From Aurantiochytrium sp. KH105 (Eukaryota; Sar; Bigyra; Thraustochytrida; Thraustochytriidae), in NCBI GenBank assembly GCA_003116975.1, contig BGKB01000047.1, positions 62,001 to 126,000 on the forward strand: 64,000 nt of DNA, read 5' to 3'. The number at the start of each line of letters is the position of its first letter. Position 1 is the stretch's first letter. Positions 1-64,000 of the stretch are shown here, in pieces. Below the pieces are notes generated by a model. The model made no database searches and was not told the origin of the DNA. It saw only the letters and a list, made by a program, of their open reading frames with translations. Both the position numbers and the translations under genes were made by a program.

Positions 1-359
1 AGGGCCTCCACGTTCCGCGGGTCCTGCTGGATGAGCGCCCGAAGCGCCTTGAGCCGCTCCAGATCTCCCGCGCGGCTCTTTTCCTGCTCCTGCTCCATTT
101 CCTGCTCCTGCTCCATTTCCTGCTCCTGCTCCTGCTCCTCTGCGACTTTCGTTTCCTCCGTTTGCTGCAGCTTCAGCTCCAGCGCCAGCTTCCGCTCCAG
201 GTCTGCCCCTCCCTCCTGGCCTCGCGCCAGCTCGCCTTCGCGCAGCCGCTGCCGCTGCCGCTGCTGCTGCTCGGCCTGCTCGCACTTTGTCGCGCTTTTC
301 CTCTCCCAGCCTCGATCTCGGAGCGCCGCCACGAAGGCTGCCGCGGCGGCGTTGTCCAT
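1..359 (-). CDS. Coiled-coil, Glu/Gln-rich protein, N-terminal part only
   Basis: Reading leftwards from an ATG at 359-357, the minus strand stays open for about 119 codons to the window edge, so only the N-terminus is seen. It starts MDNAAAAAF and then becomes strongly charged and Gln/Glu-rich (QAEQQQRQRQRLREGEL, then repeated QEMEQEQ units). It ends near the edge with ERLKALRALIQQDPRNVEAL, which resembles the junction leading into a TPR or similar helical repeat. No stop or splice signal is needed. The regular heptad-like charge pattern suggests a coiled coil. I do not recognise the family. The repeated CTGCTC on the plus strand at about 85-140 encodes the QEQE tract. The reading frame is reasonably certain, the function is unknown. 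Confidence 0.6.
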   Translation of the reverse strand, partial: MDNAAAAAFVAALRDRGWERKSATKCEQAEQQQRQRQRLREGELARGQEGGADLERKLALELKLQQTEETKVAEEQEQEQEMEQEQEMEQEQEKSRAGDLERLKALRALIQQDPRNVEA

Positions 360-739
360 GGCCGCGACGCGCTGCGATCGATGCCGCTCTGCCGCTCCGC
401 GCGCCTCCCTCCGCCCCGCTCCACTCCGTTATGCCCGCGCTCGGCCGCCGCCTGCCCTCTGCTCTGCTCGGCCGCCGCGCCGCGGAGGACGGAGCTCGCG
501 CTCTCGGTTTGGTAACCCGCCGCCTAGTCGGCGACCTAGCTAGCCAGCTAGCCTAGGCGCTCTTGGAGCTTCGCCGAGCTCGGCCCGAGCTCGGCTCGCA
601 CGGGCCCCTCTCCTCCCTCCCCGCTCTGCTCTCTCGGCGCGGACCGCGCTCAGCCTGGCTGCCTCGAAGCGAGGCGCCTCGCAGCCCGTGGCGCGGAGAG
701 GACGCAAGAGGGCGCTCGCGCGTGGAAGGCATGCATGCG

Positions 740-755
740 TGCAGGCATGCCTGCA
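740..755. repeat. Perfect 16-base palindrome in an ATGC-rich tract
   Basis: TGCAGGCATGCCTGCA reads the same on both strands. It sits inside a longer alternating ATGC/TGCA tract (about 729-762). It could be a binding site or simple sequence; nothing here decides. Confidence 0.5.
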
Positions 756-974
756 TGCATATGTCCGTTTCACGCAGTTGTGAAGACGTGGGCGGCGCCT
801 AGGGGGTGCTAGGAGGCGAGATTCGGGGCGCGAGGCCTGCCCGCTGCCGCTGCTGGCGTGGCGGCTGAGGCTTCGCGACTTTACTCCCGCGCAGCGACCA
901 TCCGCGGGGCTTTTGTCTAAAGTTCCTGGTCGCGCGCTCTGACCCGCGCGCTCTGCCAGCGCTGCCGGCAGTGA

Positions 975-1034
975 GTGCAGTGCAGTGCAGTGCAGTGCAG
1001 TGCAGTGCAGTGCAGTGCAGTGCAATGCAGTGCA
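975..1034. repeat. Pentanucleotide microsatellite (TGCAG)n
   Basis: About twelve copies of TGCAG in tandem, with one variant unit (TGCAA) near 1021-1025. Because the unit is five bases long it cannot preserve a reading frame when copy number changes, which supports a non-coding location. Confidence 0.85.
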
Positions 1035-1543
1035 GACTGAGCTTGCTGGCTAGTTGCTGGAACCTGTGCGGCAACTTTGCGCCCTGGCTTGGCAACCTGG
1101 CTGGCTAGCTGCAGCAGCAGCTAACAAGAAGAACGCTGCCGATCAAGCTGGCAAGAACAAGATAAAGAACCTGAATGAAGAGCACGGGACGCGGACTCTG
1201 GTCGATGGAGGAGATGTGGAATTTGTCCAAAGAATAAAGAAAAAGGGAATGCGGTGGGCGGAGGGGCCGCGCGGATCAAGAATCACGCCCCCTCCGCGGC
1301 ACCCACCAGCTCTGTGAACCACGATAACTGCGAAATGTGCGGTAAACGCGACTGCGGCCCGCCCACGCCGCATGCCGCATGCCAGATGCCACATGCCGCG
1401 CGCCACATGCCGCACGCCACACGCCGGCCTTTTACTTACTTGCTTGCCTGCTATACGTGGTCGACATCTTCCAGACCGCCCGCTTGCCTACCCCATGCTG
1501 CCGGCCAGGTAGGACCACTCGCTTCCTTCAAGATCGAACGAAC

Positions 1544-1564
1544 GATCGATCGATCGATCGATCG
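1544..1564. repeat. (GATC)n simple repeat
   Basis: Five tandem GATC units, followed by further GATCGATC at about 1576-1583. The unit is itself a palindrome. Confidence 0.75.
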
Positions 1565-1662
1565 AACACATCAGCGATCGATCGGAGCGCTCAACGCCTT
1601 AGTCACCTAAAAAACAATTGGGGCCCCAAGAGAACTATAGGCTAAGCCTACTACTGCTAGCA

Positions 1663-1688
1663 GGCCTAGGCCTAGGCCTGGGCCTAGT
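1663..1688. repeat. AGGCCT/CCTAGG palindrome cluster
   Basis: Overlapping copies of GGCCTAGGCC with a related AGGCCTGGGCCTAG copy. The same short palindrome recurs in other spacers (6358-6371, 11873-11883, 24084-24093) and is not obvious inside genes. Confidence 0.5.
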
Positions 1689-1711
1689 GAATACGCCTAG
1701 GTCTAGTGTAC

Positions 1712-1731
1712 TTTTTTTTTTTTTTTTTTTT
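1712..1731. repeat. Poly-T run of 20
   Basis: An uninterrupted run of 20 T, ending in TACAG. It is an A/T homopolymer in otherwise GC-rich spacer; no element around it was recognised. Confidence 0.8.
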
Positions 1732-2090
1732 ACAGTGCGTGAGTTGAGGAGGCAGTGATGGCGCAAGCCCATCGAGGATCGCAATCATACATTCATTCAG
1801 ACACAGACAGACAGACTGCTGACAGACAGACTACGATCACCGTCGCCAGCCTGGGAAGCTCGTCGCTGCAGCTAGCTGCCCAGCGAAGGCTACGAGCCGG
1901 CGCGCGCGATCGCTAGAGAGAAGGAAGGGGGGGGGAAGAGGGAGCAAGACGGAAAGCCGCGCACGAAGATAAGACAGCACAGCGCGTCGCTTTGCGCGCA
2001 TCAAATCAAGCTCACGCCTCAAGCAACCCGTGCACACCGAGCGAACAGACGCAGAAACGTGTCCAGCCAGCTAGCTACTCTTCGTGAAAA

Positions 2091-3162
2091 ATGGGCCTGA
2101 TGGATACCCTCGCGTACGGGCTGGCCGGCGTTTGGCTGATGGCCTGGCTGTCGTACGCGATCCCGCAGCTCTATCTCAAATTCATGAAGCCGCAAAACCT
2201 CAAGGAAAAGTACAATGCGGAGTGTAAGTTTTAGCGTCTGTCTTGCTCGCATGACAAAACCTCGACACAGACCTACTAACATGCTTTTGCTCGTGATCTT
2301 GGTTCACATTACAACTTGATCTGCTTCGTTCGTCTCGACAGGGGCGCTCGTCACCGGCGGATCGACGGGCATCGGACGCGCCATCGTGGAGAAGCTTGCT
2401 GCTCAGGATCTCAACATTGTCGTGGTCGCCTTCCCCGACGCTCACTTGGATAAGGCAATCGAGGAGCTTACTGCCAAGTTCCCCAAGTGCAAGTTCATCA
2501 AGGTTGGCCTCAACCTCGCCGACCGCAATTTCATGGAAACCCTGGCCAAGGAGACCAAGGACATCAAGGTGAGCATCCTCATCAACAATGCTGGCTACAT
2601 CAAGACTGGCTTCTTCGCCGAGAGCGACTTCAAGGGTCAACTTGCCAACCACGATGTCAACGCCACGGCCGCGATGGAAATCACGCACCACTACGTCGAG
2701 ATCATGCGCGAGAACAAACTGCGTGGATGCGTCACTTTCACCTCTTCCCCTGCCGGTTTTATGGCCACGCCTTACACGGTTCTCTATGGCGCCACCAAGG
2801 CGTACCTGACGACCTTTGCGCAGAGCCTTGCCCCGGAGATCTACTCGGATGGCATCGACGTTGCCGTTCTGCACCCTTCGCCCGTTGCGTCCAACTTTTA
2901 CGATTCGGCGCATAAGATTGACGCCATTGCCTTTTTCAAGAGCACTGCCACGGGACCCGAGGTCCTGGCCGATATTCTGCTGGCCTCGGTCGGTCGCGTT
3001 GTCACCATTGACCAGGGTTACTACCCCGTGTGCGTCAAGCTCCTTCTCAAGATCATCGACGGCAACTTTATCGCTGACGCCGCGCGCCTCACGGCCTCGT
3101 ACCTTCCCGACTTTAAGAAGATGAAGGCCGACATTGCCGCTGCCAAGGCCAAGGCCAAGTAA
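2091..3162 (+). CDS. Membrane-anchored short-chain dehydrogenase, very-long-chain 3-oxoacyl-CoA reductase-like
   Basis: Two exons, 2091-2223 and 2342-3162, joined by a GTAAGT...CAG intron of 118 bases, give 317 residues. The first exon supplies a hydrophobic anchor at about residues 7-32. The join restores WALVTGG, placing the cofactor motif TGGSTGIG at about residues 49-56. NNAG and the catalytic Ser...YGATK pair follow, so all classical SDR elements are present. The overall plan matches HSD17B12/KCR-type enzymes, which reduce 3-oxoacyl-CoA in the ER elongation cycle using NADPH. The lysine-rich C-terminus (AKAKAK) fits ER retrieval but is not a strict KKXX. A steroid or other ketoacyl reductase role cannot be excluded. 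The family is secure; the elongase role is inferred. Confidence 0.88.
2224..2341 (+). other. Intron of the ketoacyl reductase-like gene
   Basis: The donor is GTAAGT and the acceptor CAG follows a pyrimidine-rich stretch. Removing it joins T to GG to make the Trp of WALVTGG and brings the anchor and the Rossmann motif into one frame. Confidence 0.85.
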
Positions 3163-3167
3163 AGAGA

Positions 3168-3173
3168 AATAAA
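3168..3173 (+). terminator. Polyadenylation signal AATAAA
   Basis: AATAAA lies 5 bases after the stop codon of the reductase gene, so the 3' UTR would be very short. Similar spacing recurs at other genes in this window. Confidence 0.5.
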
Positions 3174-3399
3174 CCTTGTTTGAGCTACCTCCTGATCACC
3201 AACTTGCCCTTTTTCTTGTTCCTTTCTGTGTGGGCTTTACGTGTGTGTGCGCGCGCGCAAAGACAAATGCATCGAACAACAAAGACAGAAACGAGAAAGA
3301 TAGGAACAAAAACCGACCTCAAACGTCCCTACGACCAATAAAGAAATTGTATAATCCTGCGCGATTTGTGATTCGCTTTTCTATGCCCTTTTTTTGGAT

Positions 3400-3417
3400 G
3401 GGGGGGGGGGGGGGGGG
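3400..3417. repeat. Poly-G run of 18
   Basis: Eighteen consecutive G bases. Such runs are prone to sequencing and replication slippage. Confidence 0.85.
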
Positions 3418-3870
3418 AGGGGAGAATTGCGAGAGAAAAGGAGAAACTAGAAAGAAGAAAGAAGAAAGAAAAGAAGCTCATACTTCTCGATTACCTTTTT
3501 TTCATATAAGTTCTTGTCCATGATTTTCTCAAACAAAACGAAAGATTGTGCAGGCTCTATCTTACCCTCTGATCCTTGCCTTTGTCATATTCTTGCAGCT
3601 TGAAAATTCTTTTCGAAAAGGAGGTCGGTCGTCTTTGAAAGCACTCTTTTGCGCACCTTGTCTTGATTTCACGACAGTGATGGTATCAAGCAGCCATTGG
3701 ACACCTTTCACTGACTGCGAAGTGACATCGCAAACGCGCCACGTAAACTCCCCTCTTGCAATACTACTTGAAGCATTGGCTGCAGCTGCTTACTACGTAA
3801 AAGTAAAAGTACACACCGTTTTGGTGAGTAAGAATACAATCGGTCCATTTATGATGGGGAGCGCGGATCG

Positions 3871-5355
3871 ATGACCAAGTCCCAGCCGGGACTGCAGGTC
3901 TTGCGAGTAGAAGGAATAGACGCCATGTCGAGCACGAGGCTACGCGAGGAGGCTCGCGCGCTATGCGCTGAGGTTGATGCGTCGCTCCTGGCCAAAAAGT
4001 GCGCGACGCAGGAGCGACTTGCAAACGATCGCGCGCGCATGGCCGCGGTGCTCGTGCTCGTGAAAAGGGAGAACCAAGAGCTCGCAGACTGGAGCGCAAG
4101 GGAGAAGAGCGGGCCGCTGGGCGCCAACTGCGGAGAGCCTCGCGCGGTAGATGGCCAGTGGACTTCTGCAAGCCTCGAGCATGCAATCGCACATACGAAA
4201 GAAATTGTGATTTCCAAGCCAGTCCCGAAGCAACGAAAACGTTGCCACTGGACCGAGGCGTACACGTACAGCGTTCGAAAGCGCGCATTACCCGCTGAGC
4301 ACTGTGATTTGAGCATCGAGCATCTTCAAAAGGCAATTCGCAAAGACCGCAAAGACGCGTCGCTCTACTATACAGTTGGTTTGCGTCACTGGGACAATCT
4401 ACGATTGCAGGACGCAGCGCAATGGTTCATGCGTGCCGTAGCTTGCGCAGAGTCAAATCGGGAGCTAAATAGCCCAGCCGTCATTAACAATAGCCTGCAC
4501 TTGAATTTCGAGGCCCACCTGGCCCTCGGATATGAACAACGCGAATCACTCGTCAAGTCCTCCAACTTTAGCATCGCAGCACAGGCCATGGAGTCTTGGC
4601 TAGATGTAGGCGCGTGGTCAAACGAGCAATTGCAAGAAGCTGATGCGACCCTGCACCTTGTCGAGGAGGCCTTGCGTCCCTTTCGTTACGAGGACCAAGA
4701 AGCCATTCTGCGTTCCGGCTCCCTCGGGAGTCTCGGCGATCTTCACGTACGGATTCTGTATCAGCGTATTGAGTATGGTGGATCCGCTACAGACACGTGT
4801 AAACAGCGTCTTGGTGAGCTTCTCGCAGAACGTCGTGAGTTCGCACAGGCCTGTAAAGTTCTTCACGACGCCTCAAGTGCAGATCGCGTTCAGCATCCTA
4901 GACTGCCTGCGCAAGCGCTGCGTGCGTATGAGCCTTGGAATGAGGTGACCTCGTACGCTTATGATCGCTTCGACGCAGTACCAGCACATCGCGAGCGGCG
5001 CCGTCGCAGAGAAAGACACAAGTCGCGATCTCTTTTGTGTGCAGGCCCCAGTGATCGGGATCGTCTCAACCAGGAACACAGCAACCGCGAAAGGTATCGC
5101 GCATTTGAGTCGCGTGTGATTGCTCATCACCACAACAACAGAGATACGACGTCACTAGAATCGAAGACCACAAGTGGCGACCTCGGACTCTTTTGTGTCG
5201 CTCGCGAGACCTTGCGCAACGATGACGATACAGCTTTTGCATGTGCGAACGAAGCACAGGGCATGTTCAAGGAGGAGGTGCGCTCGCGTGCGTCACGCGT
5301 CGCCTTGGCGAGGGATCATGAGATACCAGCACTGGAGTCGTCGACGTTTCCATGA
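3871..5355 (+). CDS. Unknown protein with TPR-like helical segment
   Basis: A single open frame of 494 codons from ATG 3871; a second in-frame ATG at 3925 (MSSTRLREE) is an equally plausible start. The first part is a charged alpha-helical segment (LREEARALCAEVDASLL). At about residues 146-195 there are two TPR-like helix pairs, with signatures SIEHLQKAIRKDRKDASLYY and DAAQWFMRAVACAES. The last third is Arg/Ser/His-rich and looks disordered. I do not recognise the family. TPR proteins usually scaffold complexes, and the flagellar genes nearby make an axonemal role conceivable, but nothing here shows it. AATAAA follows the stop. Confidence 0.7.
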   Translation: MTKSQPGLQVLRVEGIDAMSSTRLREEARALCAEVDASLLAKKCATQERLANDRARMAAVLVLVKRENQELADWSAREKSGPLGANCGEPRAVDGQWTSASLEHAIAHTKEIVISKPVPKQRKRCHWTEAYTYSVRKRALPAEHCDLSIEHLQKAIRKDRKDASLYYTVGLRHWDNLRLQDAAQWFMRAVACAESNRELNSPAVINNSLHLNFEAHLALGYEQRESLVKSSNFSIAAQAMESWLDVGAWSNEQLQEADATLHLVEEALRPFRYEDQEAILRSGSLGSLGDLHVRILYQRIEYGGSATDTCKQRLGELLAERREFAQACKVLHDASSADRVQHPRLPAQALRAYEPWNEVTSYAYDRFDAVPAHRERRRRRERHKSRSLLCAGPSDRDRLNQEHSNRERYRAFESRVIAHHHNNRDTTSLESKTTSGDLGLFCVARETLRNDDDTAFACANEAQGMFKEEVRSRASRVALARDHEIPALESSTFP

Positions 5356-5404
5356 TTTCTGGAAAATGACGCGACGGACCACCTGAGACCAATTGTACAA
5401 AGAA

Positions 5405-5410
5405 AATAAA
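5405..5410 (+). terminator. Polyadenylation signal AATAAA
   Basis: AATAAA about 50 bases after the stop of the TPR-like gene. It lies just before the end of the convergent ABM gene, so the two transcripts probably end back to back or overlap. Confidence 0.45.
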
Positions 5411-5464
5411 AGAATGCGTAAGCTTTTATGCTGTACTTTTGCCTCGAGAAAGTATGTTTCTGCA

Positions 5465-6026
5465 CTACAGCAGAAAGACCTCCTCCTTGGCCTTGCGCAA
5501 AATGCGGTAGCTCGCGGGTTCTTGCAGGGTTTCGTTGAGTTCGCTCATGATGTTCTTGTAAAACGGCGTGTCGAACCACCGATTCAGGTGCTTCATGCTC
5601 TCCCATTCCGTGAGAATCAGATACGAGGACGGCTTGGCCACATCCTTGAGGATCTCGCCCCTGTTGCAATAATAACGCAACCTATTGTGAGTCTCCAGCT
5701 TGGCTTTTTGATTTTTTGTATAAGTTTCATGCGACGCGTTTTGTTTGCTTTTGGACTTACTTGACAAAACCAGGCTGGTTGCGCACGTTCCGCTCAACGT
5801 TGAGCATGAGGGTACGGACTGCCTTCTCTGTGTTGCCAGTGGCGCCCGCGTCCCGTCAGTCGTGCTCTTCCTTGCCCGCAGACGCGCTGCCAGTGCTGGC
5901 CCATTTGGGACCTGTTCACGACGCGGGTCTCTTGCCCTCCCTCTTCTTCGAGGTCTTCGCCGCGGGACACATACCTTTGCCAGGGACCATGAGACGCTCG
6001 CTGAGCACGCGGACGCGCCCCGCCAT
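5465..6026 (-). CDS. ABM-domain (dimeric alpha/beta barrel) monooxygenase-like protein, three exons
   Basis: Exons on the minus strand are 6026-5975, 5827-5761 and 5660-5465, with GTATGT...CAG and GTAAGT...CAG introns. Together they give 104 residues with all phases matching. The protein begins MAGRVRVLSERLMVPGKEKA. It continues through NQPGFVKGEILKD and SSYLILTEWESMKHLNRWFD to ILRKAKEEVFLL. This is the usual length and layout of an antibiotic-biosynthesis-monooxygenase (ABM) domain: a GF/Y...E core, then Y-hhh-EW and a final strand. Members act as small dimeric heme- or quinone-modifying oxygenases or have unknown substrates. The catalytic chemistry here cannot be read from sequence. No single open frame shows the whole protein because of the introns. 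Confidence 0.85.
5661..5760 (-). other. Intron 2 of the ABM gene
   Basis: On the minus strand it starts GTAAGT and ends GCAACAG. Splicing joins GTC AA to G GGC, giving FVKGEILKD across the junction. Confidence 0.8.
5828..5974 (-). other. Intron 1 of the ABM gene
   Basis: On the minus strand it starts GTATGT and ends CAACACAG. Splicing joins AAA G to AG AAG, giving PGKEKAVRT across the junction. Confidence 0.8.
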
Positions 6027-6537
6027 CGTGCCACTCGCCTCCTCGCTGTTCCGTCCGCGCGTCGCCTGCTCAAGACGCCAAGATCGATAAAGCGGTCTGC
6101 TGCTCTGCGAGACGCGGGCGGGCGTCTTGCGAGAAGTTTTATTCTTCTCGTACTGCTTTTGGGGGCCTTATTTGGGGCCCCGCCCAAAGGGAGGACACGG
6201 ACTTTGTGCGCCCAGACCAACTTGGCCAAAGAGCAAGCTAGCAAACGATAAAGCAACCAGCAAGCGAGCGAGCGGTCAAAAAGCAAACCTCGATGACGAG
6301 AATGGGACAAGGCTGGCTAATGTTCTCCGTGCATGTGCTTGTGTGCGTTCCCGCTGCTAGGCCTAGGCCTACACATCGCATAGTCTGTCGCCCGAAGCAC
6401 AGTTCTCGCAATCGATTTCATGGCAATTACCGTCTACGCCTACCTACTAGGCCCTACTAACATGTATAAGCCTGGCATAAATAACTGGGACTGCAAGAAC
6501 GAGGAGGTGAGCAAACGTGAACTACAAAGAGGTGACG
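6027..6537. other. Intergenic spacer between divergent genes
   Basis: About 0.5 kb separating the ABM gene (minus) from the ABHD18-like gene (plus), so likely a shared promoter region. It contains TAGGCCTAGGCCTA at 6358-6371 and GGGGCCCCGCCC at about 6174-6185, which could be protein-binding sites. No gene seen. Confidence 0.5.
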
Positions 6538-7656
6538 ATGAGCGCGGTCCTTGGGTTCGCTGGCGGACTGCTAGACCTGGGGTTTGGGCACGTGCACAGC
6601 AACAAGCTGCTCGAGAAAGGATGGGGCGAGGAGATCTTGAGCCTCGAAGCCGACCTCAACGACTTGCTCGTGGGTGAGGGGTCGGTCCCCTTGCGTGACA
6701 TCCACGACTTCTCCTACACAAACGAAGGAGAGCCTGTCCAGGTGGCCAAGTTTTCGTCGCCATGCGCAGAGTGGCTTCCTGAGGAGAGCAAGACAGGCTA
6801 CGCTGCAGTCGTAAAACCACCAGCCAACGTCCCTCTGCGCGCAGCCGTTGTTCTCATCCCCGCGACCGGAGACGTAGGTTTTTCGGCGCGTGTAAAACAG
6901 GTTGCCCAGCCCCTCGCGAGTGTCGGCGTGGCCTCAATCTTACCACAGGTCCCGTACTACGGACGTCGCAAGCCGCAAGACCAGAAATCTATTTACGTGA
7001 GAACCTTTGGGGAGTTTCTGATGCAGACAACAGCCACAATTGTTGAAGCGGCAAAACTTGCGAAACTCGCTGCAGCACTTTTCCCCGACGTTCCCCTGGG
7101 CTTGGCCGGAACCAGCGCTGGTGGCGGCTATGGTATGGCCGCATACCCTTCATTGCTTCGCGAACTTGAGACCGTCGGCGAGGAGAGATCTATTGTAATT
7201 TGTACGCACGTTTCCACGTCGCGCCACATGCCTATGCTGACAAGCGTCTTTGGCGACCTCTGCGACTTTGATGGACTTGTTGACAAAGACAAACCCGGAG
7301 TGGAAACAGTCACATCTGCGAGGGCTCGAGTTCGTTCAATTCTTGAGCACCGCGGTGTTGAGCGCTACTTTCGTATTCTTGGGTCATCGTTTTCTCCAAA
7401 GGATGCTGCCTACACTTGCGTGTTGGCCAAGCACGATCGCTGTGTTGTTCCTGAAGAAGCCATGATTCTCCCTCAGGTTCTCACGCCCTACGTCAATAAA
7501 ACTCGCGTTGTCCAAGTCAACGGCGGTCATCTTACCAGCATTATGCGAACGTCCAAGGTCCTACCGAACAATATACTCGAGACCTTTGGTATGCTCAAGG
7601 CCGCCCCGAGCTTTGCAAAGCTTGCTGTGCGGGGACTTCGTCAGTGCCGGCGGTAG
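6538..7656 (+). CDS. ABHD18: ABHD18-family alpha/beta hydrolase
   Basis: From ATG 6538 the protein has 372 residues; the frame is open 21 bases further up but only through a GTG. It matches the ABHD18 (DUF2048) plan along its length. It has KLLEKGWG near the start, then KFSSPCAEWLP, VVLIPATGDVGF and the family hallmark PYYGRRKPQDQ. The nucleophile elbow LAGTSAGGGYGMAA follows, and a late GGHL histidine. The inferred triad is the Ser of GTSAGG, an acid in the later region and the His of GGHL. The family is known as lipid hydrolases, with recent work pointing to mitochondrial cardiolipin deacylation (recalled, not checked). No clear signal peptide is visible. The first ~20 residues are hydrophobic and glycine-rich. 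Confidence 0.85.
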   Translation: MSAVLGFAGGLLDLGFGHVHSNKLLEKGWGEEILSLEADLNDLLVGEGSVPLRDIHDFSYTNEGEPVQVAKFSSPCAEWLPEESKTGYAAVVKPPANVPLRAAVVLIPATGDVGFSARVKQVAQPLASVGVASILPQVPYYGRRKPQDQKSIYVRTFGEFLMQTTATIVEAAKLAKLAAALFPDVPLGLAGTSAGGGYGMAAYPSLLRELETVGEERSIVICTHVSTSRHMPMLTSVFGDLCDFDGLVDKDKPGVETVTSARARVRSILEHRGVERYFRILGSSFSPKDAAYTCVLAKHDRCVVPEEAMILPQVLTPYVNKTRVVQVNGGHLTSIMRTSKVLPNNILETFGMLKAAPSFAKLAVRGLRQCRR

Positions 7657-7736
7657 GCTTCGTAACGATCGAATGAAGAGAACCAGACGGTATCGAAGTA
7701 AGTGAATGAATAAGAAAGATGATTTTCAAGATGACC

Positions 7737-9035
7737 CTATTTGGCGATCGCAGGAAGACTATGCACAGAAGAATGATGCGGCCTCGATGGAGACGCAATG
7801 AGGGTAGGAGTCGGGACTGCACTGCTTTCGACAATTGCAGACTCTCGCTCCGATTCTGCGTCTCGCTTTGGGGAAACAAGTTTATGATGTTGACCATTAT
7901 AACGCTTGCGAGGAGACACGCTTCGCTGCGGAGCTGCAGAAACACTTGAGCCGCCTATGTTCCCTGTCGGGATGCACACTCTTAGTTTCGCATCATTACC
8001 GTCGGTTGCGCCTAGCCCTGGGGGCAAATCGTCGTTGCTCTCGTCTTTTCCGTCTCCTTTGTCTTTTCCGTCGTTTCCATGCTTTCCTTCTTGTATTGCA
8101 GCAACGCTGGTGTCATCGTATTCCTCGCTGCTCTTGCATTCCGGATCGCACTGTACGTCACCTGCAAGGCTCGCGTCTTCGTCTTCAACGTAACGTGCGA
8201 CTACATCGGCCAAGCTTTCTTGGAGGTCCGCGCAGATTGAATCCCAAGCCACGGCACTGACACGTTCTGCCGTCTCCCGTGCGCAGTGCGGGCCCGCGTC
8301 GAGAATACGGAGCGCTACGGCCTCAAGACTAGCGGCGGCATCTGATTCATTGCTTTCAACGCAATCGGTGAGCTCGTCGAGCACCTGATCGACAAGAAGA
8401 TCGCCAGCGGAAGAGGAAGGAACAAAGAGAAACTCTGTCAGGCCCTTGTCGAGAAGAAGCTCCACTGCATCCAGACTTCCAGTGATGGCCGCAAAGTGGA
8501 GGGCGCTCTCATTCGATGCGGTTTGGCATCGTAAGCAGCAGCCACGCGAAATGAGAAGCTGCATGGTCGAAACGTCGTTTAAAGAAGCAGCAATAGCAAG
8601 AGGAAACTCGCTACGCTGATTTGTTTTTCGCACGTTCAAGATGGCCATCGACTTTTCTGGAAACGCAGCACAATACTCGTCAAGAACGACGTCTGCTTTG
8701 TGCGTGTCACCGTCCTCCACAGCACTCATGAGTCGCTCTGCGAGCTCTTTTTCGCGGCCGCAAAGGAGAGCTGGCCATCCGTCAAAAACAGACTCATCCG
8801 TCAGCGCCTTGCTTGCGTCAGGCTCGCCGGACACTTCGTCCATCGCTTGTTTGCAGAGACGCGCGAGGTCATCGTCTGCGTTGGTCTCCACTGTTTCTTC
8901 CTGGCTCGTTGATGCTGTATTGCTTGAACGCTTGTTTTCAGGATTTGCTTTTTGCATGCACGCGCAGCGTCCTTCTGCGTCCCGCTTGCAGCCTTCGTCG
9001 CGCACAGCGAACCCCGTCTCGTGAGGAGAACTCAT
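7737..9035 (-). CDS. Ankyrin-repeat protein with disordered tails
   Basis: A single frame of 432 residues from ATG 9035. The N-terminus is polar. At about residues 140-210 there are ankyrin-type units, with FPLAIAASLNDVSTMQLLIS followed by ESALHFAAITGSLDAVELLL. The C-terminal half is acidic and then Ser/Pro/Arg-rich (SVSPRKRYNG, LVSPKRDAE), probably disordered and perhaps phosphorylated at SP sites. Ankyrin repeats bind proteins, and no catalytic domain is seen. Function is unknown. It is convergent with the ABHD18-like gene, with only about 80 bases between stops. Confidence 0.75.
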   Translation of the reverse strand: MSSPHETGFAVRDEGCKRDAEGRCACMQKANPENKRSSNTASTSQEETVETNADDDLARLCKQAMDEVSGEPDASKALTDESVFDGWPALLCGREKELAERLMSAVEDGDTHKADVVLDEYCAAFPEKSMAILNVRKTNQRSEFPLAIAASLNDVSTMQLLISRGCCLRCQTASNESALHFAAITGSLDAVELLLDKGLTEFLFVPSSSAGDLLVDQVLDELTDCVESNESDAAASLEAVALRILDAGPHCARETAERVSAVAWDSICADLQESLADVVARYVEDEDASLAGDVQCDPECKSSEEYDDTSVAAIQEGKHGNDGKDKGDGKDESNDDLPPGLGATDGNDAKLRVCIPTGNIGGSSVSAAPQRSVSPRKRYNGQHHKLVSPKRDAESERESAIVESSAVPTPTLIASPSRPHHSSVHSLPAIAK

Positions 9036-9362
9036 GACGGCTGCGCTGCACAGGCTCGCCCCGCGGGTCCGGCGTCTGCAGGGCCGCAGCGACGGCGTCC
9101 AAAGACTCGAATGTCCTTGCGTGCTTTGCCCATTGTGATTTATCCGTTCACCATCTGATGGACTTGGGGCCTCTACGATCTTCTTCTCTTCATAACAGGG
9201 ACAATCAACCTTTTACTCATTCGGGTGACGGTGCGCCAGAGCGCACGCACGCAACAAGAAACCTGAACTGCCGGCCGCCCAAATTCACATTTGCTTCGTC
9301 AGAGAGCTTGCTAGCTCGCGCCCAGCGAAAGCGGGAAGCGCAGACGCAGAGGGCGCCGCGCA
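9036..9362. other. Short divergent promoter region
   Basis: 327 bases between the ankyrin gene (minus) and the LRR gene (plus). No gene and no clear TATA element seen. Confidence 0.45.
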
Positions 9363-10967
9363 ATGTCTCGCGAGTCGTCAACTCGGGGAGGGAGCGCCGC
9401 GGCGCATACCGTCTACGCAGATCCTGTGGCAGAGCTCGCGGTTAAAAATGCCAAGTACATCAAACTTTGCACAGAACTGTACCTTGCCCGCAAGAGCATT
9501 GAGGAGCTGCGCGGCTTTGAGCGATTTGTAAACCTCGAGGCTCTGTGGGTGAACGACAATGAGATTCAAAGACTCTCGAATTTGGAGAACAACTTTCGTC
9601 TGAAGCATCTCTACGCTCAAAAGAATCAGATCACCTCGGTGGCACCATGCGCGCGTTTCAAGTTTTTAGAGAGTCTGCACCTCTTTGAGAATAAGCTGAG
9701 TAATCTGGACAAGTGTCTGGGTGTATTGTCGCGGCTCAATCACCTCAAGACGCTTGATCTTTTCGGGAATCCAATTGCACAGGAAGAAAATTATCGCTTG
9801 CGCGTTATTTACGCCATGCCGCCGTCGCTCGAAGTGCTTGATCGACAAAAGATCAAGGCGGAAGAGCGCGCACAAGCGGCTCTCATGTTTGGAAAGACGT
9901 TGTCTGCCGAGGGGAGACTCGAGCTTAGACGACTCACGAGTCAGGGCCGTCAGCGTTCGGCAGCTGAGCTTGTCGGAGAGCTCTCTGGGTGCACCTTGCT
10001 TTTGCTAGCAGAGGTCGATGCGATCTTGCGCAAACGAGAACAATCGTCCGTTGTTCTCGAGGACGAGCGCGACGAGGGCGATGTACAACTGAATCCAGTT
10101 GTAGAGCGCATCAAGCGAATACCTGATCCTAAAGAGGGCGAATTGTACGTAGTCCGCGAGACGCTCTCCGAGTGGGAGCGACGCGACTTGGCTGCTATGC
10201 TTGAAAAGGAATTCGAGACGGGCACGGATTCCTGGTCGAGATCCACGGTCGTCAGCGTTATGTCTCGCTGCGAAAGATTCCTTGGACGATCGCTCACGCT
10301 CGATGTTGAGGCGTTCTTAGAAATTCTGTTGACGTCGTTTCCTGGCTCTCTCGTTCAGAATGGCGATGAGAGCGAGGACAGCGACGAAATTTGTGAGCCA
10401 TCTTTTGAGCCCGAAGCTGTGAAGCGACAGCTTCTCCTGGCCAAGTGGAAGTTGTGGAAACCCTCACAGTACACGCAAGAATCACACCAGCTCTTTGAAC
10501 GAGCCGAAGCTGGTCGAAAGAAGTTGCAAACTATGCAATTGACCTCGAGCGACGCGAACGATCAAGATGCGGACGTGCGGCAAGCCCTTCAGTCACGCAT
10601 TCTTGCTGATGCGGCGCGCGCATATCGCTTTGAATCGCTCAAGGCCGCTGCAGTTCAAGGCAGCACTTTTGCAAATACGGCGTTGCAGCAGCAGCAGCAG
10701 GAGGAGACGACGACGACGACGACGACGAAGTTGGACGAGAGAAAAACCTCGAATTCACCGAATGATGCGAGATGCGATGTTTTTCGAATGTACTCGTATG
10801 AAGATTCTGCATCCGACAAGAGTGCTGCCATGCAAACACAGATTCCCACTCTCGCAAAAACTAGGTACGGTATCACTGCAGCACGTGCAGCAGGTCTCCG
10901 CGCCTCCATACACGATGATCGAACGGGGAGCAAGCCATCCCTGCGACTATTTTTCCAAAAGCTCTAG
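9363..10967 (+). CDS. SDS22-type leucine-rich-repeat protein, possibly axonemal
   Basis: 534 residues from ATG 9363. At about residues 35-165 there are five or six SDS22-type LRR units, including FVNLEALWVNDNEIQRLSNL, LKHLYAQKNQITSV, LESLHLFENKLSNL and LKTLDLFGNPIAQEENYR. An LRR cap (SLEVLDRQKI) follows. This arrangement, ending in a YR...LP.L..LD cap, is typical of axonemal LRR proteins such as LRRC72/LRRC61 relatives and of PP1 regulators. The middle (about 265-335) is a helical region with WERRDLAAMLEKEF. Polyglutamine and polythreonine tracts lie near residues 440-455. A flagellar role is inferred from the family and from neighbouring flagellar genes; it is not shown. Confidence 0.8.
   Translation: MSRESSTRGGSAAAHTVYADPVAELAVKNAKYIKLCTELYLARKSIEELRGFERFVNLEALWVNDNEIQRLSNLENNFRLKHLYAQKNQITSVAPCARFKFLESLHLFENKLSNLDKCLGVLSRLNHLKTLDLFGNPIAQEENYRLRVIYAMPPSLEVLDRQKIKAEERAQAALMFGKTLSAEGRLELRRLTSQGRQRSAAELVGELSGCTLLLLAEVDAILRKREQSSVVLEDERDEGDVQLNPVVERIKRIPDPKEGELYVVRETLSEWERRDLAAMLEKEFETGTDSWSRSTVVSVMSRCERFLGRSLTLDVEAFLEILLTSFPGSLVQNGDESEDSDEICEPSFEPEAVKRQLLLAKWKLWKPSQYTQESHQLFERAEAGRKKLQTMQLTSSDANDQDADVRQALQSRILADAARAYRFESLKAAAVQGSTFANTALQQQQQEETTTTTTTKLDERKTSNSPNDARCDVFRMYSYEDSASDKSAAMQTQIPTLAKTRYGITAARAAGLRASIHDDRTGSKPSLRLFFQKL
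10681..10728. repeat. In-frame trinucleotide repeats (CAG)n and (GAC)n
   Basis: CAG units followed by GACGAC/ACGACG units inside the LRR gene. They encode short Gln and Thr tracts (QQQQQEETTTTTTTK) and are length-variable candidates. Confidence 0.7.
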
Positions 10968-10975
10968 ATCAGAGA

Positions 10976-10981
10976 AATAAA
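10976..10981 (+). terminator. Polyadenylation signal AATAAA
   Basis: AATAAA 9 bases after the stop codon of the LRR gene. Confidence 0.5.
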
Positions 10982-11083
10982 GCAAAAACAAAATTGTTTG
11001 GTCGCTCGCACATCTGGGTAAAAGAAACAGGGACAACCAAAGAAAACGTGGTCCGTGAGGCGGGCGGGCATGGTAAGGATCGC

Positions 11084-11656
11084 TCAGATAATCAAAAGGA
11101 GCAGGATGCTGTACATAATGATAGAAGGTAGAAAAGACTTGATGAAGCCCGCCAGGCCAACGAAATGACCAGCAAAAAACATCCAGGCTGCCAGCCAAAC
11201 CATGTTCCATTGTGTTTGGCCTCGGTACTTGATCATATTGAGAGCGTAGGCAACATGGCTGTGGCAGTTGTCGCAACAGAGATTATGCATTCGACCCGAG
11301 TACTCCTGGCATGCAGCGTGCACGGCCTCGTCCCATGCTTGCACGAGACGTTTGTCAGCGGCTTGAGCGGCGTCAAAGCACTGCAAATACCGTGTCGTGC
11401 GCCCGAAGGATAGGGAGTCGACGGTGATTGTGTATGGGGCCGCAAAGTCATACGTCACGCCTCGTGAGTCGGCAATACCAAGGTGGCCAACGAATGGGAG
11501 AAGCATGGTGAGGCATGGGATTGGGGTCCACACCAGACAGAATGGGTATCTGTCACGCGCCGGGCTGACCTCGAGGCTTGGCGTGCCGCCCGAGCCCGAG
11601 TTTGCCCCCATAAGGTCGTTTGCCCCCATAAGGTCGTTTGCCTCCGCGTCCATCAT
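11084..11656 (-). CDS. TMEM222: TMEM222/RTE1 family membrane protein
   Basis: From the MMDAEAND start at 11656 the protein has 190 residues. The open frame reaches further up to 11818 but that part is Arg-rich and looks like leader. It carries the full TMEM222 (DUF778) pattern. This runs from YPFCLVWTPIPCLTMLLPFV and HLGIADSRGVTYDFAAPYTI to the Cys/His motif HNLCCDNCHSHVAYALN. It ends with two hydrophobic helices. Plant members (RTE1) act in the Golgi/ER on the ethylene receptor ETR1 with cytochrome b5; the animal role is unclear. In an organism without ethylene signalling the role is unknown. The family assignment is strong. Confidence 0.88.
   Translation of the reverse strand: MMDAEANDLMGANDLMGANSGSGGTPSLEVSPARDRYPFCLVWTPIPCLTMLLPFVGHLGIADSRGVTYDFAAPYTITVDSLSFGRTTRYLQCFDAAQAADKRLVQAWDEAVHAACQEYSGRMHNLCCDNCHSHVAYALNMIKYRGQTQWNMVWLAAWMFFAGHFVGLAGFIKSFLPSIIMYSILLLLII
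11601..11636. repeat. Two tandem 18-base copies inside the TMEM222-like gene
   Basis: Two identical 18-base units encode a duplicated hexapeptide (ANDLMG, twice) near the N-terminus. The unit length keeps the frame, so it is a recent in-frame duplication. Confidence 0.85.
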
Positions 11657-11943
11657 CCTGGACCAAAAGCAGTCTGGAAACAACAACTCTTTCGCGAAGG
11701 GAAGGGGTCTCTTTCTCTCTCTCACTCTCTCCCTCTCAAGGGAACGTTGCGTTTGCTCTTGCGAGGCCTCTCGCGCGCCACCTCTCGCCGTCTTGCTGTC
11801 GTCGTCCGCACCGCGCACGCGAGGCCGGCAGTCTCTTTGTAGACTGGTATTACCACCTGGTAGTAATACTAGTATAGGCCTCCTCTACATTTTACGACAC
11901 CCAACATGAAAGGTAGTAACGAAAGACAATACAAAATTCTGTG

Positions 11944-13386
11944 CTACTTGCGAGCATAGGAAGCCGCAATACGTGCGGCGCGCTCCTCGCGTGTCTCGCG
12001 CTTGCGTTCGTTTGCTTCTTGCTCACGTTCTTCCTGCTTTTGCTTTTCCTCTGCCTCGCGCGCTTCTTCTCGTCGCTTTTCCTCTGCGGCTTCTTGACGC
12101 TGCTGCTCAGCGCGACGAGCCTTGGCCCGGTCCTGCGCCAAACTGATGGCATATTCCACAGTTGGCGCGCGCCCGCCGCTCTCAGCCATTTCTTTGCTGA
12201 GATCCTCAAAAATTTGACGCGCCTCGGCCAAGACTTCTGGTGGGAGCGAATCGGCAAATTCCTGGAATTGGAGGGCGAGCGCAGCCTGCGTCTCTTCCTG
12301 CTGTTTGCGCTGCTTGACCTGCCTCTCGGCCTGAGCGAGCGCGTCGTCGACCGAGGGCAAAGCACCACCATCCTTTTCGTATCTCTCTCGCATTTCATCA
12401 AAAATGGAAATTGTCTGCATGACAACTTCCTCGGGATGAGATTCGACCAGACTTGCAATCTGTACATCAATAATTTCCTGGTTCAGAGTCTTTGAGTCGC
12501 GATCGAGCTGCGTTGAGAGCTCGAGAGCTCGCGCTAGCGCCTCTTCATCGACTTGAATATCTGCATCGGATCGCGGGTCCGCCGCACCATCCTTGGCGCC
12601 ACCCTCTTTCATGGCATTGTCCGGAGCGCCGTGCGACTCGAGCGAAGCTCGGATTGCGGCCTCGAGCATGGCAGCCTCGTCGTTTTCATCATTTCCATCG
12701 CGACGAAAAGCAGCACCAAAGTCTTGGGCGCTGACACGCCTCGACGCGGCGTAGGACTGTTCCAAAAGCCGCTGCATGTGCTCGTCGCTTTCGTCGTTGG
12801 AGCCCCAGACATCGTCGAGATCGGCAGCGCGTCGACGCGCATGGATTGCTGGCGACGCAGACGGGCCTAAGCCTCCCCCCCCTGCCGTGAGCCACGATGG
12901 CTCAGCGGCCAGCAGCGAGTTGAGCACAGAAGACGAAGCTGCAACATGATCCGGATCGAAGCCAGCAAAGCGATTGCGCTGCGTAAAGAGCGAACCTGGC
13001 GTTGCGCCTCTTTCGTCGTCACTGTCGACGTCTGCAGCAAACGCAGCTGGTCTCGCTCGCGCGGCCGCTCTCGACGCTGTTGCAGAATTGCCATAGATTC
13101 GCGCCCGGTGCGCTTCGGCCGCCCTTCGTTGTCTCTCACGCGTTGCCGTGTTGCGTCGAGCTTGAGCCGAAGCACCTCTGCTCTGACCTGCTGCAAACGT
13201 CGGTGCGCCTGCTGTCGCTGCAGACGCAGACGCGGAGGCGCTGCCTTCGGTTTGCTGGGTTCCCTCGGCTTCTGTTCCTTGGGCGCCGTCGTCAGACTCT
13301 CCCCCAAACCCAAGGCCCTGGCCGACGACGGCAAAATCACCTTGCACGTGGCCGCGACCTCTGGCTCCTCGTTCGTCCCCGCTCAT
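11944..13386 (-). CDS. Protein with three ubiquitin-interacting motifs and a C-terminal coiled coil
   Basis: 480 residues from ATG 13386. Three UIM-like helices (acidic cluster, then A-x-x-S) are visible. They are DEHMQRLLEQSYAA at about 199-212, DEAAMLEAAIRASLES at about 234-249 and DEEALARALELSTQ at about 275-288. The first is the weakest. Between and before them are Ala/Ser/Arg-rich disordered stretches. The last ~70 residues are a dense charged coiled coil (KRREEAREAEEKQKQEERE). Multiple UIMs bind ubiquitin chains, as in epsin-, Rpn10- or DNAJB2-type proteins. No partner domain identifies the pathway, so endocytic, proteasomal or repair roles are all open. Confidence 0.75.
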   Translation of the reverse strand: MSGDERGARGRGHVQGDFAVVGQGLGFGGESDDGAQGTEAEGTQQTEGSASASASAATAGAPTFAAGQSRGASAQARRNTATRERQRRAAEAHRARIYGNSATASRAAARARPAAFAADVDSDDERGATPGSLFTQRNRFAGFDPDHVAASSSVLNSLLAAEPSWLTAGGGGLGPSASPAIHARRRAADLDDVWGSNDESDEHMQRLLEQSYAASRRVSAQDFGAAFRRDGNDENDEAAMLEAAIRASLESHGAPDNAMKEGGAKDGAADPRSDADIQVDEEALARALELSTQLDRDSKTLNQEIIDVQIASLVESHPEEVVMQTISIFDEMRERYEKDGGALPSVDDALAQAERQVKQRKQQEETQAALALQFQEFADSLPPEVLAEARQIFEDLSKEMAESGGRAPTVEYAISLAQDRAKARRAEQQRQEAAEEKRREEAREAEEKQKQEEREQEANERKRETREERAARIAASYARK

Positions 13387-14075
13387 CTTCTCCGCCGCGT
13401 GGGCGCGGCGTCTGCCCGCACGCCGTGAGGCGCCGCGAGCTTCTTCAACTCGCCGCCGCCGATGAGGTCGCTCGTCACCCCAGAGACCCTCCTACCTGGC
13501 TGGCCTGCTCGCTCGGCTTGGCTTGGCTGGCTGGCTGGCTGGCTGCTCGCAGACGCGGTCTTGGGGCGCGTCGCGCGCTGCGCAAACGCACGCAGCTGCA
13601 GCTCGCGTCCGTCGCGAATGGATTTGAGGTCTGTCTGTCTGCTGCTTCTCCGAGAGCGCTTGCTCGTCCAAGCTCGCTAATCAAGCGTGACGACGATGCG
13701 ATCTACAACAAAAGTGTGCATTGAGCCTGCTTAGAGCCGCGGGAAAGGCACATAGGTGGAGCCAGTTGAGAGCGTCGCGAGACTCTCAGTCAGCTTCGCT
13801 CAGGTCGCAGAAAACCACTTTGGAAACGCAGGCAAGCAGTCAAGCAGGCAGGCAAGCAGTTAGGCAGGCAGCCAAGGAGGCAAGCAGTTAAGTTGGCAAC
13901 TAGACAGAAAGACGTTTTCTCAGACTCGACGCTTGCTCATCGCGATGACAATTTCGTCTCGTTGCTCATGGCAATGATTGCGTTGGAACAGAAAAGATGA
14001 AAGGGTGGATGTGAATGAGGATAGTACATGAGTTAGGCGTCAAAAGGGAGGGAGTCAGAAAGGGTCCGTCAGCTC
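13387..14075. other. Intergenic spacer with imperfect GGCAAGCAGT repeats
   Basis: About 0.7 kb. It contains a run of imperfect repeats of CAGGCAAGCAGT (about 13828-13890) and CTGG repeats (about 13526-13545). No convincing gene. Confidence 0.5.
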
Positions 14076-15185
14076 TTAGATGGAGAAGCGTCGGAAGTTG
14101 TACTTTGAGGAGGTGTCTGAAATGCCACCGGAGGCGGCCTCCTCGTACACATTTTCGTTGTCAAAATCGTCATCGAGCAGCTGCACATTCGAAGTACACG
14201 CTTGCGTGCTTGCGTCGGGTGGAAAGAACGATGGGCCCGAAGACTCGCGCACATTCAGCAAAGCGGAAGCTGCGCGTGGGTACATGCGGCGCACTTGCAG
14301 AGAATAGGTGGGGTGATTTGATGCAACCGACTCGTACTCGCATTCGACAGTGAAAAGAATGCCTGTCTTGCGCTTCGTGAGCTCGATATTGGTTTGTTCA
14401 ATGTATGGCACGATCTGGTTCTCAACGAGTTGACGGGTTTTGCTCGGTGGTCGCAGAATTGGTGGCAAAAGTTTCTTGGCGTAGAGTCTGCGGCAGTCAT
14501 CAACAATTTTCTTGAAATGCCCTGCTCCAACGCTCTCGATCGTCTCCTCGCTGACAGTATTGCGCTGCCGCATGGTGAACTGGCTGATGATAACACGCTC
14601 AACGCGATCGGTTCTCCTCTTTGTTCCATTGGACCCTCTGCTGTTGCTACCTCTGCTGGCCTTGCTTGAAGTAGTGCTGGCATTTGAGCACTCGTCTTCA
14701 TTATAGCAGCGTCTCGACGAGCAGCGACGCATCCAGCCCAGAGACATTGGCGAGCAAGCACTTTCCGTACTTGCGTCGCTTCCTGCTCGAACGTGTGAGG
14801 GTACCAGAGCCGATGGTGATCTTTTGTGCGTTTTGCCTGGCTTGGACCTGACTTTGCGGGGTCGCTCTTCGGACTGTTTCTGCAACAGATGATGCTGTGG
14901 AGGCGTGGGCAGGCCATGCGACGGGTTTTCAGAAGACGCCGAAGTGCTCGCAGAGTCGTGGGATTCTGATCTTATTCTGTCATCATCATCATCATGTGCA
15001 CTTGATGCTTTCGTATACAACGTCTCTGGTGTTTTGAGCATGGCAAAGTCTGCCGAGACCGCCTTGTGTGTCATGAGAAGGTGCGACGGGGCTCTTGTCG
15101 CCTTCATTGATGGCGGAGTCATCATCATTGGTGTCGTCGTCGTCGACGGCTCCTGCTCGTTTTGGTCTTGCTGCGACTGCAGCAT
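14076..15185 (-). CDS. Unknown, largely disordered protein
   Basis: 369 residues from the first real ATG of the frame (15185, MLQSQQDQ); the frame is open further up only through TTG. The first half is low complexity: Thr/Met, poly-Asp (DDDDD), Ser/Asn and Arg-rich. The second half has a more ordered block of about 120 residues. It includes VERVIISQFTMRQRNTVS, GHFKKIVDDCRRLYAKKLLPP and QLVENQIVPYIEQTNIEL, then SLQVRRMYPRAAS. I do not recognise it. The ordered block and the continuous frame support a real gene, and the function is unknown. Confidence 0.6.
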   Translation of the reverse strand: MLQSQQDQNEQEPSTTTTPMMMTPPSMKATRAPSHLLMTHKAVSADFAMLKTPETLYTKASSAHDDDDDRIRSESHDSASTSASSENPSHGLPTPPQHHLLQKQSEERPRKVRSKPGKTHKRSPSALVPSHVRAGSDASTESACSPMSLGWMRRCSSRRCYNEDECSNASTTSSKASRGSNSRGSNGTKRRTDRVERVIISQFTMRQRNTVSEETIESVGAGHFKKIVDDCRRLYAKKLLPPILRPPSKTRQLVENQIVPYIEQTNIELTKRKTGILFTVECEYESVASNHPTYSLQVRRMYPRAASALLNVRESSGPSFFPPDASTQACTSNVQLLDDDFDNENVYEEAASGGISDTSSKYNFRRFSI

Positions 15186-16713
15186 TCTACCGACCTCGCG
15201 CGTCTGGTCCAGGTAGCCTCGCCTTTTCCCTCTAGAAATCTCTCTCTGCTCTGCCTTGCGCTGCACTGCACTGCACGGCAACCCGCTGCAGACACGCGTT
15301 TCCGGCTGGCCAGTCTACCTGCTGCCAACTGCTAGTCTGCCTGCACGATGTTGGATCGATTGCCTCGAAGTTGGCGCTTTGCTCGCTCGTGGCCTCGGTA
15401 TCGTAGCCTCTTTGTTCCTCTGTTTCACCCGTGCAACTCACGCTTGGGAGTTCGTCGCGCTTCCGGCACTTGTCCCCAGTGCGCCGCACCTCTGCCCCTC
15501 TCTTCCCCGGATCCGTTTACCCACTCAACCCCACTACCATGTTAATTACCATTACAAAGTCATTTTTTAGTACTCTTGCGGGGGACACTGCTGAGATGTA
15601 CTATCGTAATACAAAGTTAGTGTAGGAAAGGTGGTTGATTCCAGAAAATGCGGCCAGTGGCAGTGGTGGCCGAAACGTCGCCCCAAGAGACGGCGAATCC
15701 ATTTGCAGCGCGACGAGGCGACGCAGCCGGTAATGCACGCGCCCCCTCGACGCCGGTGGCCACCCGTGGCCGCTGCGCCGTCCCCGGCCGCGGCTCGGCG
15801 CCGAGTTTCGTCCTTTCCCTTGCTTGCCGCCCTCGCTCGTGCCGGCCGCCCGCTCTCCCGGCCGGCCAGGCGGGTCTTTCGTGGCGCACGGGCCGAGGCC
15901 GGGGGACACAGAAGCGCGCGGCGTGTGACAGTCAGACACAGCTTCGGCGAAGCCGGCTCTGCGCAGCGCTGGAAAAGTCCTTTCTCGCGCCGGAGGAGGG
16001 TCGCCCTCTCGGACACGGAGCAGGCCTCGTCCACGTCGGCGCACGACCTCGCAAGGCACGAGCAGATAAGACAAGGCGAAGCGACTTGAAGACCAGGCAA
16101 GGCAAGACAAGTCAACGTGATGACCAAGCGAGGACAAGGAACAAAGGAGGAAAACACGCCTTCTTGACTGTGAAGCCAGCTCGCCAGCCGCCAGCCTTTG
16201 GAGGAGCAGCAGAGAAAAGGAGCCGCGCTGTCGCGTGCGTGGCCGACCGCCTCGAACGGTCGCTTGGCCGAGCGCGCTTGCACTGCGTGCGCCGGCGGTC
16301 GCGCAGCGCTGCGCAAGATTTCTGAATCGAAGGAAGGCGTCTCGAAGTCAACTTTGACAGCTAGCTAGCTGCCATCGCATGTGGTACACACATGTCCGTT
16401 GTTGTTGTTGCCAGCTGCCGTCCCGGTCCAATGTGGACGCTTGGACAAGCGTGAGACGAATAATGTCTTGAGCTGGGACGCGGAGCCTGCCTCTCCGCGC
16501 CCGGTAGAGCCGGGGTCTTTGGGGTGGCACGGCTCGTCATCTTCCCTTTGAGTCTATATAAAAAGAAAGCCATCTTGGACGTAACGGGGCGCTCACGCTG
16601 TGCGAAAAAAGCACGTGGGCAAAAACCGCTGCGCGCTGGGGCGGGCGGGGCGTCGAAGCTCGCGCCTCCGCTCGCACTTGGGGCTGCAGCACACGCTGCA
16701 GTAGAGGCAGGCC
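15186..16713. other. GC-rich intergenic spacer upstream of the TTLL gene
   Basis: About 1.5 kb. Several overlapping long frames on both strands (about 15567-16325) are Arg/Ala/Ser-rich mirror images of one another, as expected of GC-rich non-coding DNA, so none is called. A TATA box near the right end marks the promoter of the next gene. Confidence 0.5.
16555..16564 (+). promoter_or_regulatory. TATA box of the TTLL gene
   Basis: TATATAAAAA about 150 bases before the start codon at 16714, in otherwise GC-rich DNA. A transcription start around 16585-16595 is expected. Confidence 0.6.
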
Positions 16714-18831
16714 ATGGCGGCGGAGACGTTGCGGCCCGGGTCGGCTGCCTCGTCGCGCGCGAGCTCACGGCCTCGGAAATTGGCTGCGGCGAAGAGGCCA
16801 GGCGAGATCGTCGTCGTCAACGTGAGCAACTGCAGATACGAGGTGGTGCGCAGCGCCGCCAAGAGCGCCGGATGGAGGGTCGAGGAGGACGAGGACGAGT
16901 ATGACGCGCTTGTAGCCGACGCGACGGCAGGCACGGCCGCTGCTGCTCCCGCGACACGCACAGCGCACCAACAGGCTGTCATTCTTCGTCACCACCACGC
17001 CTACGCACGAGCGCGCACGCGCGAGCCCTGGAATGTGTACTGGACGGACACGAGCGTGAGCTCGCAGCGTGCCATGCGCCTTGAACGTTTTCAACGCCTC
17101 AACCACTTCCCGGGCATGTATCACTTGGCGCGAAAGGGCGGTCTCGGCAAGCACTTGACGCAGTTGGCCAAGCTGTTTCCATCAGACTTTTCCTTTTTCC
17201 CTCAGACCTGGGTTCTACCGCAGCAATGGTCCGAGTTCAAAGAGCGCATCGAGTCTGGCAGAGGAAACCGCACTTTCATTATCAAGCCAGACGCATCGTG
17301 CCAAGGTAAAGGTATCTTTCTCACACGAACGCACGAAAACGTGAACCCAACCGAGAGCCAGGTGGCACAGCGATATCTCCACAAGCCACTGCTCATTGAT
17401 GGCTTCAAGTTCGATATGCGCATCTACGTGATCCTCACGAGCGTTGACCCCCTGCGAATCTTTCTTTTTGAAGATGGCCTCGTTCGAATCTGCACGCAAA
17501 AGTATGTGGAGCCTCGCGGAAGAAACTTGCAAAAGAGCCGGATGCATCTCACAAACTATGCCATCAACAAGGAAAGCGAAGACTTTGTTTTCAACGAAGC
17601 CACCTCGGACCCCGGCACGGGCAACAAGCGGAGTCTTCGCTGGTTTTGGGGCTGGCTCGAGGAGCAACATGGCAAAGATGCACGTGATGGATTCGTGGCC
17701 GAGACCCACGACATGATCATCAAGTCTATCATCTCCGTTCTCCCTCAGCTTCGACACATTTATCGTAGCTGTGTGAAGCACCCTGGTCCATCCAATTGCT
17801 TTGAGATTCTCGGATTTGATGTCCTAATGGATCGCAAGTTTAAGCCATGGCTCATTGAGGTCAACCACTCGCCAAGTTTCGCCTGCGATACTCCTCTCGA
17901 CCAGGACATCAAGTCGCGACTTATTGCCAAGACTATGGCTCTAATTGGCGTGCACCCCTCGGACAAGCGCAAAAGTCGGCAACGGCTGAAGAAAGATGCG
18001 CAATCCCGTCTGTATGGCGCTACGGCCCCTAAATCGCGTCGACGACTCCAACATGATGGGGCCTCTTCGCCCGCGTCGGTGTCGTCGTCGTCGTCCTCTT
18101 CGACCGCTGTGCAGGAGTCAAAGGCCCCGGCTGGCGAAGGCTCGGCCAAGACAACGCTTGCAACAAAGACCAAGAAAGGGGGCGTTGGTGCGCTCTTTCG
18201 CAAACGCGAGCGACTTGAAAATCGGCAATGCGAGGACGGAGAGCTGACGCGAGTGTACCCGTCAGACTCGCAGGAGCGTCTTATGTATTACGATCAGTAC
18301 ATTGCTGCAGCTGATCGCCTCTTTGCACGGGCAAGCGGGGCCACACAGGTGGATCGTCCTCAAGGCGGGTTGTCCTCGTCGCGAGCTCGGCCGCTCTCTG
18401 CACGTACCAAGCTGCTTCGAAAGGCACAAGCATGCGGAGTACCTGTGCGCGATCAGCATCAGCAGCAGTCACAGGAATGCCTGCAAGATAAAGCGCCGCC
18501 CAAGCCTCAGCAACAAGAACAAGGTCAGGTTGGGCAACAGCCGGCAAAATCAAAGCTGCAGCAGCAGCAGCCGCAGCAGCCGCAAAGACGTTCTTCATTG
18601 TCTGGCGGGGAAGTGCGCGTGGAGGATACCGTTCGCGTGCAAGCTCGACCTGCACCGTCGTCGCGGGCGCCATCCAAGAGAATTTCTGAGGATTTGGAGC
18701 GCTATCGATCCATGGGTCTTCAGCGCAAGTCGGCTTTTAATGCATACTTGAGGCCACCGGGGCGCCAAGTGCTTCCCATTGAGGCTCGCACTCTTTCGGT
18801 GGACGCCTCGAGCGTTCCAATAAAATATTGA
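16714..18831 (+). CDS. Tubulin-tyrosine-ligase-like polyglutamylase (TTLL6/9/13 type)
   Basis: 705 residues from ATG 16714. The TTL catalytic domain spans about residues 85-420 with all hallmark motifs. These include NHFPGMYHLARKGGLGKHL, FIIKPDASCQGKGIFLTR (ATP-grasp loop, ~190), QRYLHKPLLIDGFKFDMRIY, MHLTNYAINK (~279) and KPWLIEVNHSPSF (~381). The spacing matches the TTLL6/TTLL13 group, which adds glutamate side chains to tubulin tails in axonemes using ATP. After ~430 the protein becomes a basic, Gln/Ser-rich tail of about 270 residues, which in this family usually binds microtubules. The dynein gene in this window fits a flagellar role. Chain initiation versus elongation cannot be told. 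An AATAAA overlaps the stop region. Confidence 0.92.
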   Translation: MAAETLRPGSAASSRASSRPRKLAAAKRPGEIVVVNVSNCRYEVVRSAAKSAGWRVEEDEDEYDALVADATAGTAAAAPATRTAHQQAVILRHHHAYARARTREPWNVYWTDTSVSSQRAMRLERFQRLNHFPGMYHLARKGGLGKHLTQLAKLFPSDFSFFPQTWVLPQQWSEFKERIESGRGNRTFIIKPDASCQGKGIFLTRTHENVNPTESQVAQRYLHKPLLIDGFKFDMRIYVILTSVDPLRIFLFEDGLVRICTQKYVEPRGRNLQKSRMHLTNYAINKESEDFVFNEATSDPGTGNKRSLRWFWGWLEEQHGKDARDGFVAETHDMIIKSIISVLPQLRHIYRSCVKHPGPSNCFEILGFDVLMDRKFKPWLIEVNHSPSFACDTPLDQDIKSRLIAKTMALIGVHPSDKRKSRQRLKKDAQSRLYGATAPKSRRRLQHDGASSPASVSSSSSSSTAVQESKAPAGEGSAKTTLATKTKKGGVGALFRKRERLENRQCEDGELTRVYPSDSQERLMYYDQYIAAADRLFARASGATQVDRPQGGLSSSRARPLSARTKLLRKAQACGVPVRDQHQQQSQECLQDKAPPKPQQQEQGQVGQQPAKSKLQQQQPQQPQRRSSLSGGEVRVEDTVRVQARPAPSSRAPSKRISEDLERYRSMGLQRKSAFNAYLRPPGRQVLPIEARTLSVDASSVPIKY
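18819..18824 (+). terminator. Polyadenylation signal AATAAA overlapping the coding end
   Basis: AATAAA overlaps the codons for the final residues (PIKY) of the TTLL protein. A downstream AATG repeat (about 18830-18860) follows. If used, the 3' UTR is extremely short. Confidence 0.35.
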
Positions 18832-18860
18832 TGAATGAATGAATGAATGAAAATGAATGG
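18830..18860. repeat. (GAAT)n simple repeat
   Basis: Five or so GAAT units with one interruption, starting at the stop codon of the TTLL gene. Confidence 0.7.
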
Positions 18861-18975
18861 GTTCTAGGCCCCAGAACAATAAGATAAAAGGCATAAAGGA
18901 AAATATCGCGCTGACGACCAACGACGGATGGCTCGAGAGTTTGTATGCCACCATGCAAGTACGTAGCTCGCTTTT

Positions 18976-20043
18976 CTACTCCTTGTCGAGCTTGTACATG
19001 TCCTTGGAGGTGAATCCGTTGGCAATGAGGCTTTCGTAGGCACTTTCAACCTGCTCCTTGTAGTTGCGGTATTGGCCGAGTCCAAGACCACCCTCGCTGG
19101 TGGGCTTGAGCGACTTTTCTACGTTGTAGCGCGTGCGGTGCGGGGGCGGTGCTCCAGAGCCTGGGGCAGGGAGGTTGGGGTCGAGTTCCGTGGGCAGCTC
19201 CTTTTTGTGCTCATCATCAACCTTGGACGACTCGCGAAGAACCTGGACGATTTCCTCTGGCATGGGGGCGCCGCCAATGAGCAGAAAACGCTCTCCCCAG
19301 CCCTTCCAGTCGAGATCCTGCTGGGCAGCATTGACATGAGCGAGCGCCACATCGCGCACATCCGTGATGCAGGCGTTGGCCTGCTTGATCTTAGGGGCAC
19401 CAAAGTATGCAAGCACTGAGACGGAGCTGGTGTTGAGCTCGGGGAGACCGGGGAGCATGGGACCGTAGATGAAGCTTGGGTTGAGCGCGGCAAGTTTGAA
19501 CGAGCTGGACTTGGCCAATTCCCAGGCCGTCTTCTCGGCGAGCAGCTTGGAGAGTCCGTAAAAGTTCTTCTTCTCCTCGAGAACCTTTTCGTCGGTCCAG
19601 TCTTCCTCGGTGTAGACATACTCGGGGGGCTTGGCGCCGTACATGATGTAGATGTTAGCGATGGAGGCGGTGAGAACAACCTTTTCAACGCCGAGCCTTT
19701 CGCAGGACTCGAGGACGTTGCGCGTGCCTGCGACGGCGGGCTCGACGAGCTTGTCGCGCGCGGATTCATCGCTCAAGCGCATAAATGGCGACGCCGAGTG
19801 GATCACCGTGCGGCAGCCTTTGATGGCCTCGTCGAAGCTGCCCTTCTCGAGAAGATCGCAGCCCGTGAACAGCTTGAGCCTCTCGGAGGCGCCCTCGAGC
19901 TTGTGCAGGAACTCGACCTTTTTCCCGGACCGCGTCGTGCCGTGCACCTCGAAGCCGGCGTCCAGGGCATACTTGACGATCCACGACCCCAGGAAGCCCG
20001 TGCATCCTGTCACGCACACGCGCTTGGCCTCGGGCACGGACAT
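18976..20043 (-). CDS. Extended SDR, dihydroflavonol/cinnamoyl-CoA reductase-like
   Basis: 355 residues from ATG 20043. The N-terminal Rossmann motif VCVTGCTGFLGSWIVK (TGxxGxxG, about 8-23), VIHSASPF and the catalytic NFYGLSKLLAEK (YxxxK) are all present. Then comes LNPSFIYGPMLPG, typical of the DFR/CCR/anthocyanidin reductase group of extended SDRs. These use NADP(H) to reduce carbonyl groups of diverse small molecules. Outside plants the substrates are mostly unknown; methylglyoxal-type reductases are an alternative. A pure GAA-repeat leader ends immediately before the start codon. The enzyme family is secure, the substrate is not. Confidence 0.88.
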   Translation of the reverse strand: MSVPEAKRVCVTGCTGFLGSWIVKYALDAGFEVHGTTRSGKKVEFLHKLEGASERLKLFTGCDLLEKGSFDEAIKGCRTVIHSASPFMRLSDESARDKLVEPAVAGTRNVLESCERLGVEKVVLTASIANIYIMYGAKPPEYVYTEEDWTDEKVLEEKKNFYGLSKLLAEKTAWELAKSSSFKLAALNPSFIYGPMLPGLPELNTSSVSVLAYFGAPKIKQANACITDVRDVALAHVNAAQQDLDWKGWGERFLLIGGAPMPEEIVQVLRESSKVDDEHKKELPTELDPNLPAPGSGAPPPHRTRYNVEKSLKPTSEGGLGLGQYRNYKEQVESAYESLIANGFTSKDMYKLDKE

Positions 20044-20087
20044 CTTCTTCTTCTTCTTCTTCTTCTTCTTCTTCTTCTTCTTCTTCT
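20044..20087. repeat. (CTT)n microsatellite forming a GAA-repeat leader
   Basis: About 14 CTT units on the plus strand. On the minus strand they read (GAA)n running straight into the ATG of the extended SDR, so they form the end of its 5' leader. A GAA-rich leader also precedes the small gene at 63804. Confidence 0.85.
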
Positions 20088-22668
20088 ACCTTTGCTTTGA
20101 CCTCTGCCTGCGTGCCTCGTTGCGAGCTTGCGTCAAGCCAACGCTGGTCAACTCGGGTCAACCTGAGAGAGTCCAGACGGAATGAGACGATCTCGAGCGA
20201 TGGGTTTTGCTTCGCAGGAAACCTCGGGGGCACCTGGCAGCGGCAGCGGCAGCTTCGAGCCTTCCTTCCGCGCACGCAGCCTTGGCGGGCCCTGTCCTGC
20301 CGCCTCCTCTTTTCCCCCAAAAGTTTGTCGGGATGAGGCCGAGACTTGCGAACCCCCTTCTTTTATCGCTCCATCAATCGATCATTCCATCGATCGATTC
20401 AATCTATCAATCGACCCTGCGATCGCTCTCCGCGATGACGACGCCCCGCTTTGTGGCCCTGCTCGGGTGCCGGTATACCGGACCCGACCCGTGACGCTCA
20501 CGCACCGGACCAGGGGCAACTCGAAAAGCGTTGCGCAGATCGCCACGCCGTTGCGTTGCGCAGACCGCGGCGCGTGCATTTTTTTGGGCGCGAGTCCTTT
20601 TTTTTTATTTTTTTTATAATAATTTTTTTTTTTTTGTGGTGTTATTAGGCACGGTGAGGCCCTGACGCGGCGATGCGCGTCGTCCCCGATGTCGCGCCTG
20701 GAGGGGCAGAGACGGCTGTGGCTGGCGGGCAGGCTGGCTCCGAGCCCGAGTCTGAGTCTGCGTCCGCGTCTGCGCTGCCAAGTGCTTCCTCTTGGGCCGG
20801 AAACCGCATTTCATGCGAGCGTCTGCGAGGCTGAATGGCAGCGGGGAAGGGAAGTCAAGCCGTGTCGCGTGGCATTGTCGCCCGTCTCTGTGTGTTAGTG
20901 CTTTTACTGTTAGGAGCGGCATCGACAACTCGTGACGCGCCAACCAAACGAATTGAAGACCAGCGGCGCGGGCAGCGCCTGAAGGGAGCACGAGGACGGG
21001 GGTGTCGGAGCGGAGGGCCGACTTGAGTCGTCGTAGATGAAGCGAGTGTTGCGGTCACCGGTCGCGGCGCCACGATTGCACCAAAATGCGGCGTGGATTG
21101 TTTGCGTTCGAGGGCAAGATGCATCGAGGCCTCGTAGCGAGTACGCTAGGTATCGATAGCTAAGCTAGCTAGCACTTGATGCGAGTTGCCACAATGGTTC
21201 TTCTTCGCCGTCCCCATTGGTGAAGAAGGTGCGACGCACGTAGCATGACGGCCCGAACAGCTTTCGCCGCGCCGTTCTAGATCGCCGTGCTGTGCTGTGC
21301 TGTCAAGTGCTGTGCTATCCGGAATTTACAGGGACAGTCCAGTCGTGGCTTGGATTCGAGCGTGGGCCATCACAATGAAATGATGAGCTTACTAATTTTG
21401 AGTTGGGAGAGTTCGTGAGTTCCTGGATCGCTTGGCGCTCTCCGCCGTCGGCATCGTCCACCGTGGAGGTAAAGAAAGCAAGAACCACTCGCCTCCGGCT
21501 CCGTCTCCGTCCCTACCTCTTATGCTATACCGTCAGAATCATCACTCGTCACGGGATAAGGTCAATTTTCCCCCCAGAAGAAGAAGAAAAAGAAGAAGAA
21601 GAAGAAGTCGTTAAACTTTCTCTCGCCTCCCTCCTCCCAATCAGTCAGCTTGACCGTGCCGGCGGTACGAACTAGCAAGCACCGCGTGTTTTCTGCGTCT
21701 GCGTCTCGATGAACTCGCGCAGCCGCCTCTCGCCTCACCGTGACCTCACCGCGCACGCCATGCATTGCAGTCCCGCGCACAGTATGGCTTCGCATCCTTC
21801 CCCTCGCAGTTCTTCGCCCTAACCCTCGCCAATCTTTCTCTTTTTCCATCCACACTGTCAATACGCATTCACTGTCACAGTCAATCTCTCACAGTGACGG
21901 TTCACCACGCTCCCCCCCGCCCGACCACCTGCACAGGACCCAGAAACATACATCCCCCAACCACTGCGCGTTCCAGCCGAGTCCGGTGCGCGCTGCGCCG
22001 CGTCTCGTCGGTGTCGACATCCGACCGAAGAGAAGAGACCCGCGCCTGCGGAGCGCAGATCGACGCGTCGCCGAACACGACGAGCGCCCACGCGTCGTGC
22101 GGCGGCGTCTCCGTCATGCAGGAGCTGCAGCTGCAGCTGCACTGCCTGCGCATAGGCAGCAGGCGATGGCTCGTAAGCAGCAGCAGCAGCAGCAGCGGCA
22201 GCAGCCAGATTGCCGAGGCCGGCGGAAGGGACGAACGAGGCCCAGGCGCTCGTGAAAGCGCATTTCCGAGGCGCGCTCGGCGACGACGCCGCGCGGCGAC
22301 GACGGCCCTGCCGGCCGGGCCTGGGTGGACGCGGGACGCGAGGCTAATAAGGAGGACTCGGGGGAGCCGGGCTGAGCGACTTGAGCGGGTTGAGGACGAG
22401 GGAACGAATTGTTTAGGTACGGCTGCGCCAGTCGTCAGAGCCAGCCCGGGGAGAAAGAGGCGCCGCCGAGTAAGACGGGGAACGCTAGCTTGCATCGCAT
22501 CGCATCGCCGCAGCGAGACGCGACGCTGGGCCTCCCCGGCGGAAAAAATTATCTAACCCACAAATCCCGAACGAGACAGAACTCGGCAGCAGAAACGAAT
22601 CAGGCCTCAGCCAGCAAAACACCAATCAGAGCAAGAGTCGCACGCAAACCTTGACATCCTTTGCCAAC
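20044..22668. other. Long intergenic spacer, no gene seen
   Basis: About 2.6 kb between divergent genes. It contains an A/T-rich block (about 20589-20637), the 12-base palindrome CCGGTATACCGG (20470-20481), a GAA repeat (about 21577-21607) and CTGTG repeats (about 21290-21317). Frames here are Arg/Ser-rich or repeat-derived. It probably includes the promoter of the desaturase gene. A spliced or non-coding RNA gene cannot be excluded. Confidence 0.5.
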
Positions 22669-23970
22669 ATGTGCAAGGTCGAGACCAAGCAGCACGCTGC
22701 GGCCACCGCTGTCCAGGCACCGGAGCAGCAGCAGCAGCAGGCGCACCAGTCGCACCAGCTGCCGTCAGCAGCGCAAGCCTCGACGGGGGAGGTCCTGGAA
22801 AAGCGACCCATTATCCATGGCAAGCACAACCCAGACCTGCCCACGCTCGGGGAGATTCGCGCCGCGGTGCCCAAGCACTGCTTCGAGCGCTCGCTCCTCA
22901 CCAGTTCGCTGTATCTTGGGCGCGACCTCGTCATGGCAACGATCCTGTTCTGCACGGCGCGGCACTTCCTGCCCGTATACGACATGGGCGTCTTGGGCGC
23001 CCTCGGCTGGACAGCCTACGTAATTGTTCAAGGCACAGTCTTTGCTGGACTCTGGGTCCTCGGTCACGAGTGCGGACACCAGGCATTTTCCAACTACAGA
23101 GTAGTCAACGACACGGTCGGCTACCTTGTGCACACTGCCTTACTTGTGCCTTACTTTAGCTGGGCGTACACGCATGGCTTGCATCACGCCCGTGTCAACC
23201 ACATGCTCGACGGAGAGTCTCACACTCCCAACCTGCAAAAGAAAGTCATGGCTAGCTTTCAAAAGTTCGCCGACCTCATGGGCGACGAGGCCTTTGCTGT
23301 CTTCCATGTCTTTATCTATCTCCTCCTCGCCTGGCCGCTGTACATCATCAATGGCAGCGGGGCATCCAAGCGCAACCACGAGGGTAAGCGGTGGTCAAAG
23401 GAGATGCTCAAGCGACCCAACCACTTTTTGCCCACCTCGGAGCTCTTCCCGGACAAGATGCGTCTCAGTGTGGCAGGCTCTACGGCCGGTGTGCTCGTCG
23501 TCATTGCTGGCTTGTGTTACTGGGGTTCCATCGAGGGTTCGCGGACCGTGCTGCTTCAATACTTTCTCCCTTACCTTGTTGTGAACGCCTACCTCATTGG
23601 TTTCACATGGATGCAGCACACGCACCCAGATGTACCGCATCTTGGCGAAGACGAATGGTCCTGGGTCGCTGGAACCATTCTCACCATCGATCGCCCTTAT
23701 CCTGCCTTTATCGACGTACTCACACACCGCATCGGATCCACGCACGTTGCGCATCATCTTTTCTCCAAGATGCCCTGGTACCATGCCCGCGAAGCCACTG
23801 TTCACATCAAGGCTTTGCTTGAGCCCAAGGGAGTCTACAACTATGACCCGACGCCGTTTTACAAGGCGCTGTACAACACTGCCAGATACTGTCACTTTAT
23901 GGAGGGCGTCGAAGGCATCCAGTTCTTCAAATACGTCGACGCTCGATCTACGAAAGCAAAGGTCCTCTAA
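22669..23970 (+). CDS. Delta-12 (omega-6) membrane fatty acid desaturase
   Basis: 433 residues from ATG 22669 (the frame extends 18 bases up only through TTG). The three histidine boxes of the FAD2 type are present: HECGH at residue 133, HGLHH at 169 and HVAHH at 359. They bind the di-iron centre. GHECGHQAFSNYRVVNDTVGY and IGFTWMQHTHPDVPH are typical of microsomal oleate desaturases, as are three to four hydrophobic stretches. The product would be linoleate from oleate, at the ER. No cytochrome b5 domain is fused. The Gln-rich N-terminus (residues 18-25) is unusual and variable-looking. An omega-3 desaturase is the main alternative. The overall pattern favours delta-12. Confidence 0.9.
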   Translation: MCKVETKQHAAATAVQAPEQQQQQAHQSHQLPSAAQASTGEVLEKRPIIHGKHNPDLPTLGEIRAAVPKHCFERSLLTSSLYLGRDLVMATILFCTARHFLPVYDMGVLGALGWTAYVIVQGTVFAGLWVLGHECGHQAFSNYRVVNDTVGYLVHTALLVPYFSWAYTHGLHHARVNHMLDGESHTPNLQKKVMASFQKFADLMGDEAFAVFHVFIYLLLAWPLYIINGSGASKRNHEGKRWSKEMLKRPNHFLPTSELFPDKMRLSVAGSTAGVLVVIAGLCYWGSIEGSRTVLLQYFLPYLVVNAYLIGFTWMQHTHPDVPHLGEDEWSWVAGTILTIDRPYPAFIDVLTHRIGSTHVAHHLFSKMPWYHAREATVHIKALLEPKGVYNYDPTPFYKALYNTARYCHFMEGVEGIQFFKYVDARSTKAKVL

Positions 23971-24756
23971 GTTTCCCTCCTTCTAGGACAATCACTTTCA
24001 TTGCTACCATACAACGTAACTTCATCGCCCCTTCTCGCAATCAATTTGTCTCTCTTTTCACCTTTTGATTGAATCGTTATCATGTAGGCCTACCTCTTCG
24101 TTTCTTTCTCAGGTTCTACAGGCCAATTCCTTACCACGTACGTACGTGAAGCGTTGTCGCAATGAAAGCACCAGGCATCAGAACGAACTGTTCATCGATA
24201 TTTTCTGAGTGCATCATATCAGAGTCGTGTTTGAGCTACGTAGGGCCTATTTATATCAGAAACCCGAAAGACGGCGAGGTGTGGACATGTTAAAAGCAGA
24301 GAAGACGAGAATGATATTACAATCTATCCCCCTTCGGTCGACCGAGGCGGCAACTTCTGTTGATGATGTCGGTGTTGAGACTGAACCTCGCAGGTGACAG
24401 ACAGCAAGTCTTCTGCGAAAGGTTGACGCGAAGCTCGAAAGTTGAGTCTCAAGAGCGATCGAGAGTTTTGACTCTTATGAGTGCCTACGTCTTGTAGTCT
24501 TCTTTCTTGGTCTGCAAAGTCGGTCGTTAGACCCGGGCGCCCTGTATAATATATGGGCAGGCGGGCGCGTGAACAAGGGCGCAGCAGAAGGGCGCCTAAC
24601 GACGGGAGCAGACAGGAATCGCAGGGCTGCGCCGGGCGCGCGGTGCCGCCGCGGGTGTACGGGCCTTGCGGCGCAGGGAAGCCTGCGAGAGGGCGCGCGG
24701 TGAAGGGCAGCCTGTGCGCGTGGTTCACGCACGGGCCTGCGCGGGGACGGGGCCAG
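23971..24756. other. Spacer between the desaturase and the transposase-like gene
   Basis: About 0.8 kb. It is AT-richer than the genes up to about 24300 and includes GTAGGCCTAC (24084-24093). From 24545 a TATA-like element introduces the transposase-like unit. I found no clear terminal inverted repeat by eye. Confidence 0.45.
24545..24553 (+). promoter_or_regulatory. TATA-like element of the transposase-like gene
   Basis: TATAATATA in GC-rich surroundings. Its position implies transcription from about 24575, making the ATG at 24553 unusable and the one at 24757 the likely start. Confidence 0.45.
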
Positions 24757-27700
24757 ATGGAGGCAGCTCAAGAGGCGCCGCCGCCGGTTCTGCCGTGCGG
24801 ATGTGAGTCGCAACGCTGCGCGACGTGCTCGTGCTGCCCTGTGTGCGGGTCGGCACCTCCGCTGACGTGCAAGTGTAAGGTGTCTCGCTGCGGCTCGTGC
24901 TTTGCGTGCTCCAAATGCGCGTGTTCATGCCCCAGCGCCGCATCCGGCGCGCGGGCGCCCAAGAAGGTGACCCTTTTGGCACCTCGAAAGTCTCGCCGCA
25001 GCGCAGCTTCGGACGCCACGCAGGCGATCCAGCGCCAACAGCGAGAGAGTCAAGCGCACGAGACGGAGTTCCTTGTCTCCGAGTTGGACGGCTGCTTTAC
25101 GCCCGAGGCCAAGCCTAAAGCTCGCCAAGTCTACGCCGCGTTTGGGTGGAGCGAGGGGGTGCTTGGCAGCATTGGAGCCGAGTCAAAGCGTACGGACCCC
25201 AACGCGCTACATGAGCTCTCGGACAAGAACTGGGAAGTGATGATTCGCACTCTTATGAAGGCGTTTGACCGCTTGGCAGAGATCATCTGCCCGGCGGACC
25301 CTGCCGAGCTGAAGCGCAGAACGCGAGCAAAGCTCGACGGCGAGGTTCCTCGACACAATCTTGCTCGCGACCTCGTGGGCATCCTGCAAAGGGCGCCAAG
25401 GACGAACGTGGACTCGCGCGCCGTACGTGCAATCCTCTGTAAGGAGGTCACCCTCAAGGACATCAGGGCCTTCCTCCCGGCCGACAGCAAGCTCCGTCTG
25501 AACCCGAGGACGTACACGAAAGCCCGCAAGGACTTCAAGGCGCTCCAGGACGGGGACAGCCTTGTGCCGGCGAACATCCGCCGTGCGCGCTTCGACCCGG
25601 AGGTGGTCGACGCTGCAACTCGATTCATCCTCAACGAGGACCACGTTGGTGTGCTCTCCTGGGGCCGCCGCAACGTGCCCATCACGGGAGGCACGACGGT
25701 CAACATACCCAACTTCGTGCGCAAGATCACGCGCACGAACCTCTACAAGAGGTACGAGTCGGCCGTTGTAGGCAAGCGGCTGTCCCGCACATCCATGTTT
25801 TTGCTCATGAAGCTTCTCACCAAAGGCCAGTCGCGCGTGCTTTCGGCCGTGGACTATGCAGCTGGCGAGCTCGTGTACGACAACTTTCGACGCGTCGAGC
25901 GCGTCATCGGAGCATTCATCCACGATGGAGCCCAACAGCGGCTCCACAAGCTGATGCTGGTCGTGATAAACTTTCTCAAGAACCAGTACGGGCGACACGT
26001 GCTGACTAACGATGACGAGCACACGCATGGAATCGCGTATTGTCTTGGCTCTACGACCGAGGCCTTCTCTCCGCGGACGGCCGACTGCTCGGGCTGTAAG
26101 ATCGTCCCCTACTTCTTTGCGCAGCTGAAGACGCATGTCGCGGAGAGCACCGTCGCGGGCACGGACAAAGACATGGTCCTAGATCAAGTGGATCGCATGC
26201 ACCATAAAGCGAGGCTCTACATGGCCCACAAGGTCCGCGTGGTCAATCAGCAGCGCGAGATCGAGTCGCTGCACCACGCCATGCAGTCACGATGCATCCA
26301 GGACGAGCTGCGCGAACCGAGGGAAGCGCATGTCGTCGCAGATTTCAAGATGAAGTTCCTTCCGAGGGCATTTCGCGGGCAGACCAGGAAATGGGTTGGA
26401 AGGCGTGGCATCAGCTGGCATGGATTTCTCGTGACCTGGTACGAGTACAACCCCGAGACGAAGACGGCCGACAAGCAGACCGTCCACTGCGACCAGATCA
26501 TTCGCGGAACCTCGAAGCAGGGCGGAGGCCTGGTTGCAGCTCTTCTCGAAGTCTTCGTCGCTCAGCTGCGGAGGGACGTCCCCTCGCTTCAGAGCATCAC
26601 GCTGCAGAGCGACAATGCTGCGTGCTACCACGCCAAGCTGCTCATCACCGCTATCCCCTACATCGGCAAGCGGACTGGGCTTCCGATACTTCGCTACATC
26701 AGGACCGAGACACAGGACGGCAAAGGCCTTCTCGACGCGGCGTTCGCGCGGTCGACTCAGCACGTCGACAACTCGATGGTCGAGGGTATCAACGCGGAGA
26801 CCGAGGAGGAGGTCTTCAACGCGCTCATCATGAATGGTGGCGTACCCAACTCGTTTGCGCAGCTGGTCGATGTCTCTCGGTATAAGCTGGACCTTCTTGG
26901 CGAGCTGCGCAAGGACTTCTTTGAGGTCAAGATGCAGGCTTACAAGCGCTTCAACGACGCATTCTTCACGTTCGACCATGCAAAAGACCCGGACATCCCA
27001 ACGGAGCCAGACGCTTTGGTCGCGTACAGCCTTCCGACGACCATTCGAGCCTATACGTACTCAGGCATGGCTCCCTTCAAGAACTTCGAGGTGGACATGG
27101 GCAAGGGCACTTGCACGGTCGTCCAGATGTCAGGTTCGAACTTCGAGCTTGCCGACGCCTCGGTCAACGACTGCGAGGATGACGAGGATGGCGACGACGA
27201 CGAGGATGACGAGGATGACCAGGGTGAAGAAGGTGCCAATATCGCGACAAGCGAGGTGCGGAGCACGGGCGCGTTAGCCGCAGACGGTTCGATGTTCGGC
27301 GCTGTGGTAGCGAAGAGTACCCCGATCGGGGCGCTCGCGTCTCTGAGACGGCGCAGACAGAACCACACCAGTGCAGTTCCAGCCCAAGGTCAGAGAACGA
27401 CGGGCGCGGGAGCCCAATCGCTTGCAGACGATCTCGCACGCGGCCTCGACGAAGTTGACCTGGATGAAGATGACCCCGTGGACGACGAGGCAAGGGCGGC
27501 CGACAGCCTGGCCGCCGTCGAGGACGCTAACTCAGTGAGAGACGCCGCGAGCGTGAACGGCGACGACGAGGGCGAGGAGCATGAATACGCCGAGGTTACC
27601 CGTGGCAGCGAGTCGATGTCGTTGGCCGAGTACGCACTCCGTAAGGCGGAGGGCAGCTTCCATGTCGGCTCTGGGCGGATACGCGACATGCGCAGCGACC

Positions 27701-28230
27701 AACCTGAGTACGACGACGCGAAGGGTTTTGTCATCCCCATTGCAGACCGCAACCAGCCAGGCTGGGCGCACCGTCCCTCACACGGGAAGCTCTACGGCGA
27801 GAGGATCGACATGGAGCCGTGGCGAGCAACTATCCGCGAGATCTTCGAGCGAGGAATCCGAGACAAAGGCGCCAAACAGTCCGCTTCACTTATTCTCGAG
27901 AGCTTGGAGAAGCGCTACCCCTTCAGGATGGACATACCTGGGGAAGCCGACATCAACACGGAGATCCAACGTCTTTTCAGACTTCAGAAGGAGGGTCGTC
28001 CTCTCGACACTCCAGCGGGCCGAGGTATGGACAAGCGCTACGTTGCCACCCTTCGAGAAGCTATCGACCAGAATCTTACAAAGGACGAGGCCCTCGACTA
28101 CTTCCNACTGGAGCGCGATGCCAGGCGACAAGCCGGCGTCGTTTCCGGACGACAAGCAGCTCAAGATCAAGCTCGCCAACATGAAGCAAGCCCTCAAGAA
28201 GCAGAGGTCGGAGGTTTGACGACTTGCTGA
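24757..28230 (+). CDS. Transposase-like protein with Cys-rich head and DDE-type core
   Basis: About 1157 residues from ATG 24757; the frame is open up to 24553. Residues ~12-61 form a dense Cys-rich cluster (18 Cys, with CSCCPVCG and CFACSKCACSC), probably zinc-binding. The centre looks like an RNase H-like transposase core. Its candidate acids are Asp at 26341 (ADFKMKFLP), Asp at 26611 (SDNAACYH) and Asp at 26716 or 26734 (QDGKGLLDAAF). The second-to-third spacing is 34 or 40 residues. An acidic tract (about 27174-27222) and a polar tail follow. An ambiguous base N at 28106 sits near the end. Past it another frame, ending at 28219, looks more protein-like (LKIKLANMKQALKKQRSEV), so the last ~40 residues are uncertain. 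I cannot name the superfamily. Confidence 0.65.
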   Translation: MEAAQEAPPPVLPCGCESQRCATCSCCPVCGSAPPLTCKCKVSRCGSCFACSKCACSCPSAASGARAPKKVTLLAPRKSRRSAASDATQAIQRQQRESQAHETEFLVSELDGCFTPEAKPKARQVYAAFGWSEGVLGSIGAESKRTDPNALHELSDKNWEVMIRTLMKAFDRLAEIICPADPAELKRRTRAKLDGEVPRHNLARDLVGILQRAPRTNVDSRAVRAILCKEVTLKDIRAFLPADSKLRLNPRTYTKARKDFKALQDGDSLVPANIRRARFDPEVVDAATRFILNEDHVGVLSWGRRNVPITGGTTVNIPNFVRKITRTNLYKRYESAVVGKRLSRTSMFLLMKLLTKGQSRVLSAVDYAAGELVYDNFRRVERVIGAFIHDGAQQRLHKLMLVVINFLKNQYGRHVLTNDDEHTHGIAYCLGSTTEAFSPRTADCSGCKIVPYFFAQLKTHVAESTVAGTDKDMVLDQVDRMHHKARLYMAHKVRVVNQQREIESLHHAMQSRCIQDELREPREAHVVADFKMKFLPRAFRGQTRKWVGRRGISWHGFLVTWYEYNPETKTADKQTVHCDQIIRGTSKQGGGLVAALLEVFVAQLRRDVPSLQSITLQSDNAACYHAKLLITAIPYIGKRTGLPILRYIRTETQDGKGLLDAAFARSTQHVDNSMVEGINAETEEEVFNALIMNGGVPNSFAQLVDVSRYKLDLLGELRKDFFEVKMQAYKRFNDAFFTFDHAKDPDIPTEPDALVAYSLPTTIRAYTYSGMAPFKNFEVDMGKGTCTVVQMSGSNFELADASVNDCEDDEDGDDDEDDEDDQGEEGANIATSEVRSTGALAADGSMFGAVVAKSTPIGALASLRRRRQNHTSAVPAQGQRTTGAGAQSLADDLARGLDEVDLDEDDPVDDEARAADSLAAVEDANSVRDAASVNGDDEGEEHEYAEVTRGSESMSLAEYALRKAEGSFHVGSGRIRDMRSDQPEYDDAKGFVIPIADRNQPGWAHRPSHGKLYGERIDMEPWRATIREIFERGIRDKGAKQSASLILESLEKRYPFRMDIPGEADINTEIQRLFRLQKEGRPLDTPAGRGMDKRYVATLREAIDQNLTKDEALDYFXLERDARRQAGVVSGRQAAQDQARQHEASPQEAEVGGLTTC
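28106..28106. other. Ambiguous base (N)
   Basis: The only non-ACGT base in the window. The coding texture shifts frame exactly here; reading without this position gives DYFHWSAMPGDK and a lysine-rich tail, so it is probably a spurious position in the assembly. Confidence 0.6.
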
Positions 28231-29617
28231 CCCCAGACGTAACGATAAACAAAGATCATCCCGATGCATTTGCGCCAATCCAACTCTTCTAACCCGTCCA
28301 TGCAGCACGTCCACGGCCTTGTCACGCCCTCCACGCCTCCGCAAGGCCCGCACGCCCGCCCAGGGCCTCGCAGGTCCCGGTTCTGCCTGCTTGATCCCTA
28401 CGATGATTAGCTGCTGATTAGGTCTTTGCCGGGCCGAAGCAACTTTGCAGGGACGGCCCGCACGCCCGCGCCCTTCCGGCCGGCGCCCTCCCCCGGGGGC
28501 GCGCGCACGCTGCCGCAGCCGCGCGCGGGTCGAAGCGAAGCCGGGCAGGACTGATGACCAGGAGGCGGAGAAGGAGAGGCCAGGTGGCACGTATAACTCG
28601 CGAACTCCGTGTTTTTTTTGTGTGTGTTTTTTTTGTTTTTTATTTTTTATTTATAAAAAAAAATTGAACTTTTGAAAGAAAAAAAAGAAAAAAGAGTAAA
28701 ACCAACTTGGAAAGCAAGACAACTATTATCTAAGATTACAGTATGAAGATCCAGCTATGTTTTTGTCATCTCGCTCTCTCTCCTCGTTCTTTTTCTTGCT
28801 TTAGCTCCTTGTTCTTGCTTGTACTTGCGGCTTTGAAGGCTTGATGGACCTCAAAGTTGACCGCGGACGCGGGAGGTCATGAACAGCAGCAACAGCAACA
28901 GATGTGGATCCTCGGGCACTTGGCAGTGGTATAAGTCAGTAAGCGTCAAAGCAGTCCGCGATTTTCATTTTCAGACGAGATAACGTTAACAAGGGCAAGG
29001 CATGGGTTTTGGAGAACAAGTTTGAGGGAGAAATGGAGTCCAACTTGGGCAAAAGCGCAGGCACTGGAAATGAAGATCTCTTTGCAGCTGGCGGGCCGAA
29101 TTTTGCTGATGAAGAAGATGACAGCAGCGAGAGGTGCTTTTGGAGGGCTTACGTGGTGCTTAATTCCTCCCGCGAGTGTACGAACTGAATCGAGACGGAG
29201 CCGCTTGTGACGGGCGTCGACGGCAGGCTCCTTGTACATTCATAGAGTAGCGGCGCAGCCAACAATAAATTTTCTTACCATTACCATGCTTGACGGCGTG
29301 GGGGGCTGCGGTAGAGCAAGAATTGCAAGCAAACAAACGATAAAAGCTAGGTTGTCTTGGCCACATTATGCAAAATTTACAAAAGAAATGTGAGATGAAA
29401 TGTAATGGGCTCCACGTAAGTAGAAAATAGGAGATAAAACAAGCTCTAGGTTCAGGGCTACATGGAGTCTGTTCTCGGCCTCGCCGTAGATTCTCAATTT
29501 TGGTCATGAAAACCTGCGAAAGCATTTCCCTCAGGACTGACTATTTGAATTGTATCGGTTCCTATGCACTCGAGACATCTTGTAGTACTTTTAGGCAAGC
29601 TGCGATCGTCCTCTTTT
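28231..29617. other. Intergenic spacer with A/T-rich block
   Basis: About 1.4 kb. The first part (to about 28600) is GC-rich and may hold the right end of the mobile element. A strongly A/T-rich block lies at about 28607-28690. No gene recognised in the remainder. Confidence 0.5.
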
Positions 29618-30379
29618 TTACTTTGTTTTGTCATCCTGGACACTTTGCTTGCCTCCAAAATTCTTCATCAAAACATCTGTCCCTTCGTCCCAGCGAAGAA
29701 AGCCATCAATGTTTGCGTGCTCGATGGGCTTGCGCTTCTCAAGCTCATCCAAAACATCTGAAGATACACCGATTCTTGTCAAGGCTTCACGCGGTGACAT
29801 CTTGCGGCCTCCCTTTGTCGAGATTGTAATGGCGCGAACAAGACCTTGTGCGTAAACAACCTTGGGCGTCTCTTCTGCGCTCGCCGTAACGCTCGTAAAG
29901 GTCTGTGTCATGTACATCCATTTGTCGTCAAAGGCATCAATGGTGGTCCAAATCTGATACCTGGAAAAGGGAGGAATCGCGCGCTGCACGTTGGAAACCA
30001 AGTTGGAAAAGCAAGAGGTCAGTGGATTGTCAAGACGTTTTATTGGGGAGGCGCCTGCTGGCGATGAACTTACTCTGTATCGGAAGGCCTGACTGCCGAT
30101 CATGAATGTGTAGCCGTTCAAGAAGATCTCATTGGCAAGGCCGTTCATCCCGCATAGATGCCAGCGGGCAAGCTCCGCTGCATAAGGGTACGAGGCGTTG
30201 TTCATGTGCAGGTTGAAGTCAACGTCCGTAATTGCGGGAAAACCCGCTCGCGACCGCCAGATGTGCGGCGTGTCCAGTGCAAGCATCGTGAGCGAGTGGA
30301 GCTTGCGCGAGGCCCAACCTCGTTGCGCCAGCCAACGCACGATGGCGCCAACGATGAGGGTGGCAAAGCCGCGGAGCAT
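29618..30379 (-). CDS. THEM6-type thioesterase-fold protein, copy A
   Basis: Two minus-strand exons, 30379-30074 and 29983-29618, with a 90-base GTAAGT...CAG intron give 223 residues. The join FRYR|RAIPPFSRYQIW is supported by the paralogue next door, which has the same junction. The core DVDFNLHMNNASYPYAAELARW is the hot-dog-fold signature of the THEM6/YbgC-like group (Asp, His, Asn-Asn). A hydrophobic N-terminus (LRGFATLIVGAIVRWLA) may anchor it to a membrane, as in THEM6. Relatives hydrolyse acyl-CoA or have lost clear activity; human THEM6 is an ER protein linked to lipid balance. Substrate unknown. Confidence 0.85.
   Translation of the reverse strand: MLRGFATLIVGAIVRWLAQRGWASRKLHSLTMLALDTPHIWRSRAGFPAITDVDFNLHMNNASYPYAAELARWHLCGMNGLANEIFLNGYTFMIGSQAFRYRVSSSPAGASPIKRLDNPLTSCFSNLVSNVQRAIPPFSRYQIWTTIDAFDDKWMYMTQTFTSVTASAEETPKVVYAQGLVRAITISTKGGRKMSPREALTRIGVSSDVLDELEKRKPIEHANIDGFLRWDEGTDVLMKNFGGKQSVQDDKTK
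29984..30073 (-). other. Intron of THEM6-type copy A
   Basis: Minus-strand GTAAGT donor and TGCAG acceptor, phase 0, between AGA and CGC codons. Confidence 0.85.
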
Positions 30380-31176
30380 GTTCCCGCTCTACGTCTCCCG
30401 CCCAACAACTTGAAGTCGACGACGCTCAAGTGCGAGTGCGTGTGCGAGTGCGAGTCCGAGCTCGAGCGGACGGATGAGTGAGTGGCTCTACGGAGCGCGC
30501 AGCGAGGGACCGAGACGCGCTGCCTTGCCTCCGTTTTTGCAGGGCCGCCGCGCAGTTCACGAACTGCTAGTTTAGTTGGTCGCGCGTTGCCCACGCTGGG
30601 GAAGCGTCTTGTAGGTGTGGTGTGACGCGCCCACGCTTAGGCTTTGCCCGGCACACTGTAGGGCCCAGGGGCCCCCAAGGGTTTACGTCGTCATTATGGC
30701 TGCTGACTGACTGCGCGCGAGTAAGCCCGGGTTTTCGGAAGACTGGTTCGCCTTGCGCGGCCCGTGGTCCAGCCCGTGGTCCAGCCAGGCAACGCAAGAG
30801 AGCCTCCTATGGAGGGAGCGCTACTTGTGGTATAACCTGGAAGCCACGGCGATTCACATTTCCATCTCATTGCGTGCCATTTCACTCAGACGGGCGAAAG
30901 AGACCTTGTCGGACGGCGAGAACGAAAAAAAGCAGTGTACGGAACTTCCCCGCCCGCCGAATGGGAACCGTATTTACAGTTAGTAAGACAGGTATTCCTT
31001 GCTTTTTCTTTTATTATTTCAAGCAAGCGATGAAATGAAGCCCGAAAAGGGAACGATACGTTGAGCAAACGAGACGAGACGCAAAACATGCATGTGCAAA
31101 AGACTTTGTAATCAATCTATACGCGAAGAAGGCTTGTGATGTAAGTCCTTCATAGTTCTAGGAAAGAGTAAAAAGG
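30380..31176. other. Spacer between tandem thioesterase-fold genes
   Basis: About 0.8 kb with no convincing gene. It holds the promoter of copy A and the 3' end of copy B. Short frames overlap on both strands without family features. Confidence 0.5.
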
Positions 31177-32036
31177 TCATTTGGAGGGAAGACCAAAATC
31201 TTTCATCTTGCCGTCGACAGCATTGTCCCAGTGCAGAAAGCCCTGAATGTGCGCCTGATCGTCGGGCTTACGCTCTTCGAGGCGATCGATCGCCTCGGAC
31301 GACACACCGATTTCGCTGAGCACGTCGCGAGGTGTCAGCTGCATGCCGCGCTTTGGAGGCATGATAATGGCGCGGACGAGCCCCTGTGCATAAACTACTT
31401 TGGGCTTTTCGTCTGCAGAGGCCGTTGGGCTCGTAAAGGTTTGCGTCATATACATCCATCTGTCATCGATGGCCTCAATCACCGTCCATACTTGGTACTT
31501 GGCAAAGGGAGGAATAGCGCGCTAAAAAGATGCGACCAACAAAAGTTTGGAAACGTTGAGCGCGATGTTAGTTCTTTTCTCAAATAGAAACCAAACGACT
31601 GAGCTTGAATTCACCAGTCTTTTCTTTCCATTTGTGCACGGTGTCGTTCGAGTGATAGCCTTTTCCTTTCCCCCTTCCCCCAACCAAAAATCAAAAAGGG
31701 CGAGGATTGTCAGATGCGAAAACGTACTCTATAACGGAATGCTTGGCTGCCAAGAATGAAAGCCCATCGGTTCTTGACGACAGCGGAGACGAGGCCTACC
31801 TGTCCGGAGAGCTGCCAACGCGCGAGTTCGGCCGCAAAAACAAAGGAAGCGTTGTTCAAGTGCAAGTTGATGTCAACATCAAAAAGCGCCGGAAAACCTG
31901 CGCGCGTGCGATAAATGTGCGGCGTCTCGATGCCCAGCTTTCGCATGGCTTCAATCTTTTCCGGTACGCCTTCGCGTTGCACCATCCAGCGCTTGCCCAG
32001 ACCTTGGAAGGTCGCCAAGAGTCCACGGAAAACCAT
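31177..32036 (-). CDS. THEM6-type thioesterase-fold protein, copy B
   Basis: Two minus-strand exons, 32036-31728 and 31521-31177, with a 206-base GTACGT...TTTTTAG intron give 217 residues. I chose ATG 32036 (MVFRGLLATFQGLGKRW) because it aligns with the start of copy A; the frame is open to 32132. The hot-dog core DVDINLHLNNASFVFAAELARW and the second-exon block YMTQTFTSPTASADEKPKVVYAQGLVRAI match copy A closely. The copies share intron position and phase, so they arose by tandem duplication. Divergence outside the core suggests it is not very recent. Different substrates or expression are possible. Confidence 0.83.
31522..31727 (-). other. Intron of THEM6-type copy B
   Basis: Minus-strand GTACGT donor and TTTTTAG acceptor, phase 0, at the same place as in copy A but more than twice as long. 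Confidence 0.82.
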
Positions 32037-32511
32037 CGTGCCACCTGCTTTGGGTGCGTCGGCAATGTCCTTCGATCCCCAACTCTTCTTGCTGCGTTCT
32101 GTACGCACTCCAGGTTGGTTTGGTGACTGCACGGCGCCGCGCTACGCTACGCTCGGAGGTGCAGTGCAAGCAGCCAAGCCCGACGTTTCACGAGTCTTGG
32201 GCGGGCCCGCGCACGCGCCCTCGCCAAACCTCGGGCGTAGACCAAGCTTTGCAATCGCCCCCGAGGCAGGACTGAGGCGGTGACGCAAAAGTGAGAATTT
32301 ATGGCGAAATCGCTTTACGTTTGGTCATTTGCAGCCACAGCAGGCGGAAGGAGGGAAACGAACAAAGGAACGAGGAGAAAAGGATGTTTGTTTATACAGA
32401 GTTCTAGGGCATGGTTGTGCGGGAACTACTATCGTGATCGCGTGCTAGAGATGGTGGTGGTGGTGGTGGTGGTGGTGGTGGAACATATATACGTTTCCAG
32501 CCTTCTTTTCT
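32037..32511. other. Intergenic spacer with TGG repeat
   Basis: About 0.5 kb between copy B and the glutaredoxin fusion gene, both on the minus strand. Besides the TGG microsatellite nothing stands out. Confidence 0.5.
32452..32481. repeat. (TGG)n microsatellite
   Basis: Ten uninterrupted TGG units, about 30 bases downstream of the stop of the glutaredoxin fusion gene (minus strand reads CCA). Confidence 0.85.
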
Positions 32512-33435
32512 TCACGCGATGGACTGCGAAGTGCCCATGGCAGCTGCGGCAGCAGCAGCTGCTGCTGCTGGCGTCGTAGACGAGCTCGCAGATGAAGTCT
32601 CGTTTTGTAATGACTTGGCCGGCGGGAGTGGAAGCTGAGCAAGCACAGTCTGTATGACGGTGGCATGAGGTTCAAGATCAAGACCAAGTCCCTTGGCCCA
32701 CTTGAGGAGCGTGACGGCCGGAATCGACTGCGCAGCATTAGCCAAGAGCATTTCGTTGGCAGCAGCTAAAAGCACGAGCATACCTGCGCGAAGACCAACG
32801 TCATCGTGCACAAGCACGGGTCGGCTCATTTCTGAGAGCTTTTCAAGCGCCTTGAGAAGACTCGGCTCCGTGAGTGCATAAATGGGAAATTCCGCATAGG
32901 CAATCCCAGAAGACGTGCAGATTGGCTCCTCCTTTGGCGAGTACGCACCTGCGTCAGGGCGCAATATGTTCAGGACGCTCGCGACACCAAATGATTTGAG
33001 GGCCTCGAGCTGACGCGCCGTTGGCTGTGCAGAGAAAGCAAGACCGTCGGTCACCTTCATGAGAGATGCGTCTGGCGGAGGCGGAAATGCGGGCGTGGGG
33101 GACGGTTTCAATGCGAGTTCGAGCAGCTGGTGTCGCAGGACATTGTAGCCGCCTTCGCAGGTTGCGTCGAGCTTCATGAACTTGGTCGCATCTCCGACAT
33201 ACTCTTCATTAAAAAACACATGCGGGACCGTAAATGTGCCCGTGCGCCGCACGCAAAAAGCTGCATAGGCGGTCTCTTTGCCGCAGTCTACCGTTTTGAT
33301 CGTGATCTCGGCGGGCGTGCCCGGGCGTGTGTCGGCAATCTCTTGCAGCACGCACCCTCGGAACCTTTCCAGCATCGCGAGCACGCGTTTGCAGTACACG
33401 CAGTCCTCCTTCTCAAAGATGGTGACCTGCCCCAT
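32512..33435 (-). CDS. Glutaredoxin fused to a BLH-type phosphatase-like domain lacking the catalytic Cys
   Basis: 307 residues from ATG 33435. Residues 1-110 are a dithiol glutaredoxin with active site CVYC (residues 12-15), the cis-Pro motif TVPHVFFN and GGYNVLRHQL. After a Pro-rich linker, residues ~125-245 match the DUF442/BLH phosphatase fold. They include LAFSAQPTARQLEALKSFGV, SVLNILRPDAG and SGIAYAEFPI. The place of the usual HCxxGxR loop reads PVLVHDDVGLRAG. The catalytic Cys is replaced by Asp while the His, Gly and Arg remain, so the domain is probably a non-catalytic sensor or binder. The tail is poly-Ala (encoded by GCTGCT repeats). Grx would use glutathione for thiol exchange. 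The fusion suggests redox-linked regulation, which is inference. Confidence 0.82.
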   Translation of the reverse strand: MGQVTIFEKEDCVYCKRVLAMLERFRGCVLQEIADTRPGTPAEITIKTVDCGKETAYAAFCVRRTGTFTVPHVFFNEEYVGDATKFMKLDATCEGGYNVLRHQLLELALKPSPTPAFPPPPDASLMKVTDGLAFSAQPTARQLEALKSFGVASVLNILRPDAGAYSPKEEPICTSSGIAYAEFPIYALTEPSLLKALEKLSEMSRPVLVHDDVGLRAGMLVLLAAANEMLLANAAQSIPAVTLLKWAKGLGLDLEPHATVIQTVLAQLPLPPAKSLQNETSSASSSTTPAAAAAAAAAAMGTSQSIA

Positions 33436-34088
33436 CCTCGCTCGCTCCGCGGACCTTCACCGCCTCCCCCCCCTCACTCGCGGCGCTCGCTCGCTCGCTC
33501 GCTCGCACTAACGCGCACGCAAGCGCTGCGGCAGCCCGCCTTCGCGCCGGGCTCCGTTCGGTCTATAGTTACCGCTTTGCTGCAAAGAGTGACTGACACG
33601 CAGACAGACACGGAGACCAACCTCCGGGCCGCGACCCCGGTCCCCGCGAGCCGGCCGAGACCGCGCTCTTCCGCGTCTCCGCGCCCGGGTCTCCGCTCGC
33701 GCGCTGCCGGCCGGCCCGCCCGCCCGCCCGCCAGCTCGCTCGCTCGCGCTGCTGCTGCTCGCGGCCGCGCCCCGAGGCAGGTCTGGACTCGCTTGGCGCC
33801 TCGGACCCGCGCCGCCGGCGCTTTGCGCCCGAGCCGGCGCTCTGCGCCCGGTCGCGCGCGAGCGGGCGCAGCCGGCGCGGTCGAGCGCGCCCCCGCCCGC
33901 TGTCTCTCTAGTCGCCGTCGGGCTGGCCGCACGCTCGTGCTTCGACGGCGATCAATCATCGATCGACCCGTCGACGCGGGCCGGCGTCGGGGCGGGCGGG
34001 GAGAGGCAGGGACCCCGCGCTGCGCTGCGCCGGGCGGGAGGGAAGTCGGCGCCGCCGCTGCCACGCCCCGACCGAGCACTTGCGGAAC
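33436..34088. other. GC-rich divergent promoter region
   Basis: About 0.65 kb between two divergent genes, very GC-rich, with GCTC repeats at about 33485-33507. Long Arg/Ala/Pro-rich frames here are composition artefacts. No gene called. Confidence 0.5.
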
Positions 34089-35837
34089 ATGGCTGAGGAT
34101 GACGACGACCCCTTCGACCCCTTGGCGGTGCTCCAGCGCGTGCGCGCAGAGCTGGGGAGGCCTGTGCAGCACGCGGGGCCAAAGGGAAATGGGCGCGGTG
34201 CGGAGCAAGCCGCGGGAACGGCAGCTCAGTCCCCGTGGCGAGCTCCGGAACTCGGAGACGCGATCGTGAATGGTAAAAACGAGCACGAGGACCAGCTTCA
34301 GCTGCACGATGCTAGCTTTAGTCATAGACTTGAAAAGCTTCCCGAGGATTTGGTAGAGCGCCCCGTGGGCCCAGCCACGCTACTTTCCATCGCAGAGCTA
34401 CAGATGCAGCTTGCACATGCGCACGCACGGCTTGCAGAGCAAGAGGTTCGTATTGCAGACCTTCATGAAGAAAACAGAACGATGCAGACAAAGCTGCATA
34501 CGCACCTTTCCGAACGCTCGCGCTGGCGCATCGAGCGGCGCGAGCTCGAAAGTGCGCTCCAAGAAGCGCACACGCAAGTCAGCGAACTTCGTGCCTCTGC
34601 GAATGCATCGCCGCGCTCCGAAGCATCGTCGTGCGCAACCTCCGCAGAGCATGCGCGACCCTCCACGCCATTGCGATCGCGTTCACCGTCACCCTCGCGC
34701 TCATCAGCTGCGCCACGCAGCCATGCGTCTCTGCGACAAGTGACAGTCTATCCTGTTGCACATCAACAGCGGCGGAGACCCTCGACCGCCGGAAGCGGAT
34801 CGCGCCGGAGGGTCTCCACGCACTCTGCCATGACGAGCCCGCTGGATTGGGCCTCTGCAGAGGTCAATACGCTGCACTCGAATTCGTACGCGCCCTCGCT
34901 ACGTCCGCGCAGACGATCTGGCTTTGCAGCAATGGCTTCATCCTCAAGGACCTTAATGTCGGGGCCCCGCACGGCGCAAGAGCCTTCTGCGGCCTCCGTA
35001 GTGTCGGATAAGTCCATGGGCGCGTCTGCGTCTTCGCATGGGTCCGAGCAATTCTCACAGCACTCACGGACTGCGGATCATTTTTCCATGGAAACTTTTT
35101 CGGACCATTTCCGTGCCAACACCTTGTCACGCTCTTCCACACCGTCACTTTCTCCCGCGGAGGCACGCGAGCTCGCAGCCACGGCCGCCACTGTTCCAGC
35201 CCTTGGTCGCATGCCTCCTAATGGCTTGTCATCAGATACACCATCACATCCGCCTCTGCCACCGCCACCACCTTCGGCATCACCTTCGCTTTCCCAGACC
35301 CAGCTTTCAACGGGACCATCGACCGCTTCCTCAACAAGACGTTCGACCACCCCTGTTGTCCCTTCTGATCAGACGCACGCACCGCACGAGCGCAAGCAGC
35401 ACACGGGCTCCCGCGACATATCGAGCGAGCCTTCCGCGCAACAGTTCAAGGTCAAGAGGCCCTTTATTGGTACCGTACGGCGCGGCTCCCTGTTTCGAGA
35501 TTCGGTTTTTCATGTGGAGAATGATCACAGCGCAAAGCAGCGTAAAGAGGCAGCGCAGTACCGCGAGCGCGAGCAGAGACACACACGGGCTGGCTCACTC
35601 TCCTCGTTTGCGTCTGCCGGTACCTGGCATCGCCGTGGCCTTGGAAACGGAGATGGGACCGAGGGCACGGACCCGTCTTCACAGCAGGTAGCAGCTGCAG
35701 ACTTGTATTCTTTCCAGGAAGAAAGCTCCTCTGTCGAAAATGGGGCTCGTCGTCCGCGTACCGCAGAGCGCGGGTCGCGCAAGTCCTCTCATGTGGGCTC
35801 TACGAAAAGCAGTGTCCGGACCTCTGTTGATCTTTAA
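34089..35837 (+). CDS. Unknown protein with short coiled coil and long disordered tail
   Basis: 582 residues from ATG 34089; the frame is open 9 bases up only through TTG. The start is acidic (MAEDDDDPFDPLAVLQRVRAEL). A coiled coil lies at about residues 97-165 (SIAELQMQLAHAHARLAEQEVRIADLHEEN read in two halves, then RRELESALQEAHTQVSELR). The remaining ~400 residues are Ser/Pro/Arg-rich and look disordered, with a Pro run (PPLPPPPPS). It resembles cytoskeletal or centrosomal scaffolds in style only. Family not recognised. Confidence 0.68.
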   Translation: MAEDDDDPFDPLAVLQRVRAELGRPVQHAGPKGNGRGAEQAAGTAAQSPWRAPELGDAIVNGKNEHEDQLQLHDASFSHRLEKLPEDLVERPVGPATLLSIAELQMQLAHAHARLAEQEVRIADLHEENRTMQTKLHTHLSERSRWRIERRELESALQEAHTQVSELRASANASPRSEASSCATSAEHARPSTPLRSRSPSPSRSSAAPRSHASLRQVTVYPVAHQQRRRPSTAGSGSRRRVSTHSAMTSPLDWASAEVNTLHSNSYAPSLRPRRRSGFAAMASSSRTLMSGPRTAQEPSAASVVSDKSMGASASSHGSEQFSQHSRTADHFSMETFSDHFRANTLSRSSTPSLSPAEARELAATAATVPALGRMPPNGLSSDTPSHPPLPPPPPSASPSLSQTQLSTGPSTASSTRRSTTPVVPSDQTHAPHERKQHTGSRDISSEPSAQQFKVKRPFIGTVRRGSLFRDSVFHVENDHSAKQRKEAAQYREREQRHTRAGSLSSFASAGTWHRRGLGNGDGTEGTDPSSQQVAAADLYSFQEESSSVENGARRPRTAERGSRKSSHVGSTKSSVRTSVDL

Positions 35838-36001
35838 AAGTACATCGTTTACCGTCTTCCTCTAGAAATTTCAAGGACACCTTGCGAGTTTGTTTTGTTC
35901 GTTGATCGACCAGCATGTCTCGAACGAATGCCCTGCATGGAAAGAAAAAAAAATCAGTTGCTTTTTGTTTACTAATTTGCCTGCTGCGTCTTTGTTTGTT
36001 T

Positions 36002-36760
36002 TCAATGTCCAGCCTTTCGAAGGGCGTCTATCCGCGCTTGTGTCCGTCTTTCCTGTTCTTGGCGCGCGAGCTCGCGAGCCCTCGCTAAAGCGCCGCCGCC
36101 ACCCGAAGCCGATAAAGAACTCTGTTTCATGGGGCTGTCTACGCGTCGCGTTGGCTGCGCTACCGTAGGCCGCGCCACACTTGCAGGAGCACGTCTTGGT
36201 TTGATGAAATCCGCCTTGGACCTCGCTCGTTGGCCCGTCTGCGGTGTGAATGACCGCACCGGAGATTTTGCTGGCGAAGGAGACGGCGATGCTTCGTCAT
36301 CGCTGCTATCGATGGTGAGTGGGTCATTTCTCCGAGGTGTTCGCGGACTCCTTGTCGGTGAGCGCCTGCTCTTTGAAATGCTCTTTTGCAATAACTTTTC
36401 GTTGTGCGATTCCAGAGACTCGACACTCTCGTCACTCGTAAAAAAGAAATAACACAACATCAAGAGCGCACTGATACCAAAAGCGACATGCTCTGCATGC
36501 TCTGCATGAGGTACATCCATGCTAGGTAGCATGTCGAGACCAAGGGTAACCTGAACCGCCGCAAGTGCAAGAGACCATGGCCACAGTCCCGGAGCGAAGA
36601 TTTTGCTAAAAACAACCGTCACCAGACCTCGCAAAATCACGTTAATGTCATCGAACTCGCCATCAACGGACTCTGTCAATACCAGGAGCACCGGATTGGA
36701 CACCGTGAGCGCCGCGTACGTCGCGCCAAGGACGCCAGCCACGGAAAGTGCCCCACCCAT
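36002..36760 (-). CDS. Unknown small multi-pass membrane protein with basic tail
   Basis: 252 residues from the first ATG in frame (36760, MGGALSVAGVLGATYAAL); the frame is open to 36847 only through TTG. Three or four hydrophobic helices lie in the first ~115 residues. They include the starting GALSVAGVLGATYAALTV, LVTVVFSKIFAPGLWPWSLA and AFGISALLMLCYFFF. The rest is a basic Ser/Pro/Arg-rich cytosolic-looking tail, ending in a short charged helix (RARELARQEQERRTQARID). No known family recognised. A 5' exon further up is possible. Confidence 0.6.
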   Translation of the reverse strand: MGGALSVAGVLGATYAALTVSNPVLLVLTESVDGEFDDINVILRGLVTVVFSKIFAPGLWPWSLALAAVQVTLGLDMLPSMDVPHAEHAEHVAFGISALLMLCYFFFTSDESVESLESHNEKLLQKSISKSRRSPTRSPRTPRRNDPLTIDSSDDEASPSPSPAKSPVRSFTPQTGQRARSKADFIKPRRAPASVARPTVAQPTRRVDSPMKQSSLSASGGGGALARARELARQEQERRTQARIDALRKAGH

Positions 36761-38112
36761 GACGGTCGTTCCTTTCGCGACGCCTTGTGCGTTCCACGCC
36801 GGTGCACGCAGCGAGGACCCGGGGCTGTTCGGAAGAAAGTGCACCAAAGAGGATGAGGGCGCGCAAAGCGAGCTGCCTTGCGCTTTCGACGCGTGGCGAT
36901 CCGAAGCCGGAAACCGCCAGCACGGAATGTCGGTTTGCTTCTAGTTTTATTCCTCTTTCTGGCGACTCGGTCTTGATGGAACTTCTGGAGCGGAATAGAA
37001 CTTTTGGGATCATTTGGAATGGGAGTCTGTCAAAAGTTGACGACTAACAGTGACCAGTAACGACGTCCTCTGATTGCTGGACTGCAAGCAGCTGCAAAAG
37101 ATAGAAATAAGCTCTTGCGATATCTTGTTTTGATGGAAAAGAAATTTATTTACTTCTCCACTTCCCTCCTTGGGGCTAGAGAAGAAAAATGGCTCATTGT
37201 GCGTCGCAGCAAGCTTTGAGAACAAGATCAGGTATAAATTGTCCCCAACGACTCGGAGAGCGTGTGAGAAATGATGATCTTCTCTCGATTGTATTCACCA
37301 CAAGTAAAAACCACGCTGGCTGCTTCACATCTTGGCGAAGGCTTCAGGGCTTAGTTGTTGTCGCTCTTGAGCTGACTAGCCAACAATCGGTCGACTACCA
37401 TAATACTTTGATCAAAATCTCATGGTCGCCGACGCAGTACCTGTTGTGGTGCGCTCAGCCTTTCCCTACGTCCTACATAAGGCGCTGGGCGTGAGCCCTA
37501 ACATCCTTTAAACCCGAAGGTGAATCGTCTCGGGTTGCGAATTACGCAAGCTGAAAGTCATTTTCTCGCAAGCAACGTCGAATTTTGCTGGCAGCCGGCT
37601 TACTTCACGCGCAGAAAAGATTCTCCCTCCGAATTGAGAACGTCGTCTTCCTCATGCTTTGTGCCAGGCGAACCAAACTTTCCGACTCGCCCCGACCGTC
37701 AATGACCGGTACTTGGTTGCTAGACGTATAGATGCTACAGTGGTTTGTTCTTCTCCCCTGACCAAAAGGTACGCAAGACTGTCATGTTCGTCGCTGCGGT
37801 CTCTCTATGCTGCTTGTGTGATTCGCGCCCTGCCAGTGCGATATGGGCTCTTGACTGACTACCACCGGGCCGCCCGACCACTGCAAAGCCGTTAGACCAG
37901 ATCGTTCCGGTAGTATAGCATTAGTACTCTTTGGGCCTCTTTGTCAAGTGACGCTGGGAGCGAAGTCGAGGAGGCCACCCACGTACACGCACACGCACAC
38001 GCACGCGCTTGGCCATTCTGGAATCGCCGAGGCCCCTCGCGCGCGCTTCGTGCACAGCACCCAGCTGACGGGCGAGACAAGGTCTCTTACCCGTCTTCAA
38101 AGGCGTGGCGTC
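36761..38112. other. Intergenic spacer upstream of the dynein gene
   Basis: About 1.35 kb between divergent genes. Frames are short and AT-richer than the genes. A CACACG-type repeat lies at about 37980-38010. No gene, RNA gene or clear core promoter recognised. Confidence 0.5.
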
Positions 38113-38196
38113 ATGGAGGCCGTCCGTGAGCCCAATGGCGGCGCACAAGAACCGCGACGGGGCAAGAACAACGCTACCACAACCTCGACCAGCAGT

Positions 38197-38231
<35 letters not shown>

Positions 38232-41200
38232 CAACAACAACAACAACAGCGAAGAGGACGAGGACGAGGAAGAGGAAGAGGAGACTATTGAGGGCGTTGC
38301 TTTCATGTATGGACACGAAGATGGACTGGAGACTGCGCGAACATCATCAAGTGAGGACGCGCACGAGGCAAAAGATGATCAGAGTGAAGAAGATGATGCG
38401 GTTGCAGCGGCGAACATGCTAACTTGGCGCAAAGGGTTCGTTGTTGGCGACAAACGTCCGACCAAACGGTCTGGACACACATTCACAGTTCTTGGCTCAA
38501 ACGCCTTTCTTTTTGGCGGCTGCGACGCTCAGAGCCCCGCCGGGCCAACCGGTGAGCTTTGGCAGCTAAAAATGCTGGGCAACTTTGAATGGCTTCGCCT
38601 CGACGAACAGGTCGAAAAGGCTGGAGGACTACCGGTGGCGCGCTGGCTGCACAGTGCTTGCGTTTTCGATAAAAAGTTCATCATTGTTTTTGGAGGCTTC
38701 CACTCGAGCAAACGGCGACTCAACGATCTCTGGATGTTTGACACAATCACGCTTCAATGGTCGTGCCTCTTTCCTGGCACGAGCACTGCGATCGACGATA
38801 GTGCTGCAAACGGTGCAGATGAGGGCAAAACGCTTTGCGTTGCATCCAAGAACCCAGCTTCCGACTTTGCGCCGCCGCCCAGGGGAGGGCACTCGGCGTC
38901 CATCGTTGAAGACAAAATGTGGGTCTTTGGCGGCTACGGAGGCCAGGGATATGCCCGTCGTGACCACAACGATCTGTTCATGCTCAGCCTTCCCGACATG
39001 ACCTGGGAACGCGCTCCACCACTGAAAGGAACTCCGCCGCGACCACGCTCAGGACACACGGCTTCAGTCATCGACACCAGCATTTATATCTTTGGCGGCT
39101 GGAGTGCCATGGAGCAACTTGGAGACCTCTGTATCCTCGACACGCGCCATCTCACGTGGTCGATCCTTGACTCCTTTATGGACCCGCGCTGGGGCCATAC
39201 TGCTTGTAGTGTCGAGGCCATTCCGTATTGGAAAATCTTCTATTTTGGTGGTTGCACGGGCAATCTTGCGGAAACAAGACGAGCGCAAGGTGCATTGTCT
39301 GCGCGCGTGCTCACACTTGATACTGGGACCTGTATCTTCGACCGCCCAAAAGTCCGCGGCGATATTCCATGTGGTCGCGCCGACACGACCTTTGGCTATG
39401 ACGCCAAAGGGAGTCGGCTCGTCATGTTTGGCGGGTGGGCGAATCAATGGCTCGACGACATTTTCACCCTTGACGTCGGGTGCGTTGTTGGCCCGCCTTA
39501 TTCGATTCTTGGCGTCTTTCCTCGCCAAGGACCTCTCACGGGCGGCACAGAGCTCACCATATCGGGACTGGATTTTGTCCATGACCCAAATGATCCGCGA
39601 ATTAAAGTGCGCTTCATCGCCAAAGGTGGCTACATCCTCGACGCCCCCGGCAACTTTGTCAACGGCGAAACCATCACGTGCATCTCGCCTGACTTTGATT
39701 CTCTCTTGCAAGGAGACGTCGATGCTGCACAATTTGAGGTAGACGTCCGCGTCGCTTTCAGAGACGATTCATTCACCGTCACCTCGCAAAAATTCACCTT
39801 CATCACCGTCACCGTCGCGGAGGCCTGTCTGGCCTATGGCCCAGGTCTCATCGATGGCGGTTGCCCAGGTGTTCCGACAATGTTCGTCGTGCACGCGAAC
39901 GATGTCACCGGCTCACAGCGCGCTACAGGAGGGGATGAATTTGTCGTACGCGTCTCGGGAGACGAGGTTGCTGTGCTCGACGCAACGATCGAAGACAACG
40001 TGGATGGGTCCTACGCTGTCGAGTACACTGCCCCGCTGGCGGGCGAGTACGTCATCGAAGTCGAATACACCGGTACGTTTCGTGACGATACAGGGCAAGT
40101 ATACGAGACTGGCAAAGCCGGACCGATCCGGGGAAGCCCCTTCACTGTCAATTTCATCGAAGGCGCAGCAAGAGCCTCGAACAAAATGAATGGCCCTCTA
40201 CTTCGCGAGACGGTCGACCGTAAATTCCAAGCCACGAAAAAACTCATTTCCGCAACGAGGGTTCAACTCCAAAAAGCCATCTCGCCCGGATACGCCGTGG
40301 AGCTTGCAGCCGACATCAAGGCTGTTATCGCAGTCAAGGAGAAGCTCTATCTCGTCGAAACGGAAAGAGCTGTGCTAGAACTCGATCTTGACCTATTCGA
40401 GTGCATTGCTCGGCATCTCGCAGAAAGCTACGGCGTCAAATCGGACAAACGATTGCGCGAAATTGCCGCTATGCGCGAGGAATGGGCTACCATCACAGAG
40501 GGTCAACCCAACCTTCTCGTGCAAGCTACCGCAGCTTTGCGCCCGCACGTGATTGCGCACGGAGACAAGACACAGGCCCAGCTCCTCGAATACGAGGAGA
40601 CGGTCCTTGCATACGAAAGGTCGATCAAACACCTTCCATGCTTCAGCTGGAATGCGGGCCCCGAGGGCGGTATGAATGCGCTAGCAGAAGCTGTCGAGGC
40701 CCACGAGGCGCGTCTCGTCGCCCACGCAGAAATGCAAAAACTCGCCAAGCTCTTTGAATTCCCAGCACTCTGTCATGGCGCCAACACGGCAATGGATCGT
40801 GTCGAAAGAACGCTCGAGCATGCCCAGGATCTCTGGGAAGTGGCCGCGGACGCGCTCATATTCATGGACGAGTCGAAAGCGACACTTTGGCGCAACGTGC
40901 GCCCTGCTCTTCTTGAAGAGGAGGCTAGGAAACGCGCGAAAACCGTCAGCCATCTCCCGCGCGACGTGCACGATACGGATGCCTTCCGGGGACTTGAACG
41001 AGACGTAAAGAACTTTCTTCTCACATGCCCGCTCATCTCGCACCTCGGCAGCGAGGCGATGCGCGTGCGCCATTGGGACGAGCTTCGCGCAGCCATTGGA
41101 AAATCGTTCACGAGCCCGGCAGAAAATAAGAAGATGAGGCTTGGAGAAGTGGTTGACCTCAACCTACACGAGGTCGCAGACCAGGTTGAAGATGTAGCTA

Positions 41201-44200
41201 GTAAGGCCGCCAAGGAGGCCAAGGTCGAGAATGCACTCACGCGAATCGAACGCATGTGGTCCACTTCGCAGTTCCAAGAGGATGATGGACGTTTTGAGGC
41301 CGCCGATGCACCGCCTTACCTATCATTGGCTGAAGAGGAGCTCGCTACGCTCGATGCAGATCAAGCGGCGGTCGACGCCATGGCAAATTCGCCGCACGCG
41401 CTTCCCTTCATGGATCCTTACGCAACTGCCGAAGGCGTAAAAGGCAAAGGGGTCAAGTACTGGAAAAACATTCTTGCGAGCGCCGTCAAGATCGTAAATT
41501 CGCTCGCATCCATCCAGAGTTCTTGGGCGTATCTTGCAACCCTCTTCTTGCAGTCAGATGAGGTCAAAGAGGCTTTACCCAGTGACGCCAAACGCTTTGC
41601 TGCCCTTGACGAGGACGTTCGCAAGCTCTTAGAAGACGCCAGAAGCAACAAGCTCTTGCTCAGTTTTTGCGCCAAGCCTGGTCGTGCGGATAACATGGAA
41701 GAGGTTAACGAGCAACTTGCTCTATGTAAGACGAGTCTCGGGAACTTTATTGCTTCTAAACGGGCCTCCTTTCCACGTTTCTACTTTGCGGCAGAGTCTC
41801 AGGTGCTCGACATCTTGAGCAATGGATCCAAGCCGACTGAGGTCCTCAAACATCTTTCAGCAGTCTTTCCCGCAATTTCGACACTCCAGACCGAAGGCGT
41901 CTACGCCTCTCATTGGTTGTCCCTCGACAAGCAAGAGTGCGGAGCTTTTGACACACCTGTTGTGCTTAAAGGACAGGTCGAAACGTATTTGCGGGATATT
42001 GATGTTGCATGCCAACAAGCACTCGAAACCTCACTGTCAAAGAGCCTTACAAGGTACAAGACGCAGCAGCGGAGGGACTGGAGTGTGCACAAGAATGAAA
42101 AGGGTTTCGCCCCCGAGGTGCTGCAGATCGCCCTGCTTGTTTGCAGAATCAGCGTCACGCAGGACATTGAAGCAGCCTTTGCCGCCCTCAAATCTGGAAA
42201 TCGAGACGCCATGCGCGACTACTCGGCCAAATCGAGGCAGCAACTCGCTGACATGGCCAAGGCTGCGCGCCAGACAACCTCAACTCTCGCGCCTAGCGAC
42301 CTTATCCGTATTGCCTGCGTTCTGGCTCTCGATGTTCATACGCGGGATCTCGTCGACTCCTTTGTGCAGCGGCAGATCTCTTCATCTGCCTCGTTTGACT
42401 GGCAGCGTCAGCTCAAACAGCGACAAACGGGTGCAACGGAGATTTGTGGCGCCAACTTTACGTACGGATTCGAGTACGTTGGTCATTTTACTCGTATCTC
42501 CCCAACGCCAGCCTTCGACCAGGCGCTTCTTGTGACTGCACAGGCTTTGAGGCTTCAAATGGGTTGCGTCCTTCGAGGTCCAGCCGTATCTGGCAAAACG
42601 GAAGTCATTCGCGAGCTCGGTGCAACAATGGGAAGATATTGTCTCATTTTCAACTGCACGCCGCAGACGACTCTTCACACTCTCGCGTCCCTCTTTGCGG
42701 GACTCGCGGCAACCGGATCGTGGCTTTGCCTCGAGGAGTTTGACCGTTTGCCGCAAAGCGTCCTTGCCGCTTGCGTTGGCCGTGTAAAGCGACTCTTTGA
42801 TGCGCGTAGTCGTGGACAAACCTCCGTACTTGATGAGTCTTCCTTGGATTCAGTCTCGCATCATCGGCAACCAGAGCAACAAACACCAATGACGGTCGTA
42901 GAAATTCCGCTTCATGCCGACTTTGCTCTTTTTGCAACGCTCGGAAAATCGCAAGGTCGCACGTCTTTACCCGAAGGACTTGATACGTATCTTCGTCCTG
43001 TGACTACCAGCGTACCGGAACGAAGGCCAATTTGTGAGGCTCTGCTGTTCGCGGGAGGCTTCGAGCAGGCAACCCCGCTGAGCGCCAAAGTTTGTAACCT
43101 CTTTGCCTCGTGTCACGAGGTTTTACCTGAGCGTCCTTTTTATGACTGGAGTCTTCGCGCACTCCGCGCACTCGTCACTCGAGCCGGGCATATGCGTCGG
43201 GAGTGGACTCTTGATCCAACTACGCAAGACGACGAGACAAGTCTACTCTTGCGGGCGCTTTTGAACTTGCTTCAACCGATCATCGCGCCCGGTGACGTCC
43301 AGATTTTTAACGGTCTCGTGATAGATCTTTTCCCGCTTCCCACGTCTGCGCCAACGCATCTTCAAGCTTCGTCGTCTGAAGACGCAAACAATCAAGAGAG
43401 CGAGGAATACGAGACCTCGAGAGATGATGTCCAGACTCGGGCCGAAAAGTCTCAGCACGTCGACATGGGCAGCGAGACCGAGCTTGAAATCGCTGTCAAA
43501 GAAGCTTCTGCAGCACGTGAGCTGTGGCCAGATCAAGACTTTCTCTCGACGGTCGTCAACCTCGAAGAGCTTCTAAAAGTTCGTCAAGCGGTCTTTCTTG
43601 TTGGCGAGGCTGGTGCCGGCAAGTCCGAGTGTTGGCGTACGCTGCAGCGCTCTCGGCAACTGCTCAAGCGCAAAACAAGTACAAAGGTTCTTCTTCCACA
43701 AGCCCATTCGGCTGATTTCTTTTTCGGTCGCCTCTCGCACAGCAATGGAGACTGGGAAGACGGGCTACTCTGCAAAGCCACGCGTGAATGTGCCACTGCT
43801 CCGACACCCGAAGATGGCGGCCCAAAGGAGAATTGGATCGTGCTTGACGGAGAATTTTCTTCCATCTGGTTTGACTCTCTCAACACCTTGCTCGATGACA
43901 ACAAAACCCTTTCTCTTGCATCGGGGGAACGAGTTTCGCTTCCTTGGCACACGCGAGTTCTTTTTGAGCTGGGCACTCTTGAGCACACGAGTCCTTCTGC
44001 AGTCTCGCGAGCGGCAATTTTACACCTTTCGAGCGCCGCTGGATCACAATGGAGGGCACTTATCGCTTCATGGATTCAGCGAAAAGAGTGGGACGACCAC
44101 GCCAAAGAAGCTATTACTACCTTTTTCCACGACTACGTAGCTCTGGCCCTCGCAGAATACGACAAGAGGACTTTTCGCCCTCTTGTGCCTGTCCTACACA

Positions 44201-47200
44201 CAGAAATTGTCACAACGCTTCTGAAGATGCTGGATGCAGTCATTGGCGCGGACGAAGAGAGACTCGTGGGCACGGCGGAGAATCTGAAGGATGCAACCCA
44301 GGCGCTTGAGCCGGCATTCGTATTTTGCATGGTGTGGGCTCTTGGCGCACCACTAACTGAGGACGCTGGAGCAGACCAGCGCCGTGAGCTCTCTGGCTGG
44401 TGGAAAACGACGTTCAAAAACGTCAAATTTCCAGCGCGCGATACTGTTTTTGACTACTACCTCGATACGGCCACCGGCAAGTTCGAGCTATGGAAAAACT
44501 CGCCGCAATTCACTGCGGCTGCAGCAGCTGCTGCAGCGGACCCGATCAATGGCCCAAATGGACCTGACGCATCGAGCCTCCATGGTATTTTTGTTCCGAC
44601 GCCAGAGACCTCGAGCGCAATGTTTTGGCTTGAGCGCATGATTGCACTCGAGTACGGGTTTTTGCTGATCGGAGGTGCTGGTTCGGGCAAGACGCGGCTT
44701 GTTCGTACTGCGCTTCGCGACCTAGATCCCAATGAGCAGGTGTCCGCGTCTATCGCGCTGCAGTACAATAGCAGTGCTGCTAGTCTTCATCAAGCGTTGA
44801 TCGTGCACTTGGAAAAGAAAAATGCACTCGTCTGGGGACCCCCCGGCGACGACAAGCAGCTCGCCGTCTTTCTTGACGATTTGCATCTTCCTCAAAAAAC
44901 CACAGCGAGGGGAGAGCACCAGGTGCACGCAAGCCTTCGACAAGTCTTAGAGATGGGCCAAGCATACGATGGCGCGTCGCTCGGAACAAAGCAAATTCAG
45001 AACTGTCACTACGTCGGCAGCGCCACGTGCCGAAAAGGTCAACGTCCACTCTCCAAGCGCCTGCAAAGGCACTTTATGACCTTTGGCGTTGCGTTTCCTG
45101 GCATGTCGTCTCTGCAAGCGATCTTCGGACCAATTCTGCAATCACATTTGCGACATTTTGAAGATGGTGTTAAGGCGCTCGGCAACACCCTCGTGGAGGC
45201 AGTGGCCGGCCTGCACATGGACATTATGGTCAAACTTCGTCCTTCGGCGGCAGCTCCTCACTACGATTTCAATTTGCGACACATAACGCGTGTTTTTCAG
45301 GGCCTTCTCACTGCGCAGCCAGCAGACTTTAACGACGCGACCACTTTTGTCAAGCTCTGGTGCCACGAATCAGAGCGAGTCTATGCCGACGGTCTCGTGA
45401 GCAGCATCGATCTGATCAAGTTCCGCGACTTGCTCCTTGGCCAGGCTAGGCGCAAGTTTCCAGCAGCAAATATGACCAAACACTGCGGTGACGACCCTTC
45501 CGATCCACTCATTGTCTGCCACTTTGCGCCACAAGACGGACAAGTTGATGACGAACCTGTTTACAGGTTTGTCAACGCCTATGAAGATCTCGTGCCCGCG
45601 CTCGACGCTGCATTGGACGACCTCAATACCTTCAAGTTGCCACTTGACCTTGTCTTCTTCGACGAGGTCATTTCGCACGTTTGCCGCATTGCTCGCGTCT
45701 TACATGCTTCCCGTGGGCATTGCTTGCTCGTTGGTGCAGGAGGGTGCGGCAAATCGTCGCTTGCGCGGGTTGCCGCTCAGGTCTCGAATCTGTCGCTCTC
45801 TTTGCTCCCTGTGCGCGATGCATCAAGTGGGCAAGAGCTCAAAGAGGAGCTGCGCAATCTCTGTACAGCTGTGGGGGTCGGTGGAGAACGCCGTTGCGTG
45901 CTTGTACGCGATCGCGATGTAAGACAAGGAGGTCTAGGGCTTCTTGCGTACGCGTCGGACCTCGTGATGACAGGATCACGACTTGCAGAGCTTTTCTCCG
46001 AGGAAGAGCGCGAGTCAATCGCACAAAGCGTTGCGATCACCGCCAAGGCCGCAGGGTATAAACAAGACGTGGCGGGCAGCTTTGCCTACTTTGCTGAGAA
46101 AGTCCAAAAGGACCTGCACTGGATCTTCTCCTTTGATCCGATGGCCTGTGACCTCCAATCGTGGTTGCGCGCATTCCCAGCGCTGGCTCAGGGCACAGTG
46201 GTCAACTGGTTCCACCCTTGGCCAGAAAAAGCGCTTCGCAGCGTGGCCGTGATGCTGCTCGAAGACCTGGAACTCGAGTCTGACGAAGTTCGCCGCGGTG
46301 CAGAAACGTTTATGGTCTCTGCGTACACGAGCTCTCAAAAGCTTGCTCAGTCATTCGCTACATCCGCAGATATTACCACGGTACATCCGTTGCGTGCATT
46401 TGTGGACTGCCAACGCGCCTTTTGCGAGGATCTCCATTCTCGCCGCGCTGCGAATCGTCAAAAAAAGAGCCGCCTTGAAAACGTCGCGGAGCGAATGCAC
46501 GAGGCAGATCGTCTCGTGAACTCGCTCGAAGAGGCGATTCAGGCTCAGGAGGAAGATGCCGAAGAGAAAACCATGCTTGCAGAGGCACAGGCCGAAGAAG
46601 TTGCTCGCGATGCGGCCGTCGTTGCGGAAGAGAGCAAGCTGGTCGTGGTGGAGCAAGCCAAGGTAGACGAGATTGCTGCCGAAGCTCAGGCAATTAAAGA
46701 TGACGCGCAAGCTGAGTTCGACAAGGCCGAGCCACTGCTGAAAAAGGCCCTCGATGCACTTGATCTGCTCACCAAAAAGGACCTTGGCGAGTGCAAGGCC
46801 ATGGGCTCGCCGCCCAAAGGCGTTGATGACGTCTTTTGTGCCGTGCTCATTCTTTTGGCAGGCGTTGACCCTCGCATCAAGCTCAACAAGTCCGGCAAAC
46901 CCGAAGATCTATCGTGGGACGCGTGCAAGAAGGATCTCATGGGCAATATCAACGAGTTCCTCAATCAGCTCAAGTACTTTAAGGAGGCTGTCGAAGACTT
47001 TCGCGTTCCCAAGGTCAACTGGGCCAATGTTCGACCCATTCTTCAGCTTGACCACTTTCAACCAGAGACTGTGGAAAGGAAAAGTAAGGCAGCCGGGGCC
47101 TTAGCTTCCTGGGTCGAGAATATCGTCGTGTACTACGATACAATTCTCTGTGTAGAGCCAAAGCGACAGCTCTTGCAAGAGGTAGAAGGCCGTTTGGCGA

Positions 47201-50200
47201 AAGCGACATCTGTGCTCGACAGGGTAAAGGCAAAAGTAGGTGAACTCGAGATCCGTCTCGCCAAGCTCCGCGAGGATCTCGCAGAAGCAGAAACCCTCCG
47301 CGATGAAGCCGTGCAGCTCTTGCAGCTTAGCCAGCTCAAACTCGGTCTCGCGCAGCGCTTGACTACCGCGCTCTCGTCTGAGACAGACCGCTGGGCAGCC
47401 ACGATCGAGAAGCTTGACCAAGAATTCGAGGTTCTTTTGGGTGACGCCCTTTTGCGCGCCGTCTTCTTGGCGTATGCAGGTCCTTTCGACGCAAACTGCA
47501 GGAATTTTCTTGCGACAAAAGAGTGGCTTCCGTTTCTGGCCAAGGCAGCAGCCGGAGAAGCGATTCCTGTCAGCGAAAACTTTCTCCCTGCCAGCATTGT
47601 GTCGTCGCGTCACGAGAGAACCTCTTGGCAAGTCGAAGGGCTCCCCGCAGATCCGACGTCGTCGGAAAACGCCGCGCTGCTCATGGCATGCAATTCGAAG
47701 CGCTGGCCTCTTGTTTTGGACCCGCATTTGCATGCTTTGGCCTGGTTGCGAACGATGTGCAGCCATCGCAGCGAAAGCTGGATTACACTGCACGTCGATT
47801 CGCCCGAGCTAGTCAGCAAATTAGGTGTCGCTATTGCCGCCGGTCATACTGTCGTTCTTGAAGGCATCGAGCCGTCGTTGACCAACTGCACAGATCTGAT
47901 GTCTCTCATGCTGCGTCAAGCCAGTAAACGCGGTGCGCGCGACATTGTTACGATAGGGAACGCAGAAGTCGAGCTCCACGAAAAGTTCAGGCTGATTCTG
48001 CACACGAGCTGCTCGCGAGCTCGCTTTCCTGCTGATCTACTCACCGCCTGCTCGCTCATCAACTTTTCCACGTCGCAGGACGGCCTCGAGGATGAACTTC
48101 TCGAGCTTGTGGCGAGAAAGGAACATCCCGATCTTTCGTTTCAAATTGATCAGCTGACAAGTCTTCAGAGACGCCTCGTGGTGCAACGGGAAGATCTCGA
48201 GGACGCTATTCTCGTCTCGCTAGCAGACGCCGAAGGAGATGTCTGCGCGGACGAGCCGCTCATTGGAGAATTGGAAAAGTCAAAGACACGTCTTGACTCG
48301 ATCGCTGATCTAGCCGCCGCGACAACCGACAATACCAAGCTTCTCAAAGACTTTATCTCAAAGTATCGACCCGTAGCACGGAGGAGCGCACTTCTCTTTG
48401 GCATCATGTCCCAGATGCACAAACTTCACCCCAGCTATACGTACTCGCTCAATGTATTTGCGAGTATGCTTATTCGCGGTATCGCCTTGGTGACCAAGCC
48501 GCCGCCAACAAGCGACGAGGCTTCAGGCATGGCGGAACGTCTCCGCGCCAAAGTTCGTAATGTAGTTATCACGGAGCGATTTGCTTGGGACAAGAGCACC
48601 TTGCGAGATGAGACACTCAATGCTTTGGAGGGTTCTGACGCGAGTTCAGATGTCTCTTCAGGTGCTCTCGTGGGTGCTCAGGAAACTGTTGAGTCCATTT
48701 CAGCAATAAGCGATGCAGAGGTCGAAGAGCGGTGCAGCGTACTCAATCGCTCCATTACCAACATGGTCTTTACCTTCCTTCGTATTGGACTTCTTGATCG
48801 TCACGCGCTCACAGTCGCTTCTCACCTATGCTTTCAAGTTCTCCACGAGGAAGGCGAGCTCGAGAATGGGGAAGTCGACGCTTTGGTCACATGTCGCCCG
48901 GCGGCGAGCACGGGATCGATGGGCCCCTTGTCGACGTGGATGCCGGCAGATGTATGGGCTCGCATCAAAGGTCTTGAAAGCGTAGATGGTCTGCAGAGTA
49001 TTGGCGACGATATCATGTCTGACTCGGATGACTGGAAAGAATGGTATCTGTCAAGCGCGCCAGAGGAGAAACGCATTCCAGGGGAGCTTGGCGAGCTCAG
49101 TGAGCACAAGAGATTGTTGATTATTCTCGCGATTCGTCCTGACCGCCTTTGCGAGAAACTCGGGGGATTTGTGTCCTCGAACATGGGGCCTCTTTTCGTT
49201 GACCGCCAAGCGGCCTTTGATATGGATGGCGTCATGCAGGTCACTTCGGCGTCGACACCTATTATTGTACTTTCTTCCCGCACCGTGGACGCTGTTGCCT
49301 TGGTGGAAGCATTGGCGCTCCGTTCGGAGAAAGGGCTTGAGCAGCGCCCACCCTCGATGCGTCCTGCGACGCCTGCCAAACCTAAGGCAGGAAAGGACGA
49401 CCAAGACGAAGCAGACGGCGGCGACGGCAGTGAAGCCGCAACCTCTCGTCTTGTCATGATTTTCCTCGGCGGGGGCAAGGTTGCTTTTGATGCTGTTGAA
49501 GAGTCCATTCTGGCGTGCGCAGAAGCAGGACACTGGATCATGCTTCGTGACGCACATCTAGCAAAGGACTGGCTTCCCCGACTGGAAAATGTCTTGCGTG
49601 CCGCAGCAACTGCCGCGCACGACGAGTTTCGGTGCTTCATGTCTGCGCCTGCCGAGAGCTTTCATCGAGACGTGCCGCAGGTGCTCTTGCAGAGTGCTGT
49701 CAAGGTGGCATGGGATGCTGGGCCAGATTTCCGCACCAATCTTGAGGTGGCCTGGGCTAGTTTTCCTCAGTCGCGCATCGATGCCTGCACCAGCAATCGT
49801 TTCGAGTTTCAGCAAACGCTCTTCGCATTATCCGTATTCCACGCGATGATGCTTGGGCGACGCAAGTTTGGATCCCTCGGCTGGTCGAATTCGTGGGGTT
49901 TTACGGATAGCGATGCGCAGCTTGCGGCGGATGCAGCAGAGCGCTACGTCGCTGCTTCAGAAGTTCAGCCAGGAAGCATTGCATGGAGGGAACTACGATG
50001 TATCGTTGCAGATCTGCTATACGGCGGACGCATTGACGAATCGCGCGACCTCGAAATTGTGCGTGCCCAACTCGCCGCGCTTTGGCAAGCAAAGCTTGTG
50101 CGTGAAGACAAGAAAGCATTTGAGCTTACTCCGGGTTTTACAGCGCCTGAAGCAGGCCTTTCCCACAAGCAAGTTCAAACGATGCTGCGCAAAAAGCTCC

Positions 50201-51561
50201 CCAAAGATTGCCCTGAAATGTATGGGGTAAAGAGCTTTGTGGACAGCAAATTTTGGGTAATGCGGCAAAAGAGTCTTTGTGCAGGCCTTGCGCTGCTTGC
50301 AAGTGGCGCAAAGATCGAACAGGTTCCCGCCCCGGATGATCGCGCCGGCAAGTTGCGCGGTATCGTCAAGAGCCTGCTCGAGCGGCTGCCAAGCTCGTTT
50401 AATCTTGAAGAGGCAGAAGCTCTGGCAAAACCAGCGCTCGAAGACCCTAAAGCTGCCAATGCACCACTCGTGATGGTGGCGTTGCAAGAGGCCAAGCTTA
50501 TGAATGATTTGCTTGAGCGCGTGCGCTTGACACTTGACGAACTGCAACAGGCACTCGATGGGCTGCAAGACATGCGCCCTCCGCTAATCGAAGTCGGGGA
50601 CATGCTCTTGGCACAGCGGGTGCCCGGCGTGACCATGGATCAGAAGAGTACAGAGCTCTCTCACACCGGCAGTGGTGGCATTGGCGGTACGGGTACTGCA
50701 GAATCAGGTCCAATGGAAGTAACTGATTGTAATGAGGATGGCGAGAGATTTTCATGGGCAGGGATTTCGTGGCCTTCGACAAAGCCATTGGATGGCTGGT
50801 TCGATGATCTGGTGCAACACGCAGATCAACTTCGGCACTGGATGCAAGACTTTGCTATGCCCAAATCTTTTTGGCTGCCGGGATTTCTCCGACCACTCGG
50901 TCTACTCTCGGCTGTACGACAGCTTGCAGCGCGTAGGGACAACGTGGCGGTCGAGACACTTACTTTTGCGACCGAAGTGACGATGCATCGCGACACGAGC
51001 ACAATTGATGCCCCTCCTGATTGCGGCGGAGCAGGCATCTTTCTTCATGGCTTGAGCATGGAGGGTGCACGATATTACTTGGGCGATACCGTGGATGACG
51101 CTTTAGAGGAGGAGGAATTTTTTGACGATGAGGATGGCGATCGACGCGTAGAAGATGAAATGGATGATGACGACGAGGAGGAGGAGGACGAGGGAAATGA
51201 AGACAACGAAGGCAGCAGCAGGAATGGAAACGGGCCTCGGAAGGGCCATCGCTACACCATGGGTAAGACACGATGCGGAGGCTTTATCGTCCAGAGTGGC
51301 CTCCGGAACTCTGTTTTCCCAATGCCTGTCATTCTCCTGCGAACCGTTCCCATCGAGCCGACATGGGAGGTTGCGCCAGGCGGCTTTCTTCGAAGTGAAG
51401 ACGACTCTATCTACAGCTGTCCAGTGTACGCAACGTCGATGCGGAGTGATAGCGAGAATGACGCCTCAAATGGCCTCTTGTTTTTGGCAACACTTCGCAC
51501 ACGCGTTCCTTGCCAGCAATGGGTGCTCGCAAATCTATCTCTAGTCTTGCGCCCAATGTAG
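38113..51561 (+). CDS. Kelch-containing axonemal outer-arm dynein heavy chain (alpha type)
   Basis: 4482 residues in one uninterrupted exon from ATG 38113 (the frame is open to 37948 only through GTG). After an acidic, Ser/Asn-repeat head come six kelch units (~105-450, e.g. RSGHTFTVLGSNAFLFGG). An IPT/TIG domain (~463-560) and a filamin-type Ig domain (~573-683) follow. This head is known from Chlamydomonas outer-arm alpha heavy chain (about 4500 residues). The stem and linker lead to AAA+ P-loops GPAVSGKT (~1489), GEAGAGKS (~1831), GGAGSGKT (~2186) and GAGGCGKS (~2541). The stalk coiled coils are at ~2785-2893 and ~3016-3103, with the microtubule-binding tip between. AAA1 Walker B reads CLEEFDR instead of the usual CFDEFNR. 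A very acidic insert sits near 51105-51240. It drives flagellar beating. Confidence 0.94.
38191..38250. repeat. In-frame (AGC)n(AAC)n repeat
   Basis: About ten AGC units followed by nine AAC units encode a Ser tract then an Asn tract near the dynein N-terminus. It is likely variable in length. Confidence 0.85.
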
Positions 51562-51889
51562 ACACGAAAATACCGAAAAGAATAGAAAGAAAAAAGGGAA
51601 TAACACCCTGCTATAGATCTCATCTCGACTCTCTTTGAATAAGCATGTCCTTTTCTTTTCTGTGGATGAAGATTTCTCGATTAACGCAACAATGTTCTCT
51701 ATTTCGCAAGCGCCCATTCAGCCAAGCATCGCTTTCACTCTCCACCACGCGGATGTCTACGCTAAACATATCAACCATGTGGATGCCCACCTGACAAAAC
51801 AGACTTTCTGGTGGTGGAACAGGAAAAAAGAGTGGTATTATACATTCAATGCAATCAATGCAATCAATGCCAGAACTTTGACGACAATC
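51562..51889. other. Convergent 3' spacer
   Basis: 328 AT-richer bases between the stops of the dynein gene and the convergent histidine kinase gene. Both 3' UTRs should lie here. No gene seen. Confidence 0.5.
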
Positions 51890-54115
51890 TTAGGACTCCT
51901 CAAGAACAGGTACAGAGCCCTGTCGAATAGCCTTGTGAAAAAGAATGCGATTCAGTTCCTGTTTCATGAATGCATCCGTCGGGAGAGGCTTGGTCCAGAG
52001 AAGATCAATCGCAGTCTCGTCGTCGACGACGTCCCCCGAAATAAGGACAACGACGCAGTCCGTCGTTGCGCGCTCACGAACACGGTGCGTATAGGAGGAT
52101 TCCATGTCGTCGAGAATGATAATTTGAAAGGAACCGTTGTCGATGGTTTCCAAGGTTTTCTCAGAGGGGGTGGTAACCTGGATCTTTAAGTCTCGCCCGA
52201 GACGTTCAATTGCTCGTGAGATAATGGCACCGCTCGTGTGGTGTTTGGCCATGACAAGAATTTGAAGCGCGGCGGGCAATGGCAGGACGCTATTGAGAAG
52301 GGCCGCGACATCGCTGGGTTTCGCGGGGAGCGGCTTGAGTACAAATCGATCGGCGCCAGCCTCGAGATGCTCGGCAGACATGTCATTCGCAGAGCAACCG
52401 ATGATGGCGCCACGGAAACCGCTTTCCCGGAGAGTGCGAATCGTTTCCTCGCCCGTCATGGCAACGCGCATGGGATCGGGCATGTAATGGTCCATGATGA
52501 CGAGGTCGTATGGCGTAGATGCGGCCATGGAGAGCGCCTCAGGACCGCTCGAGGCTTCGTGCAGGTCCCAGCCACGCGCCACGCGAGCCAGAACACGTTT
52601 CGTCATGGCGCGCACCATTTTGTCATCGTCGACATGAAGTACCTTTGCTCGTGCCCGAAAAGGCTTAAGATTTGGGTTCTGAGCAGAGGCGGCCGCAGGA
52701 TCTGGCGATGCCTCTGGAAGCGGGAGCGAGATACGGAAGCGCGAACCAGGGCAACCCGGCACGCCAGAGTCATATTCGTCGGTATCAAGATGGAGGAGAC
52801 CACCCATTTTCTCGGCCAGAAGCTTGGCAAGGGCCAAACCAACACCAGTTCCTTGACGCATGGTGTCGAGCGTCTCTTGGTACTTTTGAAAAAGGTACTC
52901 ACGTTCCGCGGTCGATATGCCGGGCCCCGAATCTTCAACAAAAATGTGGACCCAGCGCTCGTGCTGCGCGTCACGTTCGGCGCGCACGCGCAAGAAGCCA
53001 GAGGTGACGAACCGCACTGCATTCTGCGCCACATTGTTCACAAGCTGAAGAAGCCGAAGCCGATCAGCTTGCACCCACAGGTCTTCGGAGCACACGACTT
53101 CGGCCTCGACGCCTTCGTTCACATTGCGCTTCAAGGCAGCGTGAACGGGCTCGAGTACATCCTTGCGCAATGACGTTGGCTCTGTGCGAAGTTCGAGCAA
53201 GCCGACGGAGAATCGGTTGAGGTCAAGCATGTTGCGCAGCATTTCATCAATGAAGCGCAAACTCACGTCCATGAGCTGGAGGTCATTGAGTATCCCGTTC
53301 AGAGGGCTCGTGAGGGGCGTCTGTTTTCGTAGACGTTGGTTTTCTTTGGCGACTGCAGCTTGCACAAAGACGACTGCCGAACAGCAAACAGAGAGCGGAT
53401 TTCGGATCTCATGCGCAATGAATTCATTGAGGGCGCGCTCCGCTGTCGTTGCTGCGAGGAGTGCGGTATAGCGTTCCATGATGGCAGCATTGACGCTCAT
53501 GGAGTCGCGATTCGCGCGATAGCGCACAATTGTTAGGTACAGAGCGGCGATGAGAACGAGACAGACCGCGAAGAGAACGCCGCCGGGAATATGGTTTGCG
53601 AATCCGAGACCGAGGCCGCCCGCGAGGCCGGCAACGACGAGGGTGCAAGCGACAGCGAGACGTTCACCGGTGAGCCAAAACCAGGAGCTTCGAGCCTTTG
53701 TTGCCTGCGAAGTCGTCTCTGCGTCTTTGTTGCACTCGCGGACGAGAAAGGCTGGTAGGTCGAGCTCAAAATCTCGGGTGCTCTCTTCGGCGGGAAGATT
53801 GCGAACGCTCTTCGAGAAGATACCCGAGGCACCCTCGTAGCCATCAAGGAGGACGCTTTGATAGCCGCTGCCGAGATCTCCGCCTTGCGTCCCGCTCTGT
53901 ATGGTTCGAGGGGTCACGGCGACGCTGCTGAGGTCGAGGCCCTCAAAGTTTGTCACGAGCTGAATCCCCTTTGGCGCCACCAACATCGGAGCCGCCAGCT
54001 GCGCTGCCGCGCTCGCCGCTGTGCCATCTTCGTCCCTGTTGTCGAGCTCGGAGTCCTCTCCGCCCGACGACAGCGTCTGCGCCGTGGCCTCGGAGACCTC
54101 CGTCCGCGAGCTCAT
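51890..54115 (-). CDS. Membrane hybrid histidine kinase with two receiver domains
   Basis: 741 residues from ATG 54115 (MSSRTEVSEA); the frame is open to 54202 but the added part looks like leader. Two adjacent membrane helices (LAVACTLVVAGLAGGLGLG and VLFAVCLVLIAALYLTIV, ~160-205) precede the kinase. The H box FIAHEIRNPL has His at residue 235. N box NNVAQNAVRF, G1 EDSGPGI and G2 GTGVGLALAK complete the ATPase domain. Receiver 1 is canonical: VLHVDDDK, phospho-acceptor Asp542 in VIMDHYMPD, and LKPLP. Receiver 2 keeps an Asp (IIILDDMES) and Lys (WTKPLP) but lacks the N-terminal acidic pair (ILVMAKHH), so it is probably degenerate. No input domain is recognised. It likely signals through a phosphorelay at a membrane. 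Confidence 0.9.
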   Translation of the reverse strand: MSSRTEVSEATAQTLSSGGEDSELDNRDEDGTAASAAAQLAAPMLVAPKGIQLVTNFEGLDLSSVAVTPRTIQSGTQGGDLGSGYQSVLLDGYEGASGIFSKSVRNLPAEESTRDFELDLPAFLVRECNKDAETTSQATKARSSWFWLTGERLAVACTLVVAGLAGGLGLGFANHIPGGVLFAVCLVLIAALYLTIVRYRANRDSMSVNAAIMERYTALLAATTAERALNEFIAHEIRNPLSVCCSAVVFVQAAVAKENQRLRKQTPLTSPLNGILNDLQLMDVSLRFIDEMLRNMLDLNRFSVGLLELRTEPTSLRKDVLEPVHAALKRNVNEGVEAEVVCSEDLWVQADRLRLLQLVNNVAQNAVRFVTSGFLRVRAERDAQHERWVHIFVEDSGPGISTAEREYLFQKYQETLDTMRQGTGVGLALAKLLAEKMGGLLHLDTDEYDSGVPGCPGSRFRISLPLPEASPDPAAASAQNPNLKPFRARAKVLHVDDDKMVRAMTKRVLARVARGWDLHEASSGPEALSMAASTPYDLVIMDHYMPDPMRVAMTGEETIRTLRESGFRGAIIGCSANDMSAEHLEAGADRFVLKPLPAKPSDVAALLNSVLPLPAALQILVMAKHHTSGAIISRAIERLGRDLKIQVTTPSEKTLETIDNGSFQIIILDDMESSYTHRVRERATTDCVVVLISGDVVDDETAIDLLWTKPLPTDAFMKQELNRILFHKAIRQGSVPVLEES

Positions 54116-54697
54116 GCTTGCTTCTCCTGGGTTTGCTGGCCAGCGGACGCCAGCGGAGGTATAGTATTCTTTAATTATTACCGACCAACGCTTATTACAC
54201 ACCGTCGCGGTCGCGGTCCTTTGCTACCCCTCGCGAGCTCCCTTTTCGCAAGCGAGCAAGTGTAAAGCAAGAAAGCAGGCACGCATCCATTCCGAGCCAG
54301 CAGGGGTCTGTCTACGCTCGGGAGGGCAAGGACGGCCGCATTGGATGATTGCAGCGCAGCGCAGCACTCACGAGCGATGCTGGTATGATGCACAATCTTG
54401 TGCGGACGAGCTGGGCGCAGGATGTGGAGAGATCTGTCCCGACCCACGAGCCCACACGTGCGGACAAAAGGCAAGGCGAAGGTCAAGGCTCGCTCGGCCG
54501 ACGTCCAGGAGACTGCTGGCTCGAGTGTATGAGACAAGACAGGCAGGCAGGGAGCCAGCCGAAAACATGCCGTACGCGCAGCATTTTGTCTGTCCAGGGT
54601 TAAAATCTGAATGCAAAGAAACAGAGGGAAGATTGGAGAGATTGGAATCTACGTGCACGTCACATCCTGGTCGTGTTTTGATTATTCTTTCCTTCTT
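54116..54697. other. Intergenic spacer
   Basis: About 0.6 kb between two minus-strand genes. It contains the promoter of the histidine kinase and the 3' end of the methyltransferase gene. No gene or RNA gene recognised. Confidence 0.45.
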
Positions 54698-55894
54698 CTA
54701 AGGGACCGAAACAGCGGCCTTATTCGAGACCTTTACGAAGCGGTAGTGCGCGACGAACCACTCGTTGCCCGGTCCATCGCGACCATTGTCATACTTGAAA
54801 AGCTCAGAGCAGGCCATGCAGAAAAGACGCCAGGCTTGGTATTTCTCCGAGGCTTTATCGCCATAGCCTTCCTTGAAGAACTTGATGAGGTCGCCCCGGT
54901 TCGCATCAAGGTTTTCCAGCCAGTGTTCAAGGGTGCGCGAGTAATGCACGCCATTAATTGCCCATCGGCGATCCACGCGAAGGTGATCATTGATGAAGAG
55001 AAAGAGATCGTACGAGGGCATTGTGCCGCCGGAGAAGAAGTTGTCCGACATCCAGCCGTCTTGAAAGTGATAGGGGACGTCGCGATGACAAAAGACGTGG
55101 ACCATGACCTTGCCATCATCCTTGAGCCATTTTGACATGTTTTTGAAGAGCATCCAGTAATTCTTGACGTGCTCGAGCATCTCAATACTGCAAATGCAGT
55201 CAAAGGATGCTTCGGGAAGATCGAGATCGTTGACGTCGCAGGTTCTGATTTCGACATTGGAGAGACCGCGTTCCTTGGCGCGTGCCATGATGAACTCGCG
55301 TTGAGAGTTCGAGTGTGAGACACCGATGACCTTGAGGTTGGGAAAGTGCTTTCCAATATACAGGCTGAGCGAGCCCCATCCGCAGCCCAGGTCCAGAACA
55401 TCGGCGCCGTCGGGGAGGGCGGCAAGTTCTGCGCGCTCGCAAAAGAGCGCGAGCGCGTGTTCCTCGGCCTCGGCGAGCGTCGTCTTTGCGTCCGGGTACT
55501 GGCAGCACGAGTACTTCATTTGAGGACCCATCTTTTTGATGAAAAAGTCGGCGGGGACCTCGTAGTGCTGCTCTGCGGACGCATCGGTTTGCTCGGCAAT
55601 ACCTCGGGTCTTGAGGTCTTGCACAAAGGCGTCAATGTAGTCTGCCTGCTGCTCCTGGTCTCCGTGGAAAGTGACGGTGTTGATGGTCGACGCCAGGAGC
55701 TTGCGCATGCCGAGGCGGACGACTCGATCCGGCATGTACCCCTTTTCGATCATGGGGAGGAGCGCCGGCTGCACGACATCGTTCACGAGTTTGTCCATGA
55801 CCGTCTGGTTCCCCTCGCCCTTTTCTCGCAGCGCTGCGGCCTTGCTCACGGACTTGCTCTCCTCGGCCATCGAGCCTTCTTCGTGCAGCGCCAT
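54698..55894 (-). CDS. Cyclopropane-fatty-acid-synthase-family SAM methyltransferase (coclaurine N-methyltransferase-like)
   Basis: 398 residues from ATG 55894; an in-frame ATG at 55870 (MAEESKSV) is an alternative start. The family features are EQHYEVPADFFIKKMG (substrate-entry motif) and KYSCCQYP. The SAM loop VLDLGCGWGSLSLYIGKHFP, GVSHSNSQREFI and the acidic catalytic motif CSIEMLEHVKNY follow. This layout matches the eukaryotic CNMT-like branch, whose members methylate amines or lipids. Bacterial CFA synthases, by contrast, methylenate double bonds in phospholipid acyl chains. Substrate cannot be assigned. It is divergent from the large fusion gene that holds a second CFA-type domain, with 2.1 kb between their starts, so shared control is possible. 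Confidence 0.85.
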   Translation of the reverse strand: MALHEEGSMAEESKSVSKAAALREKGEGNQTVMDKLVNDVVQPALLPMIEKGYMPDRVVRLGMRKLLASTINTVTFHGDQEQQADYIDAFVQDLKTRGIAEQTDASAEQHYEVPADFFIKKMGPQMKYSCCQYPDAKTTLAEAEEHALALFCERAELAALPDGADVLDLGCGWGSLSLYIGKHFPNLKVIGVSHSNSQREFIMARAKERGLSNVEIRTCDVNDLDLPEASFDCICSIEMLEHVKNYWMLFKNMSKWLKDDGKVMVHVFCHRDVPYHFQDGWMSDNFFSGGTMPSYDLFLFINDHLRVDRRWAINGVHYSRTLEHWLENLDANRGDLIKFFKEGYGDKASEKYQAWRLFCMACSELFKYDNGRDGPGNEWFVAHYRFVKVSNKAAVSVP

Positions 55895-58035
55895 GGTTCA
55901 CGAACGTGCCCCTGCTTTGCTTTTCTGCTTGCTTGGCTTTGCTTTGTTTCCTCGCTCGCTCCTCGCCCGCCTGCCTTCTTCTTGTTCGCTCGGCGCAGTC
56001 GGTTGATTGATCGTTTGCGAGGTGCCTCTGCTGCTGACGAGGATTACTTTGAAGATGACAAAGATAGACGCCTTGTTGTTGTTGTTGTGAGGCCAAAGCG
56101 CGAGTAAGAAAAGATAAGAAAAGATCAGTCTTCGTCACGACCGCGAGCGCGGGACGCAGTTTCTTCACTGCATGCAACGAGCGAGGCCGGCGAGGCCCGG
56201 CTGCTTCCTGCCTCCGCGCCTTTCCCGCATCCGCTCCCTCCCTCCGCGGCGTGATGGAGGCTGGATCCAGCGGCATCATCATCGCGGAGTCGGCGCGGGA
56301 GGAGCAGAGGTTCGTCGCCGGCCGCGCCGACTCGGGGCGAGCCGGGGAAGCGCGGGAAGAAAGGAGAACTCGACAGCGGCACGGTTTGTCAGAGCTCATC
56401 TGGCAGGCGACGCAAGGGACCCCGGCACGGGAGCGAGGAGCGAGCGAGGGAGCGAAGGGAGGCGCGGAAGGAGGGAAGGTTGTTGTATCCCTTTTAGGGA
56501 TGGGCGCGCACGCCAAGGGAGGCTCGGCACGGAGGAAAAGCAAGGCGAGGCGAGGCGAGGCGGGCCTCTATCCCGCAGCTGTGGGGGAAGCGAGTGAGAA
56601 GAGCGGCGGTCCCCCCACACACTGCAGCGTGGTGTGGGCGACCCGGGCCCTCATGCACCACAGCGATCAGCAGTCAGTCTGTGGAACGCCTCCACGCTGT
56701 GTGAACCAGAACCGGCGCGTAGCTGTGGGTAACGGCGGCGTCGCCTCACAAGCCGGCGAGGTTCGTTCGTATTGTCGCGCGCCTCGCGGCCAGTGGTGGC
56801 AGGCTGGCAGAGGGTGCCCAGAAGCTTCGCGTGTTCGCGAACCCTGCTTTATTCGCGAAGCCCGCTTCGACTTCCCGGCCGCACGCGATCCTGATCATGA
56901 CGGCCTCGACGCGGGCAGGTAGCCTATGAGGGAGGCGAGGAGCGGAGCGGAGTTGGTTCTTGCAAAGTCAGCTGTGTCTGCGCGCCGCGGCGCCGCCCCG
57001 CAGCACTCTATTACCTTTCCCCCGCAGTGCAGTGCGAGCTGGTGTGTACTGCTTCCAAACGTGTACGCGATGCGAGCCGCAGTGCCGTGCCAGCCCAATA
57101 AACTAACCCACCCAGCGCGTCCGTGGCTCTGCAGCCGTTCGCTCTCCCTCCTTTCCTCCCTCGATCCCTCCCTCCCTCCCTCCCTCCCTCGCCCGTCCTG
57201 CTCACCCGGCCGCTCTGGCGTGCCGGGTCTGGTCTGTTCGGCGTCGACGCAGGCGGCCTACGCCTTCCTTCCTCGCAGGCACGCAGACCAGTCACTCACT
57301 CATCTTCCCCTTTCTCCCTTTCCTAACTTATACTTCTACTAAGCCAGACAGAGGCAGCTCCTCCGCGACGCCAAGTAGGAGGCAGGATTCTCGCGCAAGA
57401 TCTTCGCCGCCTCGCGGTCGCGGCAACTCGTGCCAGGTCCGGCGGTCTTCTGCTCCGTCGTCGCGTCGTCGTCTTCTTCTTCTTCTCCGTCGTCGTCGGG
57501 ATCGGCGTCATCGCGGTCGTCTACCTCGAGCTCGGGAGACATGGATCGCGAATGGTCGGTCGATGCGAGTCCCGCTTCGATCATGGCGTTGAATATCCCC
57601 GAAGCGAACAGACGACAACCAGGCTGACGGAGAGACCGACAAAGCAAGCACTCGAAGCAAACCAACCAATCATCGCGTCCAAACAAACCCCGAACGGCTT
57701 TGGGCGCAAGCGACAGCGAGCGAGGGAGCGGGCAAGCGAGCGAGCCAACTCGACCCGACTCAACTCGACTCGACTCATCGGAGATCAACTTTCACGGGAG
57801 TCAACACTGCCGAGCGAGGCGCAGAGCGAGGTCGAGCGCGCCGAGTCCAGCGCTGCACGACGGCGCCGCCGCTCTTCCGGTAGACGGAGCTCCTGCGCCT
57901 GGCCGACATCACGCATCGAACTGCCAATTCCCTCGAGGGGACTGGAACTGACTCGCACGGTCAGCAGGAAGAGCAATTCTAGCAAGAGCTGAGGATAGTT
58001 TGCAGAGGAGCTGGCGAGGAGGATAGCAGCTGCAG
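55895..58035. other. Long divergent intergenic region, no secure gene
   Basis: About 2.1 kb separating the two methyltransferase-type genes. It contains CCCT repeats (about 57165-57190) and ACTCG repeats (about 57749-57777). Frames on both strands are Arg/Ser/Pro-rich. One minus-strand frame (57581-57339, starting MIEAGLAS) with an acidic run is possibly a small gene, but the evidence is too weak to call it. Confidence 0.45.
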
Positions 58036-61000
58036 ATGCAGACGCAGAACAGACCAGCATCGAGCGAGAAAAGGGGACAGACCATGACCCCGGAGCAGCA
58101 GGAGCAGAGGACACAGAATGTGGCCGTCGTGGGCTCCGGCATCGCAGGGCTCGCGAGCGCGCTCTGCCTGGCCCAGCAAGGATGCAAGGTGACTCTCTTT
58201 GAGCGCGAAGACCGCCTCGGCGGACACTCGCTCACGTTCCCCGGCGAAGGCGACAGGCCGCCCGTGGATCTCGGATTCCAGGTCATGAACAACACAACCT
58301 ATCCGTACCTGACAAGCCTCTTTGACTCGCTCGGCGTTGACACCGAGCCGTCCGACATGTCTTTCGCCTTTAGCGTGGACGACGGGCGCGTCGAGTGGAG
58401 CTCGGACGCGCTCTTTGCCCAGCCAGGCAACGCGCGCGACCCGGCATTCCTCTACATGCTGCGAGAGATCTTTCGCTTCGCGAACGCCACCGAGGTCCTT
58501 GATGAGAACAAAAAGGAAGAGTTCGACACGATGACCCTCGGCGAGTACCTTGATTTGCGCGGATACAGCGACCGTTTCCGCTCCGACTACATTCTGCCCA
58601 CCACTGCAGCCATATGGAGCGTGCCGAATGGCACAATGGAGCAGCACCCGGTCAAGCCTCTTGTTGCGTTCATGGCCAATCATCATCTCCTTGCCCCGCT
58701 TGGAGAACGCCCTCGATGGCGAGTCGTTGCCCAGCGCAGCGAAGCCTACGTCGACGCCATCGCCAAGGAACTCGAGCGCCTCGGTGCTTCGATCCAGCTC
58801 GAGGCCGCGGTCAAGGCCGTGCGTCTCAACAAGAACCATGAAAACGAAGCCAAAAGTGGCGGCTGCCGAATTATCTTTGAGCAAAAGGGCAAAGGGGATG
58901 CCGAGGCGGAGTTTGACCATGTCATCCTCGCCTCGCATTCCGATGTCAGCGCACGCATCCTCGGCGATGGCGACGCAGAGGCACCGTACACCGACCTCGT
59001 AAAGCGCGTTCGCTACCAGCCGAACCGGGTCATCCTGCACTCGGATGTCTCACAAATGCCCCGAGAGCGCGCGGCGTGGGCTTCCTGGAATGTCCTCGAC
59101 AAGCGCGCGAGTCCTGATGCAGAGGGATCTCGGCCTTCGCAGAACTCACGCGACATTTGCGTCACCTACTGGCTTAATCACCTGCAAAACCTGCCGGAGT
59201 CAGCACCGCTTTTGCTCTGCACACTCAACCCAATCTCCGAGCCCGACGCTGACAAGGTCATTTTCGAGACAACCTTGGACCATCCCGTCTTTGACACCGC
59301 GGCGATGGATGCTCAACGACAAATCAACAAGGCCCAGGCCCAAGCCGATGCGGGGTCTCGCTCCCTATGGTTTGCTGGCGCCTGGCTTGGCTCGGGCTTT
59401 CACGAAGACGGCATTCGCTCTGCCCTCGCCGTCTGCAAGGCGCTTGCCGGATCGGTCCCGCGCTGGGCCGTACAAGTTGGCGCACCGGAGCATCCGGGTC
59501 TGCAGCTCATTCGCGGCCCTAGCCCTCGCAAGTCTGTAAGCCAGCGACTTGGCCTTCAGGTCTTCCAGGCCGTTGCGTCGCGAGGCATCAAGCGTGGCCA
59601 TCTCGTCATGATGCTCCCGGACGGTAATGATCTCCATTTTGGACGTGAATCTGCTGCCGATGCCAAGAGCCGCGGCGAGCCCACCGTGCGAATGCGCATT
59701 CAGGATCTCGGGATGCTCGCCAAATGCGTCGCCGAGTCCGACATTGGCCTTGGCGAGGCCTACATGCATCGCATGTTCGACGTCGACGATCTGCCTTCGC
59801 TCTTCGATGTTCTCATCGTCAACAACCAAACGCTTCGCGAGACCCTTAACCCGCTTGGCCTTTCTGCAAACTCGGGTCTCGCCTCCTTTGCCGGGGCTGT
59901 CATGTACTGCATCGGCAACATCGTCGAGCACATCCGTCATCTTGGCAACGACAACACCGTCACTGGATCGCGCCGCAACATCGAGGCACACTACGACGCG
60001 GGAAACAGCATGTACAAGCTCTTTCTCGATGACACACTTACGTATTCGTGCGGCCTTCACAGACGCGAGTACGGCGCAGAAACTGCCGCGCCGGGCGAGG
60101 AGCTTCCGCTGTACGAAGCGCAGCTGGCCAAGCTCGACAGCATCATTCGCAAGGCTGACTTGAAGTCTTCGGACCATGTTCTCGAGATCGGTTGCGGTTG
60201 GGGGTCGTTCGCCATCCGCGCGGCGAGCACTGTCGGCTGCAGGGTTACCGGTATCACCATCTCCACCGAGCAACTCGCCGAGGCCCAGGCACGCGTTCGT
60301 GCCGCGGGACTCGAGGACAAGGTGAATCTCATGATTTTTGATTACCGCAAAATGGGTGTGCCGCAGCGGACCCGAGCGCATGCTGGCAAAAAGAACACGG
60401 GAGGCGAAATATTTTATGAGCAAGACCTGGCGCCCGGACACTTTGACAAGATCGTCTCCATTGAAATGCTCGAGGCAGTTGGTCATGACCACTTGCCCGA
60501 GTACTTTGAGACCGTTGATCGCATGCTCAAGCCCGGAGGCCGCGCTGTGATCCAGGTTATCTCCATCAAGGACGACCGCTACGAAGAGTATCGACGCACC
60601 TCGGATTTCATTCGGCGATACATTTTCCCTGGAGGCCACATGCCTTGCGAGGCTTCCATTCGCTGGGCATCCGAGGAAACCGACCTCCTCCTTGGCAACG
60701 TAGACGACATCGGACCAGACTACGCTGTTACGCTGCGCATGTGGCGCGAGAACTTTGTCAAGAATCGAGATGCCATCCTCGCTTTGGGCTACCCCGAGAC
60801 CTTTTTTCGTTGCTTCGAAATGTACTTTGCGTACTGCGAGGCAGGCTTTGCTCAAAAGTACATTCACAACTACCATCTCACCTTTACAAAGGATGAAAAG
60901 GCCAAGTCCGCAGTGCGGGCAGAGGAACGCGAGGCCGAGAGTGCTGCGCGGTACAACCGGACGGTCATTCCGGCTGTCTTGGCCATCATGGCACTGATTG

Positions 61001-63296
61001 CGAGCCTTTCGCTGACCCTCAACCCGATAATTCGCGAGGTCATGTCCATTCTGTGCAGTGCCCTGCTCTTCACCTCGCTCATTGGCGACTTTTTGCCACG
61101 CATCAACCCCGCCATGGACACAACCTCGCGCCGAGCCACACGTTTTGGAAAGCTCGTCGGGGTTCGTCTTGCGATTTCGCTCTCCATGTGTGTCATTGTG
61201 GCCGGCCTCATCGCCTTCCATGAGGTCCTGTACACAACACGACTTGCCGGTAGCGATGCCTACATGTCTTTTGATGCCGAAAACGTGAACAGCGAGATCG
61301 TCGCCGATGACACGGGCTTTGACAACAATCTCTCTGAAGGCCAAGCACCTGTCCTTCACTTTTGCAACTGGCAAAGCGCAGAGTCTTCTTGCCAGCGACC
61401 TGCAAACGCTGTCGCTGCTGCAGTGAGTACGAGAATCGCTGAAGCCACGGGGAAGCTCTATGTGCGAAGCCCGATGCATTTTGTGGTTGGCTGTCTGGCG
61501 TTTGCGTCCGTGTCTCGCTTTTTGCTCGAACGTAATTTGATGAACGCTCTGCACGCACTCGCATTGATGATGCTGAGTGTGCTTTCGCTTTCGTCGAATG
61601 CGAAAATGTCCACCTCGGCGCTCGGCCTCGCCATTGTTCATGGTGCCAGCGAGCTGCACGCCTCTATTAGCGCTGCGCGTACCTTGCTAGGACTCCGGGG
61701 CCTCATGTGGAATGATAGTCTTTACCGGCGTGCTTGGAGCATTGACATTTCCAGCATGCTGATCATCCGCTGGGTTCCCGTGCCGGTGCTTTTGTCTCGC
61801 GTCATTCTTCGTGCGCCGTGGCCTGTTTTGCTTGCCATCTGCATGATTGCCGTTCGAGAGACTTCGGTGCTCATCGACACACTTCTCGCGTTGAAGGAGG
61901 ATTACGAGAACCGCCTCAATGCAGCTGACCTGTTGGATCAGGCGCGCAACCGTGACGAGATCGTCAACGCCATGGTCGGTGAGAAAGCACGTCGCAACGA
62001 GGCTGCTGCTAATGCTGATGCTACTACTCCCGTGGCACTTCGTACGTGACGATTCGACCTCAATTGCGCACCTCGCGCCTCGTTACCGTGTCGCTCGATA
62101 GTTCGCCAAAGAAACTGCTTGGACAACTAACATCTTTGCTTCTTTTTACGCTTCTCTACATATGGCCTTCCTTCTTGTCTGCCCGTCCGTCATCTGCACG
62201 CTCTGATTTACCTTTCAACCCACTCGCAGGTTCTGGAATTTACCATGGAACACTCTATCACCAGCGCAACAAGGTTGAAGGCGCTTCCCCAGCTCGGCAC
62301 ACTTTCAAGTACAACGTTTGGATGGCCTTGGTGAATCTGGATGAGGTGAAACGAGGCGAAGCCTTCGACGACACGCAATTTATCAGCGCGAATCGTGCGA
62401 ATATCTTTTCATGGTACCGCAAGGATCACTTTGTAGGAACCCAAGGAGCTGCTCAGCCACTTGATGAGTGCGTGAGGGATCTCGTCAAGGAGCGGACCGG
62501 ACGCGCCGTTTCCGCCAATGGCTCTGTCCTCTTACTTACCAACATTCGTTGCTTTGGATTTTCTTTCAACCCCGTCTCCGTGTACTACTGTCTCAATGCC
62601 TCGGGGACGGCTCTAGAAGCCGCCGTGCTCGAAGTTTCCAACACGCCTTGGTTACAGAAGCGAATGTACGTCCTTCCCTTCTTCGACGACGACGACGACG
62701 ACGACTGCAAGCACAAAGACGACTTGAACGAAAAGAAACGTGTGTGGCGCTCCAAGTGGAAGAAGGACTTCCACGTGAGTCCCTTTTTCGACGTTTTCTT
62801 CAATTACGAGTGGGTTCTCAACCTTCCCCGGGAACACATCAACATCCGTGCCCTCAGCACCCGGCGAAATCCGGAGACAGACGGCGCAGACGAGGCTCCT
62901 GCGCGCAAAGACGAGCCGTGGACACAAGTGGTCGGCACGGCCCCAACTGATCTTTTGCAAGAGAGAATCGCCTCGGAGCAAGGCGACGAGGAGAGGGAGT
63001 CTCGTACATTTGTTGTCAACCTCAACCTGCAGCGAGCTTCGGCCAGCGAGCGATGGCGTCAGCTGCTTCACCAGCCGCTCATGACCTTTTCCATCGTCCT
63101 GTACATTCATGTGCACGCCTTTATTGTGATGGTTCGCAAGGGCTGCGCGCAAAAGTTGACGCCGCGGAACGCTCCGGGTCTTGGCCTCGGAGACGCCGCG
63201 CGACATTTACTAATCTTCATAATTGCAGGTCTCGCAGGCATCTGGCGCATTCTAACAGCCCCATTTGTCAAGACGCGGGCGCAAGCCCGGATCTAG
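58036..63296 (+). CDS. Fused FAD oxidoreductase - CFA synthase-like methyltransferase - membrane domain - DUF1365 protein
   Basis: Exons 58036-61978 and 62230-63296, joined in frame, give about 1669 residues. Residues ~28-475 are an FAD amine-oxidase-type enzyme (VAVVGSGIAGLAS, then LFEREDRLGGHSLTF; late FAGAWLGSGFHEDGIRSAL). Residues ~500-955 are a CFA-synthase-like domain (AHYDAGNSMYKLF ~650, VLEIGCGWGSFA ~714, SIEMLEAVGHDHLPEYFE ~808, GGHMPCEASI). Residues ~975-1290 hold about seven hydrophobic helices. A DUF1365 domain completes it (SGIYHGTLYH, CFGFSFNPVSVYYC, EVSNTPWL, KDFHVSPFFD), with a final hydrophobic segment. DUF1365, this FAD family and CFA synthase are operon partners in many bacteria and linked to unusual membrane fatty acids. 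The FAD-CFA order also occurs in plant cyclopropane synthases. Product is unknown. Without splicing, a 1337-residue form ends at 62049. Confidence 0.85.
61979..62229 (+). other. Frame-linking intron of the fused lipid enzyme gene
   Basis: Donor G|GTGAGA and acceptor CACTCGCAG|GT, preceded by a long pyrimidine-rich tract (about 62130-62220). Removal joins GTC G to GT TCT, giving MVG|SGIYHG, and keeps the frame across the stop at 62047-62049. The DUF1365 frame has no ATG between its opening and the domain, so it must be reached by splicing from upstream. Confidence 0.78.
62690..62707. repeat. In-frame (GAC)n repeat
   Basis: A run of GAC codons gives a poly-Asp tract inside the DUF1365 domain, between the EVSNTPWL and KDFHVSPF motifs. 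It is probably a surface-loop insertion. Confidence 0.7.
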
Positions 63297-63441
63297 CTTA
63301 GAAGAGGACTCTTTGTGGTACAAAGCTTCCTTTTGGTGAGCTCGATAGCTCAAGAGGGAAAAAAAACAGAGCTGTCGACGCTTGCTTGTTTCCTGAATTA
63401 GCCAAAAAATGTTATCCGTCTTTGTTGCTCTGTTATAATAT

Positions 63442-63804
63442 TCAGATCTCGTCTAGCGAAGGGGCAGCGGAGCCCGTGGCGGGCGGCGGCGGTGTCTGCG
63501 CTGTGCCCTCTTGAGCCGATGAGGACTCTTGAGCGCCTCCGAGCTGGTCAATCTCTGCCTGCTTGGACTGGACGCTTTGAGCCAGTTCGTCAATCTTGGC
63601 CTTGTAGCTGGCATAGACTGCGTCGCGCTTTACTTGGTCGTCCCAAAAGGCAAAGACCTCGACGCCGAATTCGTGCTTGAGCTTGGTCTGCTTGCGGCGC
63701 AAAAGCTCAATCTCGGCCTTGAGCTTGGTACGTTGCGCGGTACGCTTAGAGGCATCGCGGGCGTCGGCAAGTCCGGATTTTGTGCGCGACCAAAAGTCAG
63801 ACAT
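63442..63804 (-). CDS. Small coiled-coil protein of unknown function
   Basis: 120 residues from ATG 63804 with a GA-rich leader just before it. The start MSDFWSRTKSGLADARDASK is followed by a helix with heptad pattern (KLKAEIELLRRKQTKLKHEFG), then FAFWDD and a second helix (ASYKAKIDELAQSVQSKQAEI). The tail is Ala/Pro/Ser-rich, ending SLDEI. Short proteins of this type (amphipathic start, EFGVEVF motif, two helices) occur in many protists. I know of no established function. Two hairpin-forming helices suggest a membrane-associated or trafficking adaptor, which is only a guess. Confidence 0.75.
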   Translation of the reverse strand: MSDFWSRTKSGLADARDASKRTAQRTKLKAEIELLRRKQTKLKHEFGVEVFAFWDDQVKRDAVYASYKAKIDELAQSVQSKQAEIDQLGGAQESSSAQEGTAQTPPPPATGSAAPSLDEI

Positions 63805-64000
63805 GGCGCTTTCCAGAGTCTTTCTTCTCCTCCGATTTCTTCTACTTCTTCTTCACTCCTTTCTGTGTTTTGAAGCGTATACGAAGGTTCTTCTGGCTGC
63901 TTGTTCTGCAGAAGCGAAGTTCTTTGTTGGTCTCCTTGCTTCGCACGCCGGGTACGCGGGCACGTGGACAAGCGGCACGTCGCTGGGCCTCACTGCTTGG
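63805..64000. other. Right-edge region, leader of the small gene
   Basis: On the minus strand the first ~50 bases are GA-rich and read as the 5' leader of the small coiled-coil gene. The plus strand shows an open Leu-rich frame to the edge, discussed among rejected items. Confidence 0.45.

What the first reader, a model, noticed from the sequence alone, without database searches (positions are those of the whole stretch)
58036..63296. Three bacterial-operon enzymes fused into one polypeptide through an intron
The first frame (FAD oxidoreductase, CFA-like methyltransferase, membrane domain) stops at 62049. The DUF1365 frame overlaps it by four bases and has no ATG before its domain. A GTGAGA donor at 61979 and a CGCAG acceptor at 62229 join the two in frame, producing MVGSGIYHG exactly at the start of the DUF1365 fold. 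From established knowledge, this FAD family (COG2907), DUF1365 (COG3496) and CFA synthase (COG2230) are operon neighbours in many proteobacteria. Plants carry an FAD-CFA fusion making cyclopropane fatty acids. A single chain adding both DUF1365 and a membrane domain would be a condensed pathway for an unusual membrane lipid (cyclopropane, methyl-branched or furan precursor).
Basis: partly seen in the sequence, partly recalled or inferred. Interest (0 to 1): 0.88.

Follow-up and report, generated by a model that had tools for sequence, protein, structure and literature searches.

The report
One-chain furan fatty acid synthase
A marine protist closely related to Hondaea appears to carry, in a single spliced protein, the three enzymes that bacteria use separately to build furan fatty acids, with the gene for the fourth step next door; this gives a concrete candidate for who makes these antioxidant lipids in the sea.

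Summary
The fusion is very probably real. A thraustochytrid closest to Hondaea encodes an FAD oxidoreductase, a CFA-like methyltransferase and a membrane domain in exon 1, and DUF1365 in exon 2. Both exons are under strong constraint (dN/dS about 0.09 between the genome's two copies), DUF1365 has no upstream ATG in either copy, and a transcript-derived relative (P0008) encodes the whole fusion. The donor is probably 62042 rather than 61979, and the start 58084 (1674 aa). The domains match the characterised bacterial furan fatty acid enzymes UfaD, UfaM and UfaO; a divergent neighbour (54698-55894, minus strand) groups with FufM, the fourth enzyme. The methyltransferase carries Gln where the four cyclopropane synthases compared carry His, as do the 26 other UfaM-type sequences compared, and scores below cyclopropane-synthase cut-offs. 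Two dinoflagellate-type proteins join the same enzymes, plus FufM and a desaturase, in another order, so DUF1365 was probably fused twice. Most likely this is a single-chain furan fatty acid synthase. No RNA or lipid data were available; splicing and product are inferred. None of the seven papers opened describes it.

The parts
58084..62041 (+). Exon 1 of the fusion gene, conserved ATG to favoured donor (ATG 58036 is in frame but not conserved)
   Evidence: dN 0.009 and dS 0.10 against the second copy (measured to donor 61979)
58114..59469 (+). UfaD-type FAD oxidoreductase domain
   Evidence: Pfam Amino_oxidase and NAD_binding_8; 38.7% over 465 aa to the ufaD-position gene of R. palustris; 30-40% to the FAD genes of 6 of 6 plasmid operons that have one
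59653..60909 (+). UfaM-type SAM-dependent acyl methyltransferase domain
   Evidence: CMAS 5.9e-72; 34.8% over 437 aa to the ufaM-position gene; Gln at E. coli His266; tree
60943..61935 (+). Multi-pass membrane domain without a Pfam name
   Evidence: hydropathy peaks at residues 977-1280 of P0001; no Pfam family at E up to 1; hhalign 74% probability to the C-terminal membrane region of algal FAD-CFA fusions; PF03798 (TLC) is called there in algal P0037
61979..62041 (+). Probable linker before DUF1365 (intronic if donor 61979 is used)
   Evidence: 6-nt indel that keeps the frame and 3 substitutions, all amino-acid changing, between copies; linker length matches P0008 and P0009
62042..62229 (+). 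Intron, phase 1, GTACGT...CGCAG (alternative 61979-62229)
   Evidence: donor and acceptor conserved in copy C33, with a 1-nt length difference; positions 62050-62229 have 13 mismatches in 180 against 37 in 1064 in exon 2
62230..63296 (+). Exon 2, including the stop codon
   Evidence: dN 0.011, dS 0.12
62238..63146 (+). DUF1365 (UfaO-type) domain
   Evidence: PF07103 1.1e-51; shares the 8 columns invariant over the 83 sequences aligned; AlphaFold2 mean pLDDT 89.7
63186..63290 (+). C-terminal helix, probable membrane anchor
   Evidence: helix 328-362 of P0002; hydropathy peak 328-346
54698..55894 (-). FufM-type methyltransferase gene (398 aa, P0190), divergent neighbour, about 2.2 kb from the fusion start
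   Evidence: 42% over 347 aa to the Rhodopseudomonas FufM-type gene and 27% to UfaM; FufM-type clade 100/100

Best explanation
The locus encodes a single-chain, membrane-bound furan fatty acid synthase, UfaD-UfaM-membrane domain-UfaO, spliced across one intron, with a divergently transcribed FufM gene for the last step. By analogy with the bacterial pathway, the UfaM domain transfers a methyl from SAM to an unsaturated acyl chain on a membrane lipid and leaves a methyl-branched trans-alkene. The UfaD domain (FAD) desaturates this to a methylated conjugated diene. The UfaO (DUF1365) domain inserts an oxygen atom from O2 and closes the furan ring. The neighbouring FufM-type enzyme then adds a second methyl. 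The membrane domain and C-terminal helix would hold the sites at the ER or lipid-droplet surface and shorten the path of the intermediates. Shown here: gene structure in both copies, purifying selection on both exons, homology to each enzyme, the Gln/His difference, the neighbour, and fusions in another order elsewhere. Shown by others in bacteria: the four reactions (PMC7380195). Inferred: that the gene is spliced as drawn, that this protein performs those reactions, the substrate chain, the location, and any channelling.
For: Fusion: both exons dN/dS about 0.09; splice sites conserved while the frame relation is not; P0008, named by its source as a complete MMETSP transcript ORF (1586 aa), carries all three families at 98% query coverage; in two relatives an exon-1 ORF and a DUF1365 ORF list the same longest-contig length, 301552 and 29142 (P0005/P0070 and P0007/P0072). 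Pathway: in R. palustris XCP the matches are the contiguous ufaD-ufaO-ufaM-position genes (38.7%, 30.6%, 34.8%) and a separate FufM-type gene (42%). In 7 of 7 Rhodopseudomonas genomes the M-domain's best match lies beside the one DUF1365 gene found. FufM-type partners at 43-46% occur in 6 of 7. Gln stands at the cyclopropane-synthase His in 27 of 27 UfaM-type rows (window included), and His is kept in 4 of 4 CFA rows. CFA equivalog cut-offs are not reached by this protein or by R. palustris UfaM, while the second R. palustris CFA passes one (671 over 600). Tree: UfaM-type 93/94, FufM-type 100/100. Dinoflagellate-type P0064 joins cytochrome b5, desaturase, DUF1365, FAD, CFA and FufM-type domains; its DUF1365 lies outside the thraustochytrid clade.
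Against: There is no RNA or lipid evidence. A second search aimed at the DUF1365 part of long proteins returned only P0003, not P0008. Some DUF1365 ORFs in the same clade (P0076, P0077, P0080) begin with Met just before the domain and could be separate genes. The UfaO match is modest (30.6% over 216 aa). The UfaM-type group has 93/94 support, short of the 95/80 mark. One Rhodopseudomonas (G005) lacks a FufM-type partner, and two of the six partners are listed with a TGA inside the match. At the Cys139 position the window keeps the Cys of the CFA rows, while most UfaM-type rows do not. The Gln is also present in the genome's own sphingolipid-C9-methyltransferase-like protein, so it marks a class, not one product. 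Plant cyclopropane synthases could not be fetched to test the Gln rule. No paper opened links thraustochytrids to furan fatty acid synthesis.
Confidence: 0.72

Rival explanations
1. The protein is a fused acyl-lipid methylase and oxidoreductase whose end product is a methyl-branched, methylene or dienoic acid; DUF1365 has another role and no furan is made.
For: UfaM and UfaD alone give a methylated diene in bacteria (PMC7380195, section 3); the UfaO match is the weakest of the three; relative P0066 carries the name tuberculostearic acid methyltransferase UfaA1.
Against: DUF1365 is retained under strong constraint, was probably fused in two lineages, and stands with a FufM-type gene whose known substrate is a furan acid (PMC7380195).
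Confidence: 0.14
2. Two proteins are made: exon 1 as a UfaD-UfaM protein ending at 62049, and DUF1365 as its own product.
For: Both frames end in their own stop codons; Arabidopsis and Chlamydomonas keep DUF1365 as a separate gene (PMC10940516, PMC4067076, passages).
Against: No in-frame ATG before the domain in either copy; the first one would drop the strand carrying near-invariant His19 and Arg21; P0008 is fused at transcript level; intron length is not frame-conserved while splice sites are.
Confidence: 0.08
3. It is a plant-type cyclopropane fatty acid synthase with an appended DUF1365.
For: The FAD-CFA order matches plant CPA synthases (recalled); CMAS family match; Cys kept at the Cys139 position.
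Against: It has Gln where 4 of 4 CFA rows keep His, falls below the CFA equivalog cut-offs, and groups with UfaM-type proteins.
Confidence: 0.04
4. It is a sphingolipid C9-methyltransferase, as the Hondaea protein is named at NCBI.
For: The name given to P0003.
Against: The genome has a separate 476-aa CMAS protein that looks like one, far away in the tree; FAD and DUF1365 domains are unexplained by this name.
Confidence: 0.02

Closest known systems
UfaD-UfaO-UfaM and FufM of Rhodopseudomonas palustris / Rhodobacter sphaeroides (furan fatty acid pathway, PMC7380195)
   Same: All four functions present; each domain matches the corresponding R. palustris gene
   Different: One spliced polypeptide with a membrane domain, order D-M-membrane-O, with FufM as a divergent neighbour; separate genes in bacteria
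Arabidopsis AT3G23510 (UFAMD1), AT1G30130 (UFAO1) and AT4G33110 (FUFM1/LIME1), PMC10940516 (passages)
   Same: A CFA/FAD protein, a DUF1365 protein and a FufM homologue in a eukaryote, placed on lipid droplets
   Different: Three separate genes there; function unproven there too; not compared by sequence here
Dinoflagellate-type mega-fusions P0064 (Polarella glacialis, 2154 aa) and P0059
   Same: Same UfaD, UfaM and UfaO domains in one chain
   Different: DUF1365 comes before FAD and CFA; also cytochrome b5 (P0064), desaturase and FufM-type domains; DUF1365 outside the thraustochytrid clade
Plant-type cyclopropane fatty acid synthases (FAD-CFA fusions; recalled)
   Same: N-terminal FAD and C-terminal CFA domains
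   Different: Not compared by sequence here; no DUF1365; product differs
crtIBY trifunctional carotenoid fusion of thraustochytrids (PMC10016063, passages)
   Same: A bacterial-type pathway fused into one thraustochytrid protein
   Different: Different pathway

Membership tests
UfaO / DUF1365 family | PF07103 match above the gathering score | tested here: met
   176.1 bits against 25
UfaO / DUF1365 family | Conserved residues of the family (FNPVS, NT, KxFHVSPF and others) | tested here: met
   the window protein shares the 8 columns invariant over 83 aligned sequences, itself included
UfaO / DUF1365 family | O2-dependent furan formation from a methylated diene | not testable with these tools
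   needs an assay
UfaM-type methyltransferases | Closer to UfaM than to cyclopropane synthases of the same genome | tested here: met
   247 against 159 bits in R. palustris XCP; 7 of 7 genomes place the best match beside DUF1365; tree 93/94
UfaM-type methyltransferases | Gln at the E. coli His266 position (marker found here) | tested here: met
   27 of 27 UfaM-type rows against 0 of 4 CFA rows
Cyclopropane fatty acid synthase (NCBIfam equivalogs) | Score above the curated cut-off | tested here: not met
   235.3 of 600 and 212.7 of 400; controls: L151 671 of 600, UfaM 242.8 of 600 and 287.5 of 400
UfaD-type FAD desaturase | FAD dinucleotide fold and homology to the gene next to ufaO | tested here: met
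UfaD-type FAD desaturase | Desaturation of the methylated acyl chain | not testable with these tools
   needs an assay
FufM (neighbour P0190) | Closest to the Rhodopseudomonas FufM-type gene and distinct from UfaM | tested here: met
   42% (262 bits) against 27% (94 bits); clade 100/100. That L150 is the RPA0924 orthologue is by elimination among the three homologous methyltransferases found in that genome
TLC (PF03798) membrane domain | Pfam match of the window's membrane domain | tested here: not met
   no family at E up to 1; only a 74% profile match to algal C-terminal regions
Nitrobindin-like haem barrel (DUF1365 fold) | Clear structural match | tested here: inconclusive
   [not shown]

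The most novel reading that the evidence does not exclude
Labyrinthulomycetes and, independently, dinoflagellates each condensed the bacterial furan fatty acid operon into one membrane-bound polypeptide. These single-chain synthases are a eukaryotic primary source of the furan fatty acids in marine food webs and protect DHA-rich lipids from photo-oxidation. A His-to-Gln change in the bicarbonate site turns a cyclopropane synthase into the methylase that starts the pathway.
Probability: 0.4. Interest if true: 0.85.

Novelty: new variant of a known kind. Interest (0 to 1): 0.74.

Why it matters
Furan fatty acids are radical-scavenging lipids of fish, algae and plants, and the papers opened here demonstrate no eukaryotic furan fatty acid synthase. 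A one-gene candidate from a DHA-producing group in which gene knockout works makes the origin of marine furan fatty acids directly testable. If active, it would give a single-gene route to these lipids. It also gives a testable residue (Gln824) for why one CFA-fold enzyme methylates and another makes a cyclopropane ring, and it puts a likely function on a mislabelled NCBI protein.

Tried and rejected
Not settled without cDNA; both donors are conserved in C33, and the Hondaea model uses the MVG junction.

Read-through or frameshift between the frames: rejected, because the frame relation differs between the two copies.

Cyclopropane synthase: disfavoured.

Naming the membrane domain: no Pfam hit at E up to 1, only a weak profile match to algal regions. 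A structure prediction for it was never accepted.

DUF1365 in solved structures: none by sequence; one chance hit at E 1.8.

One search, meant to list long DUF1365 fusions, found only P0003. I do not read it as absence, since one search lists five of 67 proteins with PF07103 (P0003, P0008, P0009, P0059, P0064).

Literature searched for a prior description: nine searches. I opened seven papers: PMC7380195 (abstract, outline, first part of section 3, sections 8 and 9, passages) and PMC10940516, PMC4067076, PMC12712439, PMC7922858, PMC9230497, PMC10016063 (passages only). None of what I saw describes a DUF1365 fusion. All other papers were seen only as listings.
Full report
What the window is. 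The window lies in G000:C47:62001-126000, an assembly of 76.0 Mb in 367 contigs. The closest named relative at this locus is Hondaea fermentalgiana, a thraustochytrid (P0003, 98% identity over 78% of the query). The DUF1365 search finds the locus twice in the assembly, on C47 (window) and C33. About 11 kb from 53.2 kb to the window's end aligns collinearly to C33 at 93.5%, and several other families list matches in pairs of near-equal score, so I treat C33 as the other haplotype.

Checking the observation. The two frames, their stops and the four-base overlap are as described. In the stretch scanned, 16 GT/GC-AG joins keep the frame open; 4 use the acceptor at 62229, and two of those have a donor near consensus: GTGAGAAA at 61979 and GTACGTGA at 62042. 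Both donors and the acceptor are conserved in C33. C33 is longer by 6 nt before 62042 and by 1 nt after it, so intron lengths are 251/258 or 188/189. No frameshift or read-through could therefore give the same protein from both copies, while splicing does. DUF1365 has no in-frame ATG upstream in either copy, and the first ATG is 30 codons inside the domain, beyond near-invariant His19 and Arg21. Between copies, exon 1 has dN 0.009 and dS 0.101, exon 2 dN 0.011 and dS 0.123, with changes mostly at third positions (92 of 115 and 27 of 37). Positions 62050-62229 differ at 13 of 180 bases against 37 of 1064 in exon 2.

Which donor. Relatives argue for 62042. With it, 23 residues separate the conserved NAM from SGIYHG; the equivalent stretch is 20 in P0008 and 23 in P0009; with 61979 it is 2. 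P0004, 72% identical, ends its exon-1 protein in ART, as the window frame ends in LRT before its stop, the reading of C|GTACGTGA. P0005 ends SSSK, which A|GTAAGTAA would give (the DNA of these relatives was not seen). The 63 bases between the donors do not decide: between copies they carry one frame-keeping 6-nt indel and three amino-acid changes, no silent one. The Hondaea model P0003 uses the MVG junction but resumes at TALEAA, missing about 124 residues of DUF1365. C33 has an AG exactly there (TCAGGG) and the window does not (TCGGGG), so that model probably rests on a false acceptor. The start is also corrected: C33 lacks the first ATG, and both C33 and P0003 start at the Met equal to window 58084.

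Conservation of the fusion. Of 67 proteins found with the joined query, five carry PF07103 with the FAD and CFA families: P0003, P0008, P0009, P0059 and P0064. P0008 is named by its source as a complete ORF of an MMETSP transcript, 1586 aa, 44% identical over 98% of the query, with FAD, CMAS and DUF1365 in the same order. Two further relatives show the exons as separate ORFs apparently on one contig: P0005 and P0070 both list a longest contig of 301552 bases, P0007 and P0072 both 29142. In the DUF1365 tree (44 rows) the window and P0008 fall in a 10-row clade (99/97). Outside it, proteins such as P0083 and P0085 begin with Met just before the domain and look separate. Inside it, P0076, P0077 and P0080 also begin with Met near the domain, which leaves their state open. 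A search aimed only at the DUF1365 part of long proteins returned P0003 alone.

What the domains are. DUF1365 is the domain of UfaO, which turns a methylated conjugated diene into a furan fatty acid using O2 (PMC7380195; abstract, first part of section 3, sections 8 and 9, passages). That paper shows that UfaM, UfaD and UfaO (RPA2569, RPA2571, RPA2570 in R. palustris) suffice for the monomethyl furan acid, and FufM (RPA0924) adds a second methyl. I therefore took the 7 of 80 loci titled Rhodopseudomonas from a search with a reaction-centre gene and searched their genomes. DUF1365 is found once in 7 of 7, and the window's methyltransferase domain has its best match beside it in 7 of 7. In R. 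palustris XCP the three genes are contiguous in the order ufaD-ufaO-ufaM, and the window domains match them at 38.7% over 465, 30.6% over 216 and 34.8% over 437 residues. A second CFA gene (L151) scores 159 bits against 247 for UfaM.

The neighbour. A 398-aa methyltransferase, P0190 (54698-55894, minus strand), lies divergently about 2.2 kb away, and the same on C33. It matches the C-terminal domain of dinoflagellate-type P0064 at 48% (49% for the C33 copy) and the FufM-type genes of three bacterial operons at 39-45%. In 6 of 7 Rhodopseudomonas genomes it has a 43-46% partner, two of the six listed with a TGA inside the match; G005 has none. It groups with them at 100/100. That the R. palustris partner is RPA0924 is by elimination: the three methyltransferases found in that genome are one beside DUF1365, one passing a CFA cut-off, and this one.

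Methylase rather than cyclopropane synthase. At the position of E. coli Cfa His266, a bicarbonate ligand (recalled), the window domain has Gln. So do 27 of 27 UfaM-type rows, the window included: three Rhodopseudomonas, six plasmid operons, two dinoflagellate-type and fifteen other eukaryotic proteins that I picked from the 67. Four of four CFA rows have His, and eight of eight FufM-type rows have His with Phe two residues on. At Cys139 the picture is mixed: the window keeps Cys as the CFA rows do, while most UfaM-type rows have Ser or Ala. The genome's own 476-aa CMAS protein, which I take to be a sphingolipid C9-methyltransferase (recalled features), also has Gln. The window protein stays below the CFA equivalog cut-offs (235 of 600, 213 of 400), as does R. 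palustris UfaM (243 of 600, 288 of 400), while L151 passes one (671 of 600) and not the other (296 of 400). I infer that losing the His leaves the methyl cation to lose a proton from a neighbouring carbon instead of closing a ring.

Operon context in bacteria. Among 98 plasmid records with DUF1365 I opened seven regions, chosen by hand and partly for FufM hits. FAD-DUF1365-CFA are adjacent in 6 of 7; the Shinella region has DUF1365 and a FufM-type gene but not the other two beside them. A FufM-type gene was identified in 3 of 7 (the other four were not searched for one), and a sigma/anti-sigma pair is near in 4 of 7. In Acinetobacter schindleri the order is desaturase, FAD, DUF1365, CFA, DUF1295, FufM-type. 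Polarella P0064 joins cytochrome b5, desaturase, DUF1365, FAD, CFA and FufM-type in one predicted chain. Its DUF1365 falls outside the thraustochytrid clade and the order differs, so DUF1365 was probably fused twice; one old fusion followed by splits is not excluded. In Chlamydomonas two CFA-named genes and a DUF1365 gene need SAK1 for induction by singlet oxygen (PMC4067076, passages). In Arabidopsis the homologous separate proteins were placed on lipid droplets and proposed for furan acid synthesis (PMC10940516, PMC12712439, passages).

Novelty. Nine literature searches and seven opened papers turned up no description of a DUF1365 fusion or of a thraustochytrid furan fatty acid synthase; the other listed papers were seen as listings only, and most subscription-journal papers are missing from the library. 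The enzymes are known; the single-chain arrangement, the neighbour and the differently ordered dinoflagellate-type fusion are the new parts.

Noticed in passing
P0064 (Polarella glacialis, 2154 aa) and P0059 (metagenome, 1825 aa): Predicted dinoflagellate-type chains joining desaturase, DUF1365, FAD, CFA and FufM-type domains (plus cytochrome b5 in P0064), possibly a complete dimethyl furan fatty acid pathway in one protein.
   Followed up: partly
P0003 (Hondaea, NCBI): Named Sphingolipid C9-methyltransferase and missing about 124 residues of DUF1365, probably through a false acceptor whose AG exists on C33 but not in the window.
   Followed up: yes
G000:C152:46124-46906 and C40:25734-26516: A separate 476-aa CMAS protein that looks like a sphingolipid C9-methyltransferase also carries Gln at the E. 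coli His266 position.
   Followed up: partly
window 22651-23970 (+): A fatty acid desaturase ORF (PF00487) about 34 kb from the fusion; no link tested.
   Followed up: no
window 51890-54202 (-): An ORF with a histidine-kinase-type ATPase domain followed by a response-regulator receiver, next to the FufM-type gene.
   Followed up: no
window 37948-51561 (+): An uninterrupted 4537-aa ORF: kelch repeats, a filamin repeat and a dynein heavy chain.
   Followed up: no
[not shown]
   Followed up: partly
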